IMG/VR virus record: IMGVR_UViG_3300025853_000048
Coordinates: 25,450 to 89,449 of that record
DNA from: a virus
Length of the DNA stretch: 64,000 nt
Direction: 5' to 3' (one strand)
Shown in pieces: positions 1-64,000 of this stretch. Under the pieces are notes generated by a model, which had not been told where the DNA came from, ran no database searches, and saw only the letters and a list, made by a program, of their open reading frames with translations. Each line of letters starts with the position of its first letter. The stretch's first letter is position 1. Made by a program: the position numbers and the translations under genes.

Positions 1-3000
1 TCTGTTTTATTAGAATTTTGATCCTTCCTCTTCCGATCCTGCTCCCGCTGTTTATCCGGAGTCATTCCGGGTTTAAACACTTCGATCTCAGCGTTAGGAA
101 GCATTGGTACCCACTCGGTTGTGGGGTTATCTCCGATTGAGCCGATTAGCACGTTAACAAACTTGCTTCCCTTCCTCTCTCTTACCTCGTAAACTCGCTT
201 GCGACCATCTTTGAAATAATCGACTGCGGGAATGTCCCGCCCAACAGCATCCTTGACGGAAATATTCTCGGTAACGCTGGTATCCAAAACCTGCCATTCG
301 CCGTTCTCTTTGCGGACGTGGTAACCTTGGGATTTCATTCCCGCCTTATCAGTTCGCCACGCTTCCCAAAATGAATTATTCGGTTCGGCGATGCGGGCGT
401 TTTGGGGCATCCCCTTGATTTCGACCATCTCAGTTTTGCCCCACTTCAATCCGAAGCCTTCGCGACCTCGCTGGCGCTTCAAGTCAACCCACATCGTCTT
501 ACCTGCTGATTCAGGTAGGCCGACCTGACTTTGGATAGATTGCGTCGGATCAAAACCAATCTCTTCGAAGTATTCTCCTTTGTCGTAGGGTTCTGACACC
601 CTCTGAACTCCTGCCGTCCAATATTGCTTGTTGCGCGGAGTGTTCTTCAACCCGAGAACGAAAAGCGGGGTATCCCAACCTTTTTCGCCATAGGTTTCGA
701 CCACTGCCACGGCAAGATCAAGATCGATATCAGACTTCGCTATCAAGCCTGATTGCCGCTTGGTTTCGTTCTGAATGATATCAATTTCTTCCTGTCTCTG
801 CTCGTCGGTTGTCACCGCGTCCAGGAACTTCTGGCGACCACTGAGAAAAGCGGCATCGAGTGCCTTCTTGCGGTCTTCAAAGATTTGTTTCTTAGTCTTT
901 GGTTTTTCATCGAACAACTGTTCCTGCCCGACCTCTGCATCCTTCTCGGCATCGGTGCGGGTGTCGGGAGCCTCGAATTCCGTTTCTACGGTCTGCTCTC
1001 CCACCAGGGAGAAGTCCTCTTCCACGCCCGCGACCTGGAACATGTCGGCGTTGTCATTGATTTCGGTCTGGTTGGTTTTATCCTTCCTAGTTGCAGCAAC
1101 GATAGTCTTGACATTCTCCACGCTATCCAGGCTGGTCTTCATGCTCTTGAGCGCCTTGATGGTTTCGCTCATCGCTTCAAGTCCCCGCTTGAATTTGACC
1201 GGTTTGGCGATTAGATCGAGTTCAAAAGCACTCGCGATGCCCAGTAGAGCGCCGACTGGATCTCTCTGCTTAATGTCGATCCCTGTACCGATAGCGTCGG
1301 CAACCATGCCCACGGGTCCAGGAATCAACCCTACTGCGGAAGCGGTGAGCTCCGCGGCGTTAAGAAATAGTTCTTCCTCCAGTTTCGCGGCTTCCTCCGT
1401 GCCAAGGGTTTCCAGTTCCCGGATCGCATCAGGAACGGTCTTTGTAAGCATTTGCTTGCTCAAAGTTACCAGCTTCTTGCGGGCTTCCTTGCGTTGCTCG
1501 TTGGTGATCGCCTTGGACCGGGAAACCGCTATTTTGATTTCAGCCTCGATCGCATCAAAGTCATCGCTAAGTTTTTGGAAGGGTGACTGTTGACTTAATT
1601 CTCCTTCTTCGCCTTCCTTCGTGCTTTCTGCCAGAGTCTTTTCGGCGGCACCGGTTTCCGGGAAGCCTGCGATTCGGTTGATTTTGGCGAAGTAGGTTTC
1701 TGGGCTTTGGTCTTGTCGTTCATCGTTAAATATATCCTCGGTTTGGGATGCGTCATCACGGTTTTTCTGTTCGCGTTGTGCGAACGTTAAATATTCCCGA
1801 AGCGTCTCATCGAACGGGAATTCGTTAGAACTCCGGTCTTTCTTCAGCTTCGTTGAAGTCACCAGGTCATCCAGTAACAGTTGACCGATCTCAGAGAGTG
1901 GTTCGCTGACCAGTTCGGCTTTACGGTTGGTCAGCCAGTCGGACAGGTTGCGGAAGTTGCCCTGCTCGACTGCGTGCATTCCCGACCGCAGGGAAAGGAT
2001 CGCTTCGACCACATCGCCTGCCAGGGACAAATCATCGTCGAGTTTCGCCAGTTCCGGCGCTACCTTGGCAACTGCGGAGACGATGCGCTTGCCGCCGTCG
2101 CTCTCCAGTATAGCGGTAACATCAGCGGAGTCTTTCCCTGCCTTTTCCACTAGACGAGTCACAAATGCTGCCATGACTCGACGGGATGCTTCGGCCTGGT
2201 CAAATTCTCCCGATTGGGTCCGGGTGATTCCCCTGGCAGATTGTTCCAGTTTGGTGGCGACTGCCCGCAGAGAATCGGCGGTGAGTTGATTATTGACGTT
2301 GAACCGCAGCCCGGACAGGGTGCTGTAGCCGATGGCTTCGGCATCAAGTAACGCCTGCTCGGAAACGGATTCGCCGAGTCCGCCCTGTTTCGGGTTGCTT
2401 TCGACCACGAAAGATCGTTGATCGCCACTGGTGAACTCAATCACTTCGCGGATAAGGACCGGTTGTTTGACCCCGGCAAGATTAATGCCTTCTTCCTGCG
2501 CAAAATCGCGAACCGCAGTTTCGTAGGCCATGGCGTTGCCCCGTTCGTAGGCGAGGCGTATTCCGCTCGATCTTCCGTTTCCGGCGATAACGCTTCCGCC
2601 TGAAACAACCGGAGCGCCATCGTTGGCCTTGCGAGAATCTAGCAGGAAGTCGGGATCGATGGATGAAGCGATTCGCTCTATCTGCTCCATCGAAGAACGA
2701 TTCCCGCTTCTCTGTCGGGTCTGATCAGCATTGATCTCTGCCTCGATCATCCCGTCTAAATCTGTGGCATCAACCACCCTGTAACGGAAAGTCGCCTTGG
2801 CCCCGTTCGGGGTTCCGGTTGAAATAGTGCCGTCAATATCGGCCACATCCGGGCTTTTCGCGCCATCTGCGGGGCTTTTCTGTCCGGTATTAGGTTTCCT
2901 GACAGTTACTGCCGGTTTCTTGTAGTTGATTGGTGTATAAACTGTTCGACCGGATTTGGTGCCCTTCTGAGCGTTGGAAAGATCAACGTCGTAACCTCTC

Positions 3001-6000
3001 CTTGAGAGTGCTTCGTAAACCCTGTAGGCAGGCTCCGAAACATAGTTGTCTGACATAACATCTTTCCCATCCTCATGCGCCTTGTCAATAATCGCCTGGT
3101 AAGCCTTAATTCCCAACTTCTTGCCCTGATGTATTCCTTGCAGGGTGGATTTATGGATTCTTACTTTACCTTCATACTCACCGGCAGTCACGTACCCGAC
3201 TTCTACGTCTTTTTCATCCCGTATCGAAGCTCTAAAACCATCCTCAGAAAGTTTAATTGACCCTTCTTCCTCGAAAACGCTCTCGTCCAGGTCGAAGACT
3301 CCGGTGTTGCCGGGGTGCTTGCCTGCCTTCGCGGTCTTCTTCGATTTGGTTTGCGCGAATTCCTCCAACCGTTGCACTTGCTCTTCGGTGATCGGAGCCA
3401 GTTTATTTGGAGCATTAACGTCATCCCAATCAGCCTCCCGCTTCTGGCCTTTATCGACCATGAAGACCTTGGAAATGAAATCTTGCGCTTCCACCCCTTC
3501 TTTACCGATGCTCGCCTCGCTGTAGCCGAGCAACTCTTCAATCACTCTGTCTTTGTCATTGCGAACCGATACAACATCGCCAACTTGCGTCCTTCTCAGG
3601 GCGAACATGACTTCAGCAACCCGGGAAAAGAATGCGCCTTTTAGACCTTCATCCTTGCTCGCTTCTTGATGGGAGAGATCTGCGATTCGTCCCGCTTCCT
3701 TCTGCAACTTCAAGCTTCCGGCGTAGGTTTCGATGGCTTGCTCTGCCAATGCAATAGGATCGGTTTTCTTCGCTGCGGTCTTCTTCTTGGGGGTTTGCAC
3801 AGCAACCTCTGAGAGGTCCATTTCCACTATTTGCCCTATCAACTCCTTTGGCCCCGGCTCGACAATTGTTCCTGAGAAAATACCGTTACCCAAATCATTA
3901 GTGACCTCAACACTCCTGAAAATACTGCTACCGGTTGGGTCGTAATAAATAACCTCACCTACGTTGGGGTATTTTGTGACACCTGGATGAGGTCCGGGGT
4001 GTCTTTTTGAATCTTCTGAAAGGTCTACTCCTGTTATGTTTACCAGGCGGTCTTTATAGGATTCTATCGCTGCCTCAACCTCGTAGATTGACAACCATCC
4101 ACCCGTTTTTTTCAACAACTCAGATTTAGCCTTATCGGTCTTGAGTTCATTGTAGCGACTTGTAATACTGAAAAGATCACCAAGGCGTTTGCGGTGCGCA
4201 ACTTCTGAAGCTGATTTGGGAAGTGCTTTTCTGGGGTTATCACTCCACAATTCAAGTTTCTTGCCTGGGGCTGACTTTGCAAAAATAGCAGCGCCTTCCC
4301 CTAGACGTTTCTCTTCCGCATCTTCAAAGTCTTTGCCGGTTTCGCCTTTGATTTCATTGATCTTATCCTGATAGGATTTACCATCCCTCCGTTCTTTTTC
4401 TTCCCAGAACTGAACGGCGTCTTCAATTCGTTGAGACTCAACTGGAAGAGCGTTGTACCGTTCACTTTCGGCGCTTATATCAGCAAGAAGTTTAGACTCA
4501 ACATTATCAAGATAATCTTTCACCCCGACCCAGAAAAACAGATTCTTATTTGGGCGGACATTGGCACTTGATGAGAAATTACGAACTTTCTCTCTAACCA
4601 TGTTAAGCATGGAATTCACCTTATCCAGATCCCTATTTAATCCTTCAACATAATGAGATCCAACCCCCGTGGTTCTGGCAGTATTTTTCCATTCCGGTAA
4701 TTGTTTCTCTGCGTATTCAACCCCCCTCTTCCATTGTTCATCTGACTGGCTATGTTTATCCCATGCGATCAGTTTTGTGTTACCAGCTGAATCCGTGGTG
4801 CGTTTTGATTTGGTTAGCGTGTCAGGTTTCTCTTCAGCAACTTTCTTCTTAGCCTTCGGCTTCCGGGTTTCAGCTTTCGGGGGTTCCCCTTCCAGCGCCC
4901 TTTTCTGAGCTTCAAACTTCTTCCGGCCCTCCGCGGTCAACTCCTGAGTACCATCTTTCTCGAACTTCTTCTTATAGATGATGCCGTTATTGGCCAGCAC
5001 CTTGGCGCTGCCGGGGTGACCTTTCTTGCCTTCGCCGATGGCCATCATGGCGCGGACCTGGGCGGCATTTAAACCGTCTGGACGCTCGCTCTTGCCGGTC
5101 TTGGCGGCGTGGATGGAGTAGCCGGTTTTGAGAAGTTTCAGCTCATTACTCACCACTTCCATGGTTTCCTGGCTGCGGTCACCGAGGATGAATTTCTCCA
5201 GTGCCGGATTGATCATCAACCCGTCCGCTTCACCTTCCTTGGAACGTTGCAACTGGCTAGGCGTATCGGCGTCGCCCATATCAACCACCAGGATACGCAG
5301 ATCCAGAAGTTGGTCGTATTCCTCCGGTGACAAATCCTCGCCGTTGATCCATTTTTTCAGCTCTTCAGCGTGGCGGATATCGACTGTTTTCTCAGTGGTG
5401 TCCTGTGGATCCTGGGCGAGCGGTTTGCCCTGCCAGTCGAGCGGGAGTAAAGATCCCCGTTCTTCGTTCTTGGTTCCTGGTTCTTCGTTGGTTGCTGGCC
5501 CCATCGGGATGTTGCGACCGTCCACCTTGCGGTGGAATTCCTCGTACTGGCGCAACTCTTTGTCGCTTGGCTTTTTAGCTCTGCGACCAATGGCGAATAG
5601 GTGCATATCGTCTACTCCCAGCTTGAGAGCAAACTCCCGCTCACTATCCGAAATGTAGGATTGTTGATCGTGTAGAGTCAGGTTGCCTTCGCCTCTTTGG
5701 TAAATGCGATACAAACCGTCTTCGACTTCCCGTTTCGAGAATCCCTGATCCATCACGATGGGGACCAGTTCTCCCAAGGAAACCATGCTGCCGGGGTTGT
5801 CTGATAGCCGCGTTGCCACCTTGGCAATTTCAGCGTCCACGGCGGGGCGGTTCGGGTAATCGGCTATTCCGTTTTCAGTCGGGAAGGATTCTTGAGTTTC
5901 TCCGCCCTCATAAACCGCGAATCCCTCATCGATCAGGTATTGCTTGTCAGCTTCATCGAGCGATTCCTCGCCCTCATGGACTAGGCGTTGCAATACCTCG

Positions 6001-9000
6001 TCGTCCTTGCCCTTGAGTAGGCCGGTGTAGACGTTGATCGGTTTGAACTTCTGGCGCAATTCATCGAGATCTTTATCGACAACCGAGTAGGTGCCCTGCG
6101 ATGGGTCGTAGTTGTCATCGATATCGCTCTTGCTGAATCCGGCTTGCTCGGCCTGCTCGATCAGCTCCAGCTTCATTTCGCTGGTCTTGGCCTTGGCGTA
6201 TTTCCGGCGCAACCCGGCCAGTTTCTTGCGGCGCGGAGCCTCTTGCTTGTCCCGCTCGATGGCTTCGGCGTGTCTTTCTGCCCGTTGCTGGTCCTCGGAC
6301 TTGGCCTTCTTCTGTCGTTCGCGGGTGGTTGCTGCCCGGGCCTTGTCGCGCTCTGCTACGTATTCCTTGGAGTTGCCAGCTTTGATATCGTTCACGCTGC
6401 GGCGCTCCATGTGGTCGCCAGATCCAGCAATGATGATCTCATCGAAGATGTCCCGGATTTCGTTGGGCAACTCGCCCTTCAGGTGAGCATACAGGTTCCT
6501 GGCAATCTCTTTGACCACCCGGAACGCTTCCTTAATCTTGTCGCTGGCTCCCTGGGGGAATTTACCTCTGCGGAAATATTCCTCGGCGTGTTCCGCGAAT
6601 TTCTCTTCTGACTCCGGACTCCAATCGTCGGTTGCTTCACCGTAAAATTCATTGAGTCGATTACCGATTTCAGTTCCCTTAAGCAGTTCACGGTCGAGGT
6701 GAATGATTTCGTGAAGCAAGGTGATGGCGTCGGCCTTGCCCTCGATCAGGCCGATGAGGTTATCGGCGCGACGGTAGAAGCCCTTGATTGCGCGGCCCTT
6801 GCCGCCACGCTGAAGCAGGATCGCGTCTTCCGGTGCGATGTTTTCGCTCGAATACGGCGCGATGGCGGCGCGTTGCTCGGCGGTGAGGTTCGCCCGGGAC
6901 TGGACGTCGCGGGCCTCGATCTCGCCTGCGGTGCGACGGTAATCCCTGTCTGGTGCAAAAATTCTCTTCTCACGTTCTTTTTCGTATTTCTCTTTTTCGT
7001 GTTGATACCATTCCCGCGCCTCATCGATGTCTGACATCATTTCCGTCAGTTCCAATTCACGTGGATCTATCTCCCTGTCTGCTAACCGAGAATACTTCTT
7101 CGCCGCCAGTTGTGCATTTTCAGCATCCAGTTGTGCCGCCGATCTGCGCTTGTATTTCTCAGCTAGTTCTTCCGCGTGCTTGATCCGCAGTTCGTGCCGT
7201 TTACGAAGTTCTTCTACCGGTGTTGTTCCGTTCTCTTCGGCAGATTCAAAATATTTGGTCACCATGAACTTTCGACTGACTTCTTTGTTCAATCGGTCGA
7301 AATCTTCATCAGCCATTTGCATACCTTGGCGATGCTCTAGCGGAGAACTCCCTCTTGCGAATCCTTCTCTATGCTGAATAGCGTGTTGAATTTCGTGCAG
7401 GAGAGAACTCAACCCCCTTCCTTGTGCGCCTATCGAAATTCTCTCTTTTCCTCCAATGTTAATATAAACCGCATCTATTCCGTCTTTCAACGAAACTGGA
7501 ATCTTGCCAATCTCAGGATATGCCTCAAACAAAGCCGTATGATCCAGCAAATCGCGCAACTCAACTTCTTCAGTGTCGCCGTTTTTCAACAGATCTAGAA
7601 CCTCATCGTAAATCTTCGCACCCTCGTCAGGAATCTCCCAACGCATCTTGCCGTCGTACTTCCCAGGGAACCAACCCGTAGCGGCGCGGATCGTCTCGCT
7701 GTCCCTGCCTGCCGCCGCCATCGCCTTGGCTGTTTCCAGGCTGTCGGCCATGAACTGCGGCACCTCGGCGTTCTCGCCCGCGAACTGGTAGAGGATCGAG
7801 TCTTTGTCGGAGTCGAAGCGTTGGGAGAGCGGGATGACTTCGCCGTCTTTGTCGTAGGTGACAGGATCGGCTGATTTGATCTGGTTGGGGTTCGTTGTCA
7901 CATAAACAGTAGATGAACCAGCTTCCGCGTCATCCATCCAACTATCACCTATGTCTTCAAATATAATACCATCGTATTTTGTGTCATCAAAATTCCTTAC
8001 TACATCTTGAGTGCTGCTACCGTGCTCCGAACTCAACTCATCCCATTTTTCTCCTTTGGCATCTATAACCAAAGGTGTTTCCATTTTTAAATAGACATCG
8101 TATACTCTTTCCCCACTTGCATATCCATCGGCGTTCCACCAATCATCAGTGAAGTAGGAAAAATCGTTGAAAACCTCGATGTTTTCCGCATGGCTAGTTC
8201 CATGATAAGCAGGGCCAATATTATATCCTGCCTCTTTTGCTGCCTCATCAATCAACCTCTCCACAGTGTTTAGATCCCCAGCCTCAACAGCCGCCAGATA
8301 CTCCCTATCGCGCTCCTCATCCACCTGCTTGAGCGTATCCCGGCCCCGCGCCTTGCGAACCTTATCCGGCACCTGCGCCAACGCCTCAATCGAGAATTCA
8401 GCCTCGCTCAATCCGGCCTCTTTACGCAGCTTTTGCGCCCCGGCGATCAGTGCGCCGGCCAGGTCGGTCAGGGCGTTGATTTCGTCGTCGGTCTTGGCTA
8501 GTCCGAGCTTGCGGCTCAGTTCGGTCAGTCCGGCTGAGATTCTTTCGTATTCCTGCTGCTGCTTCGGCGTGAATTTCTTTTTGGAGAGGGTGTCGGTGAT
8601 GGTTCCGGCAGTTGATGATGCATCTTTCGCTTTCGCTTTCTTCCGCTTGGGCTTCGATAGCGTGTCCAGGTCCAGATCACCACTGGCGAAATCATCGGGA
8701 TTGGCATCGGTCTTGGGCTTCGGAGTGGGTGCAGCTTGCTTACCACCTGTCAAATACTCAGCCAATGCAGCGGGCGCTTTATTCAAGTTACGCTTGGCTT
8801 GCGCGATCTGCTTGCTTTCTCCAGGCAGAGCGAGACGAGTTTTACCTTTCTCATCAGTCGGGACGTACCCTTGATCAATCATATCCAGCAGGTAGGTCAA
8901 CTGACTGGCCTTTTCGCCGGGACGTTGTTTCTTAAGGGCATCCTCGATGGCACCCTTGTCCCTCGGTGTGGCATCCAGTGAACTCAGGTAATCAATCAGG

Positions 9001-12000
9001 ACTTCGGCTTCCCGAGCGGGCATTCCCTCAATATCAGGCTGGAAATCACGGCCCGCTGCCTTGCGCTGGTTCATCCAGTTTTCATCGTAGTAAGCATCAG
9101 TTCTGCTCACCGCATCGTAGAAGTAGGAACCGATGCTGTTGCTCTGAATGATTGCCACTTCCTCAATGATCAATTGCTGGCGCATATCCTCGGGCAGGAA
9201 ATCCAAAGCTTTGTGCAACCTGCCAACCAGGTCCGGTTTGGAAATCTGGTGGTGATATTCTTCTTCCAGTGCCTTGATGTTATTCTTGGCCTGACGTTTC
9301 AGTTCCTCGGGACTGGTCTTATTGCGTCGGAACAGGTTAGCCATCTTGTCCATGATTGAATCAAGCTTGGCTTTGGCTTCGGCGATGATCGGCAGATTCT
9401 TGACCGAATCCCAGATACTCTTCTCAACCCCTTTCAAGGTGTCTTCCGCTTTCGCCCGTGTGGTTGGGTCTAACTCGGCGAGAATCGCGTTGCGGCGTTC
9501 TATCGCTTCGTTTCGGTTCGCCTGCTTCTGACGCAAGTTCTGCATCAGTGTCGGCGGGATATTGACATAGGAATAGGTCTGATTGCGGTCGGATTCGTAA
9601 ACCACCCGCATAGCGCCTGTTACAGGATTCCAACCGATCTTGGTGATAGTCCGCGATCCGTGCTTGAGTCCCGACGTGGCAATCCACTCCATATCCGGGT
9701 CTTCCGGAAGTTGCGGCTCGAGCAGTTCAGCCCGCTCCCTGCCGGTCATCCCTGGTTGCACTTCAAGATCAGGCTTCGGTTCGGGTGCGGTGGCTTTTTC
9801 CTCACCCAAAAGCATGATTTCGTCCAGCACCTTGCGGACTTCGGCGGGAATATCGTTGTGGATCGGTGATCCGGCCAGTTGCGCGTAGATGCCGCGTATA
9901 ACTTCTGCTACCTTGGCCAGTGCTGCCTTCAACCTGTCCGGTAACCCATCAGGGAAGTCTCCGTCCCGCATATAGCGTTCGACGTGACGGGCAAAGACTT
10001 CTTCCTGGTCATCGGTCCATTCGTCGGTAGCGATGCCGTACGCGGCGTTCAGTTCGCTACCGAGATCAGTGCCCTTGAGCAGTTCCCGGGACATGTGCGC
10101 CACCTCATGCATGATGGTGGATTCGTTGGCCTTGCCCTGGATTAGCCCAATCAGGTTCTGTGATCGGTCGTAAAAGCCCTGAGGGTCGCCATGCTCATCC
10201 TTGGAGAAGAGGATGATTGCCTCTTCCTTGGCAATGTTCTCGATATCGTAAGGTTCGACCAATGCGCGGACCTTGGCGTCGTAGGTGAGTCTGCCCTGAG
10301 TGTCGCGGGCTTCGATCTCGCCCGCCGTGCGCTGGTAGTCGGCAAAACCTTTCTCAGCGGCGCCTATCCCGTCCGGTCCTTCAATTTCCTGAATACGAGC
10401 AACATACTCGCTTCGTTCGCCCATCAGGTAGTCATACCTCTCTTTATTGCCCTCTTTGGACGCAAGGGACATCTCTTCATTGAGATACATGACGTACCGG
10501 TTGAGGTCGTCCACGGTTTCCTTGTAGTTACGAATATTATTTTGGAAGTTGCCACCCTTGGCGAAGCCTTCCTCTTCCTGAATCCAGTGCTGAATTTCAT
10601 GAATCAGGGTAGATAGTGCGTCTTCCTTGTTCTTAGCCCTAACCGTGATTTGCGGCTGCAGGTCGAACAGTCCTTCCGATTCGCGGTTTTCGTAGGGTTG
10701 GAATTCTCCACCCTCATCCTTTACATCAGGGCCAATTGTGATAATCAGGTCCACGTTGCCTACATCGGGGTATGCTTCGTAAAGTTCTGGGTGATCAAGA
10801 ATATCGCTGACAAAAGTTGCCCTGGTGTAATCAGATTGAACTGGTCGCACGGTGTATCCGGAATCCAGCTTGTTGAGTTTTGTCACTTCAGCATCCGCTC
10901 CTGCCTGGTCGTCATACCCGGAAACCTCGTTGCCTCTGGAGTCCACAACGTTGTAAACGGTTGCGGAATCGCTCACGCCATCCTTGAAGGAAGCGCCTTT
11001 ATCCGGAATCTCCCACCGCATCTTGCCGTCATACCTGCCTGGGAACCAGCCGGTCACGGCCCGGATCTCCTTGGCCGACTTACCTGCCGCTGCCATGGCC
11101 TTGGCTGTCTCCAGTGTGTCCTGCATTACCTCTGGAATAGCGGCAGTTTCGCCAGCGTATTGGGTAAGCACGCCTTCCTTCTTGTCGGTCATCCGCTTCA
11201 ACCGCTGGAAGACCGCTTTTTGCCGGTTCGGCTTCAGGCTGGCGACATTGTTCAGGAAGTGAGCGGTAACCATTCCCAGGGCTGCGTCATTTTCACGATC
11301 GCCAGTTTCCAGGAAAGTAACCATCTCGCGTACCGCTGCATTGACCGATTTCGGGTCATTCAGGTCGGCGGTTTGTGGAGTCTTGCCCCCCGCTTGCTCT
11401 TGGAGCTTCTTGCGTGCGGTTTCCCGCTTGTCTTGATCACTGACTTCCTTCTTTCCAAGGTTGCGCGGTGGCGTGTAGCTCGATTCGGCTTGGCTGCTCG
11501 CCTTGGCTATGCCGGTAGTCGTGGGGGGAACCGTTTCCGCCACAACACCCTTTTTCCCGGCAGTTGTGGCGGCTTCGACCGGCTCGACAATCGCCTTCAT
11601 CGGCTGAAACTCGCCAACCCCATCGTGCATGTTCCAGCCGGGGCGGATCACTCGCACTTTTTCACCGCGGACCACGTTGCTTTCGCCCGCGTGTAATCCA
11701 GGATCGGCAGAAACAACCTCGCCTTCTGCCCCGATCTCGATGAATCCAGCATCGCGAAACATCTCGTTAATCAGCTCGCGGGTTTCATCGTTCTCTGCGT
11801 GCCTGTAGGCCGTCTGTAGCTGTATAAAAAACTTGCGTTGCACTTCTGCCGTGGAAGCATCGATGTGATTAATGCTCCTGCCGGTAATGCCTTTCGCCTC
11901 GTCCGCGAATACCGTTTTGATCAAACTGTTGAATGATGCACGCATGGACTTCATCACCGCTTTCGGAACGGTTTTACTCTTATCCATTTCGCGCATCTTC

Positions 12001-15000
12001 GCCTTGGCGTTGGCAACTGCTGTACGGAATTCTGCCGTCTTATCGTCCACCTGGGCTTCCTCCACCACCTCAGGGTTCCGCATCTCATCCAATCGGCGCT
12101 GAAAATCCTGGCGATTGCCAACTAAGTGCGTCGAGTAGTTGCGCTTGTAAGCATCAAACAGTTGATCGTCATCAGCCTTGCCGTCGAAACTCTCCTGCAG
12201 GAAGGTGATGTTCTTGGCGAAGGTTTCGGGGGTGATGGGAACTTGCTTGGATTTCGGCTTCTTGGTGCTGGGCGCTTTACTCCCGGATTCCTCGCCCTTC
12301 CACTCATCGACCACCTTCTGCCCAGCCTCGGTAATCTCATACTCTCCGGCCTCGTTAAGCCTCGCGTAAGCCTCCGGGCGCTCTTTGGTGGTGTTGGTGA
12401 GGAAAGATAGATATCGCTTGCCAGCGGGCCTGTCCGTGTCTCCTGCGAGGTTTAGCAGGGCATCAAACATGGATGCGCTGGAAATACCTTTCGGAAACTT
12501 CGGTTTTGCGCCTTTCGCGGCGTGAATTTCGATATTTTCAGCCAACGACGGCGTTTTGGCGTCCAGATCCGGACCTGCCGCCTGCCGCATCTGGTTGAGA
12601 CGTTTGACAATCCGTTTCCTCTGATCGATGGCCATTGCCTTGGTTTCCGGATCCTTGATCTCGGTAATCATCCGGGATAGGTTTTGCGCCACCTGCTTGA
12701 GCCACCTGATAATGACCGGCATCATGTATTCGATACCCTCAATCTCTGTAACCCGACCGGCAAACTCCTTGTCCTGGATGATCATCCGGTGGAATTCGTG
12801 AGCGCCTAGAAAGTCTCCTTTTTTCAGACTGGAGAAACGATCAACCGGTTCATGCCCCAGGTACTGTTTCAGATATGTGATAATTTCCGGCGTACCCTTT
12901 GCTACCTGATCGATAAATTCATCGCTAATATCCAACGACTCGCTCCGAGCAACTTCCTGATCGATTATTTCGACAGCTTCTAGGGCATCTTCCCGGTATT
13001 GTTTCGGGACGCCTTTTAGACGGGAAATAAAGTATGATCGCTCCACTTCTCGTTTGATATCTTCAGGCAAGGCTCGCCATAACTCTTTAGCCTCTCTTAT
13101 CGACAACTCCTCTAGTGCCGCCTGGTGAATCAACTCCTCACTGAGTAATACAGCAATCCTTTCCTGGGAGTAACCGCTCCTGGCCAGCCACCCCAGATCG
13201 ACCTTCAGGGCAACATCGCCATTGGGTAACTTGCGGACGCTCATCGCCGTGCCGGAAGCGACTTCCTCAAGGCCAACTTGTTGAATTTCTTCAATCGGTC
13301 CGTAAACAATACCCCCTGGAAACGCACGCTCGCCATACTTGGCAACTTCCAACTCGATCACCTCTGCAACTTTTTCAGCCTTTTTCTGGTAAGTGGGAGG
13401 GATTTCATCGATTGCCACGGCAAGATCATCGGTACCCTGGTCATTCGGCACGATGTAATCCCTTTTCTCCGGCAACGGATCAGGAACCTTGTTGCCTTTA
13501 GGTTTCGGGTAGGCCTGCTTCTGCTTCGGACGCTTGCGCTCGGTCGGCTCCTTGCGCTTCGGCTTGATCACCGATTCAATGCCGTCAGTCAGTTCTCTCA
13601 GTGCCGGGTTTTCATCCAGGTTGTTGTAAATCCAGTTCAGGAACTTCTTCAGGTAGCGGCGGAAATGAGGCGATGAGGTGCGCCCGTTAAACTTGCCCTC
13701 GATAATTGCACGGGTTGCTTCGGAAACCTTCTTTGCCGGGGTCAACCCATCGAATCCATTGTATTCCTTGAGCATCAGCCCGTGCAAAACTTTGTCGTAC
13801 TGCGGGGAACGCGGGTCGAACGCCTTGGATGCGGCATCGATCAGCTCCGGATTATCGGCGGCAAACACCCGTTGCGCGGCGTGAACTCCCTCGTGGAAGA
13901 TGGTTCGCTCGATCTGGGCAACGGAGCGACGCTTGTTCTGGTCTTCGAAGATCACAATCGCCGGATTGCCGTCGCTATCAGTGACGGTTACGCCAGTTCC
14001 CTTGCGGGATAGGCTCCTACCGAGCAATGCTTCGCCGTGCGCCTTGTTCTGCGCCACGATAACGCGTACCCCGCTGGCCTTCAGGGTGTCCAGCATCGCC
14101 GACTGGTTGCCGATCGCCCGGTTGATCTTTTTGATACTGGATAAGGTTTCATCCTTTTGTGGGGCAGGAGTCTTCGGCTTCTTGGCTTTCGGTTTCTTTT
14201 TTGCAGGTGCCGCTACCTGGTCAGCCCTGACCAAGGTGATATCGTAATCATAGGGATTGATCGTTTCATCCCCCGGAATCTGGGGGGCTACCTTGCGCAA
14301 CGCTTCTTTGGAAGAAGAGGCGATGGAGGTGGGCACAGTAAACGTTTGATCACCGGTGAGAGATGAGACACTCCAGTAATCACCACCCCCATCGCTGCTT
14401 AGAGATTCACCACCGGTCGAAACTTCTTCCGGTGATGCTATTGATGAGTTTGCGTCATCAGCATCTTGTTCCAAAGTAGAGTCCGCAACTGTTTTTTCTT
14501 CTTCCTCGGTCGATTTAGGGTCAGTTTCAGGTTCTGCTTCAACTTCTTGCTCTGCGGGAGCGGAAAACTTGGCCTTGGCCGTCTCGTAATCCATCGTGAG
14601 GAACGCTTCTGCCGCTTCAGGGAATATTGCCTTTGCCTGATCATGCGCTTCTTCGGTGATAACTGGGACCGGTCCTTCCGGGCTATCAACTATTTCATAA
14701 ACTGGTGAGTTCAGGTGTCCAACGGGAGACTTGAGTGCAGGATGGTCAAGGTTCACCGCTTTGTTGTCTGCCCCTATCCTGACCGCTGCCGCTGCCTGAA
14801 GGGTGGCTATGTAGTTAGCCATCGCCCTTTTGTAGGCTCCCGCATTACCCTCCGGGTCAGCTTCCTCTGCCTGCTTTGCCTCAGTTGCCGCGTCTTTGGC
14901 CGCGTTGATAGCGCCTTCAATCTCGGCGGAAAAGCCTGCCGCCATTTTGACGCTCTGGCGAATCTGGGTCAACCGGTCAGCTTCGATTTCCTCGATCCTC

Positions 15001-18000
15001 TCCACAACCGCCTTTTTGCCTTCGATGTCGTCCTCTGCCTTGCCCTGGTATTCCTGCAAGAGTTTATCGATCTCTGCTTCTGCGTCCCGGGAACCGTAAG
15101 AAGCAATATCGCCAACCAGTCTTTGCGCGGCTTCGATTTCCTCCTGCTGGATAAATTCATCGGGTTCCACATACTCATTGATCCGGTCAAACACATCTCC
15201 CGGGTCGCCCGACAATTCGCTTTTAAGCTGCTCTCCGGAAAGCATGGCCTGCTTGACCATTTCAGCAATGCTTCTTGCTCGCTCATTGATTTGTTGTTCA
15301 CGAATTTGCGGAGCATCCCCGATGATGCTGCTAATCCCGGACAATCCAGCAGCCCCGGAACCAATGGCACCACCAATCCCGGCACCCATCCATACCCCGT
15401 CGATGACTTGATCCCAATTAACTCTTCCGTCATCCATGAATCCCTGGATGGCCTCTTCTTTTCCTTCATCAAAGCCTTCCTCGATTATTTCAGGGAAACC
15501 ATGCTTGGCGAATCCTTCGGCTGCTGAATCCCAAAACTCCGGTGACCGAACATAGTTAAGAAATTTGGCATCCACATCCGGGTTGTTTTTCGCCCATTTG
15601 GCAAATGCTGGCATATCCAAGTCGCCAGCCTTGCGCTTGAATTTATTCAGGACGGCCAGTTCACCAGTCGCTCCAAATGCGCCAACAATGGCCGATGAAG
15701 TCAACCCTTGTACTACTCCAACCCCAACCGCATGATCCAGCGCATCCGCGTGGGACATCCCTTTTTCAATGCCCTGCTTGTAGCTTCGACTCACGGCAAT
15801 ACCGAAACTTGCCGATCCCGCTTCACCCATTGCTGTCGCAAAACCAGACCTGGCTGCCCATTTCGAAACTTGTTTCTCAATCTGTTCTTCGGCGGCATCT
15901 TTGCCTATCTTCTTGGTCAGTTCGCTGCCTATCTTTTTCTTGAGTACTTTTTTCCCAACGGAACTTACCGCTGTGGCTGCACCCAATGAAAAAATCATGG
16001 AGGGGAGTTCTGAAAACACTTCTGAGACAAATTCGTTGGCCACTTGTGATACACCACCTCCGATTGCCCCTGACTGGACAAGTGCAGAAAATTCTTCACT
16101 TGTTTCGTTTGCTCCCGTTAACCACTCCTCTTTGCCTGTGATACCCCCGGCAACCCCTCTCAGGATCATTTCGAATTCGCCCACAGCACTGCCAGCAGCA
16201 GCGAGAACCCATTGGATGGCTTTCTCTGAAAGGTTCTGCTGATCCAGGTAGGCTTCAATCAATTCTGCCTCGCTCTCGTGCGGGTTATTCTGCTCGAATT
16301 TAAGGAAACCTGTCAACCCTATGGGAACATCTGTGTTGACGCCCCGTACGGAGATTTTGCGTAAAGCTTCTGCCACCTTGGGTGCTGAAATGTTTCGAGC
16401 GTGTTCAAATTCTGCCTTTGCTTGCTCTATCTTCTCAGGGTCATCAGTAAGCTTGGATAACTCGGCATCTAGGGCAGGGGTATCGAAAAGGTTTAACGAT
16501 CCCACATTTAGTTGCAAATTTCCCGATTGCAGTTCCCGGACCTTCTGCCCCGGCAACCATCCGGAATGCCTTTCTTGCAAATCGCGAACGATGCGATCTT
16601 TCTGAGTTCTGGGGATGTTGTATTTCTCAGCTAGTTCTTCCGCGTGCTTGATCCGCAGTTCGTGCCGTTTACGGGCTTTTTCCTGCTCTTTCTCATCATC
16701 CCGGGGTTTAAAGTTATCAACCAGTGCTTTTGCCGTCCGCTTGACTTCCTCCTGCCAGTCTTTAGCTTCCTTTTGGTCGTAATTGCCTTCCGTTTCTCTA
16801 AATTTCTTGTAGAGATCCTTGGTGAAATCCTGCTGGTTGGAGATTGATTTTTGGAATCTTTCCCAATCTTTCTTGCTGGAAAGCTTACGCCGCTCATCCA
16901 GTTTTGATTGCTCGGCTTTGGTTTGCTTGTCAAACTTGGTTAGCTTTTCGTTTGCCTGCTTCTGTCTTGCCTTGAGCTCTTCCTGCTTCTGGAGTTGGAA
17001 ATCGCGAATCATCGCGTTCTTTTTATCCAGGTCTGCCTGATCTGTGGCTTTGCCTAAAGAATCGGCAAATTCGGAGACTTCCTTTTTTGCTTCGGCCCCG
17101 AAAGCTTCCAACTCCTCGTTGACTGTTTTCAGCATAGCTTCCCGCTTGCTGTTCCGACCAAGGGCGAATTCGTTAATATTCTTCAGGTTCTCATCCTGCT
17201 GAATATACATTTCCCGCAAATCGTCAGCCAGGTTGCTGGATAAAGGATCTTTTCTCAGATTGGCAATCGCCTTGTCTCGTTGCTCCTCAACCTGATCAAT
17301 TTTGAGTTGTTCTTTGGTCTTCGATCTACGCTCATTTTGCGCCTTGATCTCGCCTTTCTCCCGCTCGAGTCTCGCTTTGTTGCGCTCGATCTGGGCAGTT
17401 ACTTTCTGCCGCTTCGCCGCCAGTTGTGCATTTTCAGCATCCAGTTGTGCCGCCGATCTGCGCTTGACAGCAGTTTCACGCTCCTCTTTTTCCAGTGCCG
17501 CCAACTCAGCCTCCGCAGCTTCGTTTACTGCTGCCTCCCGCTCTCGCAAGTCGGCCATCCTGGCGGCAGTTTCAGCCCTTCCCGCTTTCTCTATTTCCTT
17601 GCGGTCGGTTTCGGTTGTGGCGCCATCCCGGCGAGTACGGAAAATATCGTCCTCAATCTCCCAGGCTTCTCCCTTTAGTTTCTGGTAACTGGGCTTTAAT
17701 TTACGATACGCTTCCAGCTTTTCCTTTAGTCGGATGACATCCGGGGTGTATTCCTCAGGAGTCCACTCGCCATAGCCTTCATCTTGCCATTCCGCTTCGG
17801 AGTTTTCGTGATCATCCTCATCGTAGACAACCCCAAACTCATTGTACCCGAGTCGTTCAAGTTTGGTCGCCACTTCATCCTTGCGTAGGCGCAACTCCTC
17901 CAACGACGCCTTGCTGGCTTCCTCGGCCTTTTTCCGCTGCTCTTCCTGGGCTTTTTCTGCCTCTAGTTTCTTCCATTCCTTGTCAGTATGTAACCACCTG

Positions 18001-18473
18001 GAGACTCCATCCACGTCCTTATAGGTTTCGCGCCCGATCTTCTTTGCCTTGCGCTCAAATTCAATGTTGTAGTGGTCTTTCTCGCGCTTCGCCTTTGCTT
18101 TGGCTTCATCTTCTGCAGCTTTGCGTTTGGCTTCCTCTGCCTTTGTTTTAGCCGCCTGTTTTGACGCCTGTTCGCGCTTCTTGTCTTCCTGCTGCTTGTA
18201 CCATAGCGAATCATCTGCTGCGTCCTGGCGCTGTTCTCGCGCTATCTCATCCTGGTAACCGCTCCTGACAAATGAGTTTTGCAGGTCGGAATAGCGAAAC
18301 GGCATCCCGGAGGCTGCTTTGCCGCTCGGTCTGGTCGTAGAGTTTCCGAACAGGGGTTTATGCCCCGTCGTGGATGCTGGTTGGATCGGCTCGGTATCAG
18401 GTTGAGATTGCTGATCAAATTTGTCGTCATTGATCAGTCGTTTCTTCGGCTTGTCGTCGTAGTCGTTGCCCAT
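1..18473 (-). CDS. Giant multidomain phage polyvalent-type protein (3' end outside window)
   Basis: One minus-strand frame runs without a stop from an ATG at 18473 past the left edge, giving at least 6,157 codons. The frame was checked at the ends and at every motif below. Residues about 95-620 are Lys/Glu/Ala-rich coiled coil, and about 760-1060 a Gly/Ala-rich, membrane-like stretch. HExxH zincin motifs lie at about 1527 (HEGVH), 2625 (HEIQH), 2789 (HEVAH), 3693 (HEIQH) and 3921 (HEIIH). Residues 3420-3550 resemble an ADP-ribosyltransferase domain (YHGT start, QIKSADPVTYD end). Residues 5074-5167 look GNAT-like (SD..VSEPAYRVYEAL). Residues 5225-5341 resemble a DdrB/ParB domain (VIAGNGRSSGIRLAY). 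This mix is the hallmark of polyvalent proteins of phages and conjugative elements, thought to enter the host with the DNA; delivery here is inferred. No strong Shine-Dalgarno sequence precedes the ATG. Confidence 0.9.
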   Translation of the reverse strand, partial: MGNDYDDKPKKRLINDDKFDQQSQPDTEPIQPASTTGHKPLFGNSTTRPSGKAASGMPFRYSDLQNSFVRSGYQDEIAREQRQDAADDSLWYKQQEDKKREQASKQAAKTKAEEAKRKAAEDEAKAKAKREKDHYNIEFERKAKKIGRETYKDVDGVSRWLHTDKEWKKLEAEKAQEEQRKKAEEASKASLEELRLRKDEVATKLERLGYNEFGVVYDEDDHENSEAEWQDEGYGEWTPEEYTPDVIRLKEKLEAYRKLKPSYQKLKGEAWEIEDDIFRTRRDGATTETDRKEIEKAGRAETAARMADLREREAAVNEAAEAELAALEKEERETAVKRRSAAQLDAENAQLAAKRQKVTAQIERNKARLEREKGEIKAQNERRSKTKEQLKIDQVEEQRDKAIANLRKDPLSSNLADDLREMYIQQDENLKNINEFALGRNSKREAMLKTVNEELEAFGAEAKKEVSEFADSLGKATDQADLDKKNAMIRDFQLQKQEELKARQKQANEKLTKFDKQTKAEQSKLDERRKLSSKKDWERFQKSISNQQDFTKDLYKKFRETEGNYDQKEAKDWQEEVKRTAKALVDNFKPRDDEKEQEKARKRHELRIKHAEELAEKYNIPRTQKDRIVRDLQERHSGWLPGQKVRELQSGNLQLNVGSLNLFDTPALDAELSKLTDDPEKIEQAKAEFEHARNISAPKVAEALRKISVRGVNTDVPIGLTGFLKFEQNNPHESEAELIEAYLDQQNLSEKAIQWVLAAAGSAVGEFEMILRGVAGGITGKEEWLTGANETSEEFSALVQSGAIGGGVSQVANEFVSEVFSELPSMIFSLGAATAVSSVGKKVLKKKIGSELTKKIGKDAAEEQIEKQVSKWAARSGFATAMGEAGSASFGIAVSRSYKQGIEKGMSHADALDHAVGVGVVQGLTSSAIVGAFGATGELAVLNKFKRKAGDLDMPAFAKWAKNNPDVDAKFLNYVRSPEFWDSAAEGFAKHGFPEIIEEGFDEGKEEAIQGFMDDGRVNWDQVIDGVWMGAGIGGAIGSGAAGLSGISSIIGDAPQIREQQINERARSIAEMVKQAMLSGEQLKSELSGDPGDVFDRINEYVEPDEFIQQEEIEAAQRLVGDIASYGSRDAEAEIDKLLQEYQGKAEDDIEGKKAVVERIEEIEADRLTQIRQSVKMAAGFSAEIEGAINAAKDAATEAKQAEEADPEGNAGAYKRAMANYIATLQAAAAVRIGADNKAVNLDHPALKSPVGHLNSPVYEIVDSPEGPVPVITEEAHDQAKAIFPEAAEAFLTMDYETAKAKFSAPAEQEVEAEPETDPKSTEEEEKTVADSTLEQDADDANSSIASPEEVSTGGESLSSDGGGDYWSVSSLTGDQTFTVPTSIASSSKEALRKVAPQIPGDETINPYDYDITLVRADQVAAPAKKKPKAKKPKTPAPQKDETLSSIKKINRAIGNQSAMLDTLKASGVRVIVAQNKAHGEALLGRSLSRKGTGVTVTDSDGNPAIVIFEDQNKRRSVAQIERTIFHEGVHAAQRVFAADNPELIDAASKAFDPRSPQYDKVLHGLMLKEYNGFDGLTPAKKVSEATRAIIEGKFNGRTSSPHFRRYLKKFLNWIYNNLDENPALRELTDGIESVIKPKRKEPTERKRPKQKQAYPKPKGNKVPDPLPEKRDYIVPNDQGTDDLAVAIDEIPPTYQKKAEKVAEVIELEVAKYGERAFPGGIVYGPIEEIQQVGLEEVASGTAMSVRKLPNGDVALKVDLGWLARSGYSQERIAVLLSEELIHQAALEELSIREAKELWRALPEDIKREVERSYFISRLKGVPKQYREDALEAVEIIDQEVARSESLDISDEFIDQVAKGTPEIITYLKQYLGHEPVDRFSSLKKGDFLGAHEFHRMIIQDKEFAGRVTEIEGIEYMMPVIIRWLKQVAQNLSRMITEIKDPETKAMAIDQRKRIVKRLNQMRQAAGPDLDAKTPSLAENIEIHAAKGAKPKFPKGISSASMFDALLNLAGDTDRPAGKRYLSFLTNTTKERPEAYARLNEAGEYEITEAGQKVVDEWKGEESGSKAPSTKKPKSKQVPITPETFAKNITFLQESFDGKADDDQLFDAYKRNYSTHLVGNRQDFQRRLDEMRNPEVVEEAQVDDKTAEFRTAVANAKAKMREMDKSKTVPKAVMKSMRASFNSLIKTVFADEAKGITGRSINHIDASTAEVQRKFFIQLQTAYRHAENDETRELINEMFRDAGFIEIGAEGEVVSADPGLHAGESNVVRGEKVRVIRPGWNMHDGVGEFQPMKAIVEPVEAATTAGKKGVVAETVPPTTTGIAKASSQAESSYTPPRNLGKKEVSDQDKRETARKKLQEQAGGKTPQTADLNDPKSVNAAVREMVTFLETGDRENDAALGMVTAHFLNNVASLKPNRQKAVFQRLKRMTDKKEGVLTQYAGETAAIPEVMQDTLETAKAMAAAGKSAKEIRAVTGWFPGRYDGKMRWEIPDKGASFKDGVSDSATVYNVVDSRGNEVSGYDDQAGADAEVTKLNKLDSGYTVRPVQSDYTRATFVSDILDHPELYEAYPDVGNVDLIITIGPDVKDEGGEFQPYENRESEGLFDLQPQITVRAKNKEDALSTLIHEIQHWIQEEEGFAKGGNFQNNIRNYKETVDDLNRYVMYLNEEMSLASKEGNKERYDYLMGERSEYVARIQEIEGPDGIGAAEKGFADYQRTAGEIEARDTQGRLTYDAKVRALVEPYDIENIAKEEAIILFSKDEHGDPQGFYDRSQNLIGLIQGKANESTIMHEVAHMSRELLKGTDLGSELNAAYGIATDEWTDDQEEVFARHVERYMRDGDFPDGLPDRLKAALAKVAEVIRGIYAQLAGSPIHNDIPAEVRKVLDEIMLLGEEKATAPEPKPDLEVQPGMTGRERAELLEPQLPEDPDMEWIATSGLKHGSRTITKIGWNPVTGAMRVVYESDRNQTYSYVNIPPTLMQNLRQKQANRNEAIERRNAILAELDPTTRAKAEDTLKGVEKSIWDSVKNLPIIAEAKAKLDSIMDKMANLFRRNKTSPEELKRQAKNNIKALEEEYHHQISKPDLVGRLHKALDFLPEDMRQQLIIEEVAIIQSNSIGSYFYDAVSRTDAYYDENWMNQRKAAGRDFQPDIEGMPAREAEVLIDYLSSLDATPRDKGAIEDALKKQRPGEKASQLTYLLDMIDQGYVPTDEKGKTRLALPGESKQIAQAKRNLNKAPAALAEYLTGGKQAAPTPKPKTDANPDDFASGDLDLDTLSKPKRKKAKAKDASSTAGTITDTLSKKKFTPKQQQEYERISAGLTELSRKLGLAKTDDEINALTDLAGALIAGAQKLRKEAGLSEAEFSIEALAQVPDKVRKARGRDTLKQVDEERDREYLAAVEAGDLNTVERLIDEAAKEAGYNIGPAYHGTSHAENIEVFNDFSYFTDDWWNADGYASGERVYDVYLKMETPLVIDAKGEKWDELSSEHGSSTQDVVRNFDDTKYDGIIFEDIGDSWMDDAEAGSSTVYVTTNPNQIKSADPVTYDKDGEVIPLSQRFDSDKDSILYQFAGENAEVPQFMADSLETAKAMAAAGRDSETIRAATGWFPGKYDGKMRWEIPDEGAKIYDEVLDLLKNGDTEEVELRDLLDHTALFEAYPEIGKIPVSLKDGIDAVYINIGGKERISIGAQGRGLSSLLHEIQHAIQHREGFARGSSPLEHRQGMQMADEDFDRLNKEVSRKFMVTKYFESAEENGTTPVEELRKRHELRIKHAEELAEKYKRRSAAQLDAENAQLAAKKYSRLADREIDPRELELTEMMSDIDEAREWYQHEKEKYEKEREKRIFAPDRDYRRTAGEIEARDVQSRANLTAEQRAAIAPYSSENIAPEDAILLQRGGKGRAIKGFYRRADNLIGLIEGKADAITLLHEIIHLDRELLKGTEIGNRLNEFYGEATDDWSPESEEKFAEHAEEYFRRGKFPQGASDKIKEAFRVVKEIARNLYAHLKGELPNEIRDIFDEIIIAGSGDHMERRSVNDIKAGNSKEYVAERDKARAATTRERQKKAKSEDQQRAERHAEAIERDKQEAPRRKKLAGLRRKYAKAKTSEMKLELIEQAEQAGFSKSDIDDNYDPSQGTYSVVDKDLDELRQKFKPINVYTGLLKGKDDEVLQRLVHEGEESLDEADKQYLIDEGFAVYEGGETQESFPTENGIADYPNRPAVDAEIAKVATRLSDNPGSMVSLGELVPIVMDQGFSKREVEDGLYRIYQRGEGNLTLHDQQSYISDSEREFALKLGVDDMHLFAIGRRAKKPSDKELRQYEEFHRKVDGRNIPMGPATNEEPGTKNEERGSLLPLDWQGKPLAQDPQDTTEKTVDIRHAEELKKWINGEDLSPEEYDQLLDLRILVVDMGDADTPSQLQRSKEGEADGLMINPALEKFILGDRSQETMEVVSNELKLLKTGYSIHAAKTGKSERPDGLNAAQVRAMMAIGEGKKGHPGSAKVLANNGIIYKKKFEKDGTQELTAEGRKKFEAQKRALEGEPPKAETRKPKAKKKVAEEKPDTLTKSKRTTDSAGNTKLIAWDKHSQSDEQWKRGVEYAEKQLPEWKNTARTTGVGSHYVEGLNRDLDKVNSMLNMVREKVRNFSSSANVRPNKNLFFWVGVKDYLDNVESKLLADISAESERYNALPVESQRIEDAVQFWEEKERRDGKSYQDKINEIKGETGKDFEDAEEKRLGEGAAIFAKSAPGKKLELWSDNPRKALPKSASEVAHRKRLGDLFSITSRYNELKTDKAKSELLKKTGGWLSIYEVEAAIESYKDRLVNITGVDLSEDSKRHPGPHPGVTKYPNVGEVIYYDPTGSSIFRSVEVTNDLGNGIFSGTIVEPGPKELIGQIVEMDLSEVAVQTPKKKTAAKKTDPIALAEQAIETYAGSLKLQKEAGRIADLSHQEASKDEGLKGAFFSRVAEVMFALRRTQVGDVVSVRNDKDRVIEELLGYSEASIGKEGVEAQDFISKVFMVDKGQKREADWDDVNAPNKLAPITEEQVQRLEEFAQTKSKKTAKAGKHPGNTGVFDLDESVFEEEGSIKLSEDGFRASIRDEKDVEVGYVTAGEYEGKVRIHKSTLQGIHQGKKLGIKAYQAIIDKAHEDGKDVMSDNYVSEPAYRVYEALSRRGYDVDLSNAQKGTKSGRTVYTPINYKKPAVTVRKPNTGQKSPADGAKSPDVADIDGTISTGTPNGAKATFRYRVVDATDLDGMIEAEINADQTRQRSGNRSSMEQIERIASSIDPDFLLDSRKANDGAPVVSGGSVIAGNGRSSGIRLAYERGNAMAYETAVRDFAQEEGINLAGVKQPVLIREVIEFTSGDQRSFVVESNPKQGGLGESVSEQALLDAEAIGYSTLSGLRFNVNNQLTADSLRAVATKLEQSARGITRTQSGEFDQAEASRRVMAAFVTRLVEKAGKDSADVTAILESDGGKRIVSAVAKVAPELAKLDDDLSLAGDVVEAILSLRSGMHAVEQGNFRNLSDWLTNRKAELVSEPLSEIGQLLLDDLVTSTKLKKDRSSNEFPFDETLREYLTFAQREQKNRDDASQTEDIFNDERQDQSPETYFAKINRIAGFPETGAAEKTLAESTKEGEEGELSQQSPFQKLSDDFDAIEAEIKIAVSRSKAITNEQRKEARKKLVTLSKQMLTKTVPDAIRELETLGTEEAAKLEEELFLNAAELTASAVGLIPGPVGMVADAIGTGIDIKQRDPVGALLGIASAFELDLIAKPVKFKRGLEAMSETIKALKSMKTSLDSVENVKTIVAATRKDKTNQTEINDNADMFQVAGVEEDFSLVGEQTVETEFEAPDTRTDAEKDAEVGQEQLFDEKPKTKKQIFEDRKKALDAAFLSGRQKFLDAVTTDEQRQEEIDIIQNETKRQSGLIAKSDIDLDLAVAVVETYGEKGWDTPLFVLGLKNTPRNKQYWTAGVQRVSEPYDKGEYFEEIGFDPTQSIQSQVGLPESAGKTMWVDLKRQRGREGFGLKWGKTEMVEIKGMPQNARIAEPNNSFWEAWRTDKAGMKSQGYHVRKENGEWQVLDTSVTENISVKDAVGRDIPAVDYFKDGRKRVYEVRERKGSKFVNVLIGSIGDNPTTEWVPMLPNAEIEVFKPGMTPDKQREQDRKRKDQNSNKT
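7098..7204. repeat. Direct repeat inside the giant gene, copy 1 (107 bp)
   Basis: Bases 7098-7150 match 17412-17465 almost exactly, and 7152-7204 match 16621-16673. Here the two segments are joined end to end; in the other place they are about 740 bases apart. They encode coiled-coil motifs (KRRSAAQLDAENAQLAAK and ELRIKHAEELAEKY), indicating internal recombination or gene conversion within the giant gene. Confidence 0.85.
16621..16673. repeat. Direct repeat inside the giant gene, copy 2 part A
   Basis: 53 bases identical to 7152-7204, in the coiled-coil N-terminal third of the giant protein. Confidence 0.9.
17412..17465. repeat. Direct repeat inside the giant gene, copy 2 part B
   Basis: About 54 bases identical to 7098-7150; encodes the same coiled-coil motif. 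The near-perfect identity at the DNA level implies recent copying. Confidence 0.9.
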
Positions 18474-18502
18474 GGCTTGATTTCAGTGAATGGAAAATAG
18501 CG

Positions 18503-18535
18503 AAATACTCCGATCAAATTTTGACCGGAGTATTT
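18503..18535 (-). terminator. 16-bp-arm hairpin upstream of the giant gene
   Basis: Two arms that pair with a single mismatch (AAATACTCCG on one side, CGGAGTATTT on the other) form a strong stem in the 123-base gap between the giant gene and the small gene upstream. The trailing T-run is weak, so it could be a terminator with read-through, an mRNA-stabilising structure or a protein site. The rest of the gap shows no gene. Confidence 0.55.
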
Positions 18536-18596
18536 CTGAGGGGAGTTATGTGGGGAAATTGGAAATGTTTAGTGCGGTGAAAGGTGGAGCTCCGTG

Positions 18597-18800
18597 TCAA
18601 ATTTCGTCGTCAGAGATTATCAGTTTGGGATCCCTGATCAAAGTTCGTCGGTTCTTGGCTTTCTTCTTGGCCATCGCTTTCTTTTTGCGCTTCTTCAGCG
18701 GCATTGGCAGCGGCAGGCCGAGGCGGGAAAAATGCTTCGGCATGAACTCCGGGTCGTTATCCCGGAGAGTGACAGCGTTGGTTCCTGTGTGGTTATCCAT
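18597..18800 (-). CDS. Small basic protein of unknown function
   Basis: A 67-residue protein with a central Lys/Arg cluster (about residues 36-52, including KKRKKKAMAKKKAKNRR) and an acidic C-terminus. It starts four bases after the stop of the upstream gene, so it is probably co-transcribed and translationally coupled. The basic stretch suggests nucleic-acid binding or a virion-associated role, but no family is recognised. It lies directly before the giant polyvalent gene. Confidence 0.6.
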   Translation of the reverse strand: MDNHTGTNAVTLRDNDPEFMPKHFSRLGLPLPMPLKKRKKKAMAKKKAKNRRTLIRDPKLIISDDEI

Positions 18801-18803
18801 AAC

Positions 18804-19679
18804 TTACAGTTTTGCGAAAAGATCCCTCCGGGCGTTTACCTTCTTCTGTGATTTAGGCGCATCTTTCTGACGTGAATCCATGGTCGAATCCCACACGCTG
18901 GAGAAGCGGTTTTCTGCGGTCGCGTAGTCTTTCTTTTTCTGGGCTTTCGCCTTATCGCGTTCAGCGATCTTTTTATATTCAGCGTCAATCTTGGCTTGCG
19001 TGCCGGCACTTACTCCGGACCGCTTGGCTAATACCCCCTGGTTGCCTTTTTTACCTGTGTCGGCGTCTCCAGGAGTTTCCATGAAACCTTCCTTTTTACC
19101 TGGCGGCAGGTCTTCGGGCTTTTCTTTCCCGGGTTGCGGTTTAGCGGCCTGACCGGCTGCTGGTAAACCCAGCCTGCCATTGTTGTCCTGCATCTCGCGA
19201 TTGGATCGCACATCCAGCATGTTGGCTCGATTCTCGTATTTCTTGCGAACCGAGTCATGCAGGTTTGCGTACATGCTCCGGGCCTTCTCCTCTGCCTGTC
19301 CCTGGTTCAACCCTTTAAATGGGCCTTCCCGGTAGATGAATCCAGGCTTCTTACTGCCGCCTTTCATCCGCGGGGTTCCGCTCAACGCCAATCCACGGGA
19401 AAGGAACGCCTCAAACCCGCCCGCACGGCGGTTTTGGGATGGTGGAATCAGCGGTTTTGCTGCCGCTGGCTTATCTGCCGCTGGCTTATCTGCCGCTGGC
19501 TTATCTGCAACGGCGGCTTGCTGACCCTGGCCTGTCGGCGCGTTCTGGCTCATAGGCTTCGGGGCTTGCGGCGATCTGCCAGACGACATGATCGAAAAGC
19601 TGGTGCCGCCTTTGGGTTCTGAAATGCCCGATGCGGCCATTTCCTCAGGAGTCATTTTCTTTTTAGGGAGTTGATACAT
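18804..19679 (-). CDS. Low-complexity Pro/Ala/Lys-rich protein, probable virion component
   Basis: A 291-residue hydrophilic protein rich in Gln, Ala, Lys and Pro, with no transmembrane segment and no recognised domain. Residues about 58-72 hold three ADKPA-type repeats encoded by a perfect 15-bp tandem repeat. The C-terminal half has heptad-like charged stretches (for example KIDAEYKKIAERDKAKAQKK). It sits between a coiled-coil gene and the giant polyvalent gene, in what looks like the late region, so a structural or ejected-protein role is likely but inferred. Confidence 0.75.
   Translation of the reverse strand: MYQLPKKKMTPEEMAASGISEPKGGTSFSIMSSGRSPQAPKPMSQNAPTGQGQQAAVADKPAADKPAADKPAAAKPLIPPSQNRRAGGFEAFLSRGLALSGTPRMKGGSKKPGFIYREGPFKGLNQGQAEEKARSMYANLHDSVRKKYENRANMLDVRSNREMQDNNGRLGLPAAGQAAKPQPGKEKPEDLPPGKKEGFMETPGDADTGKKGNQGVLAKRSGVSAGTQAKIDAEYKKIAERDKAKAQKKKDYATAENRFSSVWDSTMDSRQKDAPKSQKKVNARRDLFAKL
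19461..19505. repeat. 15-bp tandem repeat, three perfect copies
   Basis: The unit TGCCGCTGGCTTATC occurs three times without a mismatch inside the low-complexity gene, encoding ADKPA repeats. The copies are identical at the DNA level, which points to recent slippage expansion. Confidence 0.95.
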
Positions 19680-19697
19680 AGTGGATGGGAGTAAAAT

Positions 19698-20087
19698 CTA
19701 ACTTGCCGGGGCCAGTGATCCGCCGTTTTCCAGGGTTTCGCGGATATGAGCCATCAACGCGTCTGCCTGTCGGCGACCCATAGCACTCATCGATGCAATC
19801 TTCGCCCGGAGCTCCTGGATACGTGCTACACGGTTCTGCTGTTCGCTCCGATTGCGTTCCAGGGCTTCCTGATCCCGCATGATGGCGTGGACCTGCTCCT
19901 GATTCTCGAGACGGGCAATCCGCTCTTGGTTGATTCGGATTTCCCAGGCCATCTTCCGCTTATTGAACTTCGGCGGACCTTTGATAAACTTACTCCGAGT
20001 GGAGTAAGAATCAGTGTGGCGGATATGGAGCTTCTTCGCCTTTCGGCGGGCTTTATGACGGGCGCGGTATTGTTGGCTTTTCGACAT
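19698..20087 (-). CDS. Basic coiled-coil protein of unknown function
   Basis: A 129-residue protein. The first 50 residues are strongly basic (RARHKARRKAKK near the start) and residues about 50-115 are a predicted coiled coil rich in Glu, Arg, Gln and Ala. It has no membrane segment and no family I recognise. Gene order with the next two leftward genes suggests one transcription unit leading into the giant gene. A DNA- or capsid-associated role is possible but unproven. Confidence 0.75.
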   Translation of the reverse strand: MSKSQQYRARHKARRKAKKLHIRHTDSYSTRSKFIKGPPKFNKRKMAWEIRINQERIARLENQEQVHAIMRDQEALERNRSEQQNRVARIQELRAKIASMSAMGRRQADALMAHIRETLENGGSLAPAS

Positions 20088-20250
20088 ACAACCGCTTTTT
20101 AGAGCGAGTTAGCCGAATAATCAAAACCGTGGCAACAGGTGGTTCAATATGAGAGAGTTAAATATTGCCCCCTTTGATTTTTGAAAGCAATAATGGAGGA
20201 TTTGATATACCTACCTACCTATCATGATGGCTTGATCTATGCCTATGCCG

Positions 20251-20310
20251 CTAGTTTGAAAACAATTTCACTTCCTCGCCGTTGAAGATGTAAATTCCCT
20301 TCTCCGGCAT
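20251..20310 (-). CDS. Possible 19-residue peptide
   Basis: Ten bases after the stop of the upstream gene, a short frame begins with ATG preceded by a GAGAAAG ribosome-binding-like sequence. It encodes MPEKGIYIFNGEEVKLFSN, which has normal protein composition. It could instead be a chance frame. Between it and 20088 there are about 160 bases with no other gene, only AT-rich sequence and a short run of CTAC repeats near 20210. Confidence 0.3.
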   Translation of the reverse strand: MPEKGIYIFNGEEVKLFSN

Positions 20311-20320
20311 CACTTTCTCA

Positions 20321-20887
20321 TTAATTCGCGAATCCTTCGGTTGCTCTATGCCCGCACCTTGCGTAACACTTTCGGACGTTCTCCCACGCTTCCCTGTCGC
20401 AATCCATACCCAGAGGGCGGAAACTGGAATCTCCTCTTTCTCTCTGATCGTCATCATGATTGAATGCTGCCTCCAATTCCTTTTCGATCAATGCTTGTGT
20501 GTTGGGGTTTATTTGATCCCAGTTTTCTGCCAGGGTTTCAGCGAACAGGATGGTCGAACCCGTCATGCGTCCAAGATAGTAGCGGAACGAACAAAAGATC
20601 AGGTCATTGATATCCCAGCACTTCTTCTGAGGATTATCGTGTGATCTCAGGATGGCTATTGCCTCATTCTCTGATAAACCATTCTGATCGAGGTAAACTC
20701 TTAGCAAATCAGCGAACTCGACTTGTTGGTACCGCTTGAGTCTGGCTCGGTCGGGTTGCGTGTCTAGCCAACTGGCTGAAACAGCGTAGCACCAGGCCAA
20801 CGTGGTTGTAAGTTCTGATTGATCGAGTGCTGATACCCTCTTTGATTCCTCGGTAAGAAGATCGATCGCTGACTTTGACTTGCTCAT
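20321..20887 (-). CDS. ISESEAI-motif family protein, 188 aa
   Basis: No known domain is recognised. Residues about 66-84 read YLDQNGLSENEAIAILRSH, matching a motif found in two other proteins of this window (25016-25372 minus and 33489-33842 plus). The remainder is mixed alpha-helical with several Cys and Trp residues and no membrane segment. Its start ATG overlaps the end of the structural gene upstream, so translation is probably coupled. The repeated motif suggests a phage-specific paralogous family of unknown role. Confidence 0.75.
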   Translation of the reverse strand: MSKSKSAIDLLTEESKRVSALDQSELTTTLAWCYAVSASWLDTQPDRARLKRYQQVEFADLLRVYLDQNGLSENEAIAILRSHDNPQKKCWDINDLIFCSFRYYLGRMTGSTILFAETLAENWDQINPNTQALIEKELEAAFNHDDDQRERGDSSFRPLGMDCDREAWENVRKCYARCGHRATEGFAN

Positions 20888-21996
20888 TATTCTTCAACCA
20901 TGCTCACCTGGACTTCAACAGTGGGATCTTCTCCGTTAGTAACGACGGTGAAACTGGAAAACCCTGTTGGTTGGTCTCCGTCCTGTGCGTCTCCCATCGC
21001 TCCTGTATTGGCATGAGTTACGGTAACGACGGATCCTGAAGCACTGGCTGAATAATCTGCATCCCCATTAATCGCTGCGGCAATGGTGGTTGCCAGGGTG
21101 TCATCATCCATTGTATCAGTCACTGTGGTTATCTCTACGCTTCTGGTTAATGCTGCAGACCCTGATGGTTCTGCGGTCCCCGTGTCGCCAACGTCAATCC
21201 AAAACCCCACTGTTCCTGCATCATCACTGAGTTGGATGTAGGTGCCATCCAGAACGCCCTGATCAGCCCCGTTTGTCGTGACGGTAAAGTCGGTAAATCC
21301 TGTTGTTTGAGCTCCGTCTTCCCCGTCCGCTACATCTCCCTCGGTGGCGTGGGTTACGGTAACGACTGATCCGGAAACCGTAGCAGAAAATTTACTATCA
21401 GCATTAATCGCTGTGGCCATCTTGGCTGCTACAACTAAAGCCGTGTCGTCAGTGGCAATTGTTGTTACCTCAACACTTCTGGTCAGTGCCGCAGATCCTG
21501 CCGGTTCACTGGTTCCCGAGTCATCGGTATCAATCCAGAACCCTACGGTACCGGACTCGTCACTGAGTTGGATATACTTACCATCCAGAGAATCTGAAAC
21601 ATCCGCAACAGCCGTGAACGTTTCGACCTGGGCGACCGCTCCGGTCCCCGTCACATCGAATGACTCGACCTGGGCAACGACATAACTTTTAAGATGTAAC
21701 GCGTTGCCGTTTAACCGCATGATAAATGACTCGCCAGGGTTGATCCGGAGCGGGTAGTTGGTTCCGTCATCGCCGGCCCTGACGTAATTGGTTGCATCCA
21801 GGTTTTTGATCCGGGCAACTCCAATAGTTGCAAGATCTCCCTTATCAACTGATATGCCAGAAGAGGTGGCGGATGCGATGGTTTCCAGGTACAGATCGCC
21901 AGAGACATCGATTTTTTGCTGCTCGGCAGTCCGTTTGAGACTGGCGCCGCCTTTATCAAATTCGAATGATGTGAGTAGGTTTATTTCGTCGGCCAT
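20887..21996 (-). CDS. Repeat-containing phage structural protein
   Basis: A 369-residue, acidic, Thr/Ser/Val-rich beta-type protein. Two repeats of about 100 residues start near residues 138 and 245, each with DG.YIQLSD, GTVGFWID and GSAALTRSVE followed by a VVTVTHA strand and a TGF..FTV ending. Such modules are typical of phage head-decoration, tail or adhesion proteins. The N-terminal third (LYLETIASATSSGISVDKGD) differs from the repeats. It probably forms part of the virion surface; the exact position is unknown. Confidence 0.8.
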   Translation of the reverse strand: MADEINLLTSFEFDKGGASLKRTAEQQKIDVSGDLYLETIASATSSGISVDKGDLATIGVARIKNLDATNYVRAGDDGTNYPLRINPGESFIMRLNGNALHLKSYVVAQVESFDVTGTGAVAQVETFTAVADVSDSLDGKYIQLSDESGTVGFWIDTDDSGTSEPAGSAALTRSVEVTTIATDDTALVVAAKMATAINADSKFSATVSGSVVTVTHATEGDVADGEDGAQTTGFTDFTVTTNGADQGVLDGTYIQLSDDAGTVGFWIDVGDTGTAEPSGSAALTRSVEITTVTDTMDDDTLATTIAAAINGDADYSASASGSVVTVTHANTGAMGDAQDGDQPTGFSSFTVVTNGEDPTVEVQVSMVEE

Positions 21997-22063
21997 GTTA
22001 TTTGGGGGTTGGTGGTTTTAATAGGGGGTATTTATAACACCTTTATTTACAAAACTTAAGTAA

Positions 22064-22321
22064 TTATTTCACCTGGTAAAAGAAAACTCCCTCCCGGGAA
22101 TCAAGATTGATTTCGCCGATGAACACCATGTTTTGAAGCAGGGTGATCCACCATTCCAGGGATCGTTTGCGGTTTCGATAGAACTTGTTGAACTCAGTGG
22201 CGGTTTTCTCTCTGTGGAAATATTGCTTTAATTCTGCTACCTCTTCCGAGAAGGCCTTGATTTCCTTGCGGATCTCCTTCTTGCGTCGGGATATGCTTAG
22301 CTCTGCTGTTGAGTTCTTCAT
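22064..22321 (-). CDS. Charged helical protein, 85 aa
   Basis: The chosen start is the ATG at 22321. A longer frame would need a TTG at 22411 and a leader unlike protein sequence. The product begins MKNSTAELSISRRKKEIRKE and continues as a Lys/Glu-rich helix, followed by WWITLLQNMVFIGEI. No family is recognised. The composition would suit a small DNA-binding or scaffold-like protein. It lies between the cytosine methyltransferase and the structural gene. The 65-base gap on its left is AT-rich and empty. Confidence 0.6.
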   Translation of the reverse strand: MKNSTAELSISRRKKEIRKEIKAFSEEVAELKQYFHREKTATEFNKFYRNRKRSLEWWITLLQNMVFIGEINLDSREGVFFYQVK

Positions 22322-22411
22322 GATTGTGGTGGTTTTTGTCTTGACTGGGTGGGTTGCGGTTCTGTTAAAATGATGTTGGAGCGCGAGGTCGCCGAGGGCT
22401 CCCCGGCTCAA

Positions 22412-23290
22412 CTAATTACTGTTCTCCTGAGATAACTGCTCCTTAAGTTCCATCAGTTCATCAATGATTTCATCCTGGCGCCAAGGGTCAATTTTTTCCC
22501 ATTCCATTTTCGTGTCCAAGTCCTCTCTACCACAGGAATCCACGCGCATCATGCAGTTCAGAATCTCTGCCGCCACCTGCGGCACTATCGCGTTTCCGAG
22601 TCCTCTAAGTCGGTCCAATGCTCGGGGTACCCCATCAAAATCTCGACAGAAACAGGATCCCATTTCAATTTGGCGTATTCCGTTCCCCTCAATTTGTTTT
22701 GGCTCCCACCTGCTTCCTGGACTGTTCCGTTCCATTTTTCGCTTCCCGCGCACGGCGTGGGCAAGAATCCAGACTCTATCTCTCCGATGTTGCGCCCCGA
22801 TGGCACAAGCCGGAATAATGATTGCCTGCGCGGAGTAGCCAATCCCCTCCAAGTCAGAAAGCACTTCATCGAGGCCCATCGTGATGTGACCAGCAACATT
22901 TTCACACAATGCCCAACGGGGTCGGAGGTGTCCAAGAATTCGCAATAGTTCCGGCCAGAGGTGACGGTCATCTTCCGCGCCTCTTCGCTTCCCGGCGCTA
23001 CTGAAAGGTTGGCAAGGGTATCCTCCGGTAATAAGCTCAATTGTTCCATAGTTATCAGGGTCTAAAGTTTTTACGTTGTCGTGGATTGGTACGCCGGGGA
23101 AGTTCTTCGCCAGCACCTTTTGCGCCCATGGGTCTACCTCGCAGAACCCCACGGTTTCGATTCCTCCGACCATGCGAGCTGCCAGGGCGAAACCACCGAT
23201 ACCGGAGAACAGGTCGAGATGCCGCAAAGGAGAACAAGACGCAGCAGGTAATGCTTCATCCCGTTGGTCTGTTCGCATACCTGTGCTCAT
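22412..23290 (-). CDS. DNA (cytosine-5) methyltransferase
   Basis: Transfers a methyl group from S-adenosylmethionine to cytosine C5 in DNA. Motif I is DLFSGIGGF (residues 27-35), motif IV GGYPCQPFS with the catalytic Cys near 92, motif VI ENV, motif VIII QHRRDRVWI and motif X GNAIVPQVA. At 292 residues it is short, with a very small target-recognition region, as is common for phage enzymes. The C-terminal tail (DPWRQDEIIDELMELKEQL) is an acidic helix. It lies near a second methyltransferase, and together they probably protect phage DNA from host restriction. Much of the gene is also open in a second minus-strand frame (22585-23049). Confidence 0.97.
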   Translation of the reverse strand: MSTGMRTDQRDEALPAASCSPLRHLDLFSGIGGFALAARMVGGIETVGFCEVDPWAQKVLAKNFPGVPIHDNVKTLDPDNYGTIELITGGYPCQPFSSAGKRRGAEDDRHLWPELLRILGHLRPRWALCENVAGHITMGLDEVLSDLEGIGYSAQAIIIPACAIGAQHRRDRVWILAHAVRGKRKMERNSPGSRWEPKQIEGNGIRQIEMGSCFCRDFDGVPRALDRLRGLGNAIVPQVAAEILNCMMRVDSCGREDLDTKMEWEKIDPWRQDEIIDELMELKEQLSQENSN

Positions 23291-23362
23291 ACGTTCTGCT
23301 AGTAAATCCCCATCATCATCTCATCCTCTCCTCCAGCACTTTCCACGAAGGAAATAGGGGCA

Positions 23363-23698
23363 TTAGGATTCCACTTTTCCGCTTTCTCTTGCTCTGATCC
23401 ATCCGTCTTCCCAGACGTTGGCGATGATATTTTCGGCGTCTCCTTCTCCGAGTCCGTATTCGAGGAGGATGTTTCTGATTCTGTGGTAGTATTCATTGTC
23501 TGTAAATCCGAGCCAGTCGCGACCCCAAGGGGATCCTGTGCAATCTGTTCCCGAGAAGTCTATCTTGATATTGATGTCCACAACCCCGTCAGCAGAACAA
23601 GACGCATCAGCCAATGACTGTTCTTTAGGTTTTTTATCGTCTGATTCCGTTGGTTTATCGTTTTGATCACTCATCGTTTTTTGTGGTTGCGCCGTCAT
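23363..23698 (-). CDS. Hypothetical acidic protein
   Basis: A 111-residue protein with a disordered Lys/Asp/Glu/Ser N-terminus and a more ordered second half (DINIKIDFSGTDCTGS, then a helix). Start choice is uncertain between M1 (23698) and M9 (23674). The DNA around M1 resembles the leader before the DPPYG methyltransferase: AACGCT, then an AGCC-type sequence, then ATG, with a second ATG eight codons later. It lies between the two methyltransferase genes, so a modification-related role is possible. No family is recognised. Confidence 0.65.
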   Translation of the reverse strand: MTAQPQKTMSDQNDKPTESDDKKPKEQSLADASCSADGVVDINIKIDFSGTDCTGSPWGRDWLGFTDNEYYHRIRNILLEYGLGEGDAENIIANVWEDGWIRARESGKVES

Positions 23699-23721
23699 GG
23701 CTGTGCTTCAGCGTTCTCTCT

Positions 23722-24546
23722 TTAAAATAACTCCGGTTGAGGTGGGGCGTGGTGCTCGGCTTTCGGCTCCGAGAAGTCGAGGACTTCCTGAAGCATCCTT
23801 TGGGCTGCTATCTCGCAGTATTTCTCCTGCATCTCGACCCCCACGCATTTAACCCCGGCATCTTTACAGGCTCTTAACGTGGTCCCTGATCCCATCCACG
23901 GATCGAGAGCAGTTTTTACATCTCCCGCCTGTTGGAGTGCCCACACCATTACGTCCAGAGGTTTCTGGGTTGGATGGTCCCGCTTTTCCGATCCTTTTCG
24001 AGCCATTCCATTCCACAGATGTTTTTTTATTCGCATCGCTCCATTGAGATTGTTCCACGCCATCTCACCATCAGCGAAGTTTCCATTCATTTCCTTATCC
24101 CAGACTAGCGGCCCTTTGCACGGCGGCAGATCGTAGTAATTCCCCCCGAATATGATTTGTTTTTCGCAGATATTCCGCGCCAGTTCCATTACCCATCTTG
24201 GGACTGGTTCTTTATCCCAGTCGGTCAGTTCGTAGGTTCGCTTCGCAACTCTCCGATGTCCGCTCCCTACTATATTCCCGCTTGCTTTGTGCATCGCTTT
24301 ATCGGCTCCGATACCATAAGGTGGATCACACAGAAGCAGATCAAACCTCCCTAGATGCGGCATTATCTTCCCACAGTCGCCGTGATAGATCGTCACATAA
24401 TCGTCCTGGTAGTAGGGACTGTACAGTGTACAGTCATCCGCTGTACACTGTACAGTCGGCTCGTCTGGAGAGAACAAGACGGTGGAGCCAATGCTATCCT
24501 CTATGTCGTTTTTCGTGGTTTTCATCGTCGTTCGTTCGGATCGCAT
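23722..24546 (-). CDS. DPPYG-type N6-adenine or N4-cytosine DNA methyltransferase
   Basis: The catalytic DPPYG motif is near residue 74. The AdoMet-binding motif comes later, as LDPWMGSGTT near 216, followed by GVEMQEKYCEIA. Catalytic motif before AdoMet motif is the beta-class order of exocyclic-amino methyltransferases. HPTQKPLDV (about 192) is the usual linker. At 274 residues it has normal length. M1 follows a good AAGGTG ribosome-binding site; M8 is an alternative start. The leader and first codons occur again as a broken copy at 37165-37208. The likely role is anti-restriction or regulation. Confidence 0.95.
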   Translation of the reverse strand: MRSERTTMKTTKNDIEDSIGSTVLFSPDEPTVQCTADDCTLYSPYYQDDYVTIYHGDCGKIMPHLGRFDLLLCDPPYGIGADKAMHKASGNIVGSGHRRVAKRTYELTDWDKEPVPRWVMELARNICEKQIIFGGNYYDLPPCKGPLVWDKEMNGNFADGEMAWNNLNGAMRIKKHLWNGMARKGSEKRDHPTQKPLDVMVWALQQAGDVKTALDPWMGSGTTLRACKDAGVKCVGVEMQEKYCEIAAQRMLQEVLDFSEPKAEHHAPPQPELF

Positions 24547-24563
24547 GGCTCACCTTTAGCGTT
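24520..24563. repeat. Leader/start repeat, copy A (functional)
   Basis: A 44-base block spanning the intergenic region, ribosome-binding site and first codons of the DPPYG methyltransferase. The minus strand reads AACGCTAAAGGTGAGCCATG and continues. It is repeated with two mismatches at 37165-37208, where the following frame stops after 12 codons. A third, weaker match (AACGCTGAAGCACAGCCATG) precedes the gene at 23698. Confidence 0.9.
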
Positions 24564-25019
24564 CTAATTCAGTGCCTCTGGGTAACAAATATACTCGCCC
24601 AGCTTCTCCATACGATACTCCCAAATACCGCCTTCCACCCGCTTCTTATGGACATCGTAGCGACTGCCTAAGACCTTGTGGACCTTATCCTTGCGGAGAT
24701 CTCGCAACCTGGCTGATATACCAGCCGCGGACTCTGGCGGATAGCCTGCTTCCTGGGCGATGTCCCCTAAGGTGCGCCACTTGCCATCGGTCATCACCTC
24801 GTAAACGGCGGTCAGTTGTTTGCCTAGTCGTTTCGTGTCCTCCGCTTCGATATTCGGACCATCAAAATTGAACTCATCTTGCTCTATCATCTCTCTCTCT
24901 TGTCTTTTTAGGTTGTAGATACGGTTTTCCCACTTTTCGGCCCGCTTGGAATCGCCCTTCTCCAGGGCGTTTTCCATGTAGATACCGGCCTTGCAAATTC
25001 TCTCGTCGATATCGGTCAT
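24564..25019 (-). CDS. Winged-helix-like protein
   Basis: A 151-residue protein. The N-terminal 50 residues form a charged helix. Residues about 65-125 read like a winged helix: a helix, TDGKWRTLGDIAQEAG, then a recognition helix ESAAGISARLRDLRKD, then a wing ending GGIWEYR. This arrangement is common in small phage proteins. The following gene starts within its last codons, showing tight operon packing. DNA binding is likely; the target is unknown. Confidence 0.8.
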   Translation of the reverse strand: MTDIDERICKAGIYMENALEKGDSKRAEKWENRIYNLKRQEREMIEQDEFNFDGPNIEAEDTKRLGKQLTAVYEVMTDGKWRTLGDIAQEAGYPPESAAGISARLRDLRKDKVHKVLGSRYDVHKKRVEGGIWEYRMEKLGEYICYPEALN

Positions 25020-25372
25020 CTTTTAAAACTGGATAGTTTTTTGTCGCAGTATATCTCTTTGTCATATTCTACATCGGGATCAAACCTCCATCCAGATCCG
25101 TGTGGTCTTTCGACGCTCCCTCTAACTACCCTTCCTGTTGCAAATTCAACGCATTGATACCACTGCATTTCATCTGCTTGCTGCCAAGTAGCGACGATTT
25201 CTTCAACGGATTCGAACGAGCCTACATAATCAGACCATCCACCACCTGCATAGTAGCATTGTGGAGATCCAAACATTAGGTACGGTTTAGTTGTATTAGC
25301 TCTGAGAATGGCTACAGCTTGGCTTTCCGTTATGCCTATCTCGTCAATTGCTTGTGCTAGTATATCCATCAC
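25016..25372 (-). CDS. ISESEAI-motif family protein, 118 aa
   Basis: Near the N-terminus it carries EIGITESQAVAILRANT, matching motifs in the proteins at 20321-20887 and 33489-33842. The rest is aromatic and acidic (QWYQCVEFATGRVVRGSVE) with no known family. It overlaps its neighbours by a few bases on both sides, so it belongs to the same small-gene operon. Function is unknown. Confidence 0.75.
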   Translation of the reverse strand: MMDILAQAIDEIGITESQAVAILRANTTKPYLMFGSPQCYYAGGGWSDYVGSFESVEEIVATWQQADEMQWYQCVEFATGRVVRGSVERPHGSGWRFDPDVEYDKEIYCDKKLSSFKR

Positions 25373-25587
25373 TTCACCCCAATCGCCTTTTTGATTTCTT
25401 CAGTCGATCCATCTCCTTCCAGCATCTCGATCACTTCGGAAAAAGGTTTGAAATGCGGGTTGCTCGATTTGCTCTCTTCCGCTCGCGACTGATTTGACAG
25501 TCCTTTATTCCGAAAAATCCGGTCGTAGTTGGCGCGAAACTGATCGCCGTTCACGGGTCGTGGTTTATCTCCTTTGCCTGCACTCAT
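25369..25587 (-). CDS. Small conserved phage protein (GKGDKPRPV motif)
   Basis: A 72-residue protein starting MSAGKGDKPRPVNGDQFR. The GKGDKPRPV...F..NYD.IF signature is one I recognise from many small phage proteins of unknown function. The C-terminal part (FSEVIEMLEGDGSTEEIKKA) is a predicted helix. The downstream gene starts inside its stop region. No enzymatic role can be assigned. Confidence 0.75.
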   Translation of the reverse strand: MSAGKGDKPRPVNGDQFRANYDRIFRNKGLSNQSRAEESKSSNPHFKPFSEVIEMLEGDGSTEEIKKAIGVK

Positions 25588-25746
25588 CTTAATCTCATCT
25601 CATCTTGCACGGAAGCCCGAGGCAGGATTAACCAAGGTAAAAAACACTCTGCCCCGGGTTTCGTGATCTTGGCGGCAGTCTTTTTGGAACGCCGCCCCAA
25701 CAGGGCATTGTATGGAAAAATTGATTGTTTTCAAATGTTAATTTGC

Positions 25747-26040
25747 TCATTTTCGGCCCTCTTCAGCAACCCGGACTGCGTTGCGGACCAGGCTGGTGAA
25801 TATTGACAACTGGGTCTTGGGGGGTGCGCTCCTGTGTCCCCGTTCCCGTGCCATGTGGAAATAGCCGCAGAATTCGCATTTGTAGACAATCAGCGGGGTT
25901 CCGGATTTCTTCTCTGATTGCGCTTTAGCGGTCAGTGCGAGTTTGCGCCTTTTGTAAGCGTGCTTGCCGCATTTTCGGGGTAGTTTGGCGACCTTTTCGT
26001 GTGCTCTGCGTTGCCTAGGTTTCTGTGTTCTTTTGCTCAT
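25747..26040 (-). CDS. Small zinc-ribbon-like protein
   Basis: A 97-residue basic protein with Cys/His pairs KCGKHAYKRRKLAL (about 22-35) and YKCEFCGYFHMARE (about 52-65), the pattern of a two-knuckle zinc ribbon seen in small phage and actinobacterial proteins. It overlaps the last codons of the recombinase gene upstream. It probably binds DNA or RNA. The 159-base gap on its left (25588-25746) holds no gene, only a weak inverted repeat near 25672-25697. Confidence 0.75.
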   Translation of the reverse strand: MSKRTQKPRQRRAHEKVAKLPRKCGKHAYKRRKLALTAKAQSEKKSGTPLIVYKCEFCGYFHMARERGHRSAPPKTQLSIFTSLVRNAVRVAEEGRK

Positions 26041-27082
26041 CTTTTTCGCTCAATACGTTGGTTTCAAAAGCCCCGCTCATATTGGTGTGGTTGTAGGTCT
26101 GGTTCGTTATATCCAAACCGCTATGCCCTAGTTTGTAACTGATCTCCTCCAGCGTCATGCCTTTCTGATAGGCGTGCGTGGCGACCGAGTGACGCAACAT
26201 GTGCGGTGTGCATTTCGGCAACTGGTGTGCCTTGCAAAGTTTGTTCAGAAAATCATTTACCCAGTGCCGGGAGTAGCCCACCCATTGCCCATGTACCTTG
26301 TGCGAGAAGATCGGTTCAGTCTCATCGTCGCGGCCTTTGTCCTGGATGTGCTTTTCGATCCTGACAGCGATCCTGTACGGGATCTCCACTCTGCGTGTCT
26401 TCTTGCCCTTGGTGTTCTCTGATCGAAAAATGAAATAATGCTGCCCTGTGGCACCGTCTCTGCGGAAGTCCTGCGCCTGGAGTGATATGAATTCCGTTAC
26501 CCTGGCACCAACTGAGTAGAGCGTGTAGAACGCCAACCATCGGATCTGATCGGCTGTTCCTGCCGTGCCTTTGTCCTTGCGTTCTTCGAGCACGTCCAGC
26601 CATCGCTCCACCTCCGGTTCACTCAGAACCTTGTCTTCGATGATTCTATCGGGCCGCTGCAGTTCGATTTCAACTCCGACGTTATACTGTAGATAACCCA
26701 GTCTTTGCGCGTATGACATCAGGGATTTAATCGGATCAATGCGAGTGCGGATCGATGCGGGTTTGAGCGTCTGTCCGTTGGGTAACGTTTCCGCTTTGAC
26801 CTGATCGACGTATTCAGTCATGTCTGCCAGGGTGACGGTTCGTAATGGTTTTTCCCAGCCGATAAAATCTCGGAACTTGCGGATATTGAGCGCGTAAGTC
26901 TCCTGCGTGTTCTCCGATGGACGGGAGCGGATAAACATTTCGATTAGGTGATCGTCGTCCCGAGCTCCGGACATATCCGGTTTCGGCTGGTGCGGGTGGT
27001 CGATCGGGGTGCCGACTGCATACTGCTTCCGCTCTGCGATGTCGCCAGGTTCGGGGTCCAGGATTTCGAATTCTTCAGGCAT
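26015..27082 (-). CDS. Tyrosine recombinase (XerC/D-like)
   Basis: A site-specific recombinase of about 355 residues. Positions are relative to the chosen start at 27082, which begins MPEEFEILDPEPGDI directly after the upstream gene. A SAM-like core-binding domain covers about 50-140. The catalytic domain has Arg in SVGARVTEF, HMLRH (His-X-X-Arg), His in KLGHSGLDI and the nucleophile Tyr in NQTYNHTN. It lies far from attP and differs clearly from the second recombinase at 56163-57338. It may resolve multimers, recombine a different site or promote integration; only its family is certain. Confidence 0.93.
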   Translation of the reverse strand: MPEEFEILDPEPGDIAERKQYAVGTPIDHPHQPKPDMSGARDDDHLIEMFIRSRPSENTQETYALNIRKFRDFIGWEKPLRTVTLADMTEYVDQVKAETLPNGQTLKPASIRTRIDPIKSLMSYAQRLGYLQYNVGVEIELQRPDRIIEDKVLSEPEVERWLDVLEERKDKGTAGTADQIRWLAFYTLYSVGARVTEFISLQAQDFRRDGATGQHYFIFRSENTKGKKTRRVEIPYRIAVRIEKHIQDKGRDDETEPIFSHKVHGQWVGYSRHWVNDFLNKLCKAHQLPKCTPHMLRHSVATHAYQKGMTLEEISYKLGHSGLDITNQTYNHTNMSGAFETNVLSEKDEQKNTET

Positions 27083-27083
27083 T

Positions 27084-27476
27084 TTAAACTCTCTGCAATT
27101 CACCGGATAAAACATCGTGTTCAATACACGGATCAATAATTTCCCAGCCCAGTTCTCTTAAATCGTCCTGGACATCACACATTTCCGACCACGCTTCTTT
27201 TGGGTCTAGCTCGTAAGCATAGTCATATCGGAACCAGGGGCGACCACCTGATTCCCCGATCGTCACGTTGGAGCGAACGCTGATCAGTTCGGATAGGGAT
27301 TTCGGAGGGGGTTTCAGATCGCACATATTAAGAGCCTTGGAAATATTCTCGCCAATCTCTGCCAACTCCTTGGCGCGATCCTGATTGCCTTCTCTTGCCT
27401 CTTTATGACACCTGTGGACGATTTCGCGCAACAATTGCCCTACAGTTATCTCACTTAACAAATCTTCTTTATTCAT
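27084..27476 (-). CDS. Hypothetical protein, 130 aa
   Basis: A hydrophilic helical protein (N-terminus EITVGQLLREIVHRCHKEA, C-terminus a Trp/Asp-rich region). The stop lies one base before the recombinase start, and the first codons overlap the upstream zinc-ribbon gene. No family recognised. Operon context suggests a small early or accessory role. Confidence 0.65.
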   Translation of the reverse strand: MNKEDLLSEITVGQLLREIVHRCHKEAREGNQDRAKELAEIGENISKALNMCDLKPPPKSLSELISVRSNVTIGESGGRPWFRYDYAYELDPKEAWSEMCDVQDDLRELGWEIIDPCIEHDVLSGELQRV

Positions 27477-27753
27477 CTTTTCCTCTCAGTTGCCCGATCA
27501 CTGCCGCTTCTTGACTGCGGATGTAGGCATTGAAAACCTCGCCTCGCGAAACCTTCTTTTCCTCCACGTATTGAGCAAGGATCGGGTTGAGCTCTAACAA
27601 CCGGTTAATGATAGTATACGCAGGGCAGTAGTGGCCGGAATTGGGGATTTCCTCACCACAATCATCGCAGTCGCAGCGTTGCGATAGCGAAATCATTGTG
27701 CCGTCGTCGTCCCAAAAAACCAATTGCGCTGACTCTTCCTTTTCTTCACTCAT
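27469..27753 (-). CDS. Small Cys-rich putative zinc-binding protein
   Basis: A 94-residue protein with CDCDDCGEEIPNSGHYCPA at about 27-45, a likely zinc-binding knuckle. It is otherwise acidic with a helical C-terminal half. It overlaps both neighbouring genes by 8 bases, the tight packing typical of a translationally coupled operon. Function unknown. Confidence 0.7.
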   Translation of the reverse strand: MSEEKEESAQLVFWDDDGTMISLSQRCDCDDCGEEIPNSGHYCPAYTIINRLLELNPILAQYVEEKKVSRGEVFNAYIRSQEAAVIGQLRGKDE

Positions 27754-28606
27754 CTAACTTTGTTGCTCTCACATAGGTAGGAGCTACCCATTTGATGATT
27801 TTTTCTTTCCTTCCCTTCCCTGTTCTGAAGGTATGGAAATGGCCAATTCGGTAATGAGCCTTTCGGAAATCAACCGTTCCTCCACCTTCCCTTTCTCTGG
27901 TTTTGTAGTCCTTGGATGTGATCCTTGTGACCGAAAGCCCAGGGGATTCCCTTAGGCGCTTTCTTATAGGACTCATTTTTCTTGATCTTTCATGGATCTG
28001 CTTCTTTTCCATATCAAGATTCGATGTGAGTAGGCACATGATTGTAGCTTTAATTATTCGCAGTGGCTCGCAATTGTTGGTGAAATCAAAATTCTTACTA
28101 ACCTCGGCAGTATATACCCCCCTGTAGTCTTTCTTGGTCTTAACCCATGAGACTAATCTTATATATTCTTGATCATAAACAAAGCAAACCCCATGCAGGA
28201 ACACCTTATCATCTTTTTCAACAACTCCCTGCTGGACCCAGCACGGATCTTCCGACTCCATTTTGACATTTATTGCAATGGGGATGTTTATTTGGAGATC
28301 GTAGGTTTTAAGATCTTCACGTGAAAAATATGATGTTTGTTGATAGATGTCCTTGAACAATTCGCGGTCCACATCAACAACTTTCCTCGTCGCTAAATAA
28401 GCCCCAGCCATATAACATGCCCTCGCATCATCTTTGCTTTGTTTATACGCGCCTTCGTAAGTCTCGCTTGCTGTCGCTATTTCCTCCTCAGTCATGTCTG
28501 GAAGGACTGGGCTAAAACTACGAAACCCGAATTTAATCAGTTCGCTAGCCTCATTAGATCTGCTTGCTTGACTCGCGTACTCGTTTATCACTGAATCGAC
28601 CATCAT
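27746..28606 (-). CDS. Hypothetical protein with basic C-terminus
   Basis: A 286-residue protein without a recognised N-terminal domain. Residues 1-170 are acidic with aromatic strands; the last 70 are basic, ending RIGHFHTFRTGKGRKEKI and WVAPTYV, a terminal pattern I have seen in other phage or plasmid proteins but cannot name. An adjacent σ70-like promoter and one copy of the shared operator (28684-28711) lie just upstream, so its expression is probably regulated. Confidence 0.7.
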   Translation of the reverse strand: MMVDSVINEYASQASRSNEASELIKFGFRSFSPVLPDMTEEEIATASETYEGAYKQSKDDARACYMAGAYLATRKVVDVDRELFKDIYQQTSYFSREDLKTYDLQINIPIAINVKMESEDPCWVQQGVVEKDDKVFLHGVCFVYDQEYIRLVSWVKTKKDYRGVYTAEVSKNFDFTNNCEPLRIIKATIMCLLTSNLDMEKKQIHERSRKMSPIRKRLRESPGLSVTRITSKDYKTREREGGGTVDFRKAHYRIGHFHTFRTGKGRKEKIIKWVAPTYVRATKLDE

Positions 28607-28661
28607 ATCTGCGAAGCCTTTCTATATCTTCTTTCTCATCTTTGTTAATGTTCTCTAATCT

Positions 28662-28689
28662 TATATACACCCATAATTACCAAACTCAA
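28662..28689 (-). promoter_or_regulatory. σ70-like promoter
   Basis: On the minus strand, TTGAGT (28689-28684), a 16-base spacer and TATATA (28667-28662) match a σ70 promoter. It would transcribe the 27746-28606 gene. Its -35 box lies inside operator copy 1. Confidence 0.6.
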
Positions 28690-28711
28690 CATAAGTCGGG
28701 TTTTGTTAAGT
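28684..28711. promoter_or_regulatory. Shared operator-like element, copy 1
   Basis: Plus strand: ACTCAACATAAG, a short centre, then TTTTGTTAAGT. It is an imperfect inverted repeat of half-sites TYAACA.AA. Three more copies lie at 29903, 30863 and 32871. This copy overlaps a -35 box, as a repressor site would. Confidence 0.75.
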
Positions 28712-28715
28712 TTTT

Positions 28716-28904
28716 TCATGGTAATCCATCACTTCCTACCCAACCCATCGCTACCGGATCGGTTTCCTGCCAAAACTCCCCGATGTAATCAACCATTTCC
28801 AGTATGTCCTCTCTCGGTTTATCCTGACGGATCATTCGCAACAGTTCCATCGTGGCATCCTCGAAACTCGGTTGAGTCTCTTCCAGGTATTCAACTAAGC
28901 TCAT
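28716..28904 (-). CDS. Small acidic protein, 62 aa
   Basis: A short helical protein (MSLVEYLEETQPSFEDATM onward) ending in WVGSDGLP. No family recognised. It lies four bases from the next gene upstream and just before operator copy 1, so its transcript probably ends near there. Coding likelihood is supported by normal composition and operon packing rather than by homology. Confidence 0.55.
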   Translation of the reverse strand: MSLVEYLEETQPSFEDATMELLRMIRQDKPREDILEMVDYIGEFWQETDPVAMGWVGSDGLP

Positions 28905-28908
28905 GTCT

Positions 28909-29100
28909 TCAAATCTCGTTATTGCGCGGTATCTCCAAGCCTTTTTTGCGAAAGAACGCTTCCACCTTTGCTTCGTTCGATGCGATCCGCAGATCCGTTT
29001 CTATATCTCCACCCTGCATAGCTTTCTCCTGATTCTCCCGGTTGATCTGCTTTGCTGCTTCCAGGATGGCTGAAATATTCTTTTTTTCTTCTTCGGTCAT
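28909..29100 (-). CDS. Small Glu/Ala-rich helical protein, 63 aa
   Basis: Composition is strongly helical (EEEKKNISAILEAAKQINRE at the N-terminus). The overlapping alternative frame at 28919-29107 is less protein-like and was rejected. The genes are spaced four to ten bases apart. No function can be given. Confidence 0.55.
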   Translation of the reverse strand: MTEEEKKNISAILEAAKQINRENQEKAMQGGDIETDLRIASNEAKVEAFFRKKGLEIPRNNEI

Positions 29101-29110
29101 AATTCAACGT

Positions 29111-29881
29111 TTAATTTTCTAACGCTTTTCGGTCGAGCAGGTCGTGCATCTCTTGCTTCATTTCCACTTCGCTAACCATCGTCCAACCCTTCCAGCTACC
29201 TCTGGAGTCTTTTTGGTGCAGTGAACAAAGCCCGTTAGAAGCTCGGCACCGACCCGTTTTCTCGGGATGTGTCCAAACCATATCTTCGGGCTGGAAAAGG
29301 TGTTCGTGAGTCCTGACGAATTCGCTGATGTTTACAACTTTATAAACCACGTTTTCGGGCGACCTTAGATAGCACCGCTTCGACCTCTTGTTTTGTGGCC
29401 CCTTTGCTACTACGGGAGCCACCTGTGGTCTACCTCTCATTTTTTCCGCCCCTCGTTCGTATGATTCGTCATCGCGGAACTTGTTTCCCTTCATGAACTG
29501 CGAATGAGCTTCGTTCTGCTCTTTTGAGTGCTTCCGCCCCCTATGTGCTTCGCTGATCTTTTTAGCTTTTATAGCCGCTCCTTCGGGAGTTATTTTCCAC
29601 CGTCCTTCCGCATGTGCTAGTTTGACAGACTTGCTCATCTTGTCGCGCATCTCCTGGGGTTTTTCCTTCCCTTTCCACGGCTGATAATGACCTTTGCAAT
29701 ATCTCGCTGTCTTAGCGATCGATTTTATGCGCTCGCCACAACCACAAGCGCATAAAGGTTTTTCTTTTTTTCGCGCCCTTTGCCGATAGGCAGCAGCGTT
29801 GCATTTTGTTGAGCAGTATTTCTGCGCTTTGTATGGAACGAAAGGAGTTCCGCAAATTAAACATTCTTTTTTGCTTTCCAT
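29111..29881 (-). CDS. NUMOD3/zinc-finger homing-endonuclease-like protein
   Basis: Start chosen at the ATG at 29881, preceded by AAAGAGAAT, rather than the longer frame. A zinc module (CLICGTPF, then KYCSTKC) opens the protein, followed by ACGCGERIK and ARYCKGHY. A NUMOD3-like motif (KKISEAHRGRKHSKEQ) lies at about 107-125. The C-terminus has a FVRTHEHLF..WKGW module found in free-standing homing endonucleases and similar DNA-binding proteins. No HNH or GIY-YIG catalytic core is visible, so it may only bind DNA. Operator copy 2 lies directly upstream. Confidence 0.75.
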   Translation of the reverse strand: MESKKECLICGTPFVPYKAQKYCSTKCNAAAYRQRARKKEKPLCACGCGERIKSIAKTARYCKGHYQPWKGKEKPQEMRDKMSKSVKLAHAEGRWKITPEGAAIKAKKISEAHRGRKHSKEQNEAHSQFMKGNKFRDDESYERGAEKMRGRPQVAPVVAKGPQNKRSKRCYLRSPENVVYKVVNISEFVRTHEHLFQPEDMVWTHPEKTGRCRASNGLCSLHQKDSRGSWKGWTMVSEVEMKQEMHDLLDRKALEN

Positions 29882-29902
29882 ATTCTCTTTAACTTTTCTA
29901 TA

Positions 29903-29930
29903 GTTCAACACAAGTCTGCTTTTGTTAAGT
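29903..29930. promoter_or_regulatory. Shared operator-like element, copy 2
   Basis: Plus strand: GTTCAACACAAG, centre, TTTTGTTAAGT. It has the same inverted-repeat architecture as copy 1. It sits at the 3' end of the PAPS-reductase-like gene and just upstream of the NUMOD3-type gene, which it probably controls. Confidence 0.7.
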
Positions 29931-30709
29931 TATTCGCCTGGTTTCCCGTGCGAGTCTGCCTCTGCCATACAGAACAGTCCGCATTGAATATTCGGGTCAG
30001 ACCCTTTAGGTTCTCCCTCTTCTATTTCGTCCAGGAAGATTGATGCTCGATCTCCATTCTTGGTGACTCGGTTAATTGTTATATTGAGCTCCCTTTCCAG
30101 TTTGGCCGTTCGCTCGAATTGCTCCGGAAAGTGTTTACGAACTCGCTTCCAGTAATCTATAGAATCGCGGGCCTTAACGCACCCGATGCAGTTATTATTG
30201 CGGAACCCCAGTTTATACATCTCTGGCAGTTCGATCCCCACCCGATCCAGCATCCCGAAGCAATCTTCTTTGGTTAGGCACCGATCAATCAAAGGGCACT
30301 CGATAATCCTTTCGTTGTTGTCTCGTTGCCATCTTTTCAGTCGCCGGGATTCATCGGCTGTATAGCCAAAGATTTCCGTGTCCCCTAACTGCCAGACCTT
30401 ATCACCTGGTTTTTTCTTCAGTTCCCCGGTGCATGGTGCGCCGTGATGGGATACCAGAAATTTGCGTGCTTCAAATACTTCATAAATATTGTCGAACTTT
30501 TCGCTTTTCAGGATTCTGACCGGCTGGCCAAACCACTTCTCACAATCAACAATAAACCGCTTGTTGTCTGGATGTTCGCTGCCAGTGTCGCAATACACCA
30601 CCTCCACCTTGCTATACTTCTCAATAGCGATTTTCGTGGCTACAGCAGAAGCTGCTCCGCAACTAAAATGGGAGACTACACGTCCTGATGGTTTTACTTG
30701 TTGGTTCAT
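29930..30709 (-). CDS. PAPS-reductase-like adenine-nucleotide hydrolase (PP-loop) 1
   Basis: A 259-residue protein. The PP-loop motif is HFSCGAASAV (residues 14-23), a variant of SGGxxS. It is followed by VVYCDTGSEHPDNKRF, the core strand of the PAPS-reductase fold. Cys motifs CIGCVKARDS and CGLFC may coordinate a metal or an iron-sulfur cluster. Phage members of this family are widespread, and their chemistry is often unknown: sulfur transfer, nucleotide modification and DNA phosphorothioation-type steps are all possible. A second, diverged member is at 31928-32860. Confidence 0.85.
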   Translation of the reverse strand: MNQQVKPSGRVVSHFSCGAASAVATKIAIEKYSKVEVVYCDTGSEHPDNKRFIVDCEKWFGQPVRILKSEKFDNIYEVFEARKFLVSHHGAPCTGELKKKPGDKVWQLGDTEIFGYTADESRRLKRWQRDNNERIIECPLIDRCLTKEDCFGMLDRVGIELPEMYKLGFRNNNCIGCVKARDSIDYWKRVRKHFPEQFERTAKLERELNITINRVTKNGDRASIFLDEIEEGEPKGSDPNIQCGLFCMAEADSHGKPGE

Positions 30710-30856
30710 TTAGATAGCTTTTAGAATCGCTTTCCCTCCAATCACCCCTAGAGCTATTGCAGCAATATGACTTAGTGGCTCAGATAACGGCAATGCCCAG
30801 ATTATTAGTGCGCCGATCACGATATTAATTAGGGCATTGGATAATTTGTTGCTCAT
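30710..30856 (-). CDS. Small membrane protein, 48 aa
   Basis: The start at 30856 gives MSNKLSNALINIVIGALIIW followed by a second hydrophobic stretch (AAIALGVIGGKAILKAI): two short membrane helices. A longer frame start at 30898 reads into an operator copy and is less likely. It lies directly before the PAPS-reductase-like gene. No family recognised. Confidence 0.55.
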   Translation of the reverse strand: MSNKLSNALINIVIGALIIWALPLSEPLSHIAAIALGVIGGKAILKAI

Positions 30857-30862
30857 AAAAAA

Positions 30863-30887
30863 TTTAACAAAATTACTTGTGTTGAGT
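30863..30887. promoter_or_regulatory. Shared operator-like element, copy 3
   Basis: Plus strand: TTTAACAAAATTACTTGTGT followed by TGAGT, in the opposite orientation to copies 1 and 2. It lies just upstream of the membrane-protein start at 30856 and overlaps the stop of the RHH gene. Confidence 0.7.
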
Positions 30888-31064
30888 ATCGCTATCACTC
30901 AACGCTTCTAAAGCATCGTTAAGAACTTCAGTTAGATTGACGTTGTTTAGCCTCGCCCATTTCTTGAGATGGGGGTCAATCTTCACCTGAGTCCTCTTCC
31001 AGCCTTCTCGGCCTTTGGATGCGTTCGCTCGCCCTGTCATTCCGTGAGGTTTTCTTTTTGGCAT
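30873..31064 (-). CDS. Ribbon-helix-helix DNA-binding protein (63 aa)
   Basis: Start chosen at 31064 (MPKRKPHGMTGRANASKGRE onward). A much longer frame runs antisense through the plus-strand gene at 31143 and was rejected. The C-terminal half (TQVKIDPHLKKWARLNNVNL, then TEVLNDALEALS) fits an Arc/MetJ ribbon-helix-helix fold. It is divergent from the plus-strand gene, so it may be a local repressor, and it could be the factor that binds the shared operator. Confidence 0.75.
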   Translation of the reverse strand: MPKRKPHGMTGRANASKGREGWKRTQVKIDPHLKKWARLNNVNLTEVLNDALEALSDSDTQHK

Positions 31065-31106
31065 ACCTATAAATACTGCATTTCTATCATACATACAAAT
31101 GAATTG

Positions 31107-31134
31107 TTGACTTTTGTTCTTTTGGGTGTATAAT
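31107..31134 (+). promoter_or_regulatory. Strong σ70-like promoter, near-leaderless
   Basis: TTGACT (31107-31112), a 16-base spacer and TATAAT (31129-31134). The expected start of transcription is about 31141, two bases before the ATG at 31143, which would make the mRNA leaderless or almost so. Confidence 0.8.
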
Positions 31135-31142
31135 TGGATTGT

Positions 31143-31550
31143 ATGAATAACTCTAGTTCGTCTAAAGTTAGGCTTGTGCTTCGGGTTGATGAGGGAACTC
31201 AACAGACCGAACGGAAGCAGAGTGGTTGGAAGTGGGGAGATCCTGCTCCTGCCTTTCCTGGCGTTGTGACTGATCGTATGAAAGAAATCTACCCTCATGC
31301 GGTAGCTGGACTTGAATGCGATTGCCTTAGCAACAGTTGGGATTGTGCCTTGATTGTCACCCTCGCCGAGGGTGACAATGGGCGTTGGTTTATTGGTGGT
31401 GATGCCGTTGATTTGAAAGACGGAATTGCTTACGATGCGTGGTATGATTTCGACGAGTTTCTCACGGAAGAGGAACTTGACGAAGGATTCCCCTCGAAAG
31501 AGGCAGCGATAGCCAAAGCAAAGGATGCATGGGATTCCTCTTTTGACTAA
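31143..31550 (+). CDS. Hypothetical plus-strand protein, 135 aa
   Basis: Start chosen at ATG 31143 rather than the TTG at 31134, which lies inside the -10 region. The protein is acidic with a Trp/Asp-rich middle (DAVDLKDGIAYDAWYDFDEF) and no recognised family. It is one of few plus-strand genes in the left half, with its own near-consensus promoter and a terminator-like hairpin behind it. It is probably an independently expressed (perhaps lysogenic or early) accessory gene. Confidence 0.75.
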   Translation: MNNSSSSKVRLVLRVDEGTQQTERKQSGWKWGDPAPAFPGVVTDRMKEIYPHAVAGLECDCLSNSWDCALIVTLAEGDNGRWFIGGDAVDLKDGIAYDAWYDFDEFLTEEELDEGFPSKEAAIAKAKDAWDSSFD

Positions 31551-31567
31551 AATCATATCAACCCAAG

Positions 31568-31592
31568 CCCGGGCGGAAGCGTCCGGGTTTTT
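31568..31592 (+). terminator. Intrinsic terminator between two plus-strand genes
   Basis: CCCGG...CCGGG stem with a GGAA-type loop and a following TTTTT run, located 18 bases after the stop at 31550. The stem has internal mismatches, so some read-through into the next gene is possible. Confidence 0.65.
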
Positions 31593-31605
31593 GGGGTACC
31601 TAGTT

Positions 31606-31788
31606 ATGGATAAAAACGAATACGATAAAATTGTCATGATCACTTACAACAACCTTGCAATGGGCAACCTCATTCCGACGTTATCATTTTGCGAGAAATG
31701 GGTGGCTCGGCAGTTCAATCTTAAAGTCGGCGGAAAGGCTATGGAAGTAGCTTATGATGCACTCACTAAATTCGGAGTTACTCCTTAA
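31606..31788 (+). CDS. Hypothetical plus-strand protein, 60 aa
   Basis: Start at ATG 31606 (MDKNEYDKIVMITYNNLAMG). The upstream extension to 31525 reads through the terminator and is not credible. The short helical protein ends KAMEVAYDALTKFGVTP. A strong terminator follows. No family recognised. It probably shares the 31107 promoter. Confidence 0.65.
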   Translation: MDKNEYDKIVMITYNNLAMGNLIPTLSFCEKWVARQFNLKVGGKAMEVAYDALTKFGVTP

Positions 31789-31935
31789 CCTTAACCAACT
31801 CAAAAGCCCCGGTGTTCGCGCACTGGGGCTTTTTTGTGCTTGAGTTGATGCCATGCATTCCACGCATAACTCGCCTGACTCCGCTGTGTAAATCAGTCTA
31901 CGACTGCACTCAAGACAGTATCTTTCTTTACTCAT
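31684..31935 (-). CDS. Small zinc-ribbon protein (MSKERYCLECSRR)
   Basis: The start at 31935 overlaps the stop of the PAPS-reductase-like gene by 8 bases, as in the other coupled genes here. CLEC and CVEC pairs (about residues 7-28) form a likely zinc knuckle. The frame stays open through the bidirectional terminator and opposite the plus-strand gene, so the real C-terminus, or the whole gene, is uncertain. Confidence 0.45.
   Translation of the reverse strand: MSKERYCLECSRRLIYTAESGELCVECMASTQAQKSPSARTPGLLSWLRLRSNSEFSECIISYFHSLSADFKIELPSHPFLAK
31802..31836. terminator. Bidirectional intrinsic terminator
   Basis: AAAAGCCCCGGTG, loop, CACTGGGGCTTTTTT: a perfect G/C-rich stem flanked by an A-run and a T-run. 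It can stop both the plus-strand unit ending at 31788 and the minus-strand unit reading leftward. Confidence 0.9.
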
Positions 31936-32860
31936 AATCTCCGTACACTTCGCAGGATTCCGAACACGATCCATCAGGAACATCAAGCACATCATCAAAG
32001 TCTATTTCTTTATCAGAGTATGGTTCAAATTCTGTGCTTTTAGCTTCCTGGATCAGTTCATTGGTAGTTATATCTCCGCGGAAAAATCGCCGTACTCCTG
32101 TCTTGCCCGCGGCAGCCTTCACTTGCGAATATTTTTCGTCCATCTTTTTTGGGAAAGTGAAAATTGATTCGTCCTCAAGTACTAACGTCATCAACTTGCG
32201 CTTACTCTTCTTCCAGCACCACTGGCAGTTTCCCCAGTGATCGCCAGGGAGTTGTAAATCAAACGGCCAGGATAGGCATTCCTTTTTTACCATCTCCATA
32301 GTTACTCGCATGTAAGCAAGGGGATAAACAAACCTGTTCTTTTCTGCGTTGATGCTTAGTCGGTCCCATTCGTCGGAGCGGATGCCGATCGCTGTATCAT
32401 AGTTGAGTTTTGCGCCCCTCACCCAGTCGTGAATCTTCAAGTAACTCTCCATCACTTCCGTTTTGAGCCTAGACGTACATTGCGGCAGTTCCCTATTCGG
32501 AATTCCATACTTTCGGATATAGTCCTCAAACGGTCGGCCATCTCTGGAAGCGGTTTCGTAATCTACGATCCTGTGCCTAATACCCACTCCCTCCGCTCCT
32601 ACCTCGGCCTCCAACCACACTGTCTCGAAATCAAAGTGGTCATCGCACTGCTTGATGAAGTCCAACGTCCTCGGGTCTTCGCAACCTGTATTAGCAAAGG
32701 TGACAATAATATTCTGGTAGCGGTCGCGGAGGTGCTCGAAGATAAACTTGGTCATCACCGCAGACGTGCGGCCCCCGGAAAATGATATAGACAAATTGTC
32801 CGAATACTGAGGAACATCCCCCAAAGTGGGGGCCATAAAATTGAACTCGCGTTGGGTCAT
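31928..32860 (-). CDS. PAPS-reductase-like protein (PP-loop) 2
   Basis: A 310-residue protein. The canonical PP-loop ISFSGGRTSAVM lies at residues 24-35, followed by VTFANTGCEDPRTLDFIKQC (strand and helix of the fold). CQWCWKKSKRK (about 221) and CSESCEVYGDYE (C-terminus) may bind zinc or an iron-sulfur cluster. It resembles the PAPS reductase/DndC superfamily but is diverged from the member at 29930. It could move sulfur onto a nucleotide or base. Operator copy 4 lies 11 bases upstream of the start. Confidence 0.87.
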   Translation of the reverse strand: MTQREFNFMAPTLGDVPQYSDNLSISFSGGRTSAVMTKFIFEHLRDRYQNIIVTFANTGCEDPRTLDFIKQCDDHFDFETVWLEAEVGAEGVGIRHRIVDYETASRDGRPFEDYIRKYGIPNRELPQCTSRLKTEVMESYLKIHDWVRGAKLNYDTAIGIRSDEWDRLSINAEKNRFVYPLAYMRVTMEMVKKECLSWPFDLQLPGDHWGNCQWCWKKSKRKLMTLVLEDESIFTFPKKMDEKYSQVKAAAGKTGVRRFFRGDITTNELIQEAKSTEFEPYSDKEIDFDDVLDVPDGSCSESCEVYGDYE

Positions 32861-32870
32861 TTTATAAGTC

Positions 32871-32895
32871 TACAAAATTGGACTTATGTTGAGTT
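32871..32895. promoter_or_regulatory. Shared operator-like element, copy 4
   Basis: Plus strand: TACAAAATTGGACTTATGTT followed by GAGTT. It has the same half-site pattern as copies 1-3, with the first half less conserved. It lies between the PAPS-reductase-like gene and the small gene on its right. Confidence 0.65.
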
Positions 32896-33225
32896 TTTTG
32901 GAGGATGTATTTTGCTTCCTCCGAAAGTGGTGGGGTTTGTCCATTCTAAATGATCGTCAACTTCCGGGGTGAACGCCAGGTAAGTCGCCACACCTCCTTC
33001 CGTTGCCCGGTCAGTTTTGATTTGCACTTTCCATAGTTGCTTCTCGATCTCCACAAACCTTAATCGATTGACAGAATCCATCTCTCGCACGGTTGGTTTT
33101 TCTAAAACATGAATAAAGCGCTTCCCTGATGATAATGAAATAACATGGAAGCCGGTTTTCTCGCTCCTGGTGAACGCAGCCGTCAGGATCAACTCGTCAT
33201 CGCGCCTGGTTTGATCTTCGGTCAT
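32884..33225 (-). CDS. Hypothetical protein, 113 aa
   Basis: Start chosen at ATG 33225 (MTEDQTRRDDELILTAAFTR); an upstream start at 33321 would overlap the neighbouring gene by over 120 bases. The sequence alternates short strands and charged turns (HVISLSSGKRFIHVLEK) and ends NPTTFGGSKIHPPKNST. No family recognised. The last codons overlap operator copy 4. Confidence 0.65.
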   Translation of the reverse strand: MTEDQTRRDDELILTAAFTRSEKTGFHVISLSSGKRFIHVLEKPTVREMDSVNRLRFVEIEKQLWKVQIKTDRATEGGVATYLAFTPEVDDHLEWTNPTTFGGSKIHPPKNST

Positions 33226-33448
33226 CCTCGGTGTTACTTTTGCTTTTAAACTCTCCACACCACCAACCTTTTTGTACTTCGGGAAAATCGTCATCTCGAT
33301 GCCCTTCGACAATGCCTCCACTCTCCCCTATTGGAGAAACAGAAATGCTTGGCGGGAATCGGCGGCACTCGAAAGCAAGGTAGCCACCTGCATCCCAGTT
33401 AAAGCTGAATTCACAATTCTCGCAGGACTTTAATCTCGTTTCACTCAT
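33197..33448 (-). CDS. Small Cys-rich zinc-binding phage protein
   Basis: An 83-residue protein with SCENCEFSFNWD at the N-terminus, CRRFPPS in the middle and WWCGEFK near the end. The spacing CxxC...CRRFPP...WCGE is one I recognise from a widespread group of small phage zinc proteins. It overlaps the downstream gene by 29 bases. Function unknown; perhaps a nucleic-acid-binding accessory. Confidence 0.75.
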   Translation of the reverse strand: MSETRLKSCENCEFSFNWDAGGYLAFECRRFPPSISVSPIGESGGIVEGHRDDDFPEVQKGWWCGEFKSKSNTEDDRRSNQAR

Positions 33449-33488
33449 CTTTCTTGAATGTCAGAGATATTGAGAGACTGTCAAGTTA

Positions 33489-33842
33489 ATGAACCTTGAC
33501 CTCCTATCCACCTACCTGGAAGAACAGCAGATTTCCGAATCCGAAGCGATTGGAATCTTGCGGGCCAACCTGGATTCATTTCGGGAGGCGACCGGCAGGA
33601 ATATGAAGCGACTAGGTTGGTTCAGAATACCATTCATGGATGAGGCTGACTTTTTCCCTGCCGTTATTGCTCATTTGAGCATCCATAACAGGAAATTGAC
33701 TGAAGGAGGGCATATGGTTGAATACCTGGCTGAACACCCGTCATTTGATCCAGTTGCAAAAGACGCGACTGTCCCACAATACAGGTTGCAGATCGACCGT
33801 GTGCCAAACGGCGAGACTGACTGCCTCTTCGTGCGGATCTAA
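33489..33842 (+). CDS. ISESEAI-motif family protein, 117 aa (plus strand)
   Basis: MNLDLLSTYLEEQQISESEA opens the protein, with EAIGILRANL following, matching two minus-strand genes of this window. Residues 40-117 are helical with an acidic, aromatic C-terminus (YRLQIDRVPNGETDCLFVRI). It is convergent with the membrane-protein gene next door. Its presence on the opposite strand suggests a movable or independently expressed accessory unit. No known domain. Confidence 0.8.
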   Translation: MNLDLLSTYLEEQQISESEAIGILRANLDSFREATGRNMKRLGWFRIPFMDEADFFPAVIAHLSIHNRKLTEGGHMVEYLAEHPSFDPVAKDATVPQYRLQIDRVPNGETDCLFVRI

Positions 33843-33850
33843 AGTCGCCT

Positions 33851-34339
33851 TCACAGCGCGTTGCGCGGCGAATAAGAAGGTGGTCGATACTCGCTGGACC
33901 GATTTTCTTTCAACCATTTAAGCAACCCCTTCCGTGATTTTGGCTCAACCGCTGGTTCAGGCCTGGGTGTCGCCCGGGTTGTCGGTCTTGGACTCGCCTT
34001 GGGCTTTGGTTTCCTGGCGATCGGTTTCTCGATGGCTGGTTTGAATTCCTCAATCTCTTCCTCTGCTGGCAAGAGTTTGTGCATCTCCCAATCCCTGCTA
34101 TCAACCGGCACAATGATCGGTGGTATTGTTATGGCTTCGGGAACCGGCTTTTCGATTGGCGGGAGCTCCGGGGTAAACCCTGCAGCGGTGACGATCCTGA
34201 GTTGTCGATCTTCCTCGCTTGCATCTGCGGGCGTTTCGACTGGATCAGGGTCAGTCCAGATGCGACTCCAGTTTTCATAAGTGTAAATGAGTAAAATCAG
34301 GGTCAAAAAAGTAATGATCGTGACGAAGTGTTTTTTCAT
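33851..34339 (-). CDS. Membrane-anchored proline-rich protein
   Basis: Start chosen at ATG 34339, giving MKKHFVTIITFLTLILLIYT: one N-terminal membrane helix with an N-in orientation. The rest is a Pro/Glu/Lys-rich linker (KPKPKASPRPTTRATPRPEP), then a short basic C-terminus. The architecture recalls TonB- or spanin-like periplasm-spanning proteins, but without any defined domain. It lies just downstream of the terminase, away from the lysis block, so a spanin role is not supported by position. Confidence 0.65.
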   Translation of the reverse strand: MKKHFVTIITFLTLILLIYTYENWSRIWTDPDPVETPADASEEDRQLRIVTAAGFTPELPPIEKPVPEAITIPPIIVPVDSRDWEMHKLLPAEEEIEEFKPAIEKPIARKPKPKASPRPTTRATPRPEPAVEPKSRKGLLKWLKENRSSEYRPPSYSPRNAL

Positions 34340-34359
34340 GATAGGGGGATGGGGTAAGA

Positions 34360-36174
34360 TTAATTCCATTGTCCGCCTCGCTTGTCCTGCTGGTTCAGAT
34401 CCTGCTCCAGTAACTGCAAGTCGCGGGGCAGTTCTTTCTTGATTACCTGGGCTACATACGGTGTTGCAAGACCGATAAAAGTGATCCCGATGGCTAACGC
34501 CATTACGTCGTCATCGTGTTTCCCGGGAGCGGCTTCGGCTTTGCCGGATGGATGCACTATAAAATCTTCCAATTCCTGCACCAGTGGCCGGTCCAGGATT
34601 TCGAGTCCATCCATCGGGGTGTTGTATTCGCGGATCGCAGTCGCCAGCATTTCGATCATGCGGTTGCGGCTTCCGGTGCCAGCCTGCCCCCCGGTGGTCT
34701 GGATGCCATACATTCCGGTGGACTTCTCTTTTCTTGCGTTGCCTTTGCGATCGGTGGTCATCTGCTCGTAAACGTCTGCCCCTTTTTTGAGCAGTCCCGC
34801 GATCAGTCCCCGCTCCTGGTTGGCTTCCGGAATGATCTTGCAGTTGCCGTAAAACTGGCTCATGCGCCAGATATCTTCGGTCAACAAATCGATGTCCAGC
34901 CTGCACTTGTAAGCGAGTCGGCACACCACCTTGGGCGGTTTCCACGCATGGGTAAATTCATCCATGTAACCCGAGCGGATCACCAGGGCTGAATGACAAT
35001 CCATGTCATCCGGGTTGGTGTAGCGGGCAGTCATCGTATCAACTGCGATCAGATATCGGAGCGGCGCCACTGGTTGCTCATAGAGAACAAACTTGGCATA
35101 TGACTCCTCGGTAGGAATGAATGCATAGCGGTTGTTTTGCCCTTCCAGGAGTCCAAATTCAGGATGCGCCAAAACGGATTGCTGGCGAAAGTGAGCCAGA
35201 CCAACCGAGTTAAACCGCTGGTTGGATGTGCTGTGGAACGCCTCTTCCTCGGTTGCAGGAAACTCCCGCTTCATGGTGGCGGGTTCCTTCTTTGCGATTT
35301 GATGAAACGCACTGCGATACCAACGGATCTGGCTGGATTCGAGGTTGAACCGCTGCACCATGTCGCGCTCATCCGCGGTATAGGTTGTTTCAATGTGACG
35401 TTCCTGCTCGGGGATCGGGTGCAACTCCCTGTGCTGGTCGTGGACATACCAGGGAGAAAAGATCTTGATAAACCCACTGTCTGCCCACTCGCCCGCCTTG
35501 GCTTCCTCCAAACTGACGGCTGATTGGTAGTATTCGTAAAACGGACCAGTCGGGCCTCGAGCCGTTGACTCGAGCACAACGCAAGTTTCGGGCAGCATCG
35601 GGACGCATGACAGAATCCCGGCCAGCACCTGGTCAGCATCGCATACCCCACCCTCTCTCCAGCGTGCAGCTTCCGTGCAAAGCACGAAATGGAAGGCGTT
35701 GCCTCGTCCCGCTTCCGGATCGCCAGCCGTTTCATGCAAGCACCTGGAACCGTTAGAGAATACCGCTTTCTCGGCCTGAACATCCTTGCTGATTCCCCAG
35801 TTCATTAGGTCGGTGGATGCGTACCGTTTAAAATATTCCCAGAGTGACTTTACCTGGTCATCCTGCCCGCCAATCACGCAACCCTCAATTGAGCGAGTCA
35901 GCATAAACCAGTACAGAGCGGCAACAATAATGGTGGATAACCCGACCTGCCGGGGTTTCAAGATAACCAGTCGTATTGGCCGATTGTTAGTCAAACACCA
36001 ACCGATCGCATCGCAGATTTCCTGCTGCATCGGGTTGAGGATCGGCTGGACAATCTTACCCCGCTTGTCTTTAATCCGGGCATACGCCGAAAACCAGTTA
36101 GCGAAGCCATCACGCGGATCCGACACCATTACGCGTTCTACCGCTGCCGGATCAAGGATTGCTTTCTGGGTCAT
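34360..36174 (-). CDS. Terminase large subunit
   Basis: A 604-residue packaging motor and nuclease. The N-terminal ATPase has a Walker-A-like LKPRQVGLST (about 73-82) and FVLCTEAARW (about 164-173) in the Walker B/catalytic-Glu region. The C-terminal RNase H-like nuclease has IAVDTM (about 370), PEANQERG (about 441) and HDDDVMALA (about 554). The length is typical. It starts 16 bases after the upstream gene. It moves phage DNA into the procapsid and cuts it; the portal and capsid genes are not recognisable in this window. Confidence 0.93.
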   Translation of the reverse strand: MTQKAILDPAAVERVMVSDPRDGFANWFSAYARIKDKRGKIVQPILNPMQQEICDAIGWCLTNNRPIRLVILKPRQVGLSTIIVAALYWFMLTRSIEGCVIGGQDDQVKSLWEYFKRYASTDLMNWGISKDVQAEKAVFSNGSRCLHETAGDPEAGRGNAFHFVLCTEAARWREGGVCDADQVLAGILSCVPMLPETCVVLESTARGPTGPFYEYYQSAVSLEEAKAGEWADSGFIKIFSPWYVHDQHRELHPIPEQERHIETTYTADERDMVQRFNLESSQIRWYRSAFHQIAKKEPATMKREFPATEEEAFHSTSNQRFNSVGLAHFRQQSVLAHPEFGLLEGQNNRYAFIPTEESYAKFVLYEQPVAPLRYLIAVDTMTARYTNPDDMDCHSALVIRSGYMDEFTHAWKPPKVVCRLAYKCRLDIDLLTEDIWRMSQFYGNCKIIPEANQERGLIAGLLKKGADVYEQMTTDRKGNARKEKSTGMYGIQTTGGQAGTGSRNRMIEMLATAIREYNTPMDGLEILDRPLVQELEDFIVHPSGKAEAAPGKHDDDVMALAIGITFIGLATPYVAQVIKKELPRDLQLLEQDLNQQDKRGGQWN

Positions 36175-36177
36175 TTA

Positions 36178-36198
36178 AAGGACTGTCAAATCAGTTGA
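36178..36198. repeat. 21-bp repeated element, copy 1
   Basis: AAGGACTGTCAAATCAGTTGA lies across the stop of the 36191-36664 gene and the start region of the terminase gene. An identical 21-base copy is at 39702-39722, and a near-copy lies inside the ERF gene near 44497-44516. The minus strand contains the -35-like TTGACA. Confidence 0.8.
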
Positions 36199-36664
36199 GT
36201 TTCAGGGCGGCGAAGCTGGTATCCTGGCCTTCGTATCCCTCAAACCATTCGGCCAGGTCGCCTTCCATGGACGGGCTGGGTAACGTGTAATTCTGGAGTT
36301 TGAAAAGATGTTTGAAAGGTTTCCCCGGCATTGGTTCGCGGTGATGAAATTCAACGATCTGCCCGTCTTCTTCCTCATCGAAAAACCGGCGAATAATATC
36401 CCGAATCTCCAGGGGTGTCGGTTCCCGCTCCTCAATCGTCGTAGTGCCATGCTTACGAACCTTTTCCATGGCCATGACTGCCAAATGATCCCAACCCATA
36501 TGGAGTTCGCTGGCCCAAACACAAAGCCAAACTTTGGAGTCAAACGGGATATAGTATCGTCCCTCAACCGAGTTTAAATCCAGGTCATCGGTGTTATCTT
36601 CATCGGCCTTCAGGTCGTTGCTATGCTTGAATTGGGTGATTACGTCGGATAGATCGTCTCTCAT
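36191..36664 (-). CDS. Hypothetical protein before terminase, 157 aa
   Basis: An acidic, mostly helical protein (for example LEIRDIIRRFFDEEEDGQIV) with several Trp residues. Its stop is 16 bases from the terminase start, a position often held by the small terminase subunit, but no HTH is evident, so this is a weak inference. No family recognised. Confidence 0.6.
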   Translation of the reverse strand: MRDDLSDVITQFKHSNDLKADEDNTDDLDLNSVEGRYYIPFDSKVWLCVWASELHMGWDHLAVMAMEKVRKHGTTTIEEREPTPLEIRDIIRRFFDEEEDGQIVEFHHREPMPGKPFKHLFKLQNYTLPSPSMEGDLAEWFEGYEGQDTSFAALKLN

Positions 36665-36665
36665 G

Positions 36666-37055
36666 CTAATATTGAATGTAGGATTTTCTCTGTTGCAGTA
36701 CGTCCACGTAGGAACGCATAATTTGCAGTTGTTTGCTCAAAAGCGACTTCACTTCATCCGCTTTCGGATGTCGTTTGTGTGGCTTTTCCTGCTTGATAAC
36801 TCGTTCCAGATCAAAGATTTCCTCTTTCATCCGGTTCTGTTCCGCGAAGATCTTTTTATCCGAGTTCTGGACGCGGCCTTTAGTGAACTCAACGCACGCT
36901 TTGCGCGAGTAATAGCGTATCCCGGGAGCGGGCGACGTGCCCTCCGGTATCAGTCCTTTTTTAACGTATCTCCTTAGCGATGAATAGCTTCTGTTTAGAA
37001 TAATCAGGGCTTCATCCTTGGTGATTTGATCAGTATCCCTCTCGTAATCAATCAT
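36666..37055 (-). CDS. HTH/coiled-coil protein, possible terminase small subunit
   Basis: A 129-residue protein. Residues 10-50 resemble a MerR/excisionase-type helix-turn-helix (TKDEALIILNRSYSSLRRYV, then GIRYYSRKACVEF). A long basic helix follows (KKIFAEQNRMKEEIFDLER). Its place two genes upstream of the large terminase, plus an HTH with coiled coil, suits a small terminase subunit that recognises pac/cos DNA. A regulator is the alternative. Confidence 0.65.
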   Translation of the reverse strand: MIDYERDTDQITKDEALIILNRSYSSLRRYVKKGLIPEGTSPAPGIRYYSRKACVEFTKGRVQNSDKKIFAEQNRMKEEIFDLERVIKQEKPHKRHPKADEVKSLLSKQLQIMRSYVDVLQQRKSYIQY

Positions 37056-37152
37056 AATTAACCATGTCCAGTGAAAAAACTAGAATGGTTGATAATGGGA
37101 GAGGGGATGATTGTCAAGTAATACTTATTATTTTTATAGCTAATCTATTAAT

Positions 37153-37191
37153 TTAGCACGCGTTTTTCATCGTCTCTCGTTCGGATCGCAT
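37153..37191 (-). pseudogene. 12-codon remnant using repeated leader copy B
   Basis: The minus strand reads ATG-CGA-TCC-GAA-CGA, then MRSERETMKNAC and a stop. The first five codons and the leader match the DPPYG methyltransferase start almost exactly (see 24520-24563), but the frame ends after 12 codons. It probably marks an old recombination point where a methyltransferase start was copied or left behind. Downstream to 37056 the sequence is AT-rich with no gene. Confidence 0.75.
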
Positions 37192-37208
37192 GGCTCACCT
37201 TTAGCGTT
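37165..37208. repeat. Leader/start repeat, copy B
   Basis: A 44-base block with two mismatches to 24520-24563, containing the same ribosome-binding site, ATG and first codons. It directly follows the stop of the gene at 37207-38037, just as copy A follows the stop of the 24564-25019 gene. Confidence 0.9.
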
Positions 37209-38037
37209 ACGAATTCACTTTAACTTCTGCCCCCCATGATGCCACCAAATCTCGCCCTTTCTCAGTCAAGTCCGCGTAGATTTTGCGACGATCTAGGGTG
37301 TTGCCGAACCGATCCTTGGTGCCAATAACCCCCGCTGAAACCTTAATGATATAGCCATTTTCCAACAAGGTGTCCGTGATGCCCGTTGTCGCAGCAGTTG
37401 AGACATCCAGGAAAATTGTCAGGTCAGTCATCGATGCCAGACGATCGTAATTGCTGGCAATGAAATCGCAGTAAATGAGACTTTTGACCGTGTTGACCGA
37501 GCGCATCGCATTGGCGTCAACCAGGGTGATATCCAGGTGGATCGAAACATCAACAATCGTCCCGAGTCGCCTCGCGTTGTCTTTGCGGATCGTGTGGGGC
37601 GCGAACAGTTTACGCATCTTCTGAGCGTATTCTGACGTTCGCCAACCCGTCACCTCCATAATGTAATCATCCCCTCTGTCCCAATTTAAAGACGAAAAAT
37701 CAATCTGGTTTCCAAATATCCGGCGTTGTTCCCGAACATAGTTAACGGCTCGATTGTTCTCTTCGGCCAATACATCGTCGCCTTTTGACCAGTCAAGTTT
37801 CGTCCAATCCAGACCCGAGCTGACAGTTTCCGGTGCGTCCTCGTTACGCCAACGCGTGACGGTTGAAATAACAACGCCGGTTCGTCTGATAATGTCTTGG
37901 TTGGACTCCCGCTCCCAGTTGATCCCGGCTCGGGTTTTAGCGTAAAATTCTTTTGGTGGTCGGGGGTTACTAATACTCATCTCTTTCTTTATACCTTCTA
38001 TTTTTTTACTAACAAACTCAGTCAAGACCTCACCCAT
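37207..38037 (-). CDS. Duplicated DWSK-repeat protein with C-terminal winged-helix-like domain
   Basis: A 276-residue protein started at 38037 because AGGAG lies four bases upstream. Two similar helical repeats, LDWTKLDWSKGDDVLAEENN at about 76-95 and IDFSSLNWDRGDDYIMEVTG at about 113-132, each read W..LDWS..D..., a pattern seen in DNA-binding helix repeats. The last 120 residues (TIFLDVSTAATTGITDTLL, then wing-like TKDRFGNTLDRRK) resemble a winged helix. Likely a regulator. Confidence 0.65.
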   Translation of the reverse strand: MGEVLTEFVSKKIEGIKKEMSISNPRPPKEFYAKTRAGINWERESNQDIIRRTGVVISTVTRWRNEDAPETVSSGLDWTKLDWSKGDDVLAEENNRAVNYVREQRRIFGNQIDFSSLNWDRGDDYIMEVTGWRTSEYAQKMRKLFAPHTIRKDNARRLGTIVDVSIHLDITLVDANAMRSVNTVKSLIYCDFIASNYDRLASMTDLTIFLDVSTAATTGITDTLLENGYIIKVSAGVIGTKDRFGNTLDRRKIYADLTEKGRDLVASWGAEVKVNS

Positions 38038-38129
38038 GCACTCCTAAATTACTCTCTACCTCCTTTCTACACACATTCGAACAAACAACAACTCAAAACA
38101 AAGTGTGCCCGGATGGGGTCTTGACTGAA

Positions 38130-38151
38130 GCGGGATTGATTCACCCCGCCT
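38130..38151. terminator. Weak hairpin between two minus-strand genes
   Basis: GCGGG...CCCGC around 38133-38152 with a TTGATT-type loop in the 162-base gap between the gene ending at 38200 and the start at 38037. No T-run follows clearly on the minus strand, so it is a structural element of uncertain role. The rest of the gap has no gene. Confidence 0.35.
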
Positions 38152-38199
38152 GTCAGTGGCGGTTTGTTCTGGGAGGGGGACGGGCTTTGGCCATGGTTA

Positions 38200-39588
38200 C
38201 TAAGCAGCTTCCTTTACGTTGTCTACGATCTTGCTGGATTGCGGCTGGTATAGTTTCATTATCTTTGCTTTTCTTTGTTCCTGAGCCTTCCACTTCGCGA
38301 TGACTCTTTTGTCATTCTTGATCGTCGATAGGCTCACTTCAAAAATCTCTGCCAAATCGGGTGTTCGGCTAATGTTTTCCTCTTCCATCAGGAGTTGAAC
38401 TTTCTGGCGCCGCTCCAGGGCTTCCAGCGAACTCCATGCCATGGGGATCATGCGTTGCTTGTAATTCCCTACTTCGCATGTGTCGGCAATCATAACGCTA
38501 CGTTCATCCTTATCGGGGATAGCGGTGCCGCCAAACAGTGGTATGACATTCCCTGTCGTAGCATCCTTGGTTTCTTCGCCGGGGCCTTCCGGATTGAACC
38601 CGTCGCCACGTTGATCCCAGTTTTCCACTTGTTGCTTTTTGGCAAACTCCAACCTGGGAAACTCAATAAACGAGCATAGCAGGGCCAGGGATGAGTGTAA
38701 CAGCGTTCCCATGGCGAAACCGAACAGCATAACGTAACCAGCTCCGCGCAACTTGTGACCTCCTGCCAAGGCGAGGAAGATTGCATTGAGCTCGTTTTGG
38801 TTGCCTGCAGCAACATGCGCCTCACGGTTATCGGCACTAGCTAGCGATTGCAGTGATGCAAGGTGGGTTGTTGCCTCCGTCAGTCGTTGGTCTTGTCGCT
38901 CCACAAGGGCTTTGCTGGAATTGACTTCCGCCAATGAAATACCGCCGTTTGCCAGCAATTCGGCCCGCTCCCGCTTTGCTGCCGCTAACTTGGTGTTCAG
39001 TGTTGCAATTACGGCCTTGATAGAATTACTGCGCGGACCTTCACCAGGCTTGCCGTTTACTCCGGATATCTCTTCCTGGAATTTCTGTTCCGCTAACTCG
39101 ATCTGCTTTTCTAAACTGCGGATCGGTGCAACTCCCGCTTGCTCGTTATCATAACGAGTCTTCAGGCGGGTGTACTCAACGACTAACTGATCGCTCTTTG
39201 CGGTCATTGCGCTAACCTCGGCTTTTGCACGCTCTACGTCAGCGATTGATGCCGATGCTTTGGAATCAGCCATTTTGGATTCAACCAACTTGCCGCCGTC
39301 AACTTTCTGGGCTTCGCGCCATGCAATGCTAAACTGGAAACCGGAATACAAGATTAGAGCGACTACCATCACCCAGGTAAAGCTGGTTTTTCTGAAGCCA
39401 ATCTTCTTGCAACGATGCGCGAACACCCCCAGTGCAATTGCGATTGCGAGCGGGATTAGTTTTGCCCAATCATCCCCGGGGAAAAGTTTTTCGTAACCCT
39501 TCATTTCGAATCCCACAATGACCACCCCAAAGAATACCGCTGCAGCAAGGACGATTAGAAATTTAAATATTCGGTAAGTATTTTCCAT
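38200..39588 (-). CDS. Membrane protein with coiled coil and C-terminal HTH
   Basis: The ATG at 39588 (MENTYRIFKFLIVLAAAVFF) begins three N-terminal membrane helices. A long coiled coil follows (about 115-260). A fourth membrane segment (AGYVMLFGFAMGTLLHSSLA) lies at about 280-300. The C-terminus carries a helix-turn-helix-like stretch (TPDLAEIFEVSLSTIKNDKR). This layout, membrane plus coiled coil plus HTH, is paralleled by the 54711-55421 protein. It may tether phage or host DNA to the membrane. No family is named with certainty. The gap 38038-38199 on its left holds only a hairpin. Confidence 0.7.
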   Translation of the reverse strand: MENTYRIFKFLIVLAAAVFFGVVIVGFEMKGYEKLFPGDDWAKLIPLAIAIALGVFAHRCKKIGFRKTSFTWVMVVALILYSGFQFSIAWREAQKVDGGKLVESKMADSKASASIADVERAKAEVSAMTAKSDQLVVEYTRLKTRYDNEQAGVAPIRSLEKQIELAEQKFQEEISGVNGKPGEGPRSNSIKAVIATLNTKLAAAKRERAELLANGGISLAEVNSSKALVERQDQRLTEATTHLASLQSLASADNREAHVAAGNQNELNAIFLALAGGHKLRGAGYVMLFGFAMGTLLHSSLALLCSFIEFPRLEFAKKQQVENWDQRGDGFNPEGPGEETKDATTGNVIPLFGGTAIPDKDERSVMIADTCEVGNYKQRMIPMAWSSLEALERRQKVQLLMEEENISRTPDLAEIFEVSLSTIKNDKRVIAKWKAQEQRKAKIMKLYQPQSSKIVDNVKEAA

Positions 39589-39701
39589 AAGCAGAACGGC
39601 GCCTTCCCGTTTTTTCAATTATAATTTAAGATTACTTAAATATTCAGGATTGTCAAAACAATTCGCAAATGCTTCCATATACGCTCGCGAAATCGCCCGA
39701 A

Positions 39702-39722
39702 AGGACTGTCAAATCAGTTGAT
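39702..39722. repeat. 21-bp repeated element, copy 2
   Basis: Identical 21 bases (AAGGACTGTCAAATCAGTTG and a final A) to 36178-36198. It lies in the 220-base intergenic region before the plus-strand structural gene. That region also contains several TTAA-rich stretches but no gene. Confidence 0.8.
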
Positions 39723-39842
39723 TTTTACCCGCTTGTTAACTTCTGATTGCTAAAAGGTTAACATTGGTTAAATTCCGCCCAATCCCCCCACATAAATCTA
39801 AATTGGCGGGTAAATAATAGAAAAAAGTAAGCATACATATAT

Positions 39843-41066
39843 ATGAAAACTGAACTATCCAATAATGAAACCGCTAGCAGCCAATCGGGAACCACGTATC
39901 TCCGGTCCACTGTTAACAACAATATCCTCGCCGAATACGACGACGGAACAAAGTATGCCATCGCTGGCAAAACGATGCCCCTCGGCAAATTCAGCTTCAC
40001 CGTTGATGTCCAGGGCGACACCGGCACTGCCTCGGAAATCAGCATCAAGTCAACTGACTTGGAAGGCAATAAACTCGCTATCGCGGGTAATTTGCTACGT
40101 GTCCGGGTCTGTAACGACGGAACTCTGGCTGATTCAACTAACGCCACTATCGCCGCTGCCAATGGATCGGCTGTAGCCGATACCATTACGGCAACCAAAG
40201 ACCTGGTGCTTTCATCTGTGGCTGCTACGGCAGCAACCGGAACGCTCACCATATCCGGTGTGGTCATCGATGGCGAAACCGTTGTCATCAACGGTCGGAC
40301 TTATGAGTTCCGAACCGGTAAAACCACGCTCTCCGGAGATGTCTCGGTTGACATTTCGGCTGATGGCACCAAGTCCGCTGGAACCCTGACAATGGACACC
40401 CAGCCAACCGCTGGCGACACTGTGACCATTGGTGCTACAAACTACACCTGGCGCACAGACGGCACCGCTGATGAAGCGGGTGAAATCAATCTGGGCGCGG
40501 ACCTGGCCGAGGCAAAAACCAACTTTGTTGCGGCTGTTAACGGCACTGACGCAAATAACGCCGCAAACGCACAAGTGACTGCTGCGGCCTTCTCCGGTGA
40601 TGATAGCGTGATTACTGCCAAGTACACTGGCACTCAGGGTGATGCAATCGCAACGACCGAAACGTTCACGGCAGGAACCAACGTGTTTGACGCAGCAACG
40701 CTCGGCACGACCACTCCCGGAGTAGACGTTTCCGCAACCGACGCTGGTGATGCTCTGGTCACCGCTCTTGCCGGCGATGCCAGTGCGCTTGTAAGCGGAT
40801 CCAACTCCACCGGAACCGTAACCCTGACATCTGCGGTCACTCATGCTGACGCCAATGCTTATACCACGACCGAAACCATGGCTAACGGCGCTTTTGGTGC
40901 CGGTACAATGAGTGGCGGGATCACCGTCCGCAACAACACCTGGAAGCTCGCTTTGACCGACGCAACTGAAGAAACCGTTCGTCTGGTTATCGGACCACCT
41001 CCAGTTGGGCAAGGGATTGTTGGTGACTACTCCGCGGAAATCGATGTCTTGCATGAGACTGCCTAA
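39843..41066 (+). CDS. Phage structural protein (plus strand)
   Basis: A 407-residue, Thr/Ala/Gly/Val-rich beta protein without membrane segments. Internal repeats carry GTLTISGVVIDGETVVINGR near 140 and GTLTMDTQPTAGDTVTIGAT near 183, followed by Y.WRTD.ADEAGEI and AVNGTDANN. This arrangement is typical of tail-fibre or surface-decoration repeats that continue in neighbouring late genes. Its plus orientation is opposite to most late genes, so it may have its own promoter. A strong terminator follows. Confidence 0.8.
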   Translation: MKTELSNNETASSQSGTTYLRSTVNNNILAEYDDGTKYAIAGKTMPLGKFSFTVDVQGDTGTASEISIKSTDLEGNKLAIAGNLLRVRVCNDGTLADSTNATIAAANGSAVADTITATKDLVLSSVAATAATGTLTISGVVIDGETVVINGRTYEFRTGKTTLSGDVSVDISADGTKSAGTLTMDTQPTAGDTVTIGATNYTWRTDGTADEAGEINLGADLAEAKTNFVAAVNGTDANNAANAQVTAAAFSGDDSVITAKYTGTQGDAIATTETFTAGTNVFDAATLGTTTPGVDVSATDAGDALVTALAGDASALVSGSNSTGTVTLTSAVTHADANAYTTTETMANGAFGAGTMSGGITVRNNTWKLALTDATEETVRLVIGPPPVGQGIVGDYSAEIDVLHETA

Positions 41067-41100
41067 TTGGCAGTGTTCTAAACCATCTTTGTAAACAACC

Positions 41101-41144
41101 AAACCGCCCCGGGAACGAAACAACCCGGGGCGGTTTTTATTTTG
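41101..41144 (+). terminator. Strong intrinsic terminator after the structural gene
   Basis: AAACCGCCCCGGG, loop, CCCGGGGCGGTTTTTATTTT. A perfect 10-base G/C stem with a T-rich tail, 35 bases after the stop of the plus-strand gene. Because the arms are flanked by A-runs on the left, it also serves minus-strand transcripts. Confidence 0.93.
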
Positions 41145-41180
41145 CGGAATGGAGCGGGTTTTCGCTGGCTGGTTTTGATC

Positions 41181-41465
41181 CTACTTCTTTTCCCACATCT
41201 GCCAACGCATCTTGGGACTCCCTTCGTCGTCCTGGCGTAAGCGGCGAGTTTCGCCAACAACACAGGGGAACTTCATCTGCAGTCGGAGCATGTTTTGCGC
41301 CAGTGCTCCGTGAGTCATTTCGCCTTCCTGGAAATCCTCCAGGATGTCCTCAACCTTCAACCATTCCTGTCCGGTTCGGCGGTGAGTGTTTTCAACCGCT
41401 GCCGCGACTCGGCGCTGATGTGGAGTTAAGAAAAAATCTGCCGCTACTTTTGTGCCGTTACTCAT
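41181..41465 (-). CDS. Small helical protein, possible winged helix
   Basis: A 94-residue protein (HQRRVAAAVENTHRRTGQEW), followed by KVEDILEDF and GALAQNMLRLQMKF, a helix-helix-helix layout that would suit a DNA-binding fold. No family recognised. It overlaps the next membrane-protein gene by 8 bases. Confidence 0.55.
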   Translation of the reverse strand: MSNGTKVAADFFLTPHQRRVAAAVENTHRRTGQEWLKVEDILEDFQEGEMTHGALAQNMLRLQMKFPCVVGETRRLRQDDEGSPKMRWQMWEKK

Positions 41466-41751
41466 CCTCTATTAAATGCGCCACTCGTTGGCGTTCTTTT
41501 TGAAATTCTGCGTGCAGGAAATGAAACTTCTGCCTCGCTTCGTCGGTCGCTGCTTTGTTTCCTCGAGCAGCACTTAGTAGCAGATCCTGGTAGGCAATCT
41601 CCATCTGGTCGGTAATCACATCCATCCGTCGCAAAGCCTGGTTGTGAACGCGATGACGGTGGATGTCGATAGTTGCCGCTAATGCAAAACCAAACGCCAT
41701 CAGGACGGCCACACACGCGATCGCAATGACCTGGATGTTGAGTGCTTTCAT
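41458..41751 (-). CDS. Small inner-membrane protein with periplasmic/cytosolic helix
   Basis: A 97-residue protein. One N-terminal membrane helix (NIQVIAIACVAVLMAFGFAL) is followed by a Lys/Arg/Glu-rich helix (about 55-90). No signal-peptidase site is obvious. It could anchor a complex or a small regulator. No family recognised. It overlaps genes on both sides. Confidence 0.6.
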   Translation of the reverse strand: MKALNIQVIAIACVAVLMAFGFALAATIDIHRHRVHNQALRRMDVITDQMEIAYQDLLLSAARGNKAATDEARQKFHFLHAEFQKERQRVAHLIEDE

Positions 41752-42380
41752 GATTTATTCTTTAAAATATCTGATAGTCGGTGAATAGAATCTGCCGATC
41801 CTGGGGTGCGGCGAAACATCTCGATCATTTCTTCATAAGACATGGGTTTACCTGTGTCACTTTGCTCTTTGGCTTGTCGCGGTTTGCCGTACCTCCACTC
41901 TATCATCTTGATACTTAATTCTGACTGTAGCTTTTCATTTGGCACCATCTCTCCCGTTGGAGATACTTGTTTGGCTTCTTTGGACAAGCGTTCTAGCCGA
42001 ATTAAATGCCCATCATAATCAACGATTTTATCCATCTTGTCGTGCAACGTTTCCGATCCATAACGATGAGGGCTAGAGAGTATTTCCGTTTCCGACGCAT
42101 CAATGATATCCAGGGCTTGAGCGACTGGCACAGTTGCCACCTCCCACCGGTCACGACCCGCGATTACTTCGATTTGCGCCTCACTGCCCTCTCGCTTGTT
42201 CTTAAAAAAAGCCCGCCTTGACGTTCCGATATGCTCCAGCACCCACGGGGTTCGCAGACGGTCTGGCACCTCATTCGGGATCAACCTGCCGCCATGAAAC
42301 AAGACAACAGGACCGCTGCCATCTTTCATTTCGCGGATAATCGTGCCTTTGTCGCCTTTAACGAGTTCCAGTGTGTCCAT
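41748..42380 (-). CDS. Hypothetical protein, 210 aa
   Basis: No domain recognised. The N-terminus (MDTLELVKGDKGTIIREMKD, then GPVVLFHGGRLIPNE) is a compact beta/alpha unit. The C-terminus is helical with an IEWRYGKPRQAKEQ patch. Adjacent genes overlap by a few bases. It may belong to the replication or packaging set, but nothing in the sequence decides this. Confidence 0.6.
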   Translation of the reverse strand: MDTLELVKGDKGTIIREMKDGSGPVVLFHGGRLIPNEVPDRLRTPWVLEHIGTSRRAFFKNKREGSEAQIEVIAGRDRWEVATVPVAQALDIIDASETEILSSPHRYGSETLHDKMDKIVDYDGHLIRLERLSKEAKQVSPTGEMVPNEKLQSELSIKMIEWRYGKPRQAKEQSDTGKPMSYEEMIEMFRRTPGSADSIHRLSDILKNKS

Positions 42381-42383
42381 AAA

Positions 42384-42752
42384 CTATTTTGCCATCCCCT
42401 CCACCCATTCGCCAAACGCAGCGATAAACGGTTTGCAATTCGTCTCATCGGCCCAGCCGCAAAATCCAACGAATCCATCCCGGTTAAAGCTGATTGCTTC
42501 CCGGTTATCAAAATAGTGAGATCGGCAGCGGATTTCCATCCATAGAACTTCACCCGTTGCATCGACTCGCTCGCCCTGGCCGCTGAATACACGCACTGAA
42601 CTCATCAGTATTTCCGATTCCTCCAGTTTTCTCTGCAAAATATCCCCCAGTTTACGCAGTGCCGCTGTAGACAAATCTGCGTATGTTAATCCCGAACGTT
42701 GCCACGCCTCCCGGGCGCTGTTTCTATCTTTTAGTTTTGTAGCTATACTCAT
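42384..42752 (-). CDS. Hypothetical Cys/Trp-containing protein
   Basis: Start at 42752 (MSIATKLKDRNSAREAWQRS), with an alternative three codons earlier. It contains a short GFVGFCGWADETNCK segment and a helical N-terminus. No family recognised; operon packing supports coding. Confidence 0.55.
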   Translation of the reverse strand: MSIATKLKDRNSAREAWQRSGLTYADLSTAALRKLGDILQRKLEESEILMSSVRVFSGQGERVDATGEVLWMEIRCRSHYFDNREAISFNRDGFVGFCGWADETNCKPFIAAFGEWVEGMAK

Positions 42753-42787
42753 CTTTCTCAATAACTGTAAACCCCCACCTCATCACA

Positions 42788-42961
42788 TTACATCCCCTCG
42801 GGTCCATGGCGGAAAACGGTCCACGCCCAGGTTAGTTTTGACCAGACCGGAGGAGAGCATAGCCAGATTGCTAACGCCGCTCCTATCGCGATCCCTAGCA
42901 GGGATCCCAGTATCCCCCGGGCAGTTCCGCGCCAATACTTTTTATCTCCGAAGTAGGACAT
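42788..42961 (-). CDS. Short membrane protein, 57 aa
   Basis: Its ATG overlaps the stop of the YqaJ-type gene as TGATG, the classical coupling signal. MSYFGDKKYWRGTARGILGS, then LLGIAIGAALAIWLC is one membrane helix, followed by a positively charged tail ending RHGPEGM. Its position beside the recombination genes is surprising for a membrane protein. Function unknown, but the coupling is strong evidence that it is real. Confidence 0.7.
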   Translation of the reverse strand: MSYFGDKKYWRGTARGILGSLLGIAIGAALAIWLCSPPVWSKLTWAWTVFRHGPEGM

Positions 42962-43794
42962 CACCCCATGATTTCTATCTGCTCCTGCAGGAACATACTG
43001 GGCGGCAATTCCTGCTCCTGCTCCTCCGGAAATTGTGGTTTAAGCTTAGGTAAATGTTCCTCTCTGAACGCCGAGTATTCAGCATCGAATTTGACCATCG
43101 CTTGCTCCATCTTTCGCGTGAGCCCGTCCGCTTGGACCGGCACAATCAAACTCTCCATGTCGGGCGAGTATGCGTAGAACCACGCTTGCTCACACCCAGT
43201 TAATACCATTTGGAAATGCACCTGCAATCGGTGTTCTGGCGGCAATATCCCGTTGATCACGGTTTCTGCGTGCGCCTCCGGTTTGCATTTCACCTCCAGT
43301 GGACCCAGGACGCTTTTCTTGTCGGCGGAATAAACCATGCGATCGGGGCTTGCTCCGAAATAGTTAAACCCATCGAGGGTTACAAACCCGATCTTCTCAG
43401 TCGCAAAGCCTGTCTCGATTTCAAACTTGGAACAAGCTTCATCTTCAAACGCGTTGCCGAAGTCAGTGGCATTGTTACCCATCCATTCGTTCGCGTGACT
43501 TGAGAACTCCTGCCCGATCATCCTGCACATTGTTTTTCGTCGGGCCGCTAAATCCTTGGCAAGATATCCCTGGTTGTCAGCCACGATGTTGGCCGGCAGT
43601 AATTTGGCCAGTTCTCCGACTAAGGATGACTTTTTGTGCGGGATTTCTAGTTCATCCAGAATGCTTTTGATCTCAGTGCCTTTCAGCGTGAGTTTTGGAT
43701 CAGCTACCAACCATTCGCCTACCTGCGAAGCGGTCAGTTTGCCTCGCCTCAGGTTTTCCCACGCTTCGCTGTTTTGGTCTACGTTGTGGATCAT
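42961..43794 (-). CDS. YqaJ-type viral recombinase exonuclease
   Basis: A 277-residue PD-(D/E)XK-family exonuclease of the YqaJ/lambda-exonuclease group. SEAWENLRRGKLTASQVGEW (residues 9-28) opens the domain. DFGNAFEDEACSKF follows near 111, then ASPDRMVYS (about 148) and GPLEVKCK (about 163), the D...ExK active site. QVHFQMVLTG completes the core. It resects double-stranded ends for recombination and works with the ERF protein encoded immediately upstream; the two genes overlap by 4 bases. Confidence 0.93.
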   Translation of the reverse strand: MIHNVDQNSEAWENLRRGKLTASQVGEWLVADPKLTLKGTEIKSILDELEIPHKKSSLVGELAKLLPANIVADNQGYLAKDLAARRKTMCRMIGQEFSSHANEWMGNNATDFGNAFEDEACSKFEIETGFATEKIGFVTLDGFNYFGASPDRMVYSADKKSVLGPLEVKCKPEAHAETVINGILPPEHRLQVHFQMVLTGCEQAWFYAYSPDMESLIVPVQADGLTRKMEQAMVKFDAEYSAFREEHLPKLKPQFPEEQEQELPPSMFLQEQIEIMG

Positions 43795-44552
43795 TGCGCT
43801 TGCTGGGCTGCATTGTACTTGATACGCTTGTTTAATGCAGATTTGACATCGGCATACAGCACTGAGGCGATCGATTCAAACGACTCTGCTTTATAGTGCA
43901 ATAGCAGTTTACCTTCCTCTACTCCCGCTTGAGTAGCGAGCGTTTTGAGCTCCTTCGCCTGATCAGCAGATACCAGTTGCAGGGGTTGGTCCAATGCCTT
44001 GGCGTCATCGTCCTGGTCGCCGACAACAATATTGAGAGCATTGGTCAAACAGTAACGTTTGGCGTAACTGTTTGCACTCCCTTGCGCTTGCGCCAGGTTG
44101 GTGACGTTGCGCCCGTCTTTGGTCCGGATTGGACCATCCTTGGGCAGCGTGAACGGAGTCTCTTCCGAGTGTCCCTCACTATGCATGATGCGGCAAGTGA
44201 TGGTCATGGTGTCCGCGGTTTCGGTCTGCGAAAAGCTGACCGCCAACTTGTGGGCATCCAGGATCGGGCGCACTACCCGCATGATGTCGTCAAAACTGGC
44301 GTACTGGCTATTTTGCCCTTGTCTGCCCTTGAATACTGTGGGCATTTCCGCCTGTGCTGCCACCAGGGCTGCATTGTAGGCTTTACGAGCATTGTTCGCC
44401 TCGTATCGCTCCTGGAGTTCCATCAGCTTCTCAAGTGCAGCAGGGTCCGCTCCGGACGCTACCGCGGCTTCTATGATTGCTAACGGGTTGGTTTGCGGGA
44501 CTGTCAACTCAGTTGGATTCCCGTCCTGTTTTTTAACTTTTGTTTCACTCAT
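43791..44552 (-). CDS. ERF-family single-strand annealing protein
   Basis: A 253-residue protein of the P22 ERF superfamily. KAYNAALVAAQAEMPTVFKG (about 57-76), YASFDDIMRVVRPILDAH (about 84-101), then SYAKRYCLTNALNI (about 162-175) fit the annealing core. The C-terminal 60 residues are a helical tail. It coats single-stranded DNA left by the YqaJ exonuclease and anneals homologous strands, supporting repair, recombination and mosaicism. Expressed with its partner as an overlapping pair. Confidence 0.92.
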   Translation of the reverse strand: MSETKVKKQDGNPTELTVPQTNPLAIIEAAVASGADPAALEKLMELQERYEANNARKAYNAALVAAQAEMPTVFKGRQGQNSQYASFDDIMRVVRPILDAHKLAVSFSQTETADTMTITCRIMHSEGHSEETPFTLPKDGPIRTKDGRNVTNLAQAQGSANSYAKRYCLTNALNIVVGDQDDDAKALDQPLQLVSADQAKELKTLATQAGVEEGKLLLHYKAESFESIASVLYADVKSALNKRIKYNAAQQAQ

Positions 44553-44594
44553 CTTTTATTTCTCTAAGCTCTTACTATTAAACTTTGATTGGTT

Positions 44595-44831
44595 TTAATT
44601 CAAACGTTGATTCAGGATTTTTTGCAAGGCGGTGTCCGGTGGGACAACCGGTTCAATTGCGTTGATCGAAACCTGATATTTGCGACCTTGGTAGTCCACT
44701 TCGATGGATGATGTCGGTTTTCCCTCCATGTCCATCTCAATCGCAGTTTCGCAACCCGGAATCTTGTCGATCCGAGCGGCGAAAACAAACGCATCCAGGG
44801 CGTGGTCCATTGACTTAAAATGTTCGTTCAT
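44595..44831 (-). CDS. Small hypothetical protein, 78 aa
   Basis: A small acidic protein (MNEHFKSMDHALDAFVFAAR) with short beta strands in the C-terminal half (SIEVDYQGRKYQVSINAIEP). It overlaps the next upstream gene by 4 bases. No family recognised. Confidence 0.6.
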   Translation of the reverse strand: MNEHFKSMDHALDAFVFAARIDKIPGCETAIEMDMEGKPTSSIEVDYQGRKYQVSINAIEPVVPPDTALQKILNQRLN

Positions 44832-45103
44832 CGTGGCAACTCCCCTACCCTAGCGTTGATCCAGGTTTCGTTGATTGCGTCTGCCAGAAGCGGAACTTCG
44901 TCTGCTGGAAAACCAGGTGCGAGAACCTTCTTCACATGGACGTACGAAATGATTTCATCGAACACCTCGCCGTGTTCGTCAGCACTGATGATTTCCTGAG
45001 TTTCGTACTCAATTTCCACTTCGTATTCCCGTCCCTTCCACTCCTGGTGCTGCACGGTGGTTGGTGATTCGTTTATTTTTGGTGGTTGGTGTGTAGTTGT
45101 CAT
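44828..45103 (-). CDS. Small hypothetical protein, 91 aa
   Basis: Start at 45103 (MTTTHQPPKINESPTTVQHQ). A disordered N-terminus leads to a beta-rich stretch (YEVEIEYETQEIISADEHGE) and a helical end (ADEVPLLADAINETW). No family recognised. It is tightly packed with its neighbours. Confidence 0.6.
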   Translation of the reverse strand: MTTTHQPPKINESPTTVQHQEWKGREYEVEIEYETQEIISADEHGEVFDEIISYVHVKKVLAPGFPADEVPLLADAINETWINARVGELPR

Positions 45104-45104
45104 T

Positions 45105-45299
45105 TTATTGATTGGGTTTGGCTTCGGTGAGCCGTTCAAGTTCTGCCTCTACCGTGGTCGCTAACGACCGGATGGCTCGCCAACGTTTGTCCAGTCCATC
45201 GATGTTGAATACAGCGTTGGCGGCATCACTGAGTAGGTCGCCAGCCGATTCCAGGTCATCAACAGCCTGGGTGTAGAGATCTTCGGTTTGTTCGGTCAT
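45105..45299 (-). CDS. Small helical protein, 64 aa
   Basis: Start at 45299 (MTEQTEDLYTQAVDDLESAG). The alternative 45320 start overlaps the neighbouring gene more. Composition suggests a two-helix hairpin (LATTVEAELERLTEAKPNQ at the end). No family recognised. Confidence 0.6.
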   Translation of the reverse strand: MTEQTEDLYTQAVDDLESAGDLLSDAANAVFNIDGLDKRWRAIRSLATTVEAELERLTEAKPNQ

Positions 45300-45306
45300 G
45301 GTTGGT

Positions 45307-45780
45307 TTAAAGTTCGGCATTCTTGACCGCTGCCTCGCAAATCTCTTTTAGTTGTCGCTCTGCGCGGCAGCGGATCCGCACCCGCGAAAAGCCCCATAAA
45401 ATCGTTTCGATATCTTGTTCGTGCGCGATTTCAAACTCCCTGCACATTCCATGAATGTCTCGCTCTAATTGTTCGAGGTCAACATCACGCTTTTTGCGGA
45501 GGGTTTGAGGATCGATAATCCCCCGCTCGGCCTTGCTAGCCATGTCGGGATCAAACCCATTTACTTTCGCCCAGTCAGGCAACGTTAAACCCTTATCAAG
45601 GCGAGCTTGTTTTAGTTTCCTGCCCGCGTCCTGCCATTGCCTCATTTCTGCGGGGCATTCCCCGGTGCCGTCACAGCGGTCGCAGAAAATGCCCGATCCC
45701 GAGGCAGTCACTGCCCCTAGCCCACTACCGCAACAGGTCCAGCAGGTTATTTTTTTGCTGCTTTTTTCTTGCTCGCTCAT
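45307..45780 (-). CDS. Zinc-finger plus HTH-like regulatory protein
   Basis: A 157-residue protein. CWTCCGSGLG and CDRCDGTGECP form DnaJ-type zinc knuckles (residues 13-43). A helix-turn-helix-like segment (QARLDKGLTLPDWAKVNGFD) follows at about 58-77. The C-terminus is helical. DNA binding is likely. It overlaps the upstream gene at one base, TGA/ATG fashion. Confidence 0.7.
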   Translation of the reverse strand: MSEQEKSSKKITCWTCCGSGLGAVTASGSGIFCDRCDGTGECPAEMRQWQDAGRKLKQARLDKGLTLPDWAKVNGFDPDMASKAERGIIDPQTLRKKRDVDLEQLERDIHGMCREFEIAHEQDIETILWGFSRVRIRCRAERQLKEICEAAVKNAEL

Positions 45781-46061
45781 CAGTCTTTCGGGTTCAGGTA
45801 ATCCTCCAGTTTGATAATATCCGCATCAGTCAAAACCGTCGCGTTCCATCCGCTCCGGTTATACGGGTTTGTCGTGTAGATAACGATGATATCGCCATCA
45901 ACGCTTGCGAACTGGAACATTCGCGATTCCTCCCGGTCACTCAGCCAGATGATATGACCCAGTTTCGCGAAGGAACTGCTTACAGCGGCCAGGAATGATT
46001 CTTTGGAATAAAACCATTTCTCGCCAGTTTTTTTCGGTTTTTCAATTGTGCTATTACTCAT
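45780..46061 (-). CDS. Small hypothetical protein, 93 aa
   Basis: A short mixed protein with an aromatic patch (FAKLGHIIWLSDREESRMFQ) and an alternating strand region (GDIIVIYTTNPYNRSGW). No family recognised. Its stop and the next start share bases. Confidence 0.6.
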   Translation of the reverse strand: MSNSTIEKPKKTGEKWFYSKESFLAAVSSSFAKLGHIIWLSDREESRMFQFASVDGDIIVIYTTNPYNRSGWNATVLTDADIIKLEDYLNPKD

Positions 46062-46080
46062 TTTTCTAATCTCTATTTTT

Positions 46081-46674
46081 CTATTTTACTACTGAAACAC
46101 CTACTAAATGTTCGCATTGGCGTATAAGTTCCCAATATTCCGGAAAAATTTCATATTGCTTGACCTGGTAATATTTCGCGGTGTGATTTGCTTTTGGTTT
46201 GCGATCTACGTTTATGTCATGAACCTTTTGCGCCACCCCTGCTTTTTCCAGGGCTGATAATATGCGTGCTGCCGAGTGAGCATCCATGTCCATGTGGATC
46301 AGGAGGTTTTTCAGCAACGCCGAATTCAGTTTGTCCTGTGGCAATTCGGCCAACGGAATAAGAACGCTCAACGGGGTAGCCAGCGGAAAGGCACACATCA
46401 GGTTGGATACCCGTTCGTCGTCCTGTTGCCAACGCCCCAGTATGGTTGTTAGCGCCAACCTGCCGTTGTGGGTCAGATGATAGTTGTATCGACCCTTGTT
46501 GCCTTTCCTGCTACACCGCAAAAACTTCTCATTCAGCAGGAATATTGACCGGTTGATGGCCGTATTATTAGTAGTGCGAAGGTCGCCCGAGGTATAACCC
46601 TCCGGTCTATCAGCCAGGAGCAGAATAGCAATGTCGCCAGTTAATAACTGGTCGCTTAATTCGTTAATAATCAT
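46081..46674 (-). CDS. Winged-helix-type protein, 197 aa
   Basis: Start chosen at 46674 (MIINELSDQLLTGDIAILLL), which overlaps the neighbour by 11 bases; a longer frame to 46719 is less likely. Two winged-helix-like units seem present: residues about 15-85 (EGYTSGDLRTTNNTAINRSI) and about 120-170 (MDMDAHSAARILSALEKAGV). Probably a DNA-binding replication accessory or regulator. No family named. Confidence 0.65.
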   Translation of the reverse strand: MIINELSDQLLTGDIAILLLADRPEGYTSGDLRTTNNTAINRSIFLLNEKFLRCSRKGNKGRYNYHLTHNGRLALTTILGRWQQDDERVSNLMCAFPLATPLSVLIPLAELPQDKLNSALLKNLLIHMDMDAHSAARILSALEKAGVAQKVHDINVDRKPKANHTAKYYQVKQYEIFPEYWELIRQCEHLVGVSVVK

Positions 46675-47053
46675 GCTGCCCGTTGTTAAATTTTCTTTCC
46701 CATTTCTCCCGAATTTCATCGAAACTCGGAAACTCTATGCACTCCCAGACCGGGAACACCAGATGACACATGTTCTCATGCATTGCTAGGGCTTGCTCCA
46801 GGTTGCCGCCGCATTTCTGCTCAACTCCGTTACTCATTCCCCCACTGACCGTGGTGCGCCAGTGCAATTCTTCCGATCCGCGAACCTCGCTCAATACGTG
46901 GAAGCGAGTTACGACCGACACCCCGTTGCGAGACATCTCTGCAACGCGCCTCTCATCCTCGGTAAGTTCAGCCTTGGTTTGCCAACCGATCTCGGGGCGC
47001 ACGCGCTTTGGTGTTCCGAGTTGGGTCAGTTTGTAATAGTTTTCAGTTGTCAT
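46664..47053 (-). CDS. Hypothetical protein, 129 aa
   Basis: The N-terminus (MTTENYYKLTQLGTPKRVRP) and a C-terminal segment (EIREKWERKFNNGQHDY) look ordinary. The middle contains several Cys, Trp and His residues. No family recognised. It overlaps the winged-helix gene. Confidence 0.6.
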   Translation of the reverse strand: MTTENYYKLTQLGTPKRVRPEIGWQTKAELTEDERRVAEMSRNGVSVVTRFHVLSEVRGSEELHWRTTVSGGMSNGVEQKCGGNLEQALAMHENMCHLVFPVWECIEFPSFDEIREKWERKFNNGQHDY

Positions 47054-47085
47054 GGTTTAGTGGATTTTTTTGTTTGTGGTTTAGG

Positions 47086-47328
47086 TTAGAGTGTTTTTAT
47101 GATGTGGGAAATATGAGCTCGCTTGGCGAGTATCTTCGCCATGATCGGCTTGTCCTGCCGGTCTACAGCGTCAACAAACAGTTCGTGCAGAAAATCATCA
47201 ACTTCCTCCACCAGTGCGCTGATTAGTGACAGGTCGGTGACCATGCGGCTGGTATCTCTGTGCATCGCCTCGAATTTGCTGATTAGTTCCTCTACTTGTT
47301 CTTCTTTTGTTTTGTCGGGTTGACTCAT
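47086..47328 (-). CDS. Small helical protein, 80 aa
   Basis: Strongly helical throughout (EEQVEELISKFEAMHRDTSR, then VEEVDDFLHELFVDAVDRQ), perhaps a small coiled-coil partner of a neighbouring replication protein. No family recognised. Confidence 0.65.
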   Translation of the reverse strand: MSQPDKTKEEQVEELISKFEAMHRDTSRMVTDLSLISALVEEVDDFLHELFVDAVDRQDKPIMAKILAKRAHISHIIKTL

Positions 47329-47366
47329 CTTTTTTGTTATCTTTCTATTTTTTCTTTTTCTATATA

Positions 47367-48716
47367 CTAAAACGTCTTCTGTTGAAACGCAGTAATATTT
47401 TGTTTAAATACTAATCTTGTCTCTCCTACCCCGCAATTTCGACCCTTCGCAACAATGAAATCCACTTCCTTTGAATCTGGATCATATTCATCATCATCTT
47501 CGTCATCATCTTCGTCATTTTCAACTTTATGTAGGAAAGCAATTACATCTGCATCTTGCTCAATGCTGCCGCTTGACCGCAAATCACTAGGTCTGGGTCT
47601 ACGCTTTTGCGTCTCCGGTCCCCGGTTGAGTTGAGCTAGGCAAATAAGCGGGATGCCATAGCGGGATACTATGTTTTTGAAAAATATTGATTTGAGCGTT
47701 GTTTCGCGAGTTTCGTTCTCGCACGGGAAGTCCGATTCAGCTAACTGCAGGTAGTCAACAAACAAACATTTAATGTCATGCTCCTGCACCCACTGCCGAA
47801 CCTGAACATCAATTTCCGAAAGTTTCAGTCCCGGCATGTCGTTGACCCAGATCGGCCACTCTGCCATTTTCCCTGCTGCTACCATGAATTTGTTAAAACT
47901 GGCCTCACCCCCCGCATTAAACTTGCCATACTCCAATACATCAGCAGGTATCTTTGCTGTATGGCTGATGGCGCGTTGAACCAGTCTTTCAGCCGTCGTT
48001 TCCAGGGATATGATGCCTACCGGGATTTTGTTAGTAGCCAGGTGTTCCGCCCATTGGGCCGCTAAAGACGTTTTGCCGGTCGATGGTCTGGCTGCTAAAA
48101 TGATATACTCGGGCTGCAACCCATTGAGTAGTGAATCAATGTCAGACATCCCGGTTGATAATCCTGGCAATTGTCCACCTGCCTCATGTCGTTTCTCGAT
48201 CGTTTTAACAAGCTCCAGCGTGGCTTCACGCCAACTTTTCGACTGGGATGGTTTACCTACATCGAGAATCTGAGTCAAACTGGTATCTATGCTTTTAGCC
48301 ACTTCGACTGGATCAGACTTTAGTGACTCAGCTTTGGAGCGATTGCATAGATCCCAGATAGACCGGCTTTGCCAGTTCCTGATAACGGTGTCAAGATCTG
48401 TTCGGAACGCCGCTTCCGATGACTTCGGAACTGACAGGATGATTTCAGGAATGCTCTTGTTACCGTTGACCTTTTCATAGTGCCCATCGCTCCGCAAGTG
48501 GGCGGCTAAAACCATCGGGTCAATGTCCGACTCCCCTGCCCTGTCCAACTCCACCAATGTTTGGAAAATCAGCCGGTAAGCAGGACTGTAAAAAGCCTGA
48601 GGTTTTACCTCTGCCGCAGCTACAGGGATCAGGGATGGATCTTTCACCAAACACCCGAGAACCGCTACCTCCGCGTTGACGTTGGAGGGAAGATTTTCTA
48701 ACACATTGTCTCCCAT
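47367..48716 (-). CDS. DnaB-type replicative helicase
   Basis: A 449-residue ring helicase. The N-terminal DnaB domain is residues 1-110. The RecA-like core begins with GLSTGMSDIDSLLNGLQPEY and has Walker A AARPSTGKTSL (about 206-216), Walker B-type CLFVDYLQLAES near 307, and RGPETQKRRPRPSDLRSSGS, a DnaB signature, near 362. An acidic stretch (ENDEDDDEDDDEYDPDSK) sits just before the C-terminus. It unwinds the phage replication fork and probably partners with the 48720-49733 protein. Confidence 0.95.
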   Translation of the reverse strand: MGDNVLENLPSNVNAEVAVLGCLVKDPSLIPVAAAEVKPQAFYSPAYRLIFQTLVELDRAGESDIDPMVLAAHLRSDGHYEKVNGNKSIPEIILSVPKSSEAAFRTDLDTVIRNWQSRSIWDLCNRSKAESLKSDPVEVAKSIDTSLTQILDVGKPSQSKSWREATLELVKTIEKRHEAGGQLPGLSTGMSDIDSLLNGLQPEYIILAARPSTGKTSLAAQWAEHLATNKIPVGIISLETTAERLVQRAISHTAKIPADVLEYGKFNAGGEASFNKFMVAAGKMAEWPIWVNDMPGLKLSEIDVQVRQWVQEHDIKCLFVDYLQLAESDFPCENETRETTLKSIFFKNIVSRYGIPLICLAQLNRGPETQKRRPRPSDLRSSGSIEQDADVIAFLHKVENDEDDDEDDDEYDPDSKEVDFIVAKGRNCGVGETRLVFKQNITAFQQKTF

Positions 48717-48719
48717 GAT

Positions 48720-49733
48720 TTATCCTTTGATGATTTCCAGTTTCCACTCCTGGTTCTTGCTTGGTTTCGGCCTGTTGTTTTTTCGTTGCTTGTCGGCCTG
48801 TCTTCGCCATTTCTCTGCCCGGGACCGTTCGCTCTGCCCTCCGGATTCAAAAAAGTTGTATCGCCGATGCGGTGGTTTGTCAGGGTCCGAAGCTAACCAC
48901 TCCCGAACCAACTGCCACGGGTATTCCGCGAACGATTCAATGTTTTGAGCAATTGCCGACATCTCCGCTGCGGTAACTGCAGGCTTCCAGGAACCATCCG
49001 GTTTGAGATTTTGCGTTTGCCTGACCACCTCATCCGCATCAGGGGCCCCTGGAGGTTGGTGATGCTTTTGCCGTTTCTTCTTTTCAGGCGGCTTCTCTTC
49101 ATTTCTGTTCTCGCTGTTCTCGCTGATCGGCGAGTTGATGATCGCGGCTGCTTTTTCGTGGATAGACTTTTTCATCTCCTCAACGCAATCCCCCTGGGGG
49201 GTTTGGGGGGTACTCTTCTTATCTACTCTATTCTTATCTATTCTAGCGTTACTTTCCGTAACGCCCGTTACGTTACTCTGTGACGCTTTCTTTTTCTCCC
49301 TGTACTTCTTCTGTCTTTCGGCATTTGTCATCGCCGGTCCACGCGCCTTTTGAGTCACGTTAAACTCCGTGAAGTTAGGAAACATAAGGGATGAGCCGTC
49401 TAAGCCAACAACCCAGCCAACCTTTTCCATGGCTTTGCCGAGCAATGGCATTTGGGCGATATGATCGATGTAACTGAGGTCCATCAAGTCGGAAACTCCC
49501 TCGTCATCGAGCATCTCGTTGAGGGTTGACCAAACGTCGAGTAACGCACCGCATAACGCTCCTGTTACGCTGTGTAACGACGGCGTAACGGTTTTCGTTA
49601 CGCCGTTACTGGGTGTGTATCCTGCTTGTTCCAGGTTCCAGATTTTGAAATCATCCTGGGAAATCAGGTATTTTGCCATGGCAACAACCTTCGGATCCCT
49701 CCGCAACTGAGCTCGCATTTTAATCCAACTCAT
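48720..49733 (-). CDS. Replication initiator/helicase-loader-like protein with internal iterons
   Basis: A 337-residue protein just upstream of the helicase. The N-terminal third (MSWIKMRAQLRRDPKVVAMA, then LYSYIDHI-type segment) is typical of phage replication proteins with an N-terminal winged helix. A Lys/Glu-rich linker (NAERQKKYREKKKASQSNV) is followed by a C-terminal WKPAVTAAEMSAIAQNIESF region. Its own gene contains two clusters of CGTTAC/GTAACG repeats (49246-49276 and 49541-49609), so it may bind them as an origin, as lambda O does. Exact family unknown. Confidence 0.75.
   Translation of the reverse strand: MSWIKMRAQLRRDPKVVAMAKYLISQDDFKIWNLEQAGYTPSNGVTKTVTPSLHSVTGALCGALLDVWSTLNEMLDDEGVSDLMDLSYIDHIAQMPLLGKAMEKVGWVVGLDGSSLMFPNFTEFNVTQKARGPAMTNAERQKKYREKKKASQSNVTGVTESNARIDKNRVDKKSTPQTPQGDCVEEMKKSIHEKAAAIINSPISENSENRNEEKPPEKKKRQKHHQPPGAPDADEVVRQTQNLKPDGSWKPAVTAAEMSAIAQNIESFAEYPWQLVREWLASDPDKPPHRRYNFFESGGQSERSRAEKWRRQADKQRKNNRPKPSKNQEWKLEIIKG
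49246..49276. repeat. Iteron-like cluster A (CGTTAC/GTAACG)
   Basis: Four copies of the hexamer or its complement within 31 bases, two directly abutting at 49266-49276 (CGTTACGTTAC). It lies inside the replication gene and could be part of an origin. Confidence 0.7.
49541..49609. repeat. Iteron-like cluster B (CGTTAC/GTAACG)
   Basis: Seven copies in 69 bases, in both orientations: 49541, 49553 (one variant), 49564, 49574, 49583, 49596 and 49604. This density exceeds what the protein frame needs, and the position inside a replication gene resembles lambdoid origins. A codon-choice artefact in a GTN-rich frame is the alternative. Confidence 0.7.
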
Positions 49734-50038
49734 TACGCTGCCCTCCTTGCCATGCCCTGATGATGATGCTTGATTAAAAACTCCGTCTGCTCATCCGGAT
49801 CAATCAGCATGCCCTGCAGTTCGCCGTTACCGTTGTATTTGCGATCCGGCAAGTTTTCGTCTTTGAATTCCGCGATGCATTCCACGGGGGTTACCCATGT
49901 GTCCCAGGCGGCTTGCAGTTCCCCGTCTACTTCGTGGAGTCCCACCCACGCTCCGGGGTTCTTGTAGATAGCAACTGTGTTTAGTATGCGCGTTGCGCCC
50001 TCGATTTGGTAAAGGAAGTTGTTCTTCAATTCAATCAT
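49733..50038 (-). CDS. Small hypothetical protein, 101 aa
   Basis: Start at 50038 (MIELKNNFLYQIEGATRILN). It contains PVECIAEFKDENLPDRKYNG and an end with HHHQGMARRAA. It overlaps the replication gene by one base. No family recognised. Between it and 50327 there are about 290 bases without a gene. Confidence 0.6.
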   Translation of the reverse strand: MIELKNNFLYQIEGATRILNTVAIYKNPGAWVGLHEVDGELQAAWDTWVTPVECIAEFKDENLPDRKYNGNGELQGMLIDPDEQTEFLIKHHHQGMARRAA

Positions 50039-50326
50039 AATAAGGTCGGTTTGCACCGATGGTGGTGCTGTTAAACTTTGACTTGGATACGATTAGCCCC
50101 GATTCAGCCAGTCTCCTATTTGGAGACGCGGTTTGAACGAGTTTGAGAGCATCCCTGCCCTATTTTTCGCTTGCGTCTTTGAACGATGACGCGTTTATTG
50201 CCCGAAGGAGTTCCTATGTTCATCTGTGGTGGATAGCTGTTGGAATTCTATAAGGGCCGTGGATGAGAGAGGGGATTTCTCTTGTTCGCAGGCCCTTTTT
50301 CTTTTCTATTTTAGTTTGATCAGTAT
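50039..50326. other. Intergenic region with hairpins, no gene
   Basis: No supported coding frame. A perfect inverted repeat GTCTCC...GGAGAC lies near 50111-50127. A terminator-like unit, AGGGCC at about 50251 pairing with GGCCCT before TTTTT (about 50290), faces the plus strand. The remainder shows nothing. Confidence 0.5.
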
Positions 50327-50788
50327 TTAACCGATCTTGATAGTTTTGGGTGCTTGTGTTTTCCCTTTTAACACCCGCCATTGCTCGGCAGGGAGTAACT
50401 CCCGAAAGTGGGAGGATAAAAATGTCATCAACTTCGTCTTGCGCTTGGTGCTCCAACGCGCCTCGCGAATAAAATGACTGGCACACTGCTCGATTGAGTA
50501 ACCCTGGTCAAGAACCAGGGGTTCGGCATCCACGGCAATACGTGAGAGTTTTTGATTCTCAAAAAACCGTTGCAGGTAGAGTTGCAACGCGGCCCGCTTC
50601 GCTTCCGGCCATTTGCCTAAATCAATAAAGAAATCGACGCACGATTTAATCGATCCATAACCCTTCTCGCTGATCAGAAGTTCAGCCGCCTCGCCAAAAC
50701 CAGCGTATTTCTTGTTGCTGGTGCGGCGTTGCTTGCGTGGTGGAGGCGCATCTTGCGCGAGTTTGATCAGTTCATCTGCTTGGCTCAT
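50327..50788 (-). CDS. Hypothetical helical protein, 153 aa
   Basis: A basic helical protein starting MSQADELIKLAQDAPPPRKQ. Two similar units (YAGFGEAAELLISEKGYGSI and AVDAEPLVLDQGYSIEQCAS) each hold an 'E/D...LLI/VLD..GYS/GI..C..FFI/HFI' pattern, about 60 residues apart: an internal duplication, perhaps of a small DNA-binding fold. It lies next to the RHH regulators in the early region. Confidence 0.65.
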   Translation of the reverse strand: MSQADELIKLAQDAPPPRKQRRTSNKKYAGFGEAAELLISEKGYGSIKSCVDFFIDLGKWPEAKRAALQLYLQRFFENQKLSRIAVDAEPLVLDQGYSIEQCASHFIREARWSTKRKTKLMTFLSSHFRELLPAEQWRVLKGKTQAPKTIKIG

Positions 50789-50823
50789 ACCCTAATGAAG
50801 ATAAGTTGATCCCGCAGGTTGAC

Positions 50824-51021
50824 TTATGCCGTCTTCCTTTTCCGGTTCGGTCCGTATAAATGTATATTCACCTTCCCGGATTGAAATTTTGGTAGACTGA
50901 ACTTAACCGCACGCCGGATGATCTCGGCCTTTGGCATCCCAGTTGCAGTGTGAATCTTTTCAATGAGCTCTGCTTCGGGTTCATCGTAGCGTGTGGGTAT
51001 TGGATTGGTTTTCATTGCCAT
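50824..51021 (-). CDS. Ribbon-helix-helix regulator 1
   Basis: A 65-residue protein. TNPIPTRYDEPEAELIEKIH (strand and first helix) and GMPKAEIIRRAVKFSLPKF (second helix) are a standard MetJ/Arc-like RHH fold. Its plus-strand neighbour at 51146 is a paralogue with nearly the same motif. The promoter before it (TTGCAT, 16, TATACA) ends about at the ATG, so its transcript may be leaderless. It is probably a repressor of the divergent gene or of itself. Confidence 0.8.
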   Translation of the reverse strand: MAMKTNPIPTRYDEPEAELIEKIHTATGMPKAEIIRRAVKFSLPKFQSGKVNIHLYGPNRKRKTA

Positions 51022-51028
51022 GAGAATA

Positions 51029-51056
51029 TGTATAATTAATTATCTGTTAGATGCAA
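51029..51056 (-). promoter_or_regulatory. σ70-like promoter for RHH regulator 1
   Basis: Minus-strand TTGCAT (51056-51051), 16-base spacer, TATACA (51034-51029). The predicted start is within a base or two of the ATG at 51021. The spacer includes a TAATTAATTA palindrome that could be an operator. Confidence 0.6.
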
Positions 51057-51122
51057 ATAGAAAAATGACGTTTTTATCTCTCGTATACACAATTCTTTTC
51101 TTTCAGGTTAATTAGAACTGCG

Positions 51123-51128
51123 TATAAT
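51123..51128 (+). promoter_or_regulatory. TATAAT -10 box before RHH regulator 2
   Basis: TATAAT stands 18 bases before the ATG at 51146, but no good -35 box is visible 17 bases upstream. It may need an activator, or use an extended -10 element. Confidence 0.45.
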
Positions 51129-51145
51129 CATCGCACGATGATGAA

Positions 51146-51385
51146 ATGAGTGCTAAAAAAGCCAACCCGATACCCACCCGATACGATGACGAAACCACCG
51201 AGAAGTTGGAGCGGATCAACAAAGCCACGGGGATACCCACGGCTGAAATCATCCGACGTGCGGTTAAGTTCGCCCTGGATAATGCCAGGGATGCCCGCAG
51301 TTTGGAGTTCCTGCTGGGCGACCGGGATATGATCGAAGAAATTTTCGGTCCCCTTGAGGAAGATGGAAAATCGAAGGATGGTTAG
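51146..51385 (+). CDS. Ribbon-helix-helix regulator 2 (divergent paralogue)
   Basis: A 79-residue protein with NPIPTRYDDETTEKLERINK and TGIPTAEIIRRAVKFALDNA, clearly paralogous to the protein encoded at 50824-51021. It adds a C-terminal acidic helix (LEFLLGDRDMIEEIFGPLEE). The two genes are divergent across about 125 bases, as in two-component repressor switches. It is transcribed towards the small gene at 51429. Confidence 0.8.
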   Translation: MSAKKANPIPTRYDDETTEKLERINKATGIPTAEIIRRAVKFALDNARDARSLEFLLGDRDMIEEIFGPLEEDGKSKDG

Positions 51386-51428
51386 TTGTTTCGTGTAGCA
51401 TATATTTTTCTCATTATAAGTTATTCGA

Positions 51429-51608
51429 GTGGATGGAGCAAATGTGGTTTTGCGAATGGCCGGCACGGCCCGGGTCAACGGCAACATCCTGGAACCTGGT
51501 GGAGCGGCTGTAGTGGAGGGAACTGTTACTATGCAATACTCACCAGCGGAAAAGGAAGCGATGCGTAAAGAGTTGGAGATCATCAACGCTCAACTGGCAA
51601 ATTATTAA
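51429..51608 (+). CDS. Small beta-rich protein, 59 aa
   Basis: A short plus-strand frame after RHH regulator 2. It is started at GTG 51429; ATG 51456 is the alternative. VDGANVVLRMAGTARVNGNI, then LEPGGAAVVEGTVTMQYSPA reads as real protein. It ends IINAQLANY, followed by a terminator. The composition fits a small phage accessory or structural protein; no family named. Confidence 0.5.
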   Translation: MDGANVVLRMAGTARVNGNILEPGGAAVVEGTVTMQYSPAEKEAMRKELEIINAQLANY

Positions 51609-51614
51609 AGATAC

Positions 51615-51648
51615 AAAAAAGCCCGACTGACAACGCCAGTCGGGCTTT
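51615..51648. terminator. Bidirectional intrinsic terminator
   Basis: AAAAAAGCCCGACTG, loop, CAGTCGGGCTTTC with a perfect G/C stem. It separates the plus-strand RHH unit from the minus-strand gene at 51655. Confidence 0.93.
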
Positions 51649-51654
51649 CAATGG

Positions 51655-51915
51655 TCACGCACTCAACCACTCGTAATAGTGCCGATATGGATCGGTGTTT
51701 TCCGAGTGTTTCTCCAAAGTTTCCAGGGACTTTCGAATCACCTCTTTATCCCTGTCATCCAGGTCAAGCGGTGAATCGATCGTCCAATAAAACTCCAGTT
51801 CAGCATGTGCATCGCACACTTCTTGTTGAGCTTTAGGTTTTAGTGTAATCACAACGGATTCCACGAAGCTATTTGCCTGCTCCTCTCGGTCACAGGGCTT
51901 TGCATCAAGTGCCAT
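51655..51915 (-). CDS. Small hypothetical protein, 86 aa
   Basis: Start at 51915 (MALDAKPCDREEQANSFVES), chosen because the longer frame begins inside a terminator. The protein is acidic and helical with a short hydrophobic middle. No family recognised; between two terminators, so independently transcribed. Confidence 0.55.
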   Translation of the reverse strand: MALDAKPCDREEQANSFVESVVITLKPKAQQEVCDAHAELEFYWTIDSPLDLDDRDKEVIRKSLETLEKHSENTDPYRHYYEWLSA

Positions 51916-51920
51916 CACCC

Positions 51921-51952
51921 AAAAAGCCCCGGCACTCAAAGAGCGCCGGGGC
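51921..51952 (-). terminator. Intrinsic terminator (minus strand)
   Basis: The minus strand ends GCCGGGGC with TTTTT after it (plus strand AAAAAGCCCCGGC, loop, GCGCCGGGGC). It ends transcription from the 51969-52532 gene. Confidence 0.85.
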
Positions 51953-51968
51953 GACGGGAAGGAAGAAG

Positions 51969-52532
51969 CTACATGGCATCTACTTCCTTCTTAGACACGA
52001 AACGGTTACCTTGCGGCAGTCTCGCGTTGTAGCAGTGAGCGAAGGGTTGGATGCGCCCAACCTGAAAAGGTTGACACCCCGTCGCATCAGCAACTTTCAA
52101 GCGCAGGGCCAAACAACGCTGCTGGTAATCCAACAGGGGATTAATAAAAGCGTCCCACCCAATGGTGGGTTCGGGTTGGATATCGACAATGCGAATCGTC
52201 TCCCTGCTTGTGCTCCCGTCACTCAACTGAAATTCGAACACGTCGGTTAACTCCTTGTCGCTTGTGAACGAAAAATCGTCATAAGCGAGCTCATAGGAGT
52301 AATCCCCGTCGTATTGAACTTCCAGATTCCCCCACATGCCTGTCGCTACTGCCGATCCTTCAAAAGGAACCGCAATAGCCGACGAGTCTAGTGAACCCTG
52401 GGCTGATATTACTACTACAGAATCGTTACTGGCCGACTCCTGGCCCTCTCCCTTGACTTCGGTTTGCGTCCGCTCGCCAGCCTGTGCTGTATCTTGATTA
52501 CTCACGATGTAAGTATACTGCTCATTGAGCAT
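51969..52532 (-). CDS. Hypothetical beta-rich protein, 187 aa
   Basis: The N-terminus is disordered and rich in Asn, Gln and Thr. Residues about 40-115 look like a compact beta domain (VVVISAQGSLDSSAIAVPFE, then VQYDGDYSYELAYDDF). The C-terminus (LRLKVADATGCQPFQVGRIQ) is basic. No signal peptide. It could be a minor virion or lysogenic protein. It is divergent from the plus-strand regulator at 52596. Confidence 0.6.
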   Translation of the reverse strand: MLNEQYTYIVSNQDTAQAGERTQTEVKGEGQESASNDSVVVISAQGSLDSSAIAVPFEGSAVATGMWGNLEVQYDGDYSYELAYDDFSFTSDKELTDVFEFQLSDGSTSRETIRIVDIQPEPTIGWDAFINPLLDYQQRCLALRLKVADATGCQPFQVGRIQPFAHCYNARLPQGNRFVSKKEVDAM

Positions 52533-52595
52533 TTGTCAATCATTTACTTCACTTTAGGCTTGATTTGTTGCTTTTTTCTGACAGAATTAGCTATT

Positions 52596-53225
52596 ATGGA
52601 TACAAAATGGACTAAATTCATCGCTCAATACTCCTCGAAAGAGGCATTCAACAAGGCAATAGGGATCGATTTTCCTTATCGAACCTGGAAACAGTGGGTC
52701 AACGGGGAGCGTTCACCAGCTCAATATGTGCAGGATCTAATGATGCGGGTCGCCAACCCACCGGAGGATGACGACGTGGAAAAAATAAACCTGAGCGTCG
52801 GTGCCAGGGAAACCCTCAAGCACACAGTCGATCAAAACGACCCGTGGTCGTTGGAGACAGAAATCAGCCGCATCATCGAATCATATGCCAATATCTTCGC
52901 CAACACGCCTGTTCGATTCACCATTGGGGAATGGTCCGCTATTCTGGATGCCAACAATGGAACCCTTATGGATGCACAAACCGCATTTGGCATTGCTGCC
53001 AACGTGTTTGACTCGTCCGACTTTAGCGAAAAATGGGGCGTCAATAATGATGAACTGGGCGCGAAAATGATGAAAATGAGTTACGCAGCTTTATTCAGGG
53101 TTGCTGAGATGGTGCATCGTTATTGGACCTATCCGACCTATCAGGAGAAACAGCCGGAAGAATTTCTGCCTTCCTCCATGGTTTGCCCCGAACCGCTTGC
53201 CGATCCAGAAGCTAAATCAAAGTAA
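52596..53225 (+). CDS. Hypothetical HTH-like regulator, 209 aa
   Basis: Start chosen at ATG 52596 (MDTKWTKFIAQYSSKEAFNK). The N-terminal 45 residues (FPYRTWKQWVNGERSPAQYV) resemble those of the smaller protein at 55619 (VYAWQSGDREPPVYVKNLI), suggesting a shared HTH-type module for phage regulators. The rest is helical (EIWAILDANNGTLMDAQTAF-type) without a family. Divergent from the 51969-52532 gene. Confidence 0.65.
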   Translation: MDTKWTKFIAQYSSKEAFNKAIGIDFPYRTWKQWVNGERSPAQYVQDLMMRVANPPEDDDVEKINLSVGARETLKHTVDQNDPWSLETEISRIIESYANIFANTPVRFTIGEWSAILDANNGTLMDAQTAFGIAANVFDSSDFSEKWGVNNDELGAKMMKMSYAALFRVAEMVHRYWTYPTYQEKQPEEFLPSSMVCPEPLADPEAKSK

Positions 53226-53254
53226 ACCCTATCTGGTTTACATTGAGATTTATA

Positions 53255-53282
53255 TCCAGTTATACCTGTTTGGGGGTATAAC
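53255..53282. other. Hairpin before the IS element
   Basis: GTTATACC...GGTATAAC with a short loop lies in the 90-base gap after the regulator gene; it may act as a weak terminator. No gene is present in the gap up to the insertion at 53320. Confidence 0.4.
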
Positions 53283-53378
53283 CTTGCGTATCGTCCGCAA
53301 TACACAAACCTCGTAGTGTTGAGCTTCCCCTAAAACGGTGGACAGGCATCGATTAAACATTCTTAATAATCAATAATC

Positions 53379-53711
53379 ATGTCTAAAACAGGAAGAACTT
53401 ACACAGAAGAATTTCGTCGCGATGCGGTCGATCTCTTACTTTCGAGCGGAAAACCCGCAGCACAGGTTGCCCGGGAACTGGATGTAAACGTCAACAGCCT
53501 GCGAACCTGGCGGGACCGGATCCTCAACCAGAGCGGAGGTGGAAGCCGCGACGCCGCAGGCGGAGAGGCTGGAGCCGGAGCGTCGGTTGAGGAGTTAGCC
53601 GACGAAATCAAACGACTCAGAAAAGAAAACGAGTACCTTCGCCGGCAGCGTGAGATCTTAAAAAAGGCAGCCAGCATACTGGGCGAAGACCCGCAGATCG
53701 GTATGCGTTGA
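53379..53711 (+). CDS. IS3-family OrfA (transposase N-terminal part)
   Basis: A 110-residue protein with an HTH (RTYTEEFRRDAVDLLLSSGK then PAAQVARELDVNVNSLRTWR) for end binding, and a leucine-zipper region (ELADEIKRLRKENEYLRRQR). The slippery heptamer A-AAA-AAG lies at about 53659-53665 in the zero frame, within EILKKAAS. The downstream -1 frame stays open into OrfB, so a fused OrfAB transposase is expected. Confidence 0.93.
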   Translation: MSKTGRTYTEEFRRDAVDLLLSSGKPAAQVARELDVNVNSLRTWRDRILNQSGGGSRDAAGGEAGAGASVEELADEIKRLRKENEYLRRQREILKKAASILGEDPQIGMR

Positions 53712-54592
53712 TCGAGTCGTTGCGGGAGGATTTTGCGATTACCGAACTGTGCGAGATTTTCGAAGTATCCAAAAGCGGCTACTACAAGCATTTTTCGAGG
53801 CAACCTTCGCAAAGAGAAAAGGAAAACGAAGCCATTCTGGAAAAGATTCAAATGATCAGAGCCGAACCGTTTAAAAACAACTACGGCAGTCCCCGAATGA
53901 CCGAAGAGTTGCGTAAGCATGGATTTGATTGTTCAGAAAATCGAGTCGCCAGGATCATGGCGGAAGCCGGTATAGATGCTTCAGCAAAGGCGGCCTTTCG
54001 TCCCAAAACAACGATTCCTGATTCCAACGCCTCACCGTCCCCCAATCTCATCAAAGACCTGGTCCCGCGCGGTCCCGGTGAAATCGTGGTCAGCGATATT
54101 ACCTATATTGCCACCAAAGAAGGCTGGCTATATCTGGCTGTTATCATCGATTTATTCACCCGGGAAGTAACCGGCTGGAGCCTCGCAGATCACATGAAAA
54201 CCGAGCTGCTGATTGACGCTGCGGAAAAGGCAGCAACGCAAACTCCAATCACCCGGCAGACTGTTTTTCACAGCGACAGAGGATCTCAATACAGCAGCAA
54301 CAAAATGCGCAAATGGTTAAATGCCCGCAATGCCAGGCAGAGCATGAGTGCTTCGGGATATTGTTATGACAATGCTGCCTGCGAATCATTTTTCTCGATA
54401 CTGAAACGCGAATCATTCCCGGATGGTTGTGTATTCGAAACCAAAACCGATGCAAGACGACAGGTTTTCAAGTATATAGAAACCTTTTACAACAAAGAAC
54501 GAATCCACACTGCTTTGGGGAATATTTCCCCAATCCAATTTGCTCAAAAACACTTGAACAAGCGAAATGCCGACCTAAAATCGGCAGCATAG
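53708..54592 (+). CDS. IS3-family OrfB (DDE catalytic part)
   Basis: A 294-residue integrase-type DDE domain. The residues are D in VVSDITYIATKEG, D in FHSDRGSQYSS and E in NAACESFFSILKRE. Its separate start would be a TTG overlapping the orfA stop, but production by -1 frameshift from orfA is more likely. Upstream helix-turn-helix residues ITELCEIFEVSKSGYYKHF complete the fusion. No stop or frameshift interrupts it, so the element could still be active. Confidence 0.94.
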   Translation: MIESLREDFAITELCEIFEVSKSGYYKHFSRQPSQREKENEAILEKIQMIRAEPFKNNYGSPRMTEELRKHGFDCSENRVARIMAEAGIDASAKAAFRPKTTIPDSNASPSPNLIKDLVPRGPGEIVVSDITYIATKEGWLYLAVIIDLFTREVTGWSLADHMKTELLIDAAEKAATQTPITRQTVFHSDRGSQYSSNKMRKWLNARNARQSMSASGYCYDNAACESFFSILKRESFPDGCVFETKTDARRQVFKYIETFYNKERIHTALGNISPIQFAQKHLNKRNADLKSAA

Positions 54593-54648
54593 TCTGTCCA
54601 CTATTTCAGGGGAGGGCCATGTATCAGATTGCGCGGTGAGCGAGACAC

Positions 54649-54675
54649 AAAAACCGGCCCGATCATTCGGGCCGG
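54649..54675 (-). terminator. Intrinsic terminator (minus strand)
   Basis: Minus-strand GACCGGCCCGA, loop, TCGGGCCGGTTTTTG: a perfect G/C stem and T-run. It ends the transcript of the DUF2637-like gene beyond its stop at 54711. Confidence 0.9.
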
Positions 54676-54710
54676 TCTTGGATATCCGCGGATTTGCTTT
54701 GTTTACCTCA

Positions 54711-55421
54711 CTAACTGGCCAACGCCAACTTATCCCCCAGCCCGAGTTCCTTCCAATACCGGTCAACCGTGCGCCGATCGACTCCCAGCAGGGTCGCTAA
54801 CGCGGATTTATCCTGCACCCCTTCGTGAAGCACCGTCTCGCGCATCAGATTGAGTTTCTCGGACTTTGTCATCCTCCGGTTGCGCTCGATGCGCTTAGCT
54901 TGCTGCAACGCCTCACGCTCCCGCTTACGCGCATCCTGGTAATCCCGGATACCGATCACGTTGACCAATACGCTCTCGCATATTTTCGATATCATCTCCG
55001 TGTTCACGGCTACCAGGATCGGCGGCAACGTCCAGACCATGAGGGGCACCACCCAAGCCGGAATCTTCGCCAGTGTCGGCGCGAGTTCGCTGGAGTGCAT
55101 AGCATTGAAGAAAACCGTGAGCAGGCCAAAGCCCAGCACCAAGCAGAGTGCTTGCTTTTTAAACGGCTCATCAAAGATCTTGCCGAGAAAAAACGCGATC
55201 GAAAACACAACCAGCGATCCGTCCACCAGCCCGGGCCAGATCCAGGCCAGATTTTCGCGGATGCCTGCCTTGATCGCCAAATCCAGTAACGCGTCATAAC
55301 TCAGCCGGAACGCCCCTATCAGGACCGCTCCCACAAGCGTAACGCTCGCGATAACCAGTGAGTACTTGAGATTCCGCGCAAACCTTTCGCTTGCGCCCAA
55401 CTTGTTTTGGTTTACTCTCAT
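54711..55421 (-). CDS. DUF2637-like membrane protein with C-terminal HTH
   Basis: A 236-residue protein with four membrane helices (VIASVTLVGAVLIGAF; LAWIWPGLVDGSLVVFSIAF; ALCLVLGFGLLTVFFNAMH; WVVPLMVWTLPPILVAVNT). The LAWIWPGLVDGSL segment recalls the DUF2637/SpdB family of actinobacterial mobile elements. The C-terminal third is a charged helix and an HTH (DKSALATLLGVDRRTVDRYW), which is unusual for a membrane protein. It could sense or anchor DNA at the membrane. Its nearest parallel in the window is the 38200-39588 protein. Confidence 0.7.
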   Translation of the reverse strand: MRVNQNKLGASERFARNLKYSLVIASVTLVGAVLIGAFRLSYDALLDLAIKAGIRENLAWIWPGLVDGSLVVFSIAFFLGKIFDEPFKKQALCLVLGFGLLTVFFNAMHSSELAPTLAKIPAWVVPLMVWTLPPILVAVNTEMISKICESVLVNVIGIRDYQDARKREREALQQAKRIERNRRMTKSEKLNLMRETVLHEGVQDKSALATLLGVDRRTVDRYWKELGLGDKLALAS

Positions 55422-55452
55422 TGAGACTTAATCTTTCTATTTTTAAGTTTGA

Positions 55453-55498
55453 GAACGCGACTTACAGGACTCCATCCAAAGTCGCGTTTTCTTTTGTT
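55453..55498 (+). other. Perfect-arm hairpin in divergent region
   Basis: AACGCGACTT pairs with AAGTCGCGTT across a short loop, then TTTCTTTTG. It lies about 40 bases from the minus-strand start at 55421 and about 120 from the plus-strand start at 55619. A terminator facing the plus strand, or the 3' end of a small RNA, are the two readings. The rest of the gap is AT-rich without a gene. Confidence 0.5.
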
Positions 55499-55565
55499 TA
55501 GGGAACTCGGTTGAATTTCCATAATGATAATAATATTCATCCCTTAACAATCAAGCATTATTTTA

Positions 55566-55621
55566 CACATTGTAGAGTTTTTTCTTGCACATTGTAGAAG
55601 GAGCTTTATCAGTTCTACATG
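55566..55621 (+). promoter_or_regulatory. Operator/promoter of the 55619 gene: TGTAGA repeats
   Basis: Direct repeats CACATTGTAGA at 55566-55576 and 55588-55598, 22 bases apart, i.e. on the same DNA face. An inverted copy (TTCTACATG) overlaps the start codon at 55613-55621. TTGCAC (55585-55590), 16 bases and TATCAG (55607-55612) may be the promoter; the predicted start would be at the ATG. The small HTH protein is the obvious candidate repressor. Confidence 0.6.
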
Positions 55622-55837
55622 AACGTGGAAATGACCTGGAAGAAGTACACGGCCCAATGGGATGCGAAAGATTTGGTAGCGATGTTGCCGGGAGTGAGTC
55701 AGAGCATTGTCTACGCATGGCAGTCGGGTGACAGAGAGCCGCCCGTTTATGTGAAGAACCTAATTAAATTCTGGATTTCTCAAAAGTGGGCGAAGAAACC
55801 ACAGGATGAGGAATATACCCGGATCGAAATCGAATAA
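55619..55837 (+). CDS. Small HTH-type regulator
   Basis: A 72-residue protein. MNVEMTWKKYTAQWDAKDLV, then LPGVSQSIVYAWQSGDREPP resembles a helix-turn-helix DNA-binding protein, similar in outline to the N-terminus of the 52596 protein. The rest is helical and acidic. It is probably a repressor that acts on the repeats just upstream. Confidence 0.65.
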   Translation: MNVEMTWKKYTAQWDAKDLVAMLPGVSQSIVYAWQSGDREPPVYVKNLIKFWISQKWAKKPQDEEYTRIEIE

Positions 55838-55840
55838 ATT

Positions 55841-56158
55841 ATGAGAAAAAATACTGAACCTATGCACGCCCCGCTACCAAGCAAAGTTGAAGCAGTCCAG
55901 GCAATTGACGATATCGTCGGGGATCGCATCAAGCAAAAACGGATACTGGTGGACGGGTATCTCACCAATCTCAAAACAGTGGATGCTCAATTCATATCCA
56001 ACCTGGTAAACGGCTACCGCCTCAGCCTAGTTAAATGGGAAGATGAGTTCGAGTGTTCCATCTGCGAAGGGCTCCATGAAATCAAAAACCTATCCCAACA
56101 GGATCTAATCTATGAAGGTCCTCCCGTCTGCCGGTTCTGCGCTGAAGATCACAACTAA
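55841..56158 (+). CDS. Small CxxC protein, 105 aa
   Basis: The helical N-terminal half is followed by a beta segment and a zinc knuckle (CSICEGLHEIKNL and CRFCAEDHN, about 78-104). It starts three bases after the regulator, so the two form one unit. No family recognised. It ends five bases before the integrase stop; the two genes are convergent. Confidence 0.65.
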   Translation: MRKNTEPMHAPLPSKVEAVQAIDDIVGDRIKQKRILVDGYLTNLKTVDAQFISNLVNGYRLSLVKWEDEFECSICEGLHEIKNLSQQDLIYEGPPVCRFCAEDHN

Positions 56159-56162
56159 CTGT

Positions 56163-57338
56163 TTACCCTGGGAGTGAAAGGTTCACACCGCCCACCCACT
56201 TGGCGATTGTTTCAACATCCGAGTGCGAATATCCCGCATGGACCTCCTCTGAATCGTGATCCAGCATCATCATCCGCCATTCAGCCGGCACCCCTGCATT
56301 TTTCAGCGTTGAAGTCATTGTATGTCGAAACGAATGGAAACCTTTGTTGCGAAAGGTTCTACTCCGCTCCCCTTCCCCACTCATCGATTCGATCTCAATT
56401 CCTGCCTCGGTCATGATCCGGTCAAAATGATAGCAAAGTTGGCGGGTGTTCATCCCGCATAACTCGGGACACCATGGGCCTTTTTCCCCGTAGTGAGGTA
56501 AACCCAGAAGATGGGAGCGCAACGGATTTAGAACAGGTAACGTAACCTCCCTGCCATACCGTAACTTTTTCGCGGGTAGAAAAGTCACGGTCAGGAGCTC
56601 GCCTGCCATTTCGGTCTGATCGAAACTCAGCCTGGAACAATCCCCCTCCCTCTGGCCGGTACACCAACCGGTTAAAATCATCGTATGCCAATCCCTGGCC
56701 ATCGACTTACCGTCCCCGTAGTAGGAGCGGGAATACACAGCGTCAATCAAACTCTGCACTTCTTCAGCAGTAAACGGCACCTTGCGATCCGAAAGCCCTC
56801 CGGTTTTCTCCACCCCTTCGCAAGGATTAGTGTAGATCACGCCCTTGGACATTTGCCTTTTAAAAACTGCTGATATCGTCGAAATGCATTGTCGGGATGG
56901 TCCCGGCTTCATGCCATCCCCTCTAAGCGCATCATAGAGTCCCTGAACAGTGTCTAGCGTGATCTCAATAATGTACGGGTCGCGACCAAGAAAACGCGTC
57001 AGATCGTTGATATGTCCCCGATAATTGTCTTTGGTCTTCTTACCTACACGCTTGCCGCGTATTTCCAGCCATTCGGAAGCTGCCTCACTCCACCGGGGAT
57101 AGATTGAGCGTCCAGCCGCCTCGGTGATCTTGCGTACTGATTGCGCTGCGAATTCGTGGGTCAGTTGCCCACCCCCTGCCAGGTCTGCCACCCGTTGCAG
57201 TTCGTCTGCGATCTCCCTCGCTGCTTCCTCATCCTTTGTCCGAGTGGTGCGCGAAACCCTCACCCGCTTGTCATTTTTCCAAACCCAAATATAGGCTTGC
57301 CAGTACGGGGAATTGCCAGTCTGATAAATCGTTGCCAT
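56163..57338 (-). CDS. int: Phage integrase (tyrosine recombinase) next to attP
   Basis: A 391-residue integrase. Residues 1-75 form an N-terminal arm-binding beta domain with QAYIWVWKNDKRVRVSRTTR, then a SAM-like core-binding domain (about 85-185, KTKDNYRGHINDLTRFLG). The catalytic domain has Arg in TGQREGDCSRL, HSFRH (His-X-X-Arg), His in MMMLDHDSEEVH and Tyr in AGYSHSD. The gene is read away from attP, which starts just upstream of its ATG. Integration at a host tRNA gene is therefore predicted. Confidence 0.95.
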   Translation of the reverse strand: MATIYQTGNSPYWQAYIWVWKNDKRVRVSRTTRTKDEEAAREIADELQRVADLAGGGQLTHEFAAQSVRKITEAAGRSIYPRWSEAASEWLEIRGKRVGKKTKDNYRGHINDLTRFLGRDPYIIEITLDTVQGLYDALRGDGMKPGPSRQCISTISAVFKRQMSKGVIYTNPCEGVEKTGGLSDRKVPFTAEEVQSLIDAVYSRSYYGDGKSMARDWHTMILTGWCTGQREGDCSRLSFDQTEMAGELLTVTFLPAKKLRYGREVTLPVLNPLRSHLLGLPHYGEKGPWCPELCGMNTRQLCYHFDRIMTEAGIEIESMSGEGERSRTFRNKGFHSFRHTMTSTLKNAGVPAEWRMMMLDHDSEEVHAGYSHSDVETIAKWVGGVNLSLPG

Positions 57339-57343
57339 CTCAC

Positions 57344-57591
57344 TTCAACACTTTTTTCAACACGAAATCACTTCAACACTTCTTCAACACGAACATAGGG
57401 AATATTGCGAATATTAAGAATAATCAACCCCGGTTAATCCCTTATTTCACCGTGGTTTAAGCAGAAGTGACCAAAACGGGAGTGCGGGTTCGATTCCCGC
57501 CGCTGGTATTCTCTACAAGCCTTTAACCAAGCGGGTTAGAGGCTTTTTTACTGGTTTCGAGGAGAGTCGATTTCAACAGTTATTTCAACAC
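57344..57591. other. attP: Attachment site attP (tRNA 3' end with arm sites)
   Basis: The core (57482-57508) reads GTGCGGGTTCGATTCCCGCC then GCTGGTA, the T-arm and 3' acceptor end of a tRNA gene. Arm-type repeats TTCAACAC lie at 57344, 57356, 57372 and 57383 on the left, and TTCAACAG/TTCAACAC at 57572 and 57584 on the right, all in one direction. They sit between int and the 57647 gene. Phage genes lie on both sides, so this is attP, not a prophage boundary. The complete tRNA is not present. Confidence 0.85.
57517..57549 (+). terminator. Terminator inside the attP region
   Basis: AAGCCTTTAACC, loop, GGTTAGAGGCTTTTTTA, a stem with one mismatch and a T-run. It could stop the tRNA operon after integration restores the gene, since it lies just past the tRNA 3' end. 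Confidence 0.8.
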
Positions 57592-57646
57592 CAAACTGCT
57601 AAACCATGACTTGATATACTTAATATTCTAAATATTCTTATTAATC

Positions 57647-57850
57647 ATGCCTTACAGTGATCCAAATTCAAAAACAGAGCATAATCGAACTTACTATGAG
57701 CAGAACCTTGAAGCAATTCGGGAGCGCAAACGTCGCTGGTATCAGCAGAATAAGCAGAGGTTGCTCGAGAAACAAAGACTCAGCCGCTTTGAGGAGAAGG
57801 AAGGAGAGAACCTCCGTGAGATAACCTCCGGTATTGAACTTGCGAAATAA
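57647..57850 (+). CDS. Small basic protein, 67 aa
   Basis: A strongly charged protein (KTEHNRTYYEQNLEAIRERK, then RRWYQQNKQRLLEKQRLSRF) of the kind found in excisionase, HNH-linker or antirepressor-like proteins; no definite family. Placed right beside attP and upstream of a structural-type gene. It could be an excisionase, but the fold is not evident. Confidence 0.6.
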   Translation: MPYSDPNSKTEHNRTYYEQNLEAIRERKRRWYQQNKQRLLEKQRLSRFEEKEGENLREITSGIELAK

Positions 57851-57855
57851 CAGTT

Positions 57856-58554
57856 ATGGCTAAAAAGAACCAATCCCCTGCCCCTCCCCGTACAAGCGTC
57901 ATTGATGCTGAATTGGCGATTATTCCGGATGAGCAACTGATGGTGTTTCCGGAAACCGAACGGGAAACCGTCAAATCGGTATTGGTCAACCTGCAACGTC
58001 TTTTCGACTCGGCCCTTAAAGCTGCCAACCAATGGATGACGCTTTCTCCGGAATCCCGGTTGAAGATTCGGCAGATGTCACCGCAACTGGAAGACACCTG
58101 GGATAGGTTGGACGCAGTAGGCCGCGGTGATCTGCACCCCCGACTGGTTGCCGCTCCAGGAAAAACTGCTGCCCTGATGCGGAAAATGCCGATCGATATG
58201 CAGACTCATTACCTGGTTAACAAGTTCGAGGTAGCGTTAGAGGGCGGTGACTCAATGATGGTGGATTTAAAAAACATGACGTTGGATTACAAGCGGCAGG
58301 TTTTAGATTTTGACCGTAATGCAGGAACCGTTCGGGTCCGATCCCTGGCAGAACAACGAGCATGGTTGGCGCAACAGGAACGGGATCGTAAAGCCAAGGA
58401 AGCGCGACAAAACCAGATGAAGAAAGAGGAACGGCCCGGGCTTTATCGAATTGAGAAGAAACGCGGGTTTATCGACCCTGAAAAAGCTGCCGATGGCTTG
58501 ACCTTTGCCGAGGCGAAAGATTTTTATGAGGCGTTCAAACGTTGCATGAAATAA
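57856..58554 (+). CDS. Hypothetical protein, 232 aa
   Basis: A Lys/Glu-rich helical protein with a partly disordered N-terminus. Residues about 130-200 are a long coiled coil (VRSLAEQRAWLAQQERDRKA). It ends ADGLTFAEAKDFYEAFKRCM. No family named. It starts six bases after the previous gene and is probably co-expressed with it. Confidence 0.6.
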   Translation: MAKKNQSPAPPRTSVIDAELAIIPDEQLMVFPETERETVKSVLVNLQRLFDSALKAANQWMTLSPESRLKIRQMSPQLEDTWDRLDAVGRGDLHPRLVAAPGKTAALMRKMPIDMQTHYLVNKFEVALEGGDSMMVDLKNMTLDYKRQVLDFDRNAGTVRVRSLAEQRAWLAQQERDRKAKEARQNQMKKEERPGLYRIEKKRGFIDPEKAADGLTFAEAKDFYEAFKRCMK

Positions 58555-58555
58555 A

Positions 58556-58620
58556 AACCCGGAGCGCAAAGCGGGAAGTCCCCCAACTTCCGTTATGGAT
58601 ATGCTTTGCGCCCCGGTTAA
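58556..58620. terminator. Cruciform/bidirectional terminator between convergent genes
   Basis: Outer arms AACCCGGAGCGCAAAGC and GCTTTGCGCCCCGGTT pair with one mismatch or bulge. An inner GGAAGT/ACTTCC stem sits between them. It lies between a plus-strand gene ending at 58554 and a minus-strand gene ending at 58682. Confidence 0.75.
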
Positions 58621-58681
58621 GGCATAATCTGAATTATATATTAATGAGGCAATCTGAAATGTCAAGACTTGTTGAACGGAA

Positions 58682-59443
58682 TCACGTTTTGTCACATTGG
58701 GTGCAGATAATGTTTGTGTTTCTTTTTAGGAATGCTTTGCCCTCGATTGAGTCAGGGATGCTAAAAACATGACCGCAATCCAGATGTAGATGGATCTTTG
58801 AATTCAGCTTTTTAGTCACCAGGATGTTACGGCGAGGATGCACCAGGTTGACTTCAGAAACACTTTTGAAAACCCCTAAATATCCGTGCGTATGACCTTG
58901 AAATATCAATGGTATAGCGTAAGTGGTCATCCTGTAGTATTTCCCTGTCTTTGAATTGTTTACGGTGTAACTGCATTCATAAGGGATGGATTTTCTGATC
59001 GCTGACTCCCACTTGTCATAAATTATTTCTCGCTCCTCAGGGATAATCCCGCGTAGCCACCCTTGCCCTAGCATCGCATCCGGGGATAAGCCGAAGATTT
59101 TGCACAACTCTTTATTCGCAAAGCGGCAATCCCCCTCCGGAGAAAACTCATAAATAGGGGTATCCCAGAGGTTAAGGACGGCTAGGATCAACGCGGAATT
59201 GCCATGCGCGTGATACTCTATCTCATCGATCCAGTAAAATAATGATCCAGGCCCCGACAACTGCGGCCATTTTTCCAATAGCACGGCCAGCAGTGGCAAC
59301 CCGTCTACAATCTTTCCGAAATGTTTCCTTAAAGACTTGATGACCGTCGCCAAGGGACTCAAAACATATCTCTGCAAAATAATGCCTGCCCCGGCGACAC
59401 CGGTTATCCAGCCCGCTATTCTCAGTATTGTGTCGAAGTCCAT
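58682..59443 (-). CDS. Membrane protein with PAS domain in the lysis cassette
   Basis: A 253-residue protein: two N-terminal hydrophobic helices (TILRIAGWITGVAGAGIILQ; residues 5-40 region), then a PAS sensor domain (about 105-195: PIYEFSPEGDCRFANKELCK, WLRGIIPEEREII, YECSY). The C-terminal CGHVFSIPDSIEG and CTQCD pairs look like a zinc knuckle. PAS domains sense light, redox or small molecules. It is unusual between phage lysis genes; it may time lysis or detect host state. Its stop is 12 bases before the amidase. Confidence 0.75.
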   Translation of the reverse strand: MDFDTILRIAGWITGVAGAGIILQRYVLSPLATVIKSLRKHFGKIVDGLPLLAVLLEKWPQLSGPGSLFYWIDEIEYHAHGNSALILAVLNLWDTPIYEFSPEGDCRFANKELCKIFGLSPDAMLGQGWLRGIIPEEREIIYDKWESAIRKSIPYECSYTVNNSKTGKYYRMTTYAIPLIFQGHTHGYLGVFKSVSEVNLVHPRRNILVTKKLNSKIHLHLDCGHVFSIPDSIEGKAFLKRNTNIICTQCDKT

Positions 59444-59454
59444 TCATCTTGGCA

Positions 59455-60183
59455 TTATGCTAAAATTGCCATTGCCTCTCTCACCGCTCCGTCGTAAATC
59501 TGAGCCATCGCTTTAGTCCCACCCATCTGAACCACTCTCTGGACATGCTCAGGGTTGCCGCCAAAAAATGGCTCAGTCAGGATCGAAGGAAAACTTTGCG
59601 TGTACAGGCCGCGACCACCGTTTTCATTTTTGGTCAATTGTCGGACACCTCCGTCATCGAATTGGAGCGCGTTGATAAAGTGTCTCTGCATAATCCCGGC
59701 AACCTGCTGACTTGTGTAAGCTCCATAAGCCGTGTACATGGCCGTGTAACGTCCAGGGGTGCGTCCTGAGCGGTTGAAATGCAATTCAAGGCTCAGATTA
59801 GGTTGCCACTGTGCAGCCTCTCTATAAGCCGTTTCAATCTCGTTGCGGTAGCTTCCTGTGTAGCGGCGATTAAATCGCTTGTAGACAATCTGCGTGTCGG
59901 ACAATGCCGCCAGGTTGTCAGCCACGATGTTATTGAAGTCGTATTCCTGCATCCCGATCGGATCAGCCGCCCACGCGCCTTTGCCGTAAGCGTTATGTCC
60001 GACAATCACCGCCACCTTCAGACGGTCGGCTTTCGGCCTGGTCCGGTGTGGTTCGACAATATTGTTGGATGTCTGGACACCCAGGGCGCGAAGGACGGTA
60101 TCCAACGCCAGACTGTCGTCATCGTTATCGATCGCCCATTTGATTGTCCAAAGGTCGTCTTTTGCTACAGTTACGTTGTCCAT
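59455..60183 (-). CDS. N-acetylmuramoyl-L-alanine amidase (endolysin)
   Basis: A 242-residue Amidase_3-type enzyme. Zinc ligands and core: VAVIVGHNAYGKGA (about 57), a Glu in EAAQWQPNLSLELHFNRS near 130, and FPSILTEPFFGGNPEHVQR near 200. It cleaves the link between MurNAc and the stem peptide. It carries no signal peptide, so it needs a holin to reach the wall. The neighbouring small membrane proteins are the likely partners. Confidence 0.9.
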   Translation of the reverse strand: MDNVTVAKDDLWTIKWAIDNDDDSLALDTVLRALGVQTSNNIVEPHRTRPKADRLKVAVIVGHNAYGKGAWAADPIGMQEYDFNNIVADNLAALSDTQIVYKRFNRRYTGSYRNEIETAYREAAQWQPNLSLELHFNRSGRTPGRYTAMYTAYGAYTSQQVAGIMQRHFINALQFDDGGVRQLTKNENGGRGLYTQSFPSILTEPFFGGNPEHVQRVVQMGGTKAMAQIYDGAVREAMAILA

Positions 60184-60207
60184 GCCGTGTCTCTCCCCTC
60201 TGTTGAG

Positions 60208-60582
60208 TTAAATTTCTTTTGATCCCTGTCGCCCGGAATTGGCGATCCCTCGCCCGATCATGCCGAGGAAGGCAACCACGGCGAGTCCCGACACGAACCA
60301 GACATCCGTTTTCAGGAAAGCTCCAAGAAACATGGCAGCGACTGCAACGGCAAAGATAATGAAGTTTTTGCGTTTCAGCTTTTCCAGGATGTTTTGGCGA
60401 CTGTCGCCCTGCTCACCCGCGTCCGCGATGCCTTCGGCAATGGCCAGTCCTCCGCTCACCAATCCGATCAGCAGGAACAGGTAACCCGGGAACGCGAATA
60501 TCAGTCCGACAAAACAGGCGGCGCCGCCCGCAATTGTCGCGATGTCCTTTATTGAGATGTTAGTAGGTAGTTTTACTTTCAT
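60208..60582 (-). CDS. Holin-like membrane protein
   Basis: Start at 60582 (MKVKLPTNISIKDIATIAGG). At least three or four hydrophobic helices follow (AACFVGLIFAFPGYLFLLIG, FIIFAVAVAAMFLGAFL, VWFVSGLAVVAFLGMIG). This is the topology of a holin, between the endolysin and the Holin_3TM-like gene. No exact family. Confidence 0.65.
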   Translation of the reverse strand: MKVKLPTNISIKDIATIAGGAACFVGLIFAFPGYLFLLIGLVSGGLAIAEGIADAGEQGDSRQNILEKLKRKNFIIFAVAVAAMFLGAFLKTDVWFVSGLAVVAFLGMIGRGIANSGRQGSKEI

Positions 60583-60697
60583 AGTTTTAGTATTCGATGG
60601 AAATAGGGTAATGAAACGCGCCGACTCCTTCACTCGTTGTCCATACGGGTGGCTGGATCTGTCTGGCTTCCACGGGGTGATTTTATGCAAACTTTCT

Positions 60698-60725
60698 GTT
60701 GACTTAACTCAGATCTGTGGTATAT
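60698..60725 (+). promoter_or_regulatory. Plus-strand σ70-like promoter opposing the lysis genes
   Basis: TTGACT (60698-60703), 16-base spacer, TATATT (60720-60725). It is among the best promoter matches in the window and faces the holin gene on the other strand. It could drive an antisense RNA or the short frame at 60731. Confidence 0.7.
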
Positions 60726-60730
60726 TGAAG

Positions 60731-60823
60731 TATGGGGGAAAACTGTAGAATGACAACCCGTCAGACAAGCGAAGGACAGGATAGACAAAGCAAGGACAGG
60801 TTTCATTTCGAAAGGGACTGGTA
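60731..60823 (+). CDS. Possible 30-residue peptide from the antisense promoter
   Basis: MGENCRMTTRQTSEGQDRQS and ten further residues, starting five bases after the -10 box and ending inside the 3' end of the holin gene on the other strand. The charged composition gives no function. The same RNA could instead act as an antisense regulator of the lysis transcript. Confidence 0.3.
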
Positions 60824-61423
60824 AAAATTCTTAAAGTTGGCAATCTTCTCTTCTGTCCGACCACCGAAGTAAAATTTTGAGACAGCCCCGGTCAGTGTCG
60901 CGACACTACCGACCAGGAATGAGGCAAAAGTGAGTGATGTCCCGGTTAGTCCATCTTTCTGGACAGACATGAACAACATGATGGTCAGCGCAATCATGAT
61001 GCCGATGTAAGCAAGTGCGATGGCCGCTCCCATGCCAGGGCGGAAGTTGCGGGCAAAAGTGCTGTCGCCACTCATGTCTGCAGCATGTCGAGCAGTGACC
61101 TGGGTTTCGTGGTGGGCTATTGATTCAAAGAAATTGTCCACCATCCCGGTTTCGAGCTCGCGAATCTTGAACATAACCTCTGGATCCTGCTGGGCGATCA
61201 CCGCCTCGATCCGGTCCATGTCGGACACTTCGTAATCCTCGGCGTCATCCCCGAGCACCTTGACCACTTTGCCTACCTGCTTGAGAATTTGGGCAGCGGC
61301 TGGATTGCCTGCAGAAATCGCACCTCCCACGGCAGGCAGTCCGACATTGATTAAAGCCTGACCAATGGATTTAAACTTAGTCCGGATTTTTTCACGGCGT
61401 TCGGCTTTTTCCTGGTCAGTCAT
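60803..61423 (-). CDS. Holin_3TM-family protein
   Basis: A 206-residue membrane protein: a basic N-terminus, a Gly/Ala helix near 25-45, a charged centre with HHETQVTARHAADMSGDSTF, then FRPGMGAAIALAYIGIMIAL, IMLFMSV and LTFASFLVGSVATLTGAVS as membrane segments. The 'R..D....S.FARNFRP' and three-helix layout match the three-TM holin family of phages and gene-transfer agents. It opens the lesion through which the amidase reaches the wall. Confidence 0.8.
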   Translation of the reverse strand: MTDQEKAERREKIRTKFKSIGQALINVGLPAVGGAISAGNPAAAQILKQVGKVVKVLGDDAEDYEVSDMDRIEAVIAQQDPEVMFKIRELETGMVDNFFESIAHHETQVTARHAADMSGDSTFARNFRPGMGAAIALAYIGIMIALTIMLFMSVQKDGLTGTSLTFASFLVGSVATLTGAVSKFYFGGRTEEKIANFKNFYQSLSK

Positions 61424-62111
61424 CGGGCAGGGGGTTCGGGTAGCGGAAGACTGGCGGCAACTACGGACATTGCCACCAGCCTACCTCTGCTACCTTACTT
61501 ATGGGGGAGTTGAGGGTCTTTAGTTGGGGGGTTGGGGGGAAAGTGTTTAGCCGAACAAAAACGGACACCATTTGAGAGGGAATAATAAAGGGGTGATCGG
61601 CTATATGTGGGCCGATGTTTTTTTGTGAGTTTTCCAAATCTTTAGCCGGTGTTTGTTGGCTTTGTATAGTCATATCAGCGGTTAACAGAAATGCTAATGA
61701 CAGGACGGGGGTGGAAGCGTTTGCGAGGTGGATCAAGAATAAACTAAATCGGTGAGTCGCAATCCCAGGGTTCACTCTGGGTTAGACTTATCCCCGGAGC
61801 CTTGGTTCTCAAAGTATGCTTTGATGCTTAAATTAGTGTCACTTTTTCTTCGGCGACAATCGGTGGCGTCTCAGCTACTGTACACTTCAATCAAGGCCCG
61901 GAGAACGGGGTTGGGGTAGCTATTTATGGTGCGGCGTTAGCTACAGGAACTACAGCCGATATTGTCTCAAGCTTTTCCGGGGAGGCCAATCACATGGCTA
62001 TCAGCCGTGCCAATATCCGTAGATGAGGCAGTCCATGTCGTCTGAGCCTCTGCTGTAACGACTGTTCTGTACTCCGCTGATGGCAGTAGAGAAAATCTAT
62101 GTGGATCAACA
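61424..62111. other. Gene-poor region with a decayed tail fragment
   Basis: Between the holin gene and the tail genes there are about 690 bases without a supported complete gene. It contains G-rich stretches, a long minus-strand frame (61461-61775) whose product is not protein-like, and the plus-strand fragment at 61832-62026. Confidence 0.6.
61832..62026 (+). pseudogene. Remnant of a tail/fibre-type coding sequence
   Basis: A plus-strand frame with no start codon codes for residues typical of tail proteins (FSSATIGGVSATVHFNQGPE, then NGVGVAIYGAAL). It ends at a stop, is preceded by a stop, and has no promoter or start. It lies in the opposite orientation to the neighbouring tail genes, so it is most likely a displaced fragment. 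Confidence 0.55.
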
Positions 62112-62612
62112 TTACAAAGTCTCTGCTAAAACAAACAATGCATCTACCTCTTCAGGTGTTTTGTTAATATTGGGATGTTGCCGCAGAGACTCAAGGGTTG
62201 CGTTTGTTCGCTCAAAAAATGTAGCGTCATACCAATCTACCTGCACCGATGTTGGTTGCGCGTCTACAATTGATTTAACCGTATCGTAAATTCCGTCTTG
62301 TATCATCGCAAGTTTGAGTTGTCGCGGCGTTACTTGAGAAGGGACAACAATGGGTTTGTCTTCCTCCACCCACGTTTCGGTGTAGGTTTCCGCTTGCAAG
62401 TCCACTGCCCAATTTCCGCGCTTCACCTGCTTGTCATCGGCTGAGGGATCAGGTTTAGCAGTGTTCGCCACGGTCAGGAAAACAAGGTCGGGATCTCCCC
62501 CAACAATCTGTTCCCCGTCTGCCCGTGGGTAATTTATTCTCTCGCGAACAACCTCTGAAGTTGCCGTATTGTATATTGTATATTTTTTAGATGTATCTAC
62601 TGGGTAGTTCAT
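62112..62612 (-). CDS. Tail-associated protein, 166 aa
   Basis: Starts MNYPVDTSKKYTIYNTATSE and ends VDALFVLAETL. The beta N-terminus and helical C-terminus (TPEEVDALFV) resemble small phage tail-fibre assembly or tail-tip accessory proteins. A 16-codon partial copy of its 5' end follows upstream at 62634-62684. It probably helps build or attach the neighbouring fibres. Confidence 0.65.
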   Translation of the reverse strand: MNYPVDTSKKYTIYNTATSEVVRERINYPRADGEQIVGGDPDLVFLTVANTAKPDPSADDKQVKRGNWAVDLQAETYTETWVEEDKPIVVPSQVTPRQLKLAMIQDGIYDTVKSIVDAQPTSVQVDWYDATFFERTNATLESLRQHPNINKTPEEVDALFVLAETL

Positions 62613-62633
62613 TTGTTTTTATTACACGTAAAA

Positions 62634-62684
62634 TTAATTGAGGTGGATAACTTCGGAAGTTGCCGTGTTTACTGGATAATTCAT
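62634..62684 (-). pseudogene. 16-codon copy of the tail-gene start
   Basis: Minus strand MNYPVNTATSEVIHLN and a stop. It matches the first 27 residues of the gene at 62112-62612 with an internal gap (MNYPVDTS...NTATSEV). The matching DNA includes AATTCATTTGTT-type leader sequence. A recent partial duplication, now without obvious function. Confidence 0.7.
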
Positions 62685-62692
62685 TTGTTAAA

Positions 62693-63400
62693 TTAGTCTA
62701 AAGGGCCGTCAGTTGAGTATGTGGAGCCGTTGTTAGTGGCGTCGTAGCCGTTCCCGGAATAATCATTAGTATCGTCGGAATCGAGTAACCACCAGCCCAC
62801 CAAACCGTCAGAAACATGAGTTCCTGAGTAGATGGATGACACCTCTGCCGATGTTAACTCCTTGTCGTAAAACCGCAAATCAGCTAAGTTACCGTTGAGA
62901 AAGTTACCTCCCCATTCCCCGATTATAAGATCATTTTCGTCGGCATAGGTATCCGATGCGTCAGCTATTGGCGAAACAGTCTCCGCAGATCCATCGTTAT
63001 AAAAACTAAACCCCGACCAACTAGCAGAACCATCGTAAGTCATCACCAGATGCAACCAAGTTCCATTTTCGGGAATTGTTGTGGACCCTCTAGCCAATCG
63101 CCCTCCAGACCCAGTACGGTTTACAAACCCACCCTGCACGACACCGAGACTCGACCTCCTGCCCATAGTCCAACCCTTTGATGCTCCGGAATCCCAAGTA
63201 CCGAGAACTGATGTAAGAATGTCTGAGCCTTTGACCCAGAAAGCCACTGAAAAAGCTTCATCAGATTCTTTCTTAAAAACATCATTAGCTGAATTGATAT
63301 AATCATTTGTGCCATCAAAATTGCGACTAGCCCCACCAAACGCGGGAGTGTCGCCGCCGCCCGATACCGAAAATCTATGCGGATTCAGAATAACGCTCAT
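62693..63400 (-). CDS. LamG/concanavalin-like tail-fibre or adhesion protein
   Basis: Start at 63400, sharing TAATG with the upstream gene's stop; an ORF from 63424 would overlap it. The central LamG-type jelly roll runs from about residue 22 (RNFDGTNDYINSANDVFKKE), through SVAFWVKG and TWLHLVMTYDG, to GNLADLRFYDKELTSAEVSS. Such folds bind sugars in phage adsorption proteins. A receptor-binding or capsule-binding role is likely. The C-terminus is Asn/Gly/Ser-rich. Confidence 0.85.
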   Translation of the reverse strand: MSVILNPHRFSVSGGGDTPAFGGASRNFDGTNDYINSANDVFKKESDEAFSVAFWVKGSDILTSVLGTWDSGASKGWTMGRRSSLGVVQGGFVNRTGSGGRLARGSTTIPENGTWLHLVMTYDGSASWSGFSFYNDGSAETVSPIADASDTYADENDLIIGEWGGNFLNGNLADLRFYDKELTSAEVSSIYSGTHVSDGLVGWWLLDSDDTNDYSGNGYDATNNGSTYSTDGPLD

Positions 63401-64000
63401 TATGCTCTCGTTCCTATTAGCCATATTTTCAGGCCTGCTCCAGCTACAGTTGATCCGACTTGGTCAATGTCTATAGTTACCTCAACGTCACTGTTCATTT
63501 GAGTAGTAGAAATAACTGCGGCTGTAGCGGCAGTCTCAGAAGTTTTTTCTGAAGCATCAATGGAAAGAACAGTACTTAATACAGAAACTCCCGACTCGTT
63601 TATGTCAACCTGCAAGGCCGCACCCGTCGGGGCGGTGTTCACTGATGCTCGCACATCTGCGAGTGTCATGGCGTAAGGCATTCGGAAAGTAGTCTTCGCT
63701 GTCCCAGTTGTTAAATCCGTAGTTTCATCACTTACCGCAATTCCTAATTCAACCGGGAGCGCATCTACATACGCTTTAATGCTCTGTTGAGTAGCAAGAG
63801 CGGTTGCTGAATCAGAAGACATTGTATCCTCATCCAAAATTGTAGTAACTCGAGCATTGGCCGCGCCCATCCGCACTCCCGAATCAGTAATGTCTACTCG
63901 ATCTGTATTTGCAGTTCGTAGCGATACAGTCCCGTTTACAACTTTTACTTCATCTGTCCCATCTGGGCTGTCCAGAATCACCTCGCTAGACGTGAGTGTC
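63400..64000 (-). CDS. Tail-fibre protein (5' end outside window)
   Basis: The frame is open to the right edge, so the start is missing. The visible N-terminal part (AVSDETTDLTTGTAKTTFRM, then AMTLADVRASVNTAPTGAAL) is a repeat-like beta module common in phage fibres, and ALATQQSIKAYVDALPVELG is a helical connector found at fibre junctions. It ends AGLKIWLIGTRA, with the stop overlapping the next gene's start. It probably carries the receptor-contact function together with the neighbour. Confidence 0.8.
   Translation of the reverse strand, partial: TLTSSEVILDSPDGTDEVKVVNGTVSLRTANTDRVDITDSGVRMGAANARVTTILDEDTMSSDSATALATQQSIKAYVDALPVELGIAVSDETTDLTTGTAKTTFRMPYAMTLADVRASVNTAPTGAALQVDINESGVSVLSTVLSIDASEKTSETAATAAVISTTQMNSDVEVTIDIDQVGSTVAGAGLKIWLIGTRA

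Follow-up and report, generated by a model that had tools for sequence, protein, structure and literature searches.

The closest described counterparts of the locus analysed here are the attachment sites of mycobacteriophages. According to the account of these phages in PMC3203893, putative arm sites arranged in pairs flank the core in L5, Giles, Pixie and the K1 phages, the pairs are in direct orientation in L5 and Giles, the arm sites of Pixie are six in number, and in the cluster K phages attP lies 5' of the integrase gene and has the 3' end of a tRNA or tmRNA gene as its core; all of these features recur in the present locus. CrimD has two pairs and, between the core and the P3 site, a putative terminator comparable to a hairpin described below (PMC3203893). 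However, the mycobacteriophage sites differ from this one in arm sequence, integrase and host phylum, and in the K1 phages the two pairs are mutually inverted (PMC3203893). The paired direct arm sites of this phage are of a known kind, that of L5 and Giles.

Other systems offer partial comparisons. The core-binding and catalytic domains of lambda Int match those of the integrase encoded here, but lambda, as presented in PMC10865867, does without a tRNA-gene target. In KplE1 the promoter region of the integrase gene intS overlaps the att site, giving autoregulation (PMC2951348), whereas here the known element is the position of an arm pair; the survey of self-regulated integrases in the same source takes integrase genes adjoining a tRNA gene, in contrast to the relatives examined here, in which int lies by a displaced tRNA fragment. 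Assignment of a host phylum by this route has a precedent in the marine phage group G11, which in 2013 was assigned to Verrucomicrobia by an exact attP-tRNA match (PMC3861242). The same logic is followed here; group G11 averages 39 kb and 45% GC (PMC3861242) and the present record has 89 kb, with 50% GC in the window. Integration by tRNA-dependent lysogeny, with a short core of about 10 bp and a phage-borne tRNA (PMC10865867), was considered and set aside, the core being 34 bp long and no phage tRNA being present. No description of the architecture reported below was found in the excerpts consulted of one paper on Verrucomicrobiota and phage attP sites at tRNA genes.

The window, the whole stretch of DNA analysed, comprises 64,000 nucleotides (bases 25450-89449 of a virus record of 89,449 bases). 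The six TTCAACA(C/G) sites that the initial annotation had placed around a tRNA-derived core were all recovered, every one on the plus strand, and they form three pairs (Table 1). Six more TTCAACAS sites (S, C or G) are scattered in the window on both strands, making 12 in total against 5.1 expected from shuffles. By Poisson statistics, a given stretch of 248 bp would contain six sites with a probability of about 8e-14, or about 5e-9 when multiplied by the 64,000 start positions, and the exact pattern TTCAACASNNNNTTCAACAS occurs in the window at 57344 and 57572 only (with two mismatches it is found at two other places; 0.13 matches are expected in all). The occurrence of six clustered, paired sites is beyond chance. 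They lie on both sides of the core, the third pair starting 64 nt past the last tRNA base, and just five bases separate the first site from the start codon of int (57338), and both the attP anatomy and the adjacency to int claimed for this region were borne out. A terminator-like hairpin stands between the core and the right-hand pair, the one example found against 0.4 expected in shuffles, and the two sides of the window's own site share 31 9-mers in the same direction and 21 in the opposite one. The only two copies of GAATATTNNGAATATT in the window fall within GAATATT arrays flanking the core, which may be candidate sites of an accessory or directionality protein or of a regulator.

Table 1. 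Features of the putative attachment site and the integrase genes (window coordinates)
Feature	Position	Strand	Details
Second tyrosine integrase	26015-27136	-	PF00589 E 2.9e-20
int, lambda-type tyrosine integrase, 391 aa	56163..57338	-	PF00589 E 2.8e-07; PHROG 1 E 7.7e-38
int-side arm pair 1	57344..57363	+	TTCAACAC at 57344 and 57356, 12 bp apart
int-side arm pair 2	57372..57390	+	57372 and 57383, 11 bp apart
9-bp tandem array	57400..57426	+	GAATATTGC GAATATTAA GAATAATCA
Common core of the putative attP	57477..57510	+	34 bp identical to 3' part of tRNA-Leu(CAA)
Terminator-like hairpin	57517..57545	+	12 pairs, then T run; between core and right-hand pair
tRNA-side arm pair 3	57572..57591	+	TTCAACAG at 57572, then TTCAACAC at 57584, 12 bp apart
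Second 9-bp GAATATT array	57615..57646	-	Inverted relative to the first; ends just before the start of ORF 57647-57850

A strict T-arm pattern, with five Watson-Crick pairs, was found at one place in the 64 kb, position 57484, and this lies between pairs 2 and 3, as expected from the claim that a tRNA T-arm and acceptor fragment forms the core. The core contains the end of the variable arm, the T-arm, the acceptor strand with the last tRNA base at 57508, and two flanking bases, and ARAGORN called no tRNA gene anywhere in the record, inside the window or outside it. When a 31-base core query was compared with one genome each for 84,980 species, a single match was obtained, in a Verrucomicrobia MAG (JAHDID010000035.1), where the matching stretch is the 3' part of an intact, unoccupied tRNA-Leu(CAA) gene. 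The search of bacterial genomes proposed in the initial annotation has thus led to a specific tRNA gene, and with it the suggested target and route to the host were upheld; the tRNA fragment itself stands, but its extent had been put at 20 bases and the identity with a real tRNA gene covers 34 bp. Since this identity runs through the 3' end of the gene, the core is an element-borne tRNA fragment that would restore its target gene, in the sense of the Islander definition.

Similar sequences are present in the order to which the MAG belongs. A 27-base core was found at no more than one mismatch in 33 of its 386 genomes, exactly in the MAG alone and, among the others listed, with C for T in the acceptor strand; 14 of these loci, that of the MAG included, were submitted to ARAGORN, which called 13 as tRNA-Leu(CAA), the remaining one being cut by a contig edge. 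At the level of the family, 16 of 74 genomes, counting the MAG, carry the 34-base core with up to two mismatches, and three of the four loci scanned are tRNA-Leu(CAA), the fourth not being called. Two core matches in one genome (G191), taken as candidate attL and attR, proved to be a single tRNA, present where the ends of two contigs overlap. Twenty-two bases of the core recur in 14 viral contigs other than the phage; seven of these have them inside other tRNA genes that are whole (Gly, His, Leu, Gln and one odd call), and the other seven have no whole tRNA.

The product of int is an integrase of the lambda type. Twelve aligned sequences agree throughout at R230, K257, H335, R338 and Y370 and almost throughout at H361, which accounts for all the R-K-H-R-H-Y residues of tyrosine recombinases. 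The best solved relatives of the int profile are the lambda Int chains 1z19/1z1b (E about 1e-18), with a sequence match that covers only profile positions 84-364. Ahead of it lie about 83 residues, against about 74 in lambda Int, a length that would suit an arm-binding domain, and this N-terminal stretch displays no sequence match. The strand of int showed no sigma-70-like site. A DUF2637 protein (54711-55421, minus strand) has a second match, with E 3.1e-10, to a PHROG labelled excisionase and may be the directionality factor.

As to the state of the record, integrase, DnaB-like helicase, YqaJ and ERF recombination genes lie to the left of attP, and an amidase and a virion-protein match to the right, in agreement with the phage genes on both sides noted initially. 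A second contig (L002, IMGVR_UViG_3300007345_000167) reads through the attP site with 99.98% identity. Together, these observations support an unintegrated arrangement, and hence the earlier view that the sequence is the phage form, although tandem prophages could in principle look alike. The near-identical relatives of the attP region all turned out to be contigs of this very phage: L002 and L011 are a single contig, and L019, the same as L027, is another, which ends short of attP. Plasmids gave no match. No overlap was found between the two ends of the record, and neither an attL/attR junction nor an integrated copy of the phage was found, the site in the MAG being empty. The window further holds an insertion sequence of the IS3 type (53326-54613), which has two transposase frames and terminal inverted repeats matching at 17 of 20 positions and is also found inside the second contig of the phage.

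Taken as a whole, we consider it very likely that this stretch is the attP of a temperate tailed phage, in which int and the three arm pairs serve to recombine the core with tRNA-Leu(CAA) of Verrucomicrobiota. The N-terminal domain of the integrase would bind the three arm pairs and the core-binding and catalytic domains the core; DNA bending would bring the arms close to the core, and the arm pairs would hold the integrase complex together. The 34-bp core would then recombine with the identical stretch of the tRNA-Leu(CAA) gene in a host of a Verrucomicrobiota lineage, an integration address that we infer from the core match and from the relatives described below. The host would keep the 5' part of the tRNA, and because the phage supplies an identical 3' part, along with its own terminator-like hairpin, the tRNA gene would stay whole. 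In the predicted prophage, the late-gene end would adjoin the restored tRNA, and the opposite end would carry int, next to the displaced tRNA fragment. Furthermore, the first arm pair lies directly at the start codon of int, and for this reason int is probably repressed by its own product once this is bound, by analogy with systems in which int is autoregulated.

A different reading of the same locus is that the core is a relic and the site inactive, the phage integrating elsewhere through its second integrase or persisting as a plasmid. A second tyrosine recombinase is indeed encoded and the lack of an integrated copy would fit, but the int frame is whole with every catalytic residue in place, the arm pairs are intact, the core agrees with that of a real tRNA gene over 34 identical bp, and the surroundings of the second integrase gene contain no T-arm fragment; we regard this reading as very improbable. 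No clear 12-bp pair was seen upstream of the second integrase gene.

In order to place the predicted attP in context, 30 integrase loci were fetched as relatives from the 166 genomes with matches in the order of the MAG. A tRNA fragment consisting of T-arm and acceptor is present upstream of int in 23 of the 30, on the strand opposite to int in all 23, and the window has the same divergent arrangement of fragment and int. This count leaves out seven loci: L046, L048 and L050 have the 5' part of a tRNA-Arg upstream of int in place of the 3' part, L031 apparently has a tRNA 5' part and L045 an imperfect 3' part, both judged by eye, and L029 and L051 complete the set. Islands carrying a 5' fragment are known from Islander, where they number 159 of 3919 (PMC4383910). 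None of the 30 int loci contains a whole tRNA.

Second copies of the core were sought in 11 genomes, each with its own core. A further copy was found in eight, and in all eight it is a whole tRNA gene (Ala, Cys, Phe or Arg) while the copy on the int side is not whole; therefore, int in the relatives ends up opposite the restored tRNA. Whole tRNA and fragment share a contig in four of the eight, namely G303 (19.2 kb), G083 (35.5 kb), G088 (18.4 kb) and G129 (7.5 kb). One genome (G046) has three copies, the third of which is likewise a fragment and lies where a contig begins, and in G257, G243 and G128 the int-side fragment is the sole copy. Searches made with the core of another genome gave nothing in G220 and G050, and in G189 and G091 gave copies not linked to their integrase. 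In a separate observation, six viral contigs (L003, L004, L007, L010, L013 and L017) have in common a tRNA 3' fragment, by eye tRNA-Gly(CCC), in which no whole tRNA was called; they seemingly represent another group of phages targeting a tRNA.

TTCAACA is not found as a repeated motif before int in any of the relatives, and for this reason the comparison was based on pairing and spacing, and the role assigned to TTCAACA in the phage rests on its position and pairing. The 62 bases before each int start were searched for direct repeats in which 7 or more of 8 bases agree, with a spacing of 10-14 bp. Such a repeat was present in 18 of 31 sequences including the window, that is, in 17 of the 30 relatives, against about 2 expected from shuffles of the 31 rows and 20 of 279 control windows inside genes; for repeats of 8/8 bases the figures were 14 of 31, 0.1 expected and 2 of 279. 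These rows are not independent, as some relatives are close kin. The shuffles were of single bases, and no row was dropped. The spacing was 12 bp in 11 of the 17 relatives, 11 bp in four and 10 bp in two, and the motifs vary, e.g. GTTGTTAC, ATTCTTAC and CGCTCCCA; one relative (L042) has two int-side pairs, as the phage does. The remaining 13 of the 30 had no pair at the int start in this test, a count that may be affected by the use of an internal GTG/TTG start in L039, L040, L041, L056 and L057 and by matches beginning at residue 37-40 in other rows, both of which may lower the number of pairs detected.

The far end of the elements was also inspected. A 12-bp-spaced pair stands at the tRNA end in six of eight proviruses, and in the four of these six that have a 3' fragment it begins about 50-65 nt past the core. 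In five of the six, same-direction 9-mers common to both ends exceed every shuffle (43 same versus 3 opposite, 31 versus 17, 39 versus 16, 28 versus 4 and 41 versus 8), while in G238 the 18 same-direction and 11 opposite 9-mers are within the shuffles (maximum 21). An int-side pair of the shared motif was not detected in the test in G238 and G046. The two others, G323 and G083, have no 12-bp pair on the tRNA side; in each, the DNA that follows one tRNA copy resembles that following the other, and they may represent something other than simple single insertions. As judged from these loci, relatives of the same order share the att plan and not the arm sequence.

This geometry bears on the possibility that a separate repressor, acting on int and on the divergent gene at 57647, has its operators in the TTCAACA pairs, with the integrase using other arms or the core only. 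The first pair does abut the int start codon, the right-hand pair is upstream of ORF 57647-57850 and binding of a further protein at the site is suggested by the GAATATT arrays. Nevertheless, a 12-bp-spaced pair is present at the tRNA end, away from int, in six of the eight proviruses, and in five of these same-direction motifs common to both ends exceed all shuffles, as is expected of arm sites; we judge an operator role slightly less probable than an inactive site.

A broader hypothesis may be put forward, tentatively and at somewhat less than an even chance: that a broad clade of Verrucomicrobiota integrative elements, among them phages, keeps one att geometry while its arm sequence is free to vary. 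Under this reading, a same-direction pair of about 12-bp spacing would abut the int start and another would lie about 50-65 nt beyond the tRNA end, int would always be found at the end with the displaced fragment, regardless of which part of the tRNA, 3' or 5', the element bears, and the GAATATT arrays on both sides would form a second switch, for excision, in this phage. Were it correct, such elements would be missed by surveys seeking int beside a whole tRNA. For a phylum with few studied phages, the comparison with the relatives suggests a small rule for recognizing prophage ends, namely a tRNA fragment divergent from int, a repeat pair of about 12-bp spacing at the int start and a whole tRNA at the far end.

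The host of the phage probably belongs to Verrucomicrobiota, on the basis of sequence comparisons in which integrase and terminase were searched in one order of this phylum. Of the 386 genomes in the order of the MAG, 166 gave a match to the integrase (best 34%). The terminase matched 37 of 288 (best 36%); 16 of these 37 matches are weak and partial, and the other 21 have E <1e-19. In isolated phages (50,697 records), the integrase gave one match, to an Akkermansia muciniphila phage (24%), and the terminase matched 159 records, with 23-29% among the 20 listed; other uncultivated viral contigs have terminases at 27-36%. The MAG itself had no match to the integrase, the terminase or the IS3 DNA of the phage. 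The host group is probable rather than proven, the searches with the two proteins in bacterial genomes covering one order. A host outside Verrucomicrobiota, the core match reflecting merely a conserved tRNA sequence, might be argued from the 22-base part shared with 14 other viral contigs and from the restriction of both searches to one order, but it is the least probable of the alternatives, as the 31-base match is unique to the Verrucomicrobia MAG in the whole collection and both integrase and terminase have closer relatives in this order than among isolated phages. An uncultivated phage of 89 kb thereby gains a testable host group, a family of Verrucomicrobiota, and an exact predicted integration address.

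Two further features of the record may be mentioned. An uninterrupted reading frame of 9,595 aa on the minus strand (record positions 15135-43922, of which the part in the window is 3-18473) encodes a very large phage protein. In addition, two similar small ribbon-helix-helix proteins are encoded close to each other on opposite strands (50824-51021, minus, and 51146-51385, plus), the former with a match just under the Pfam cut-off.
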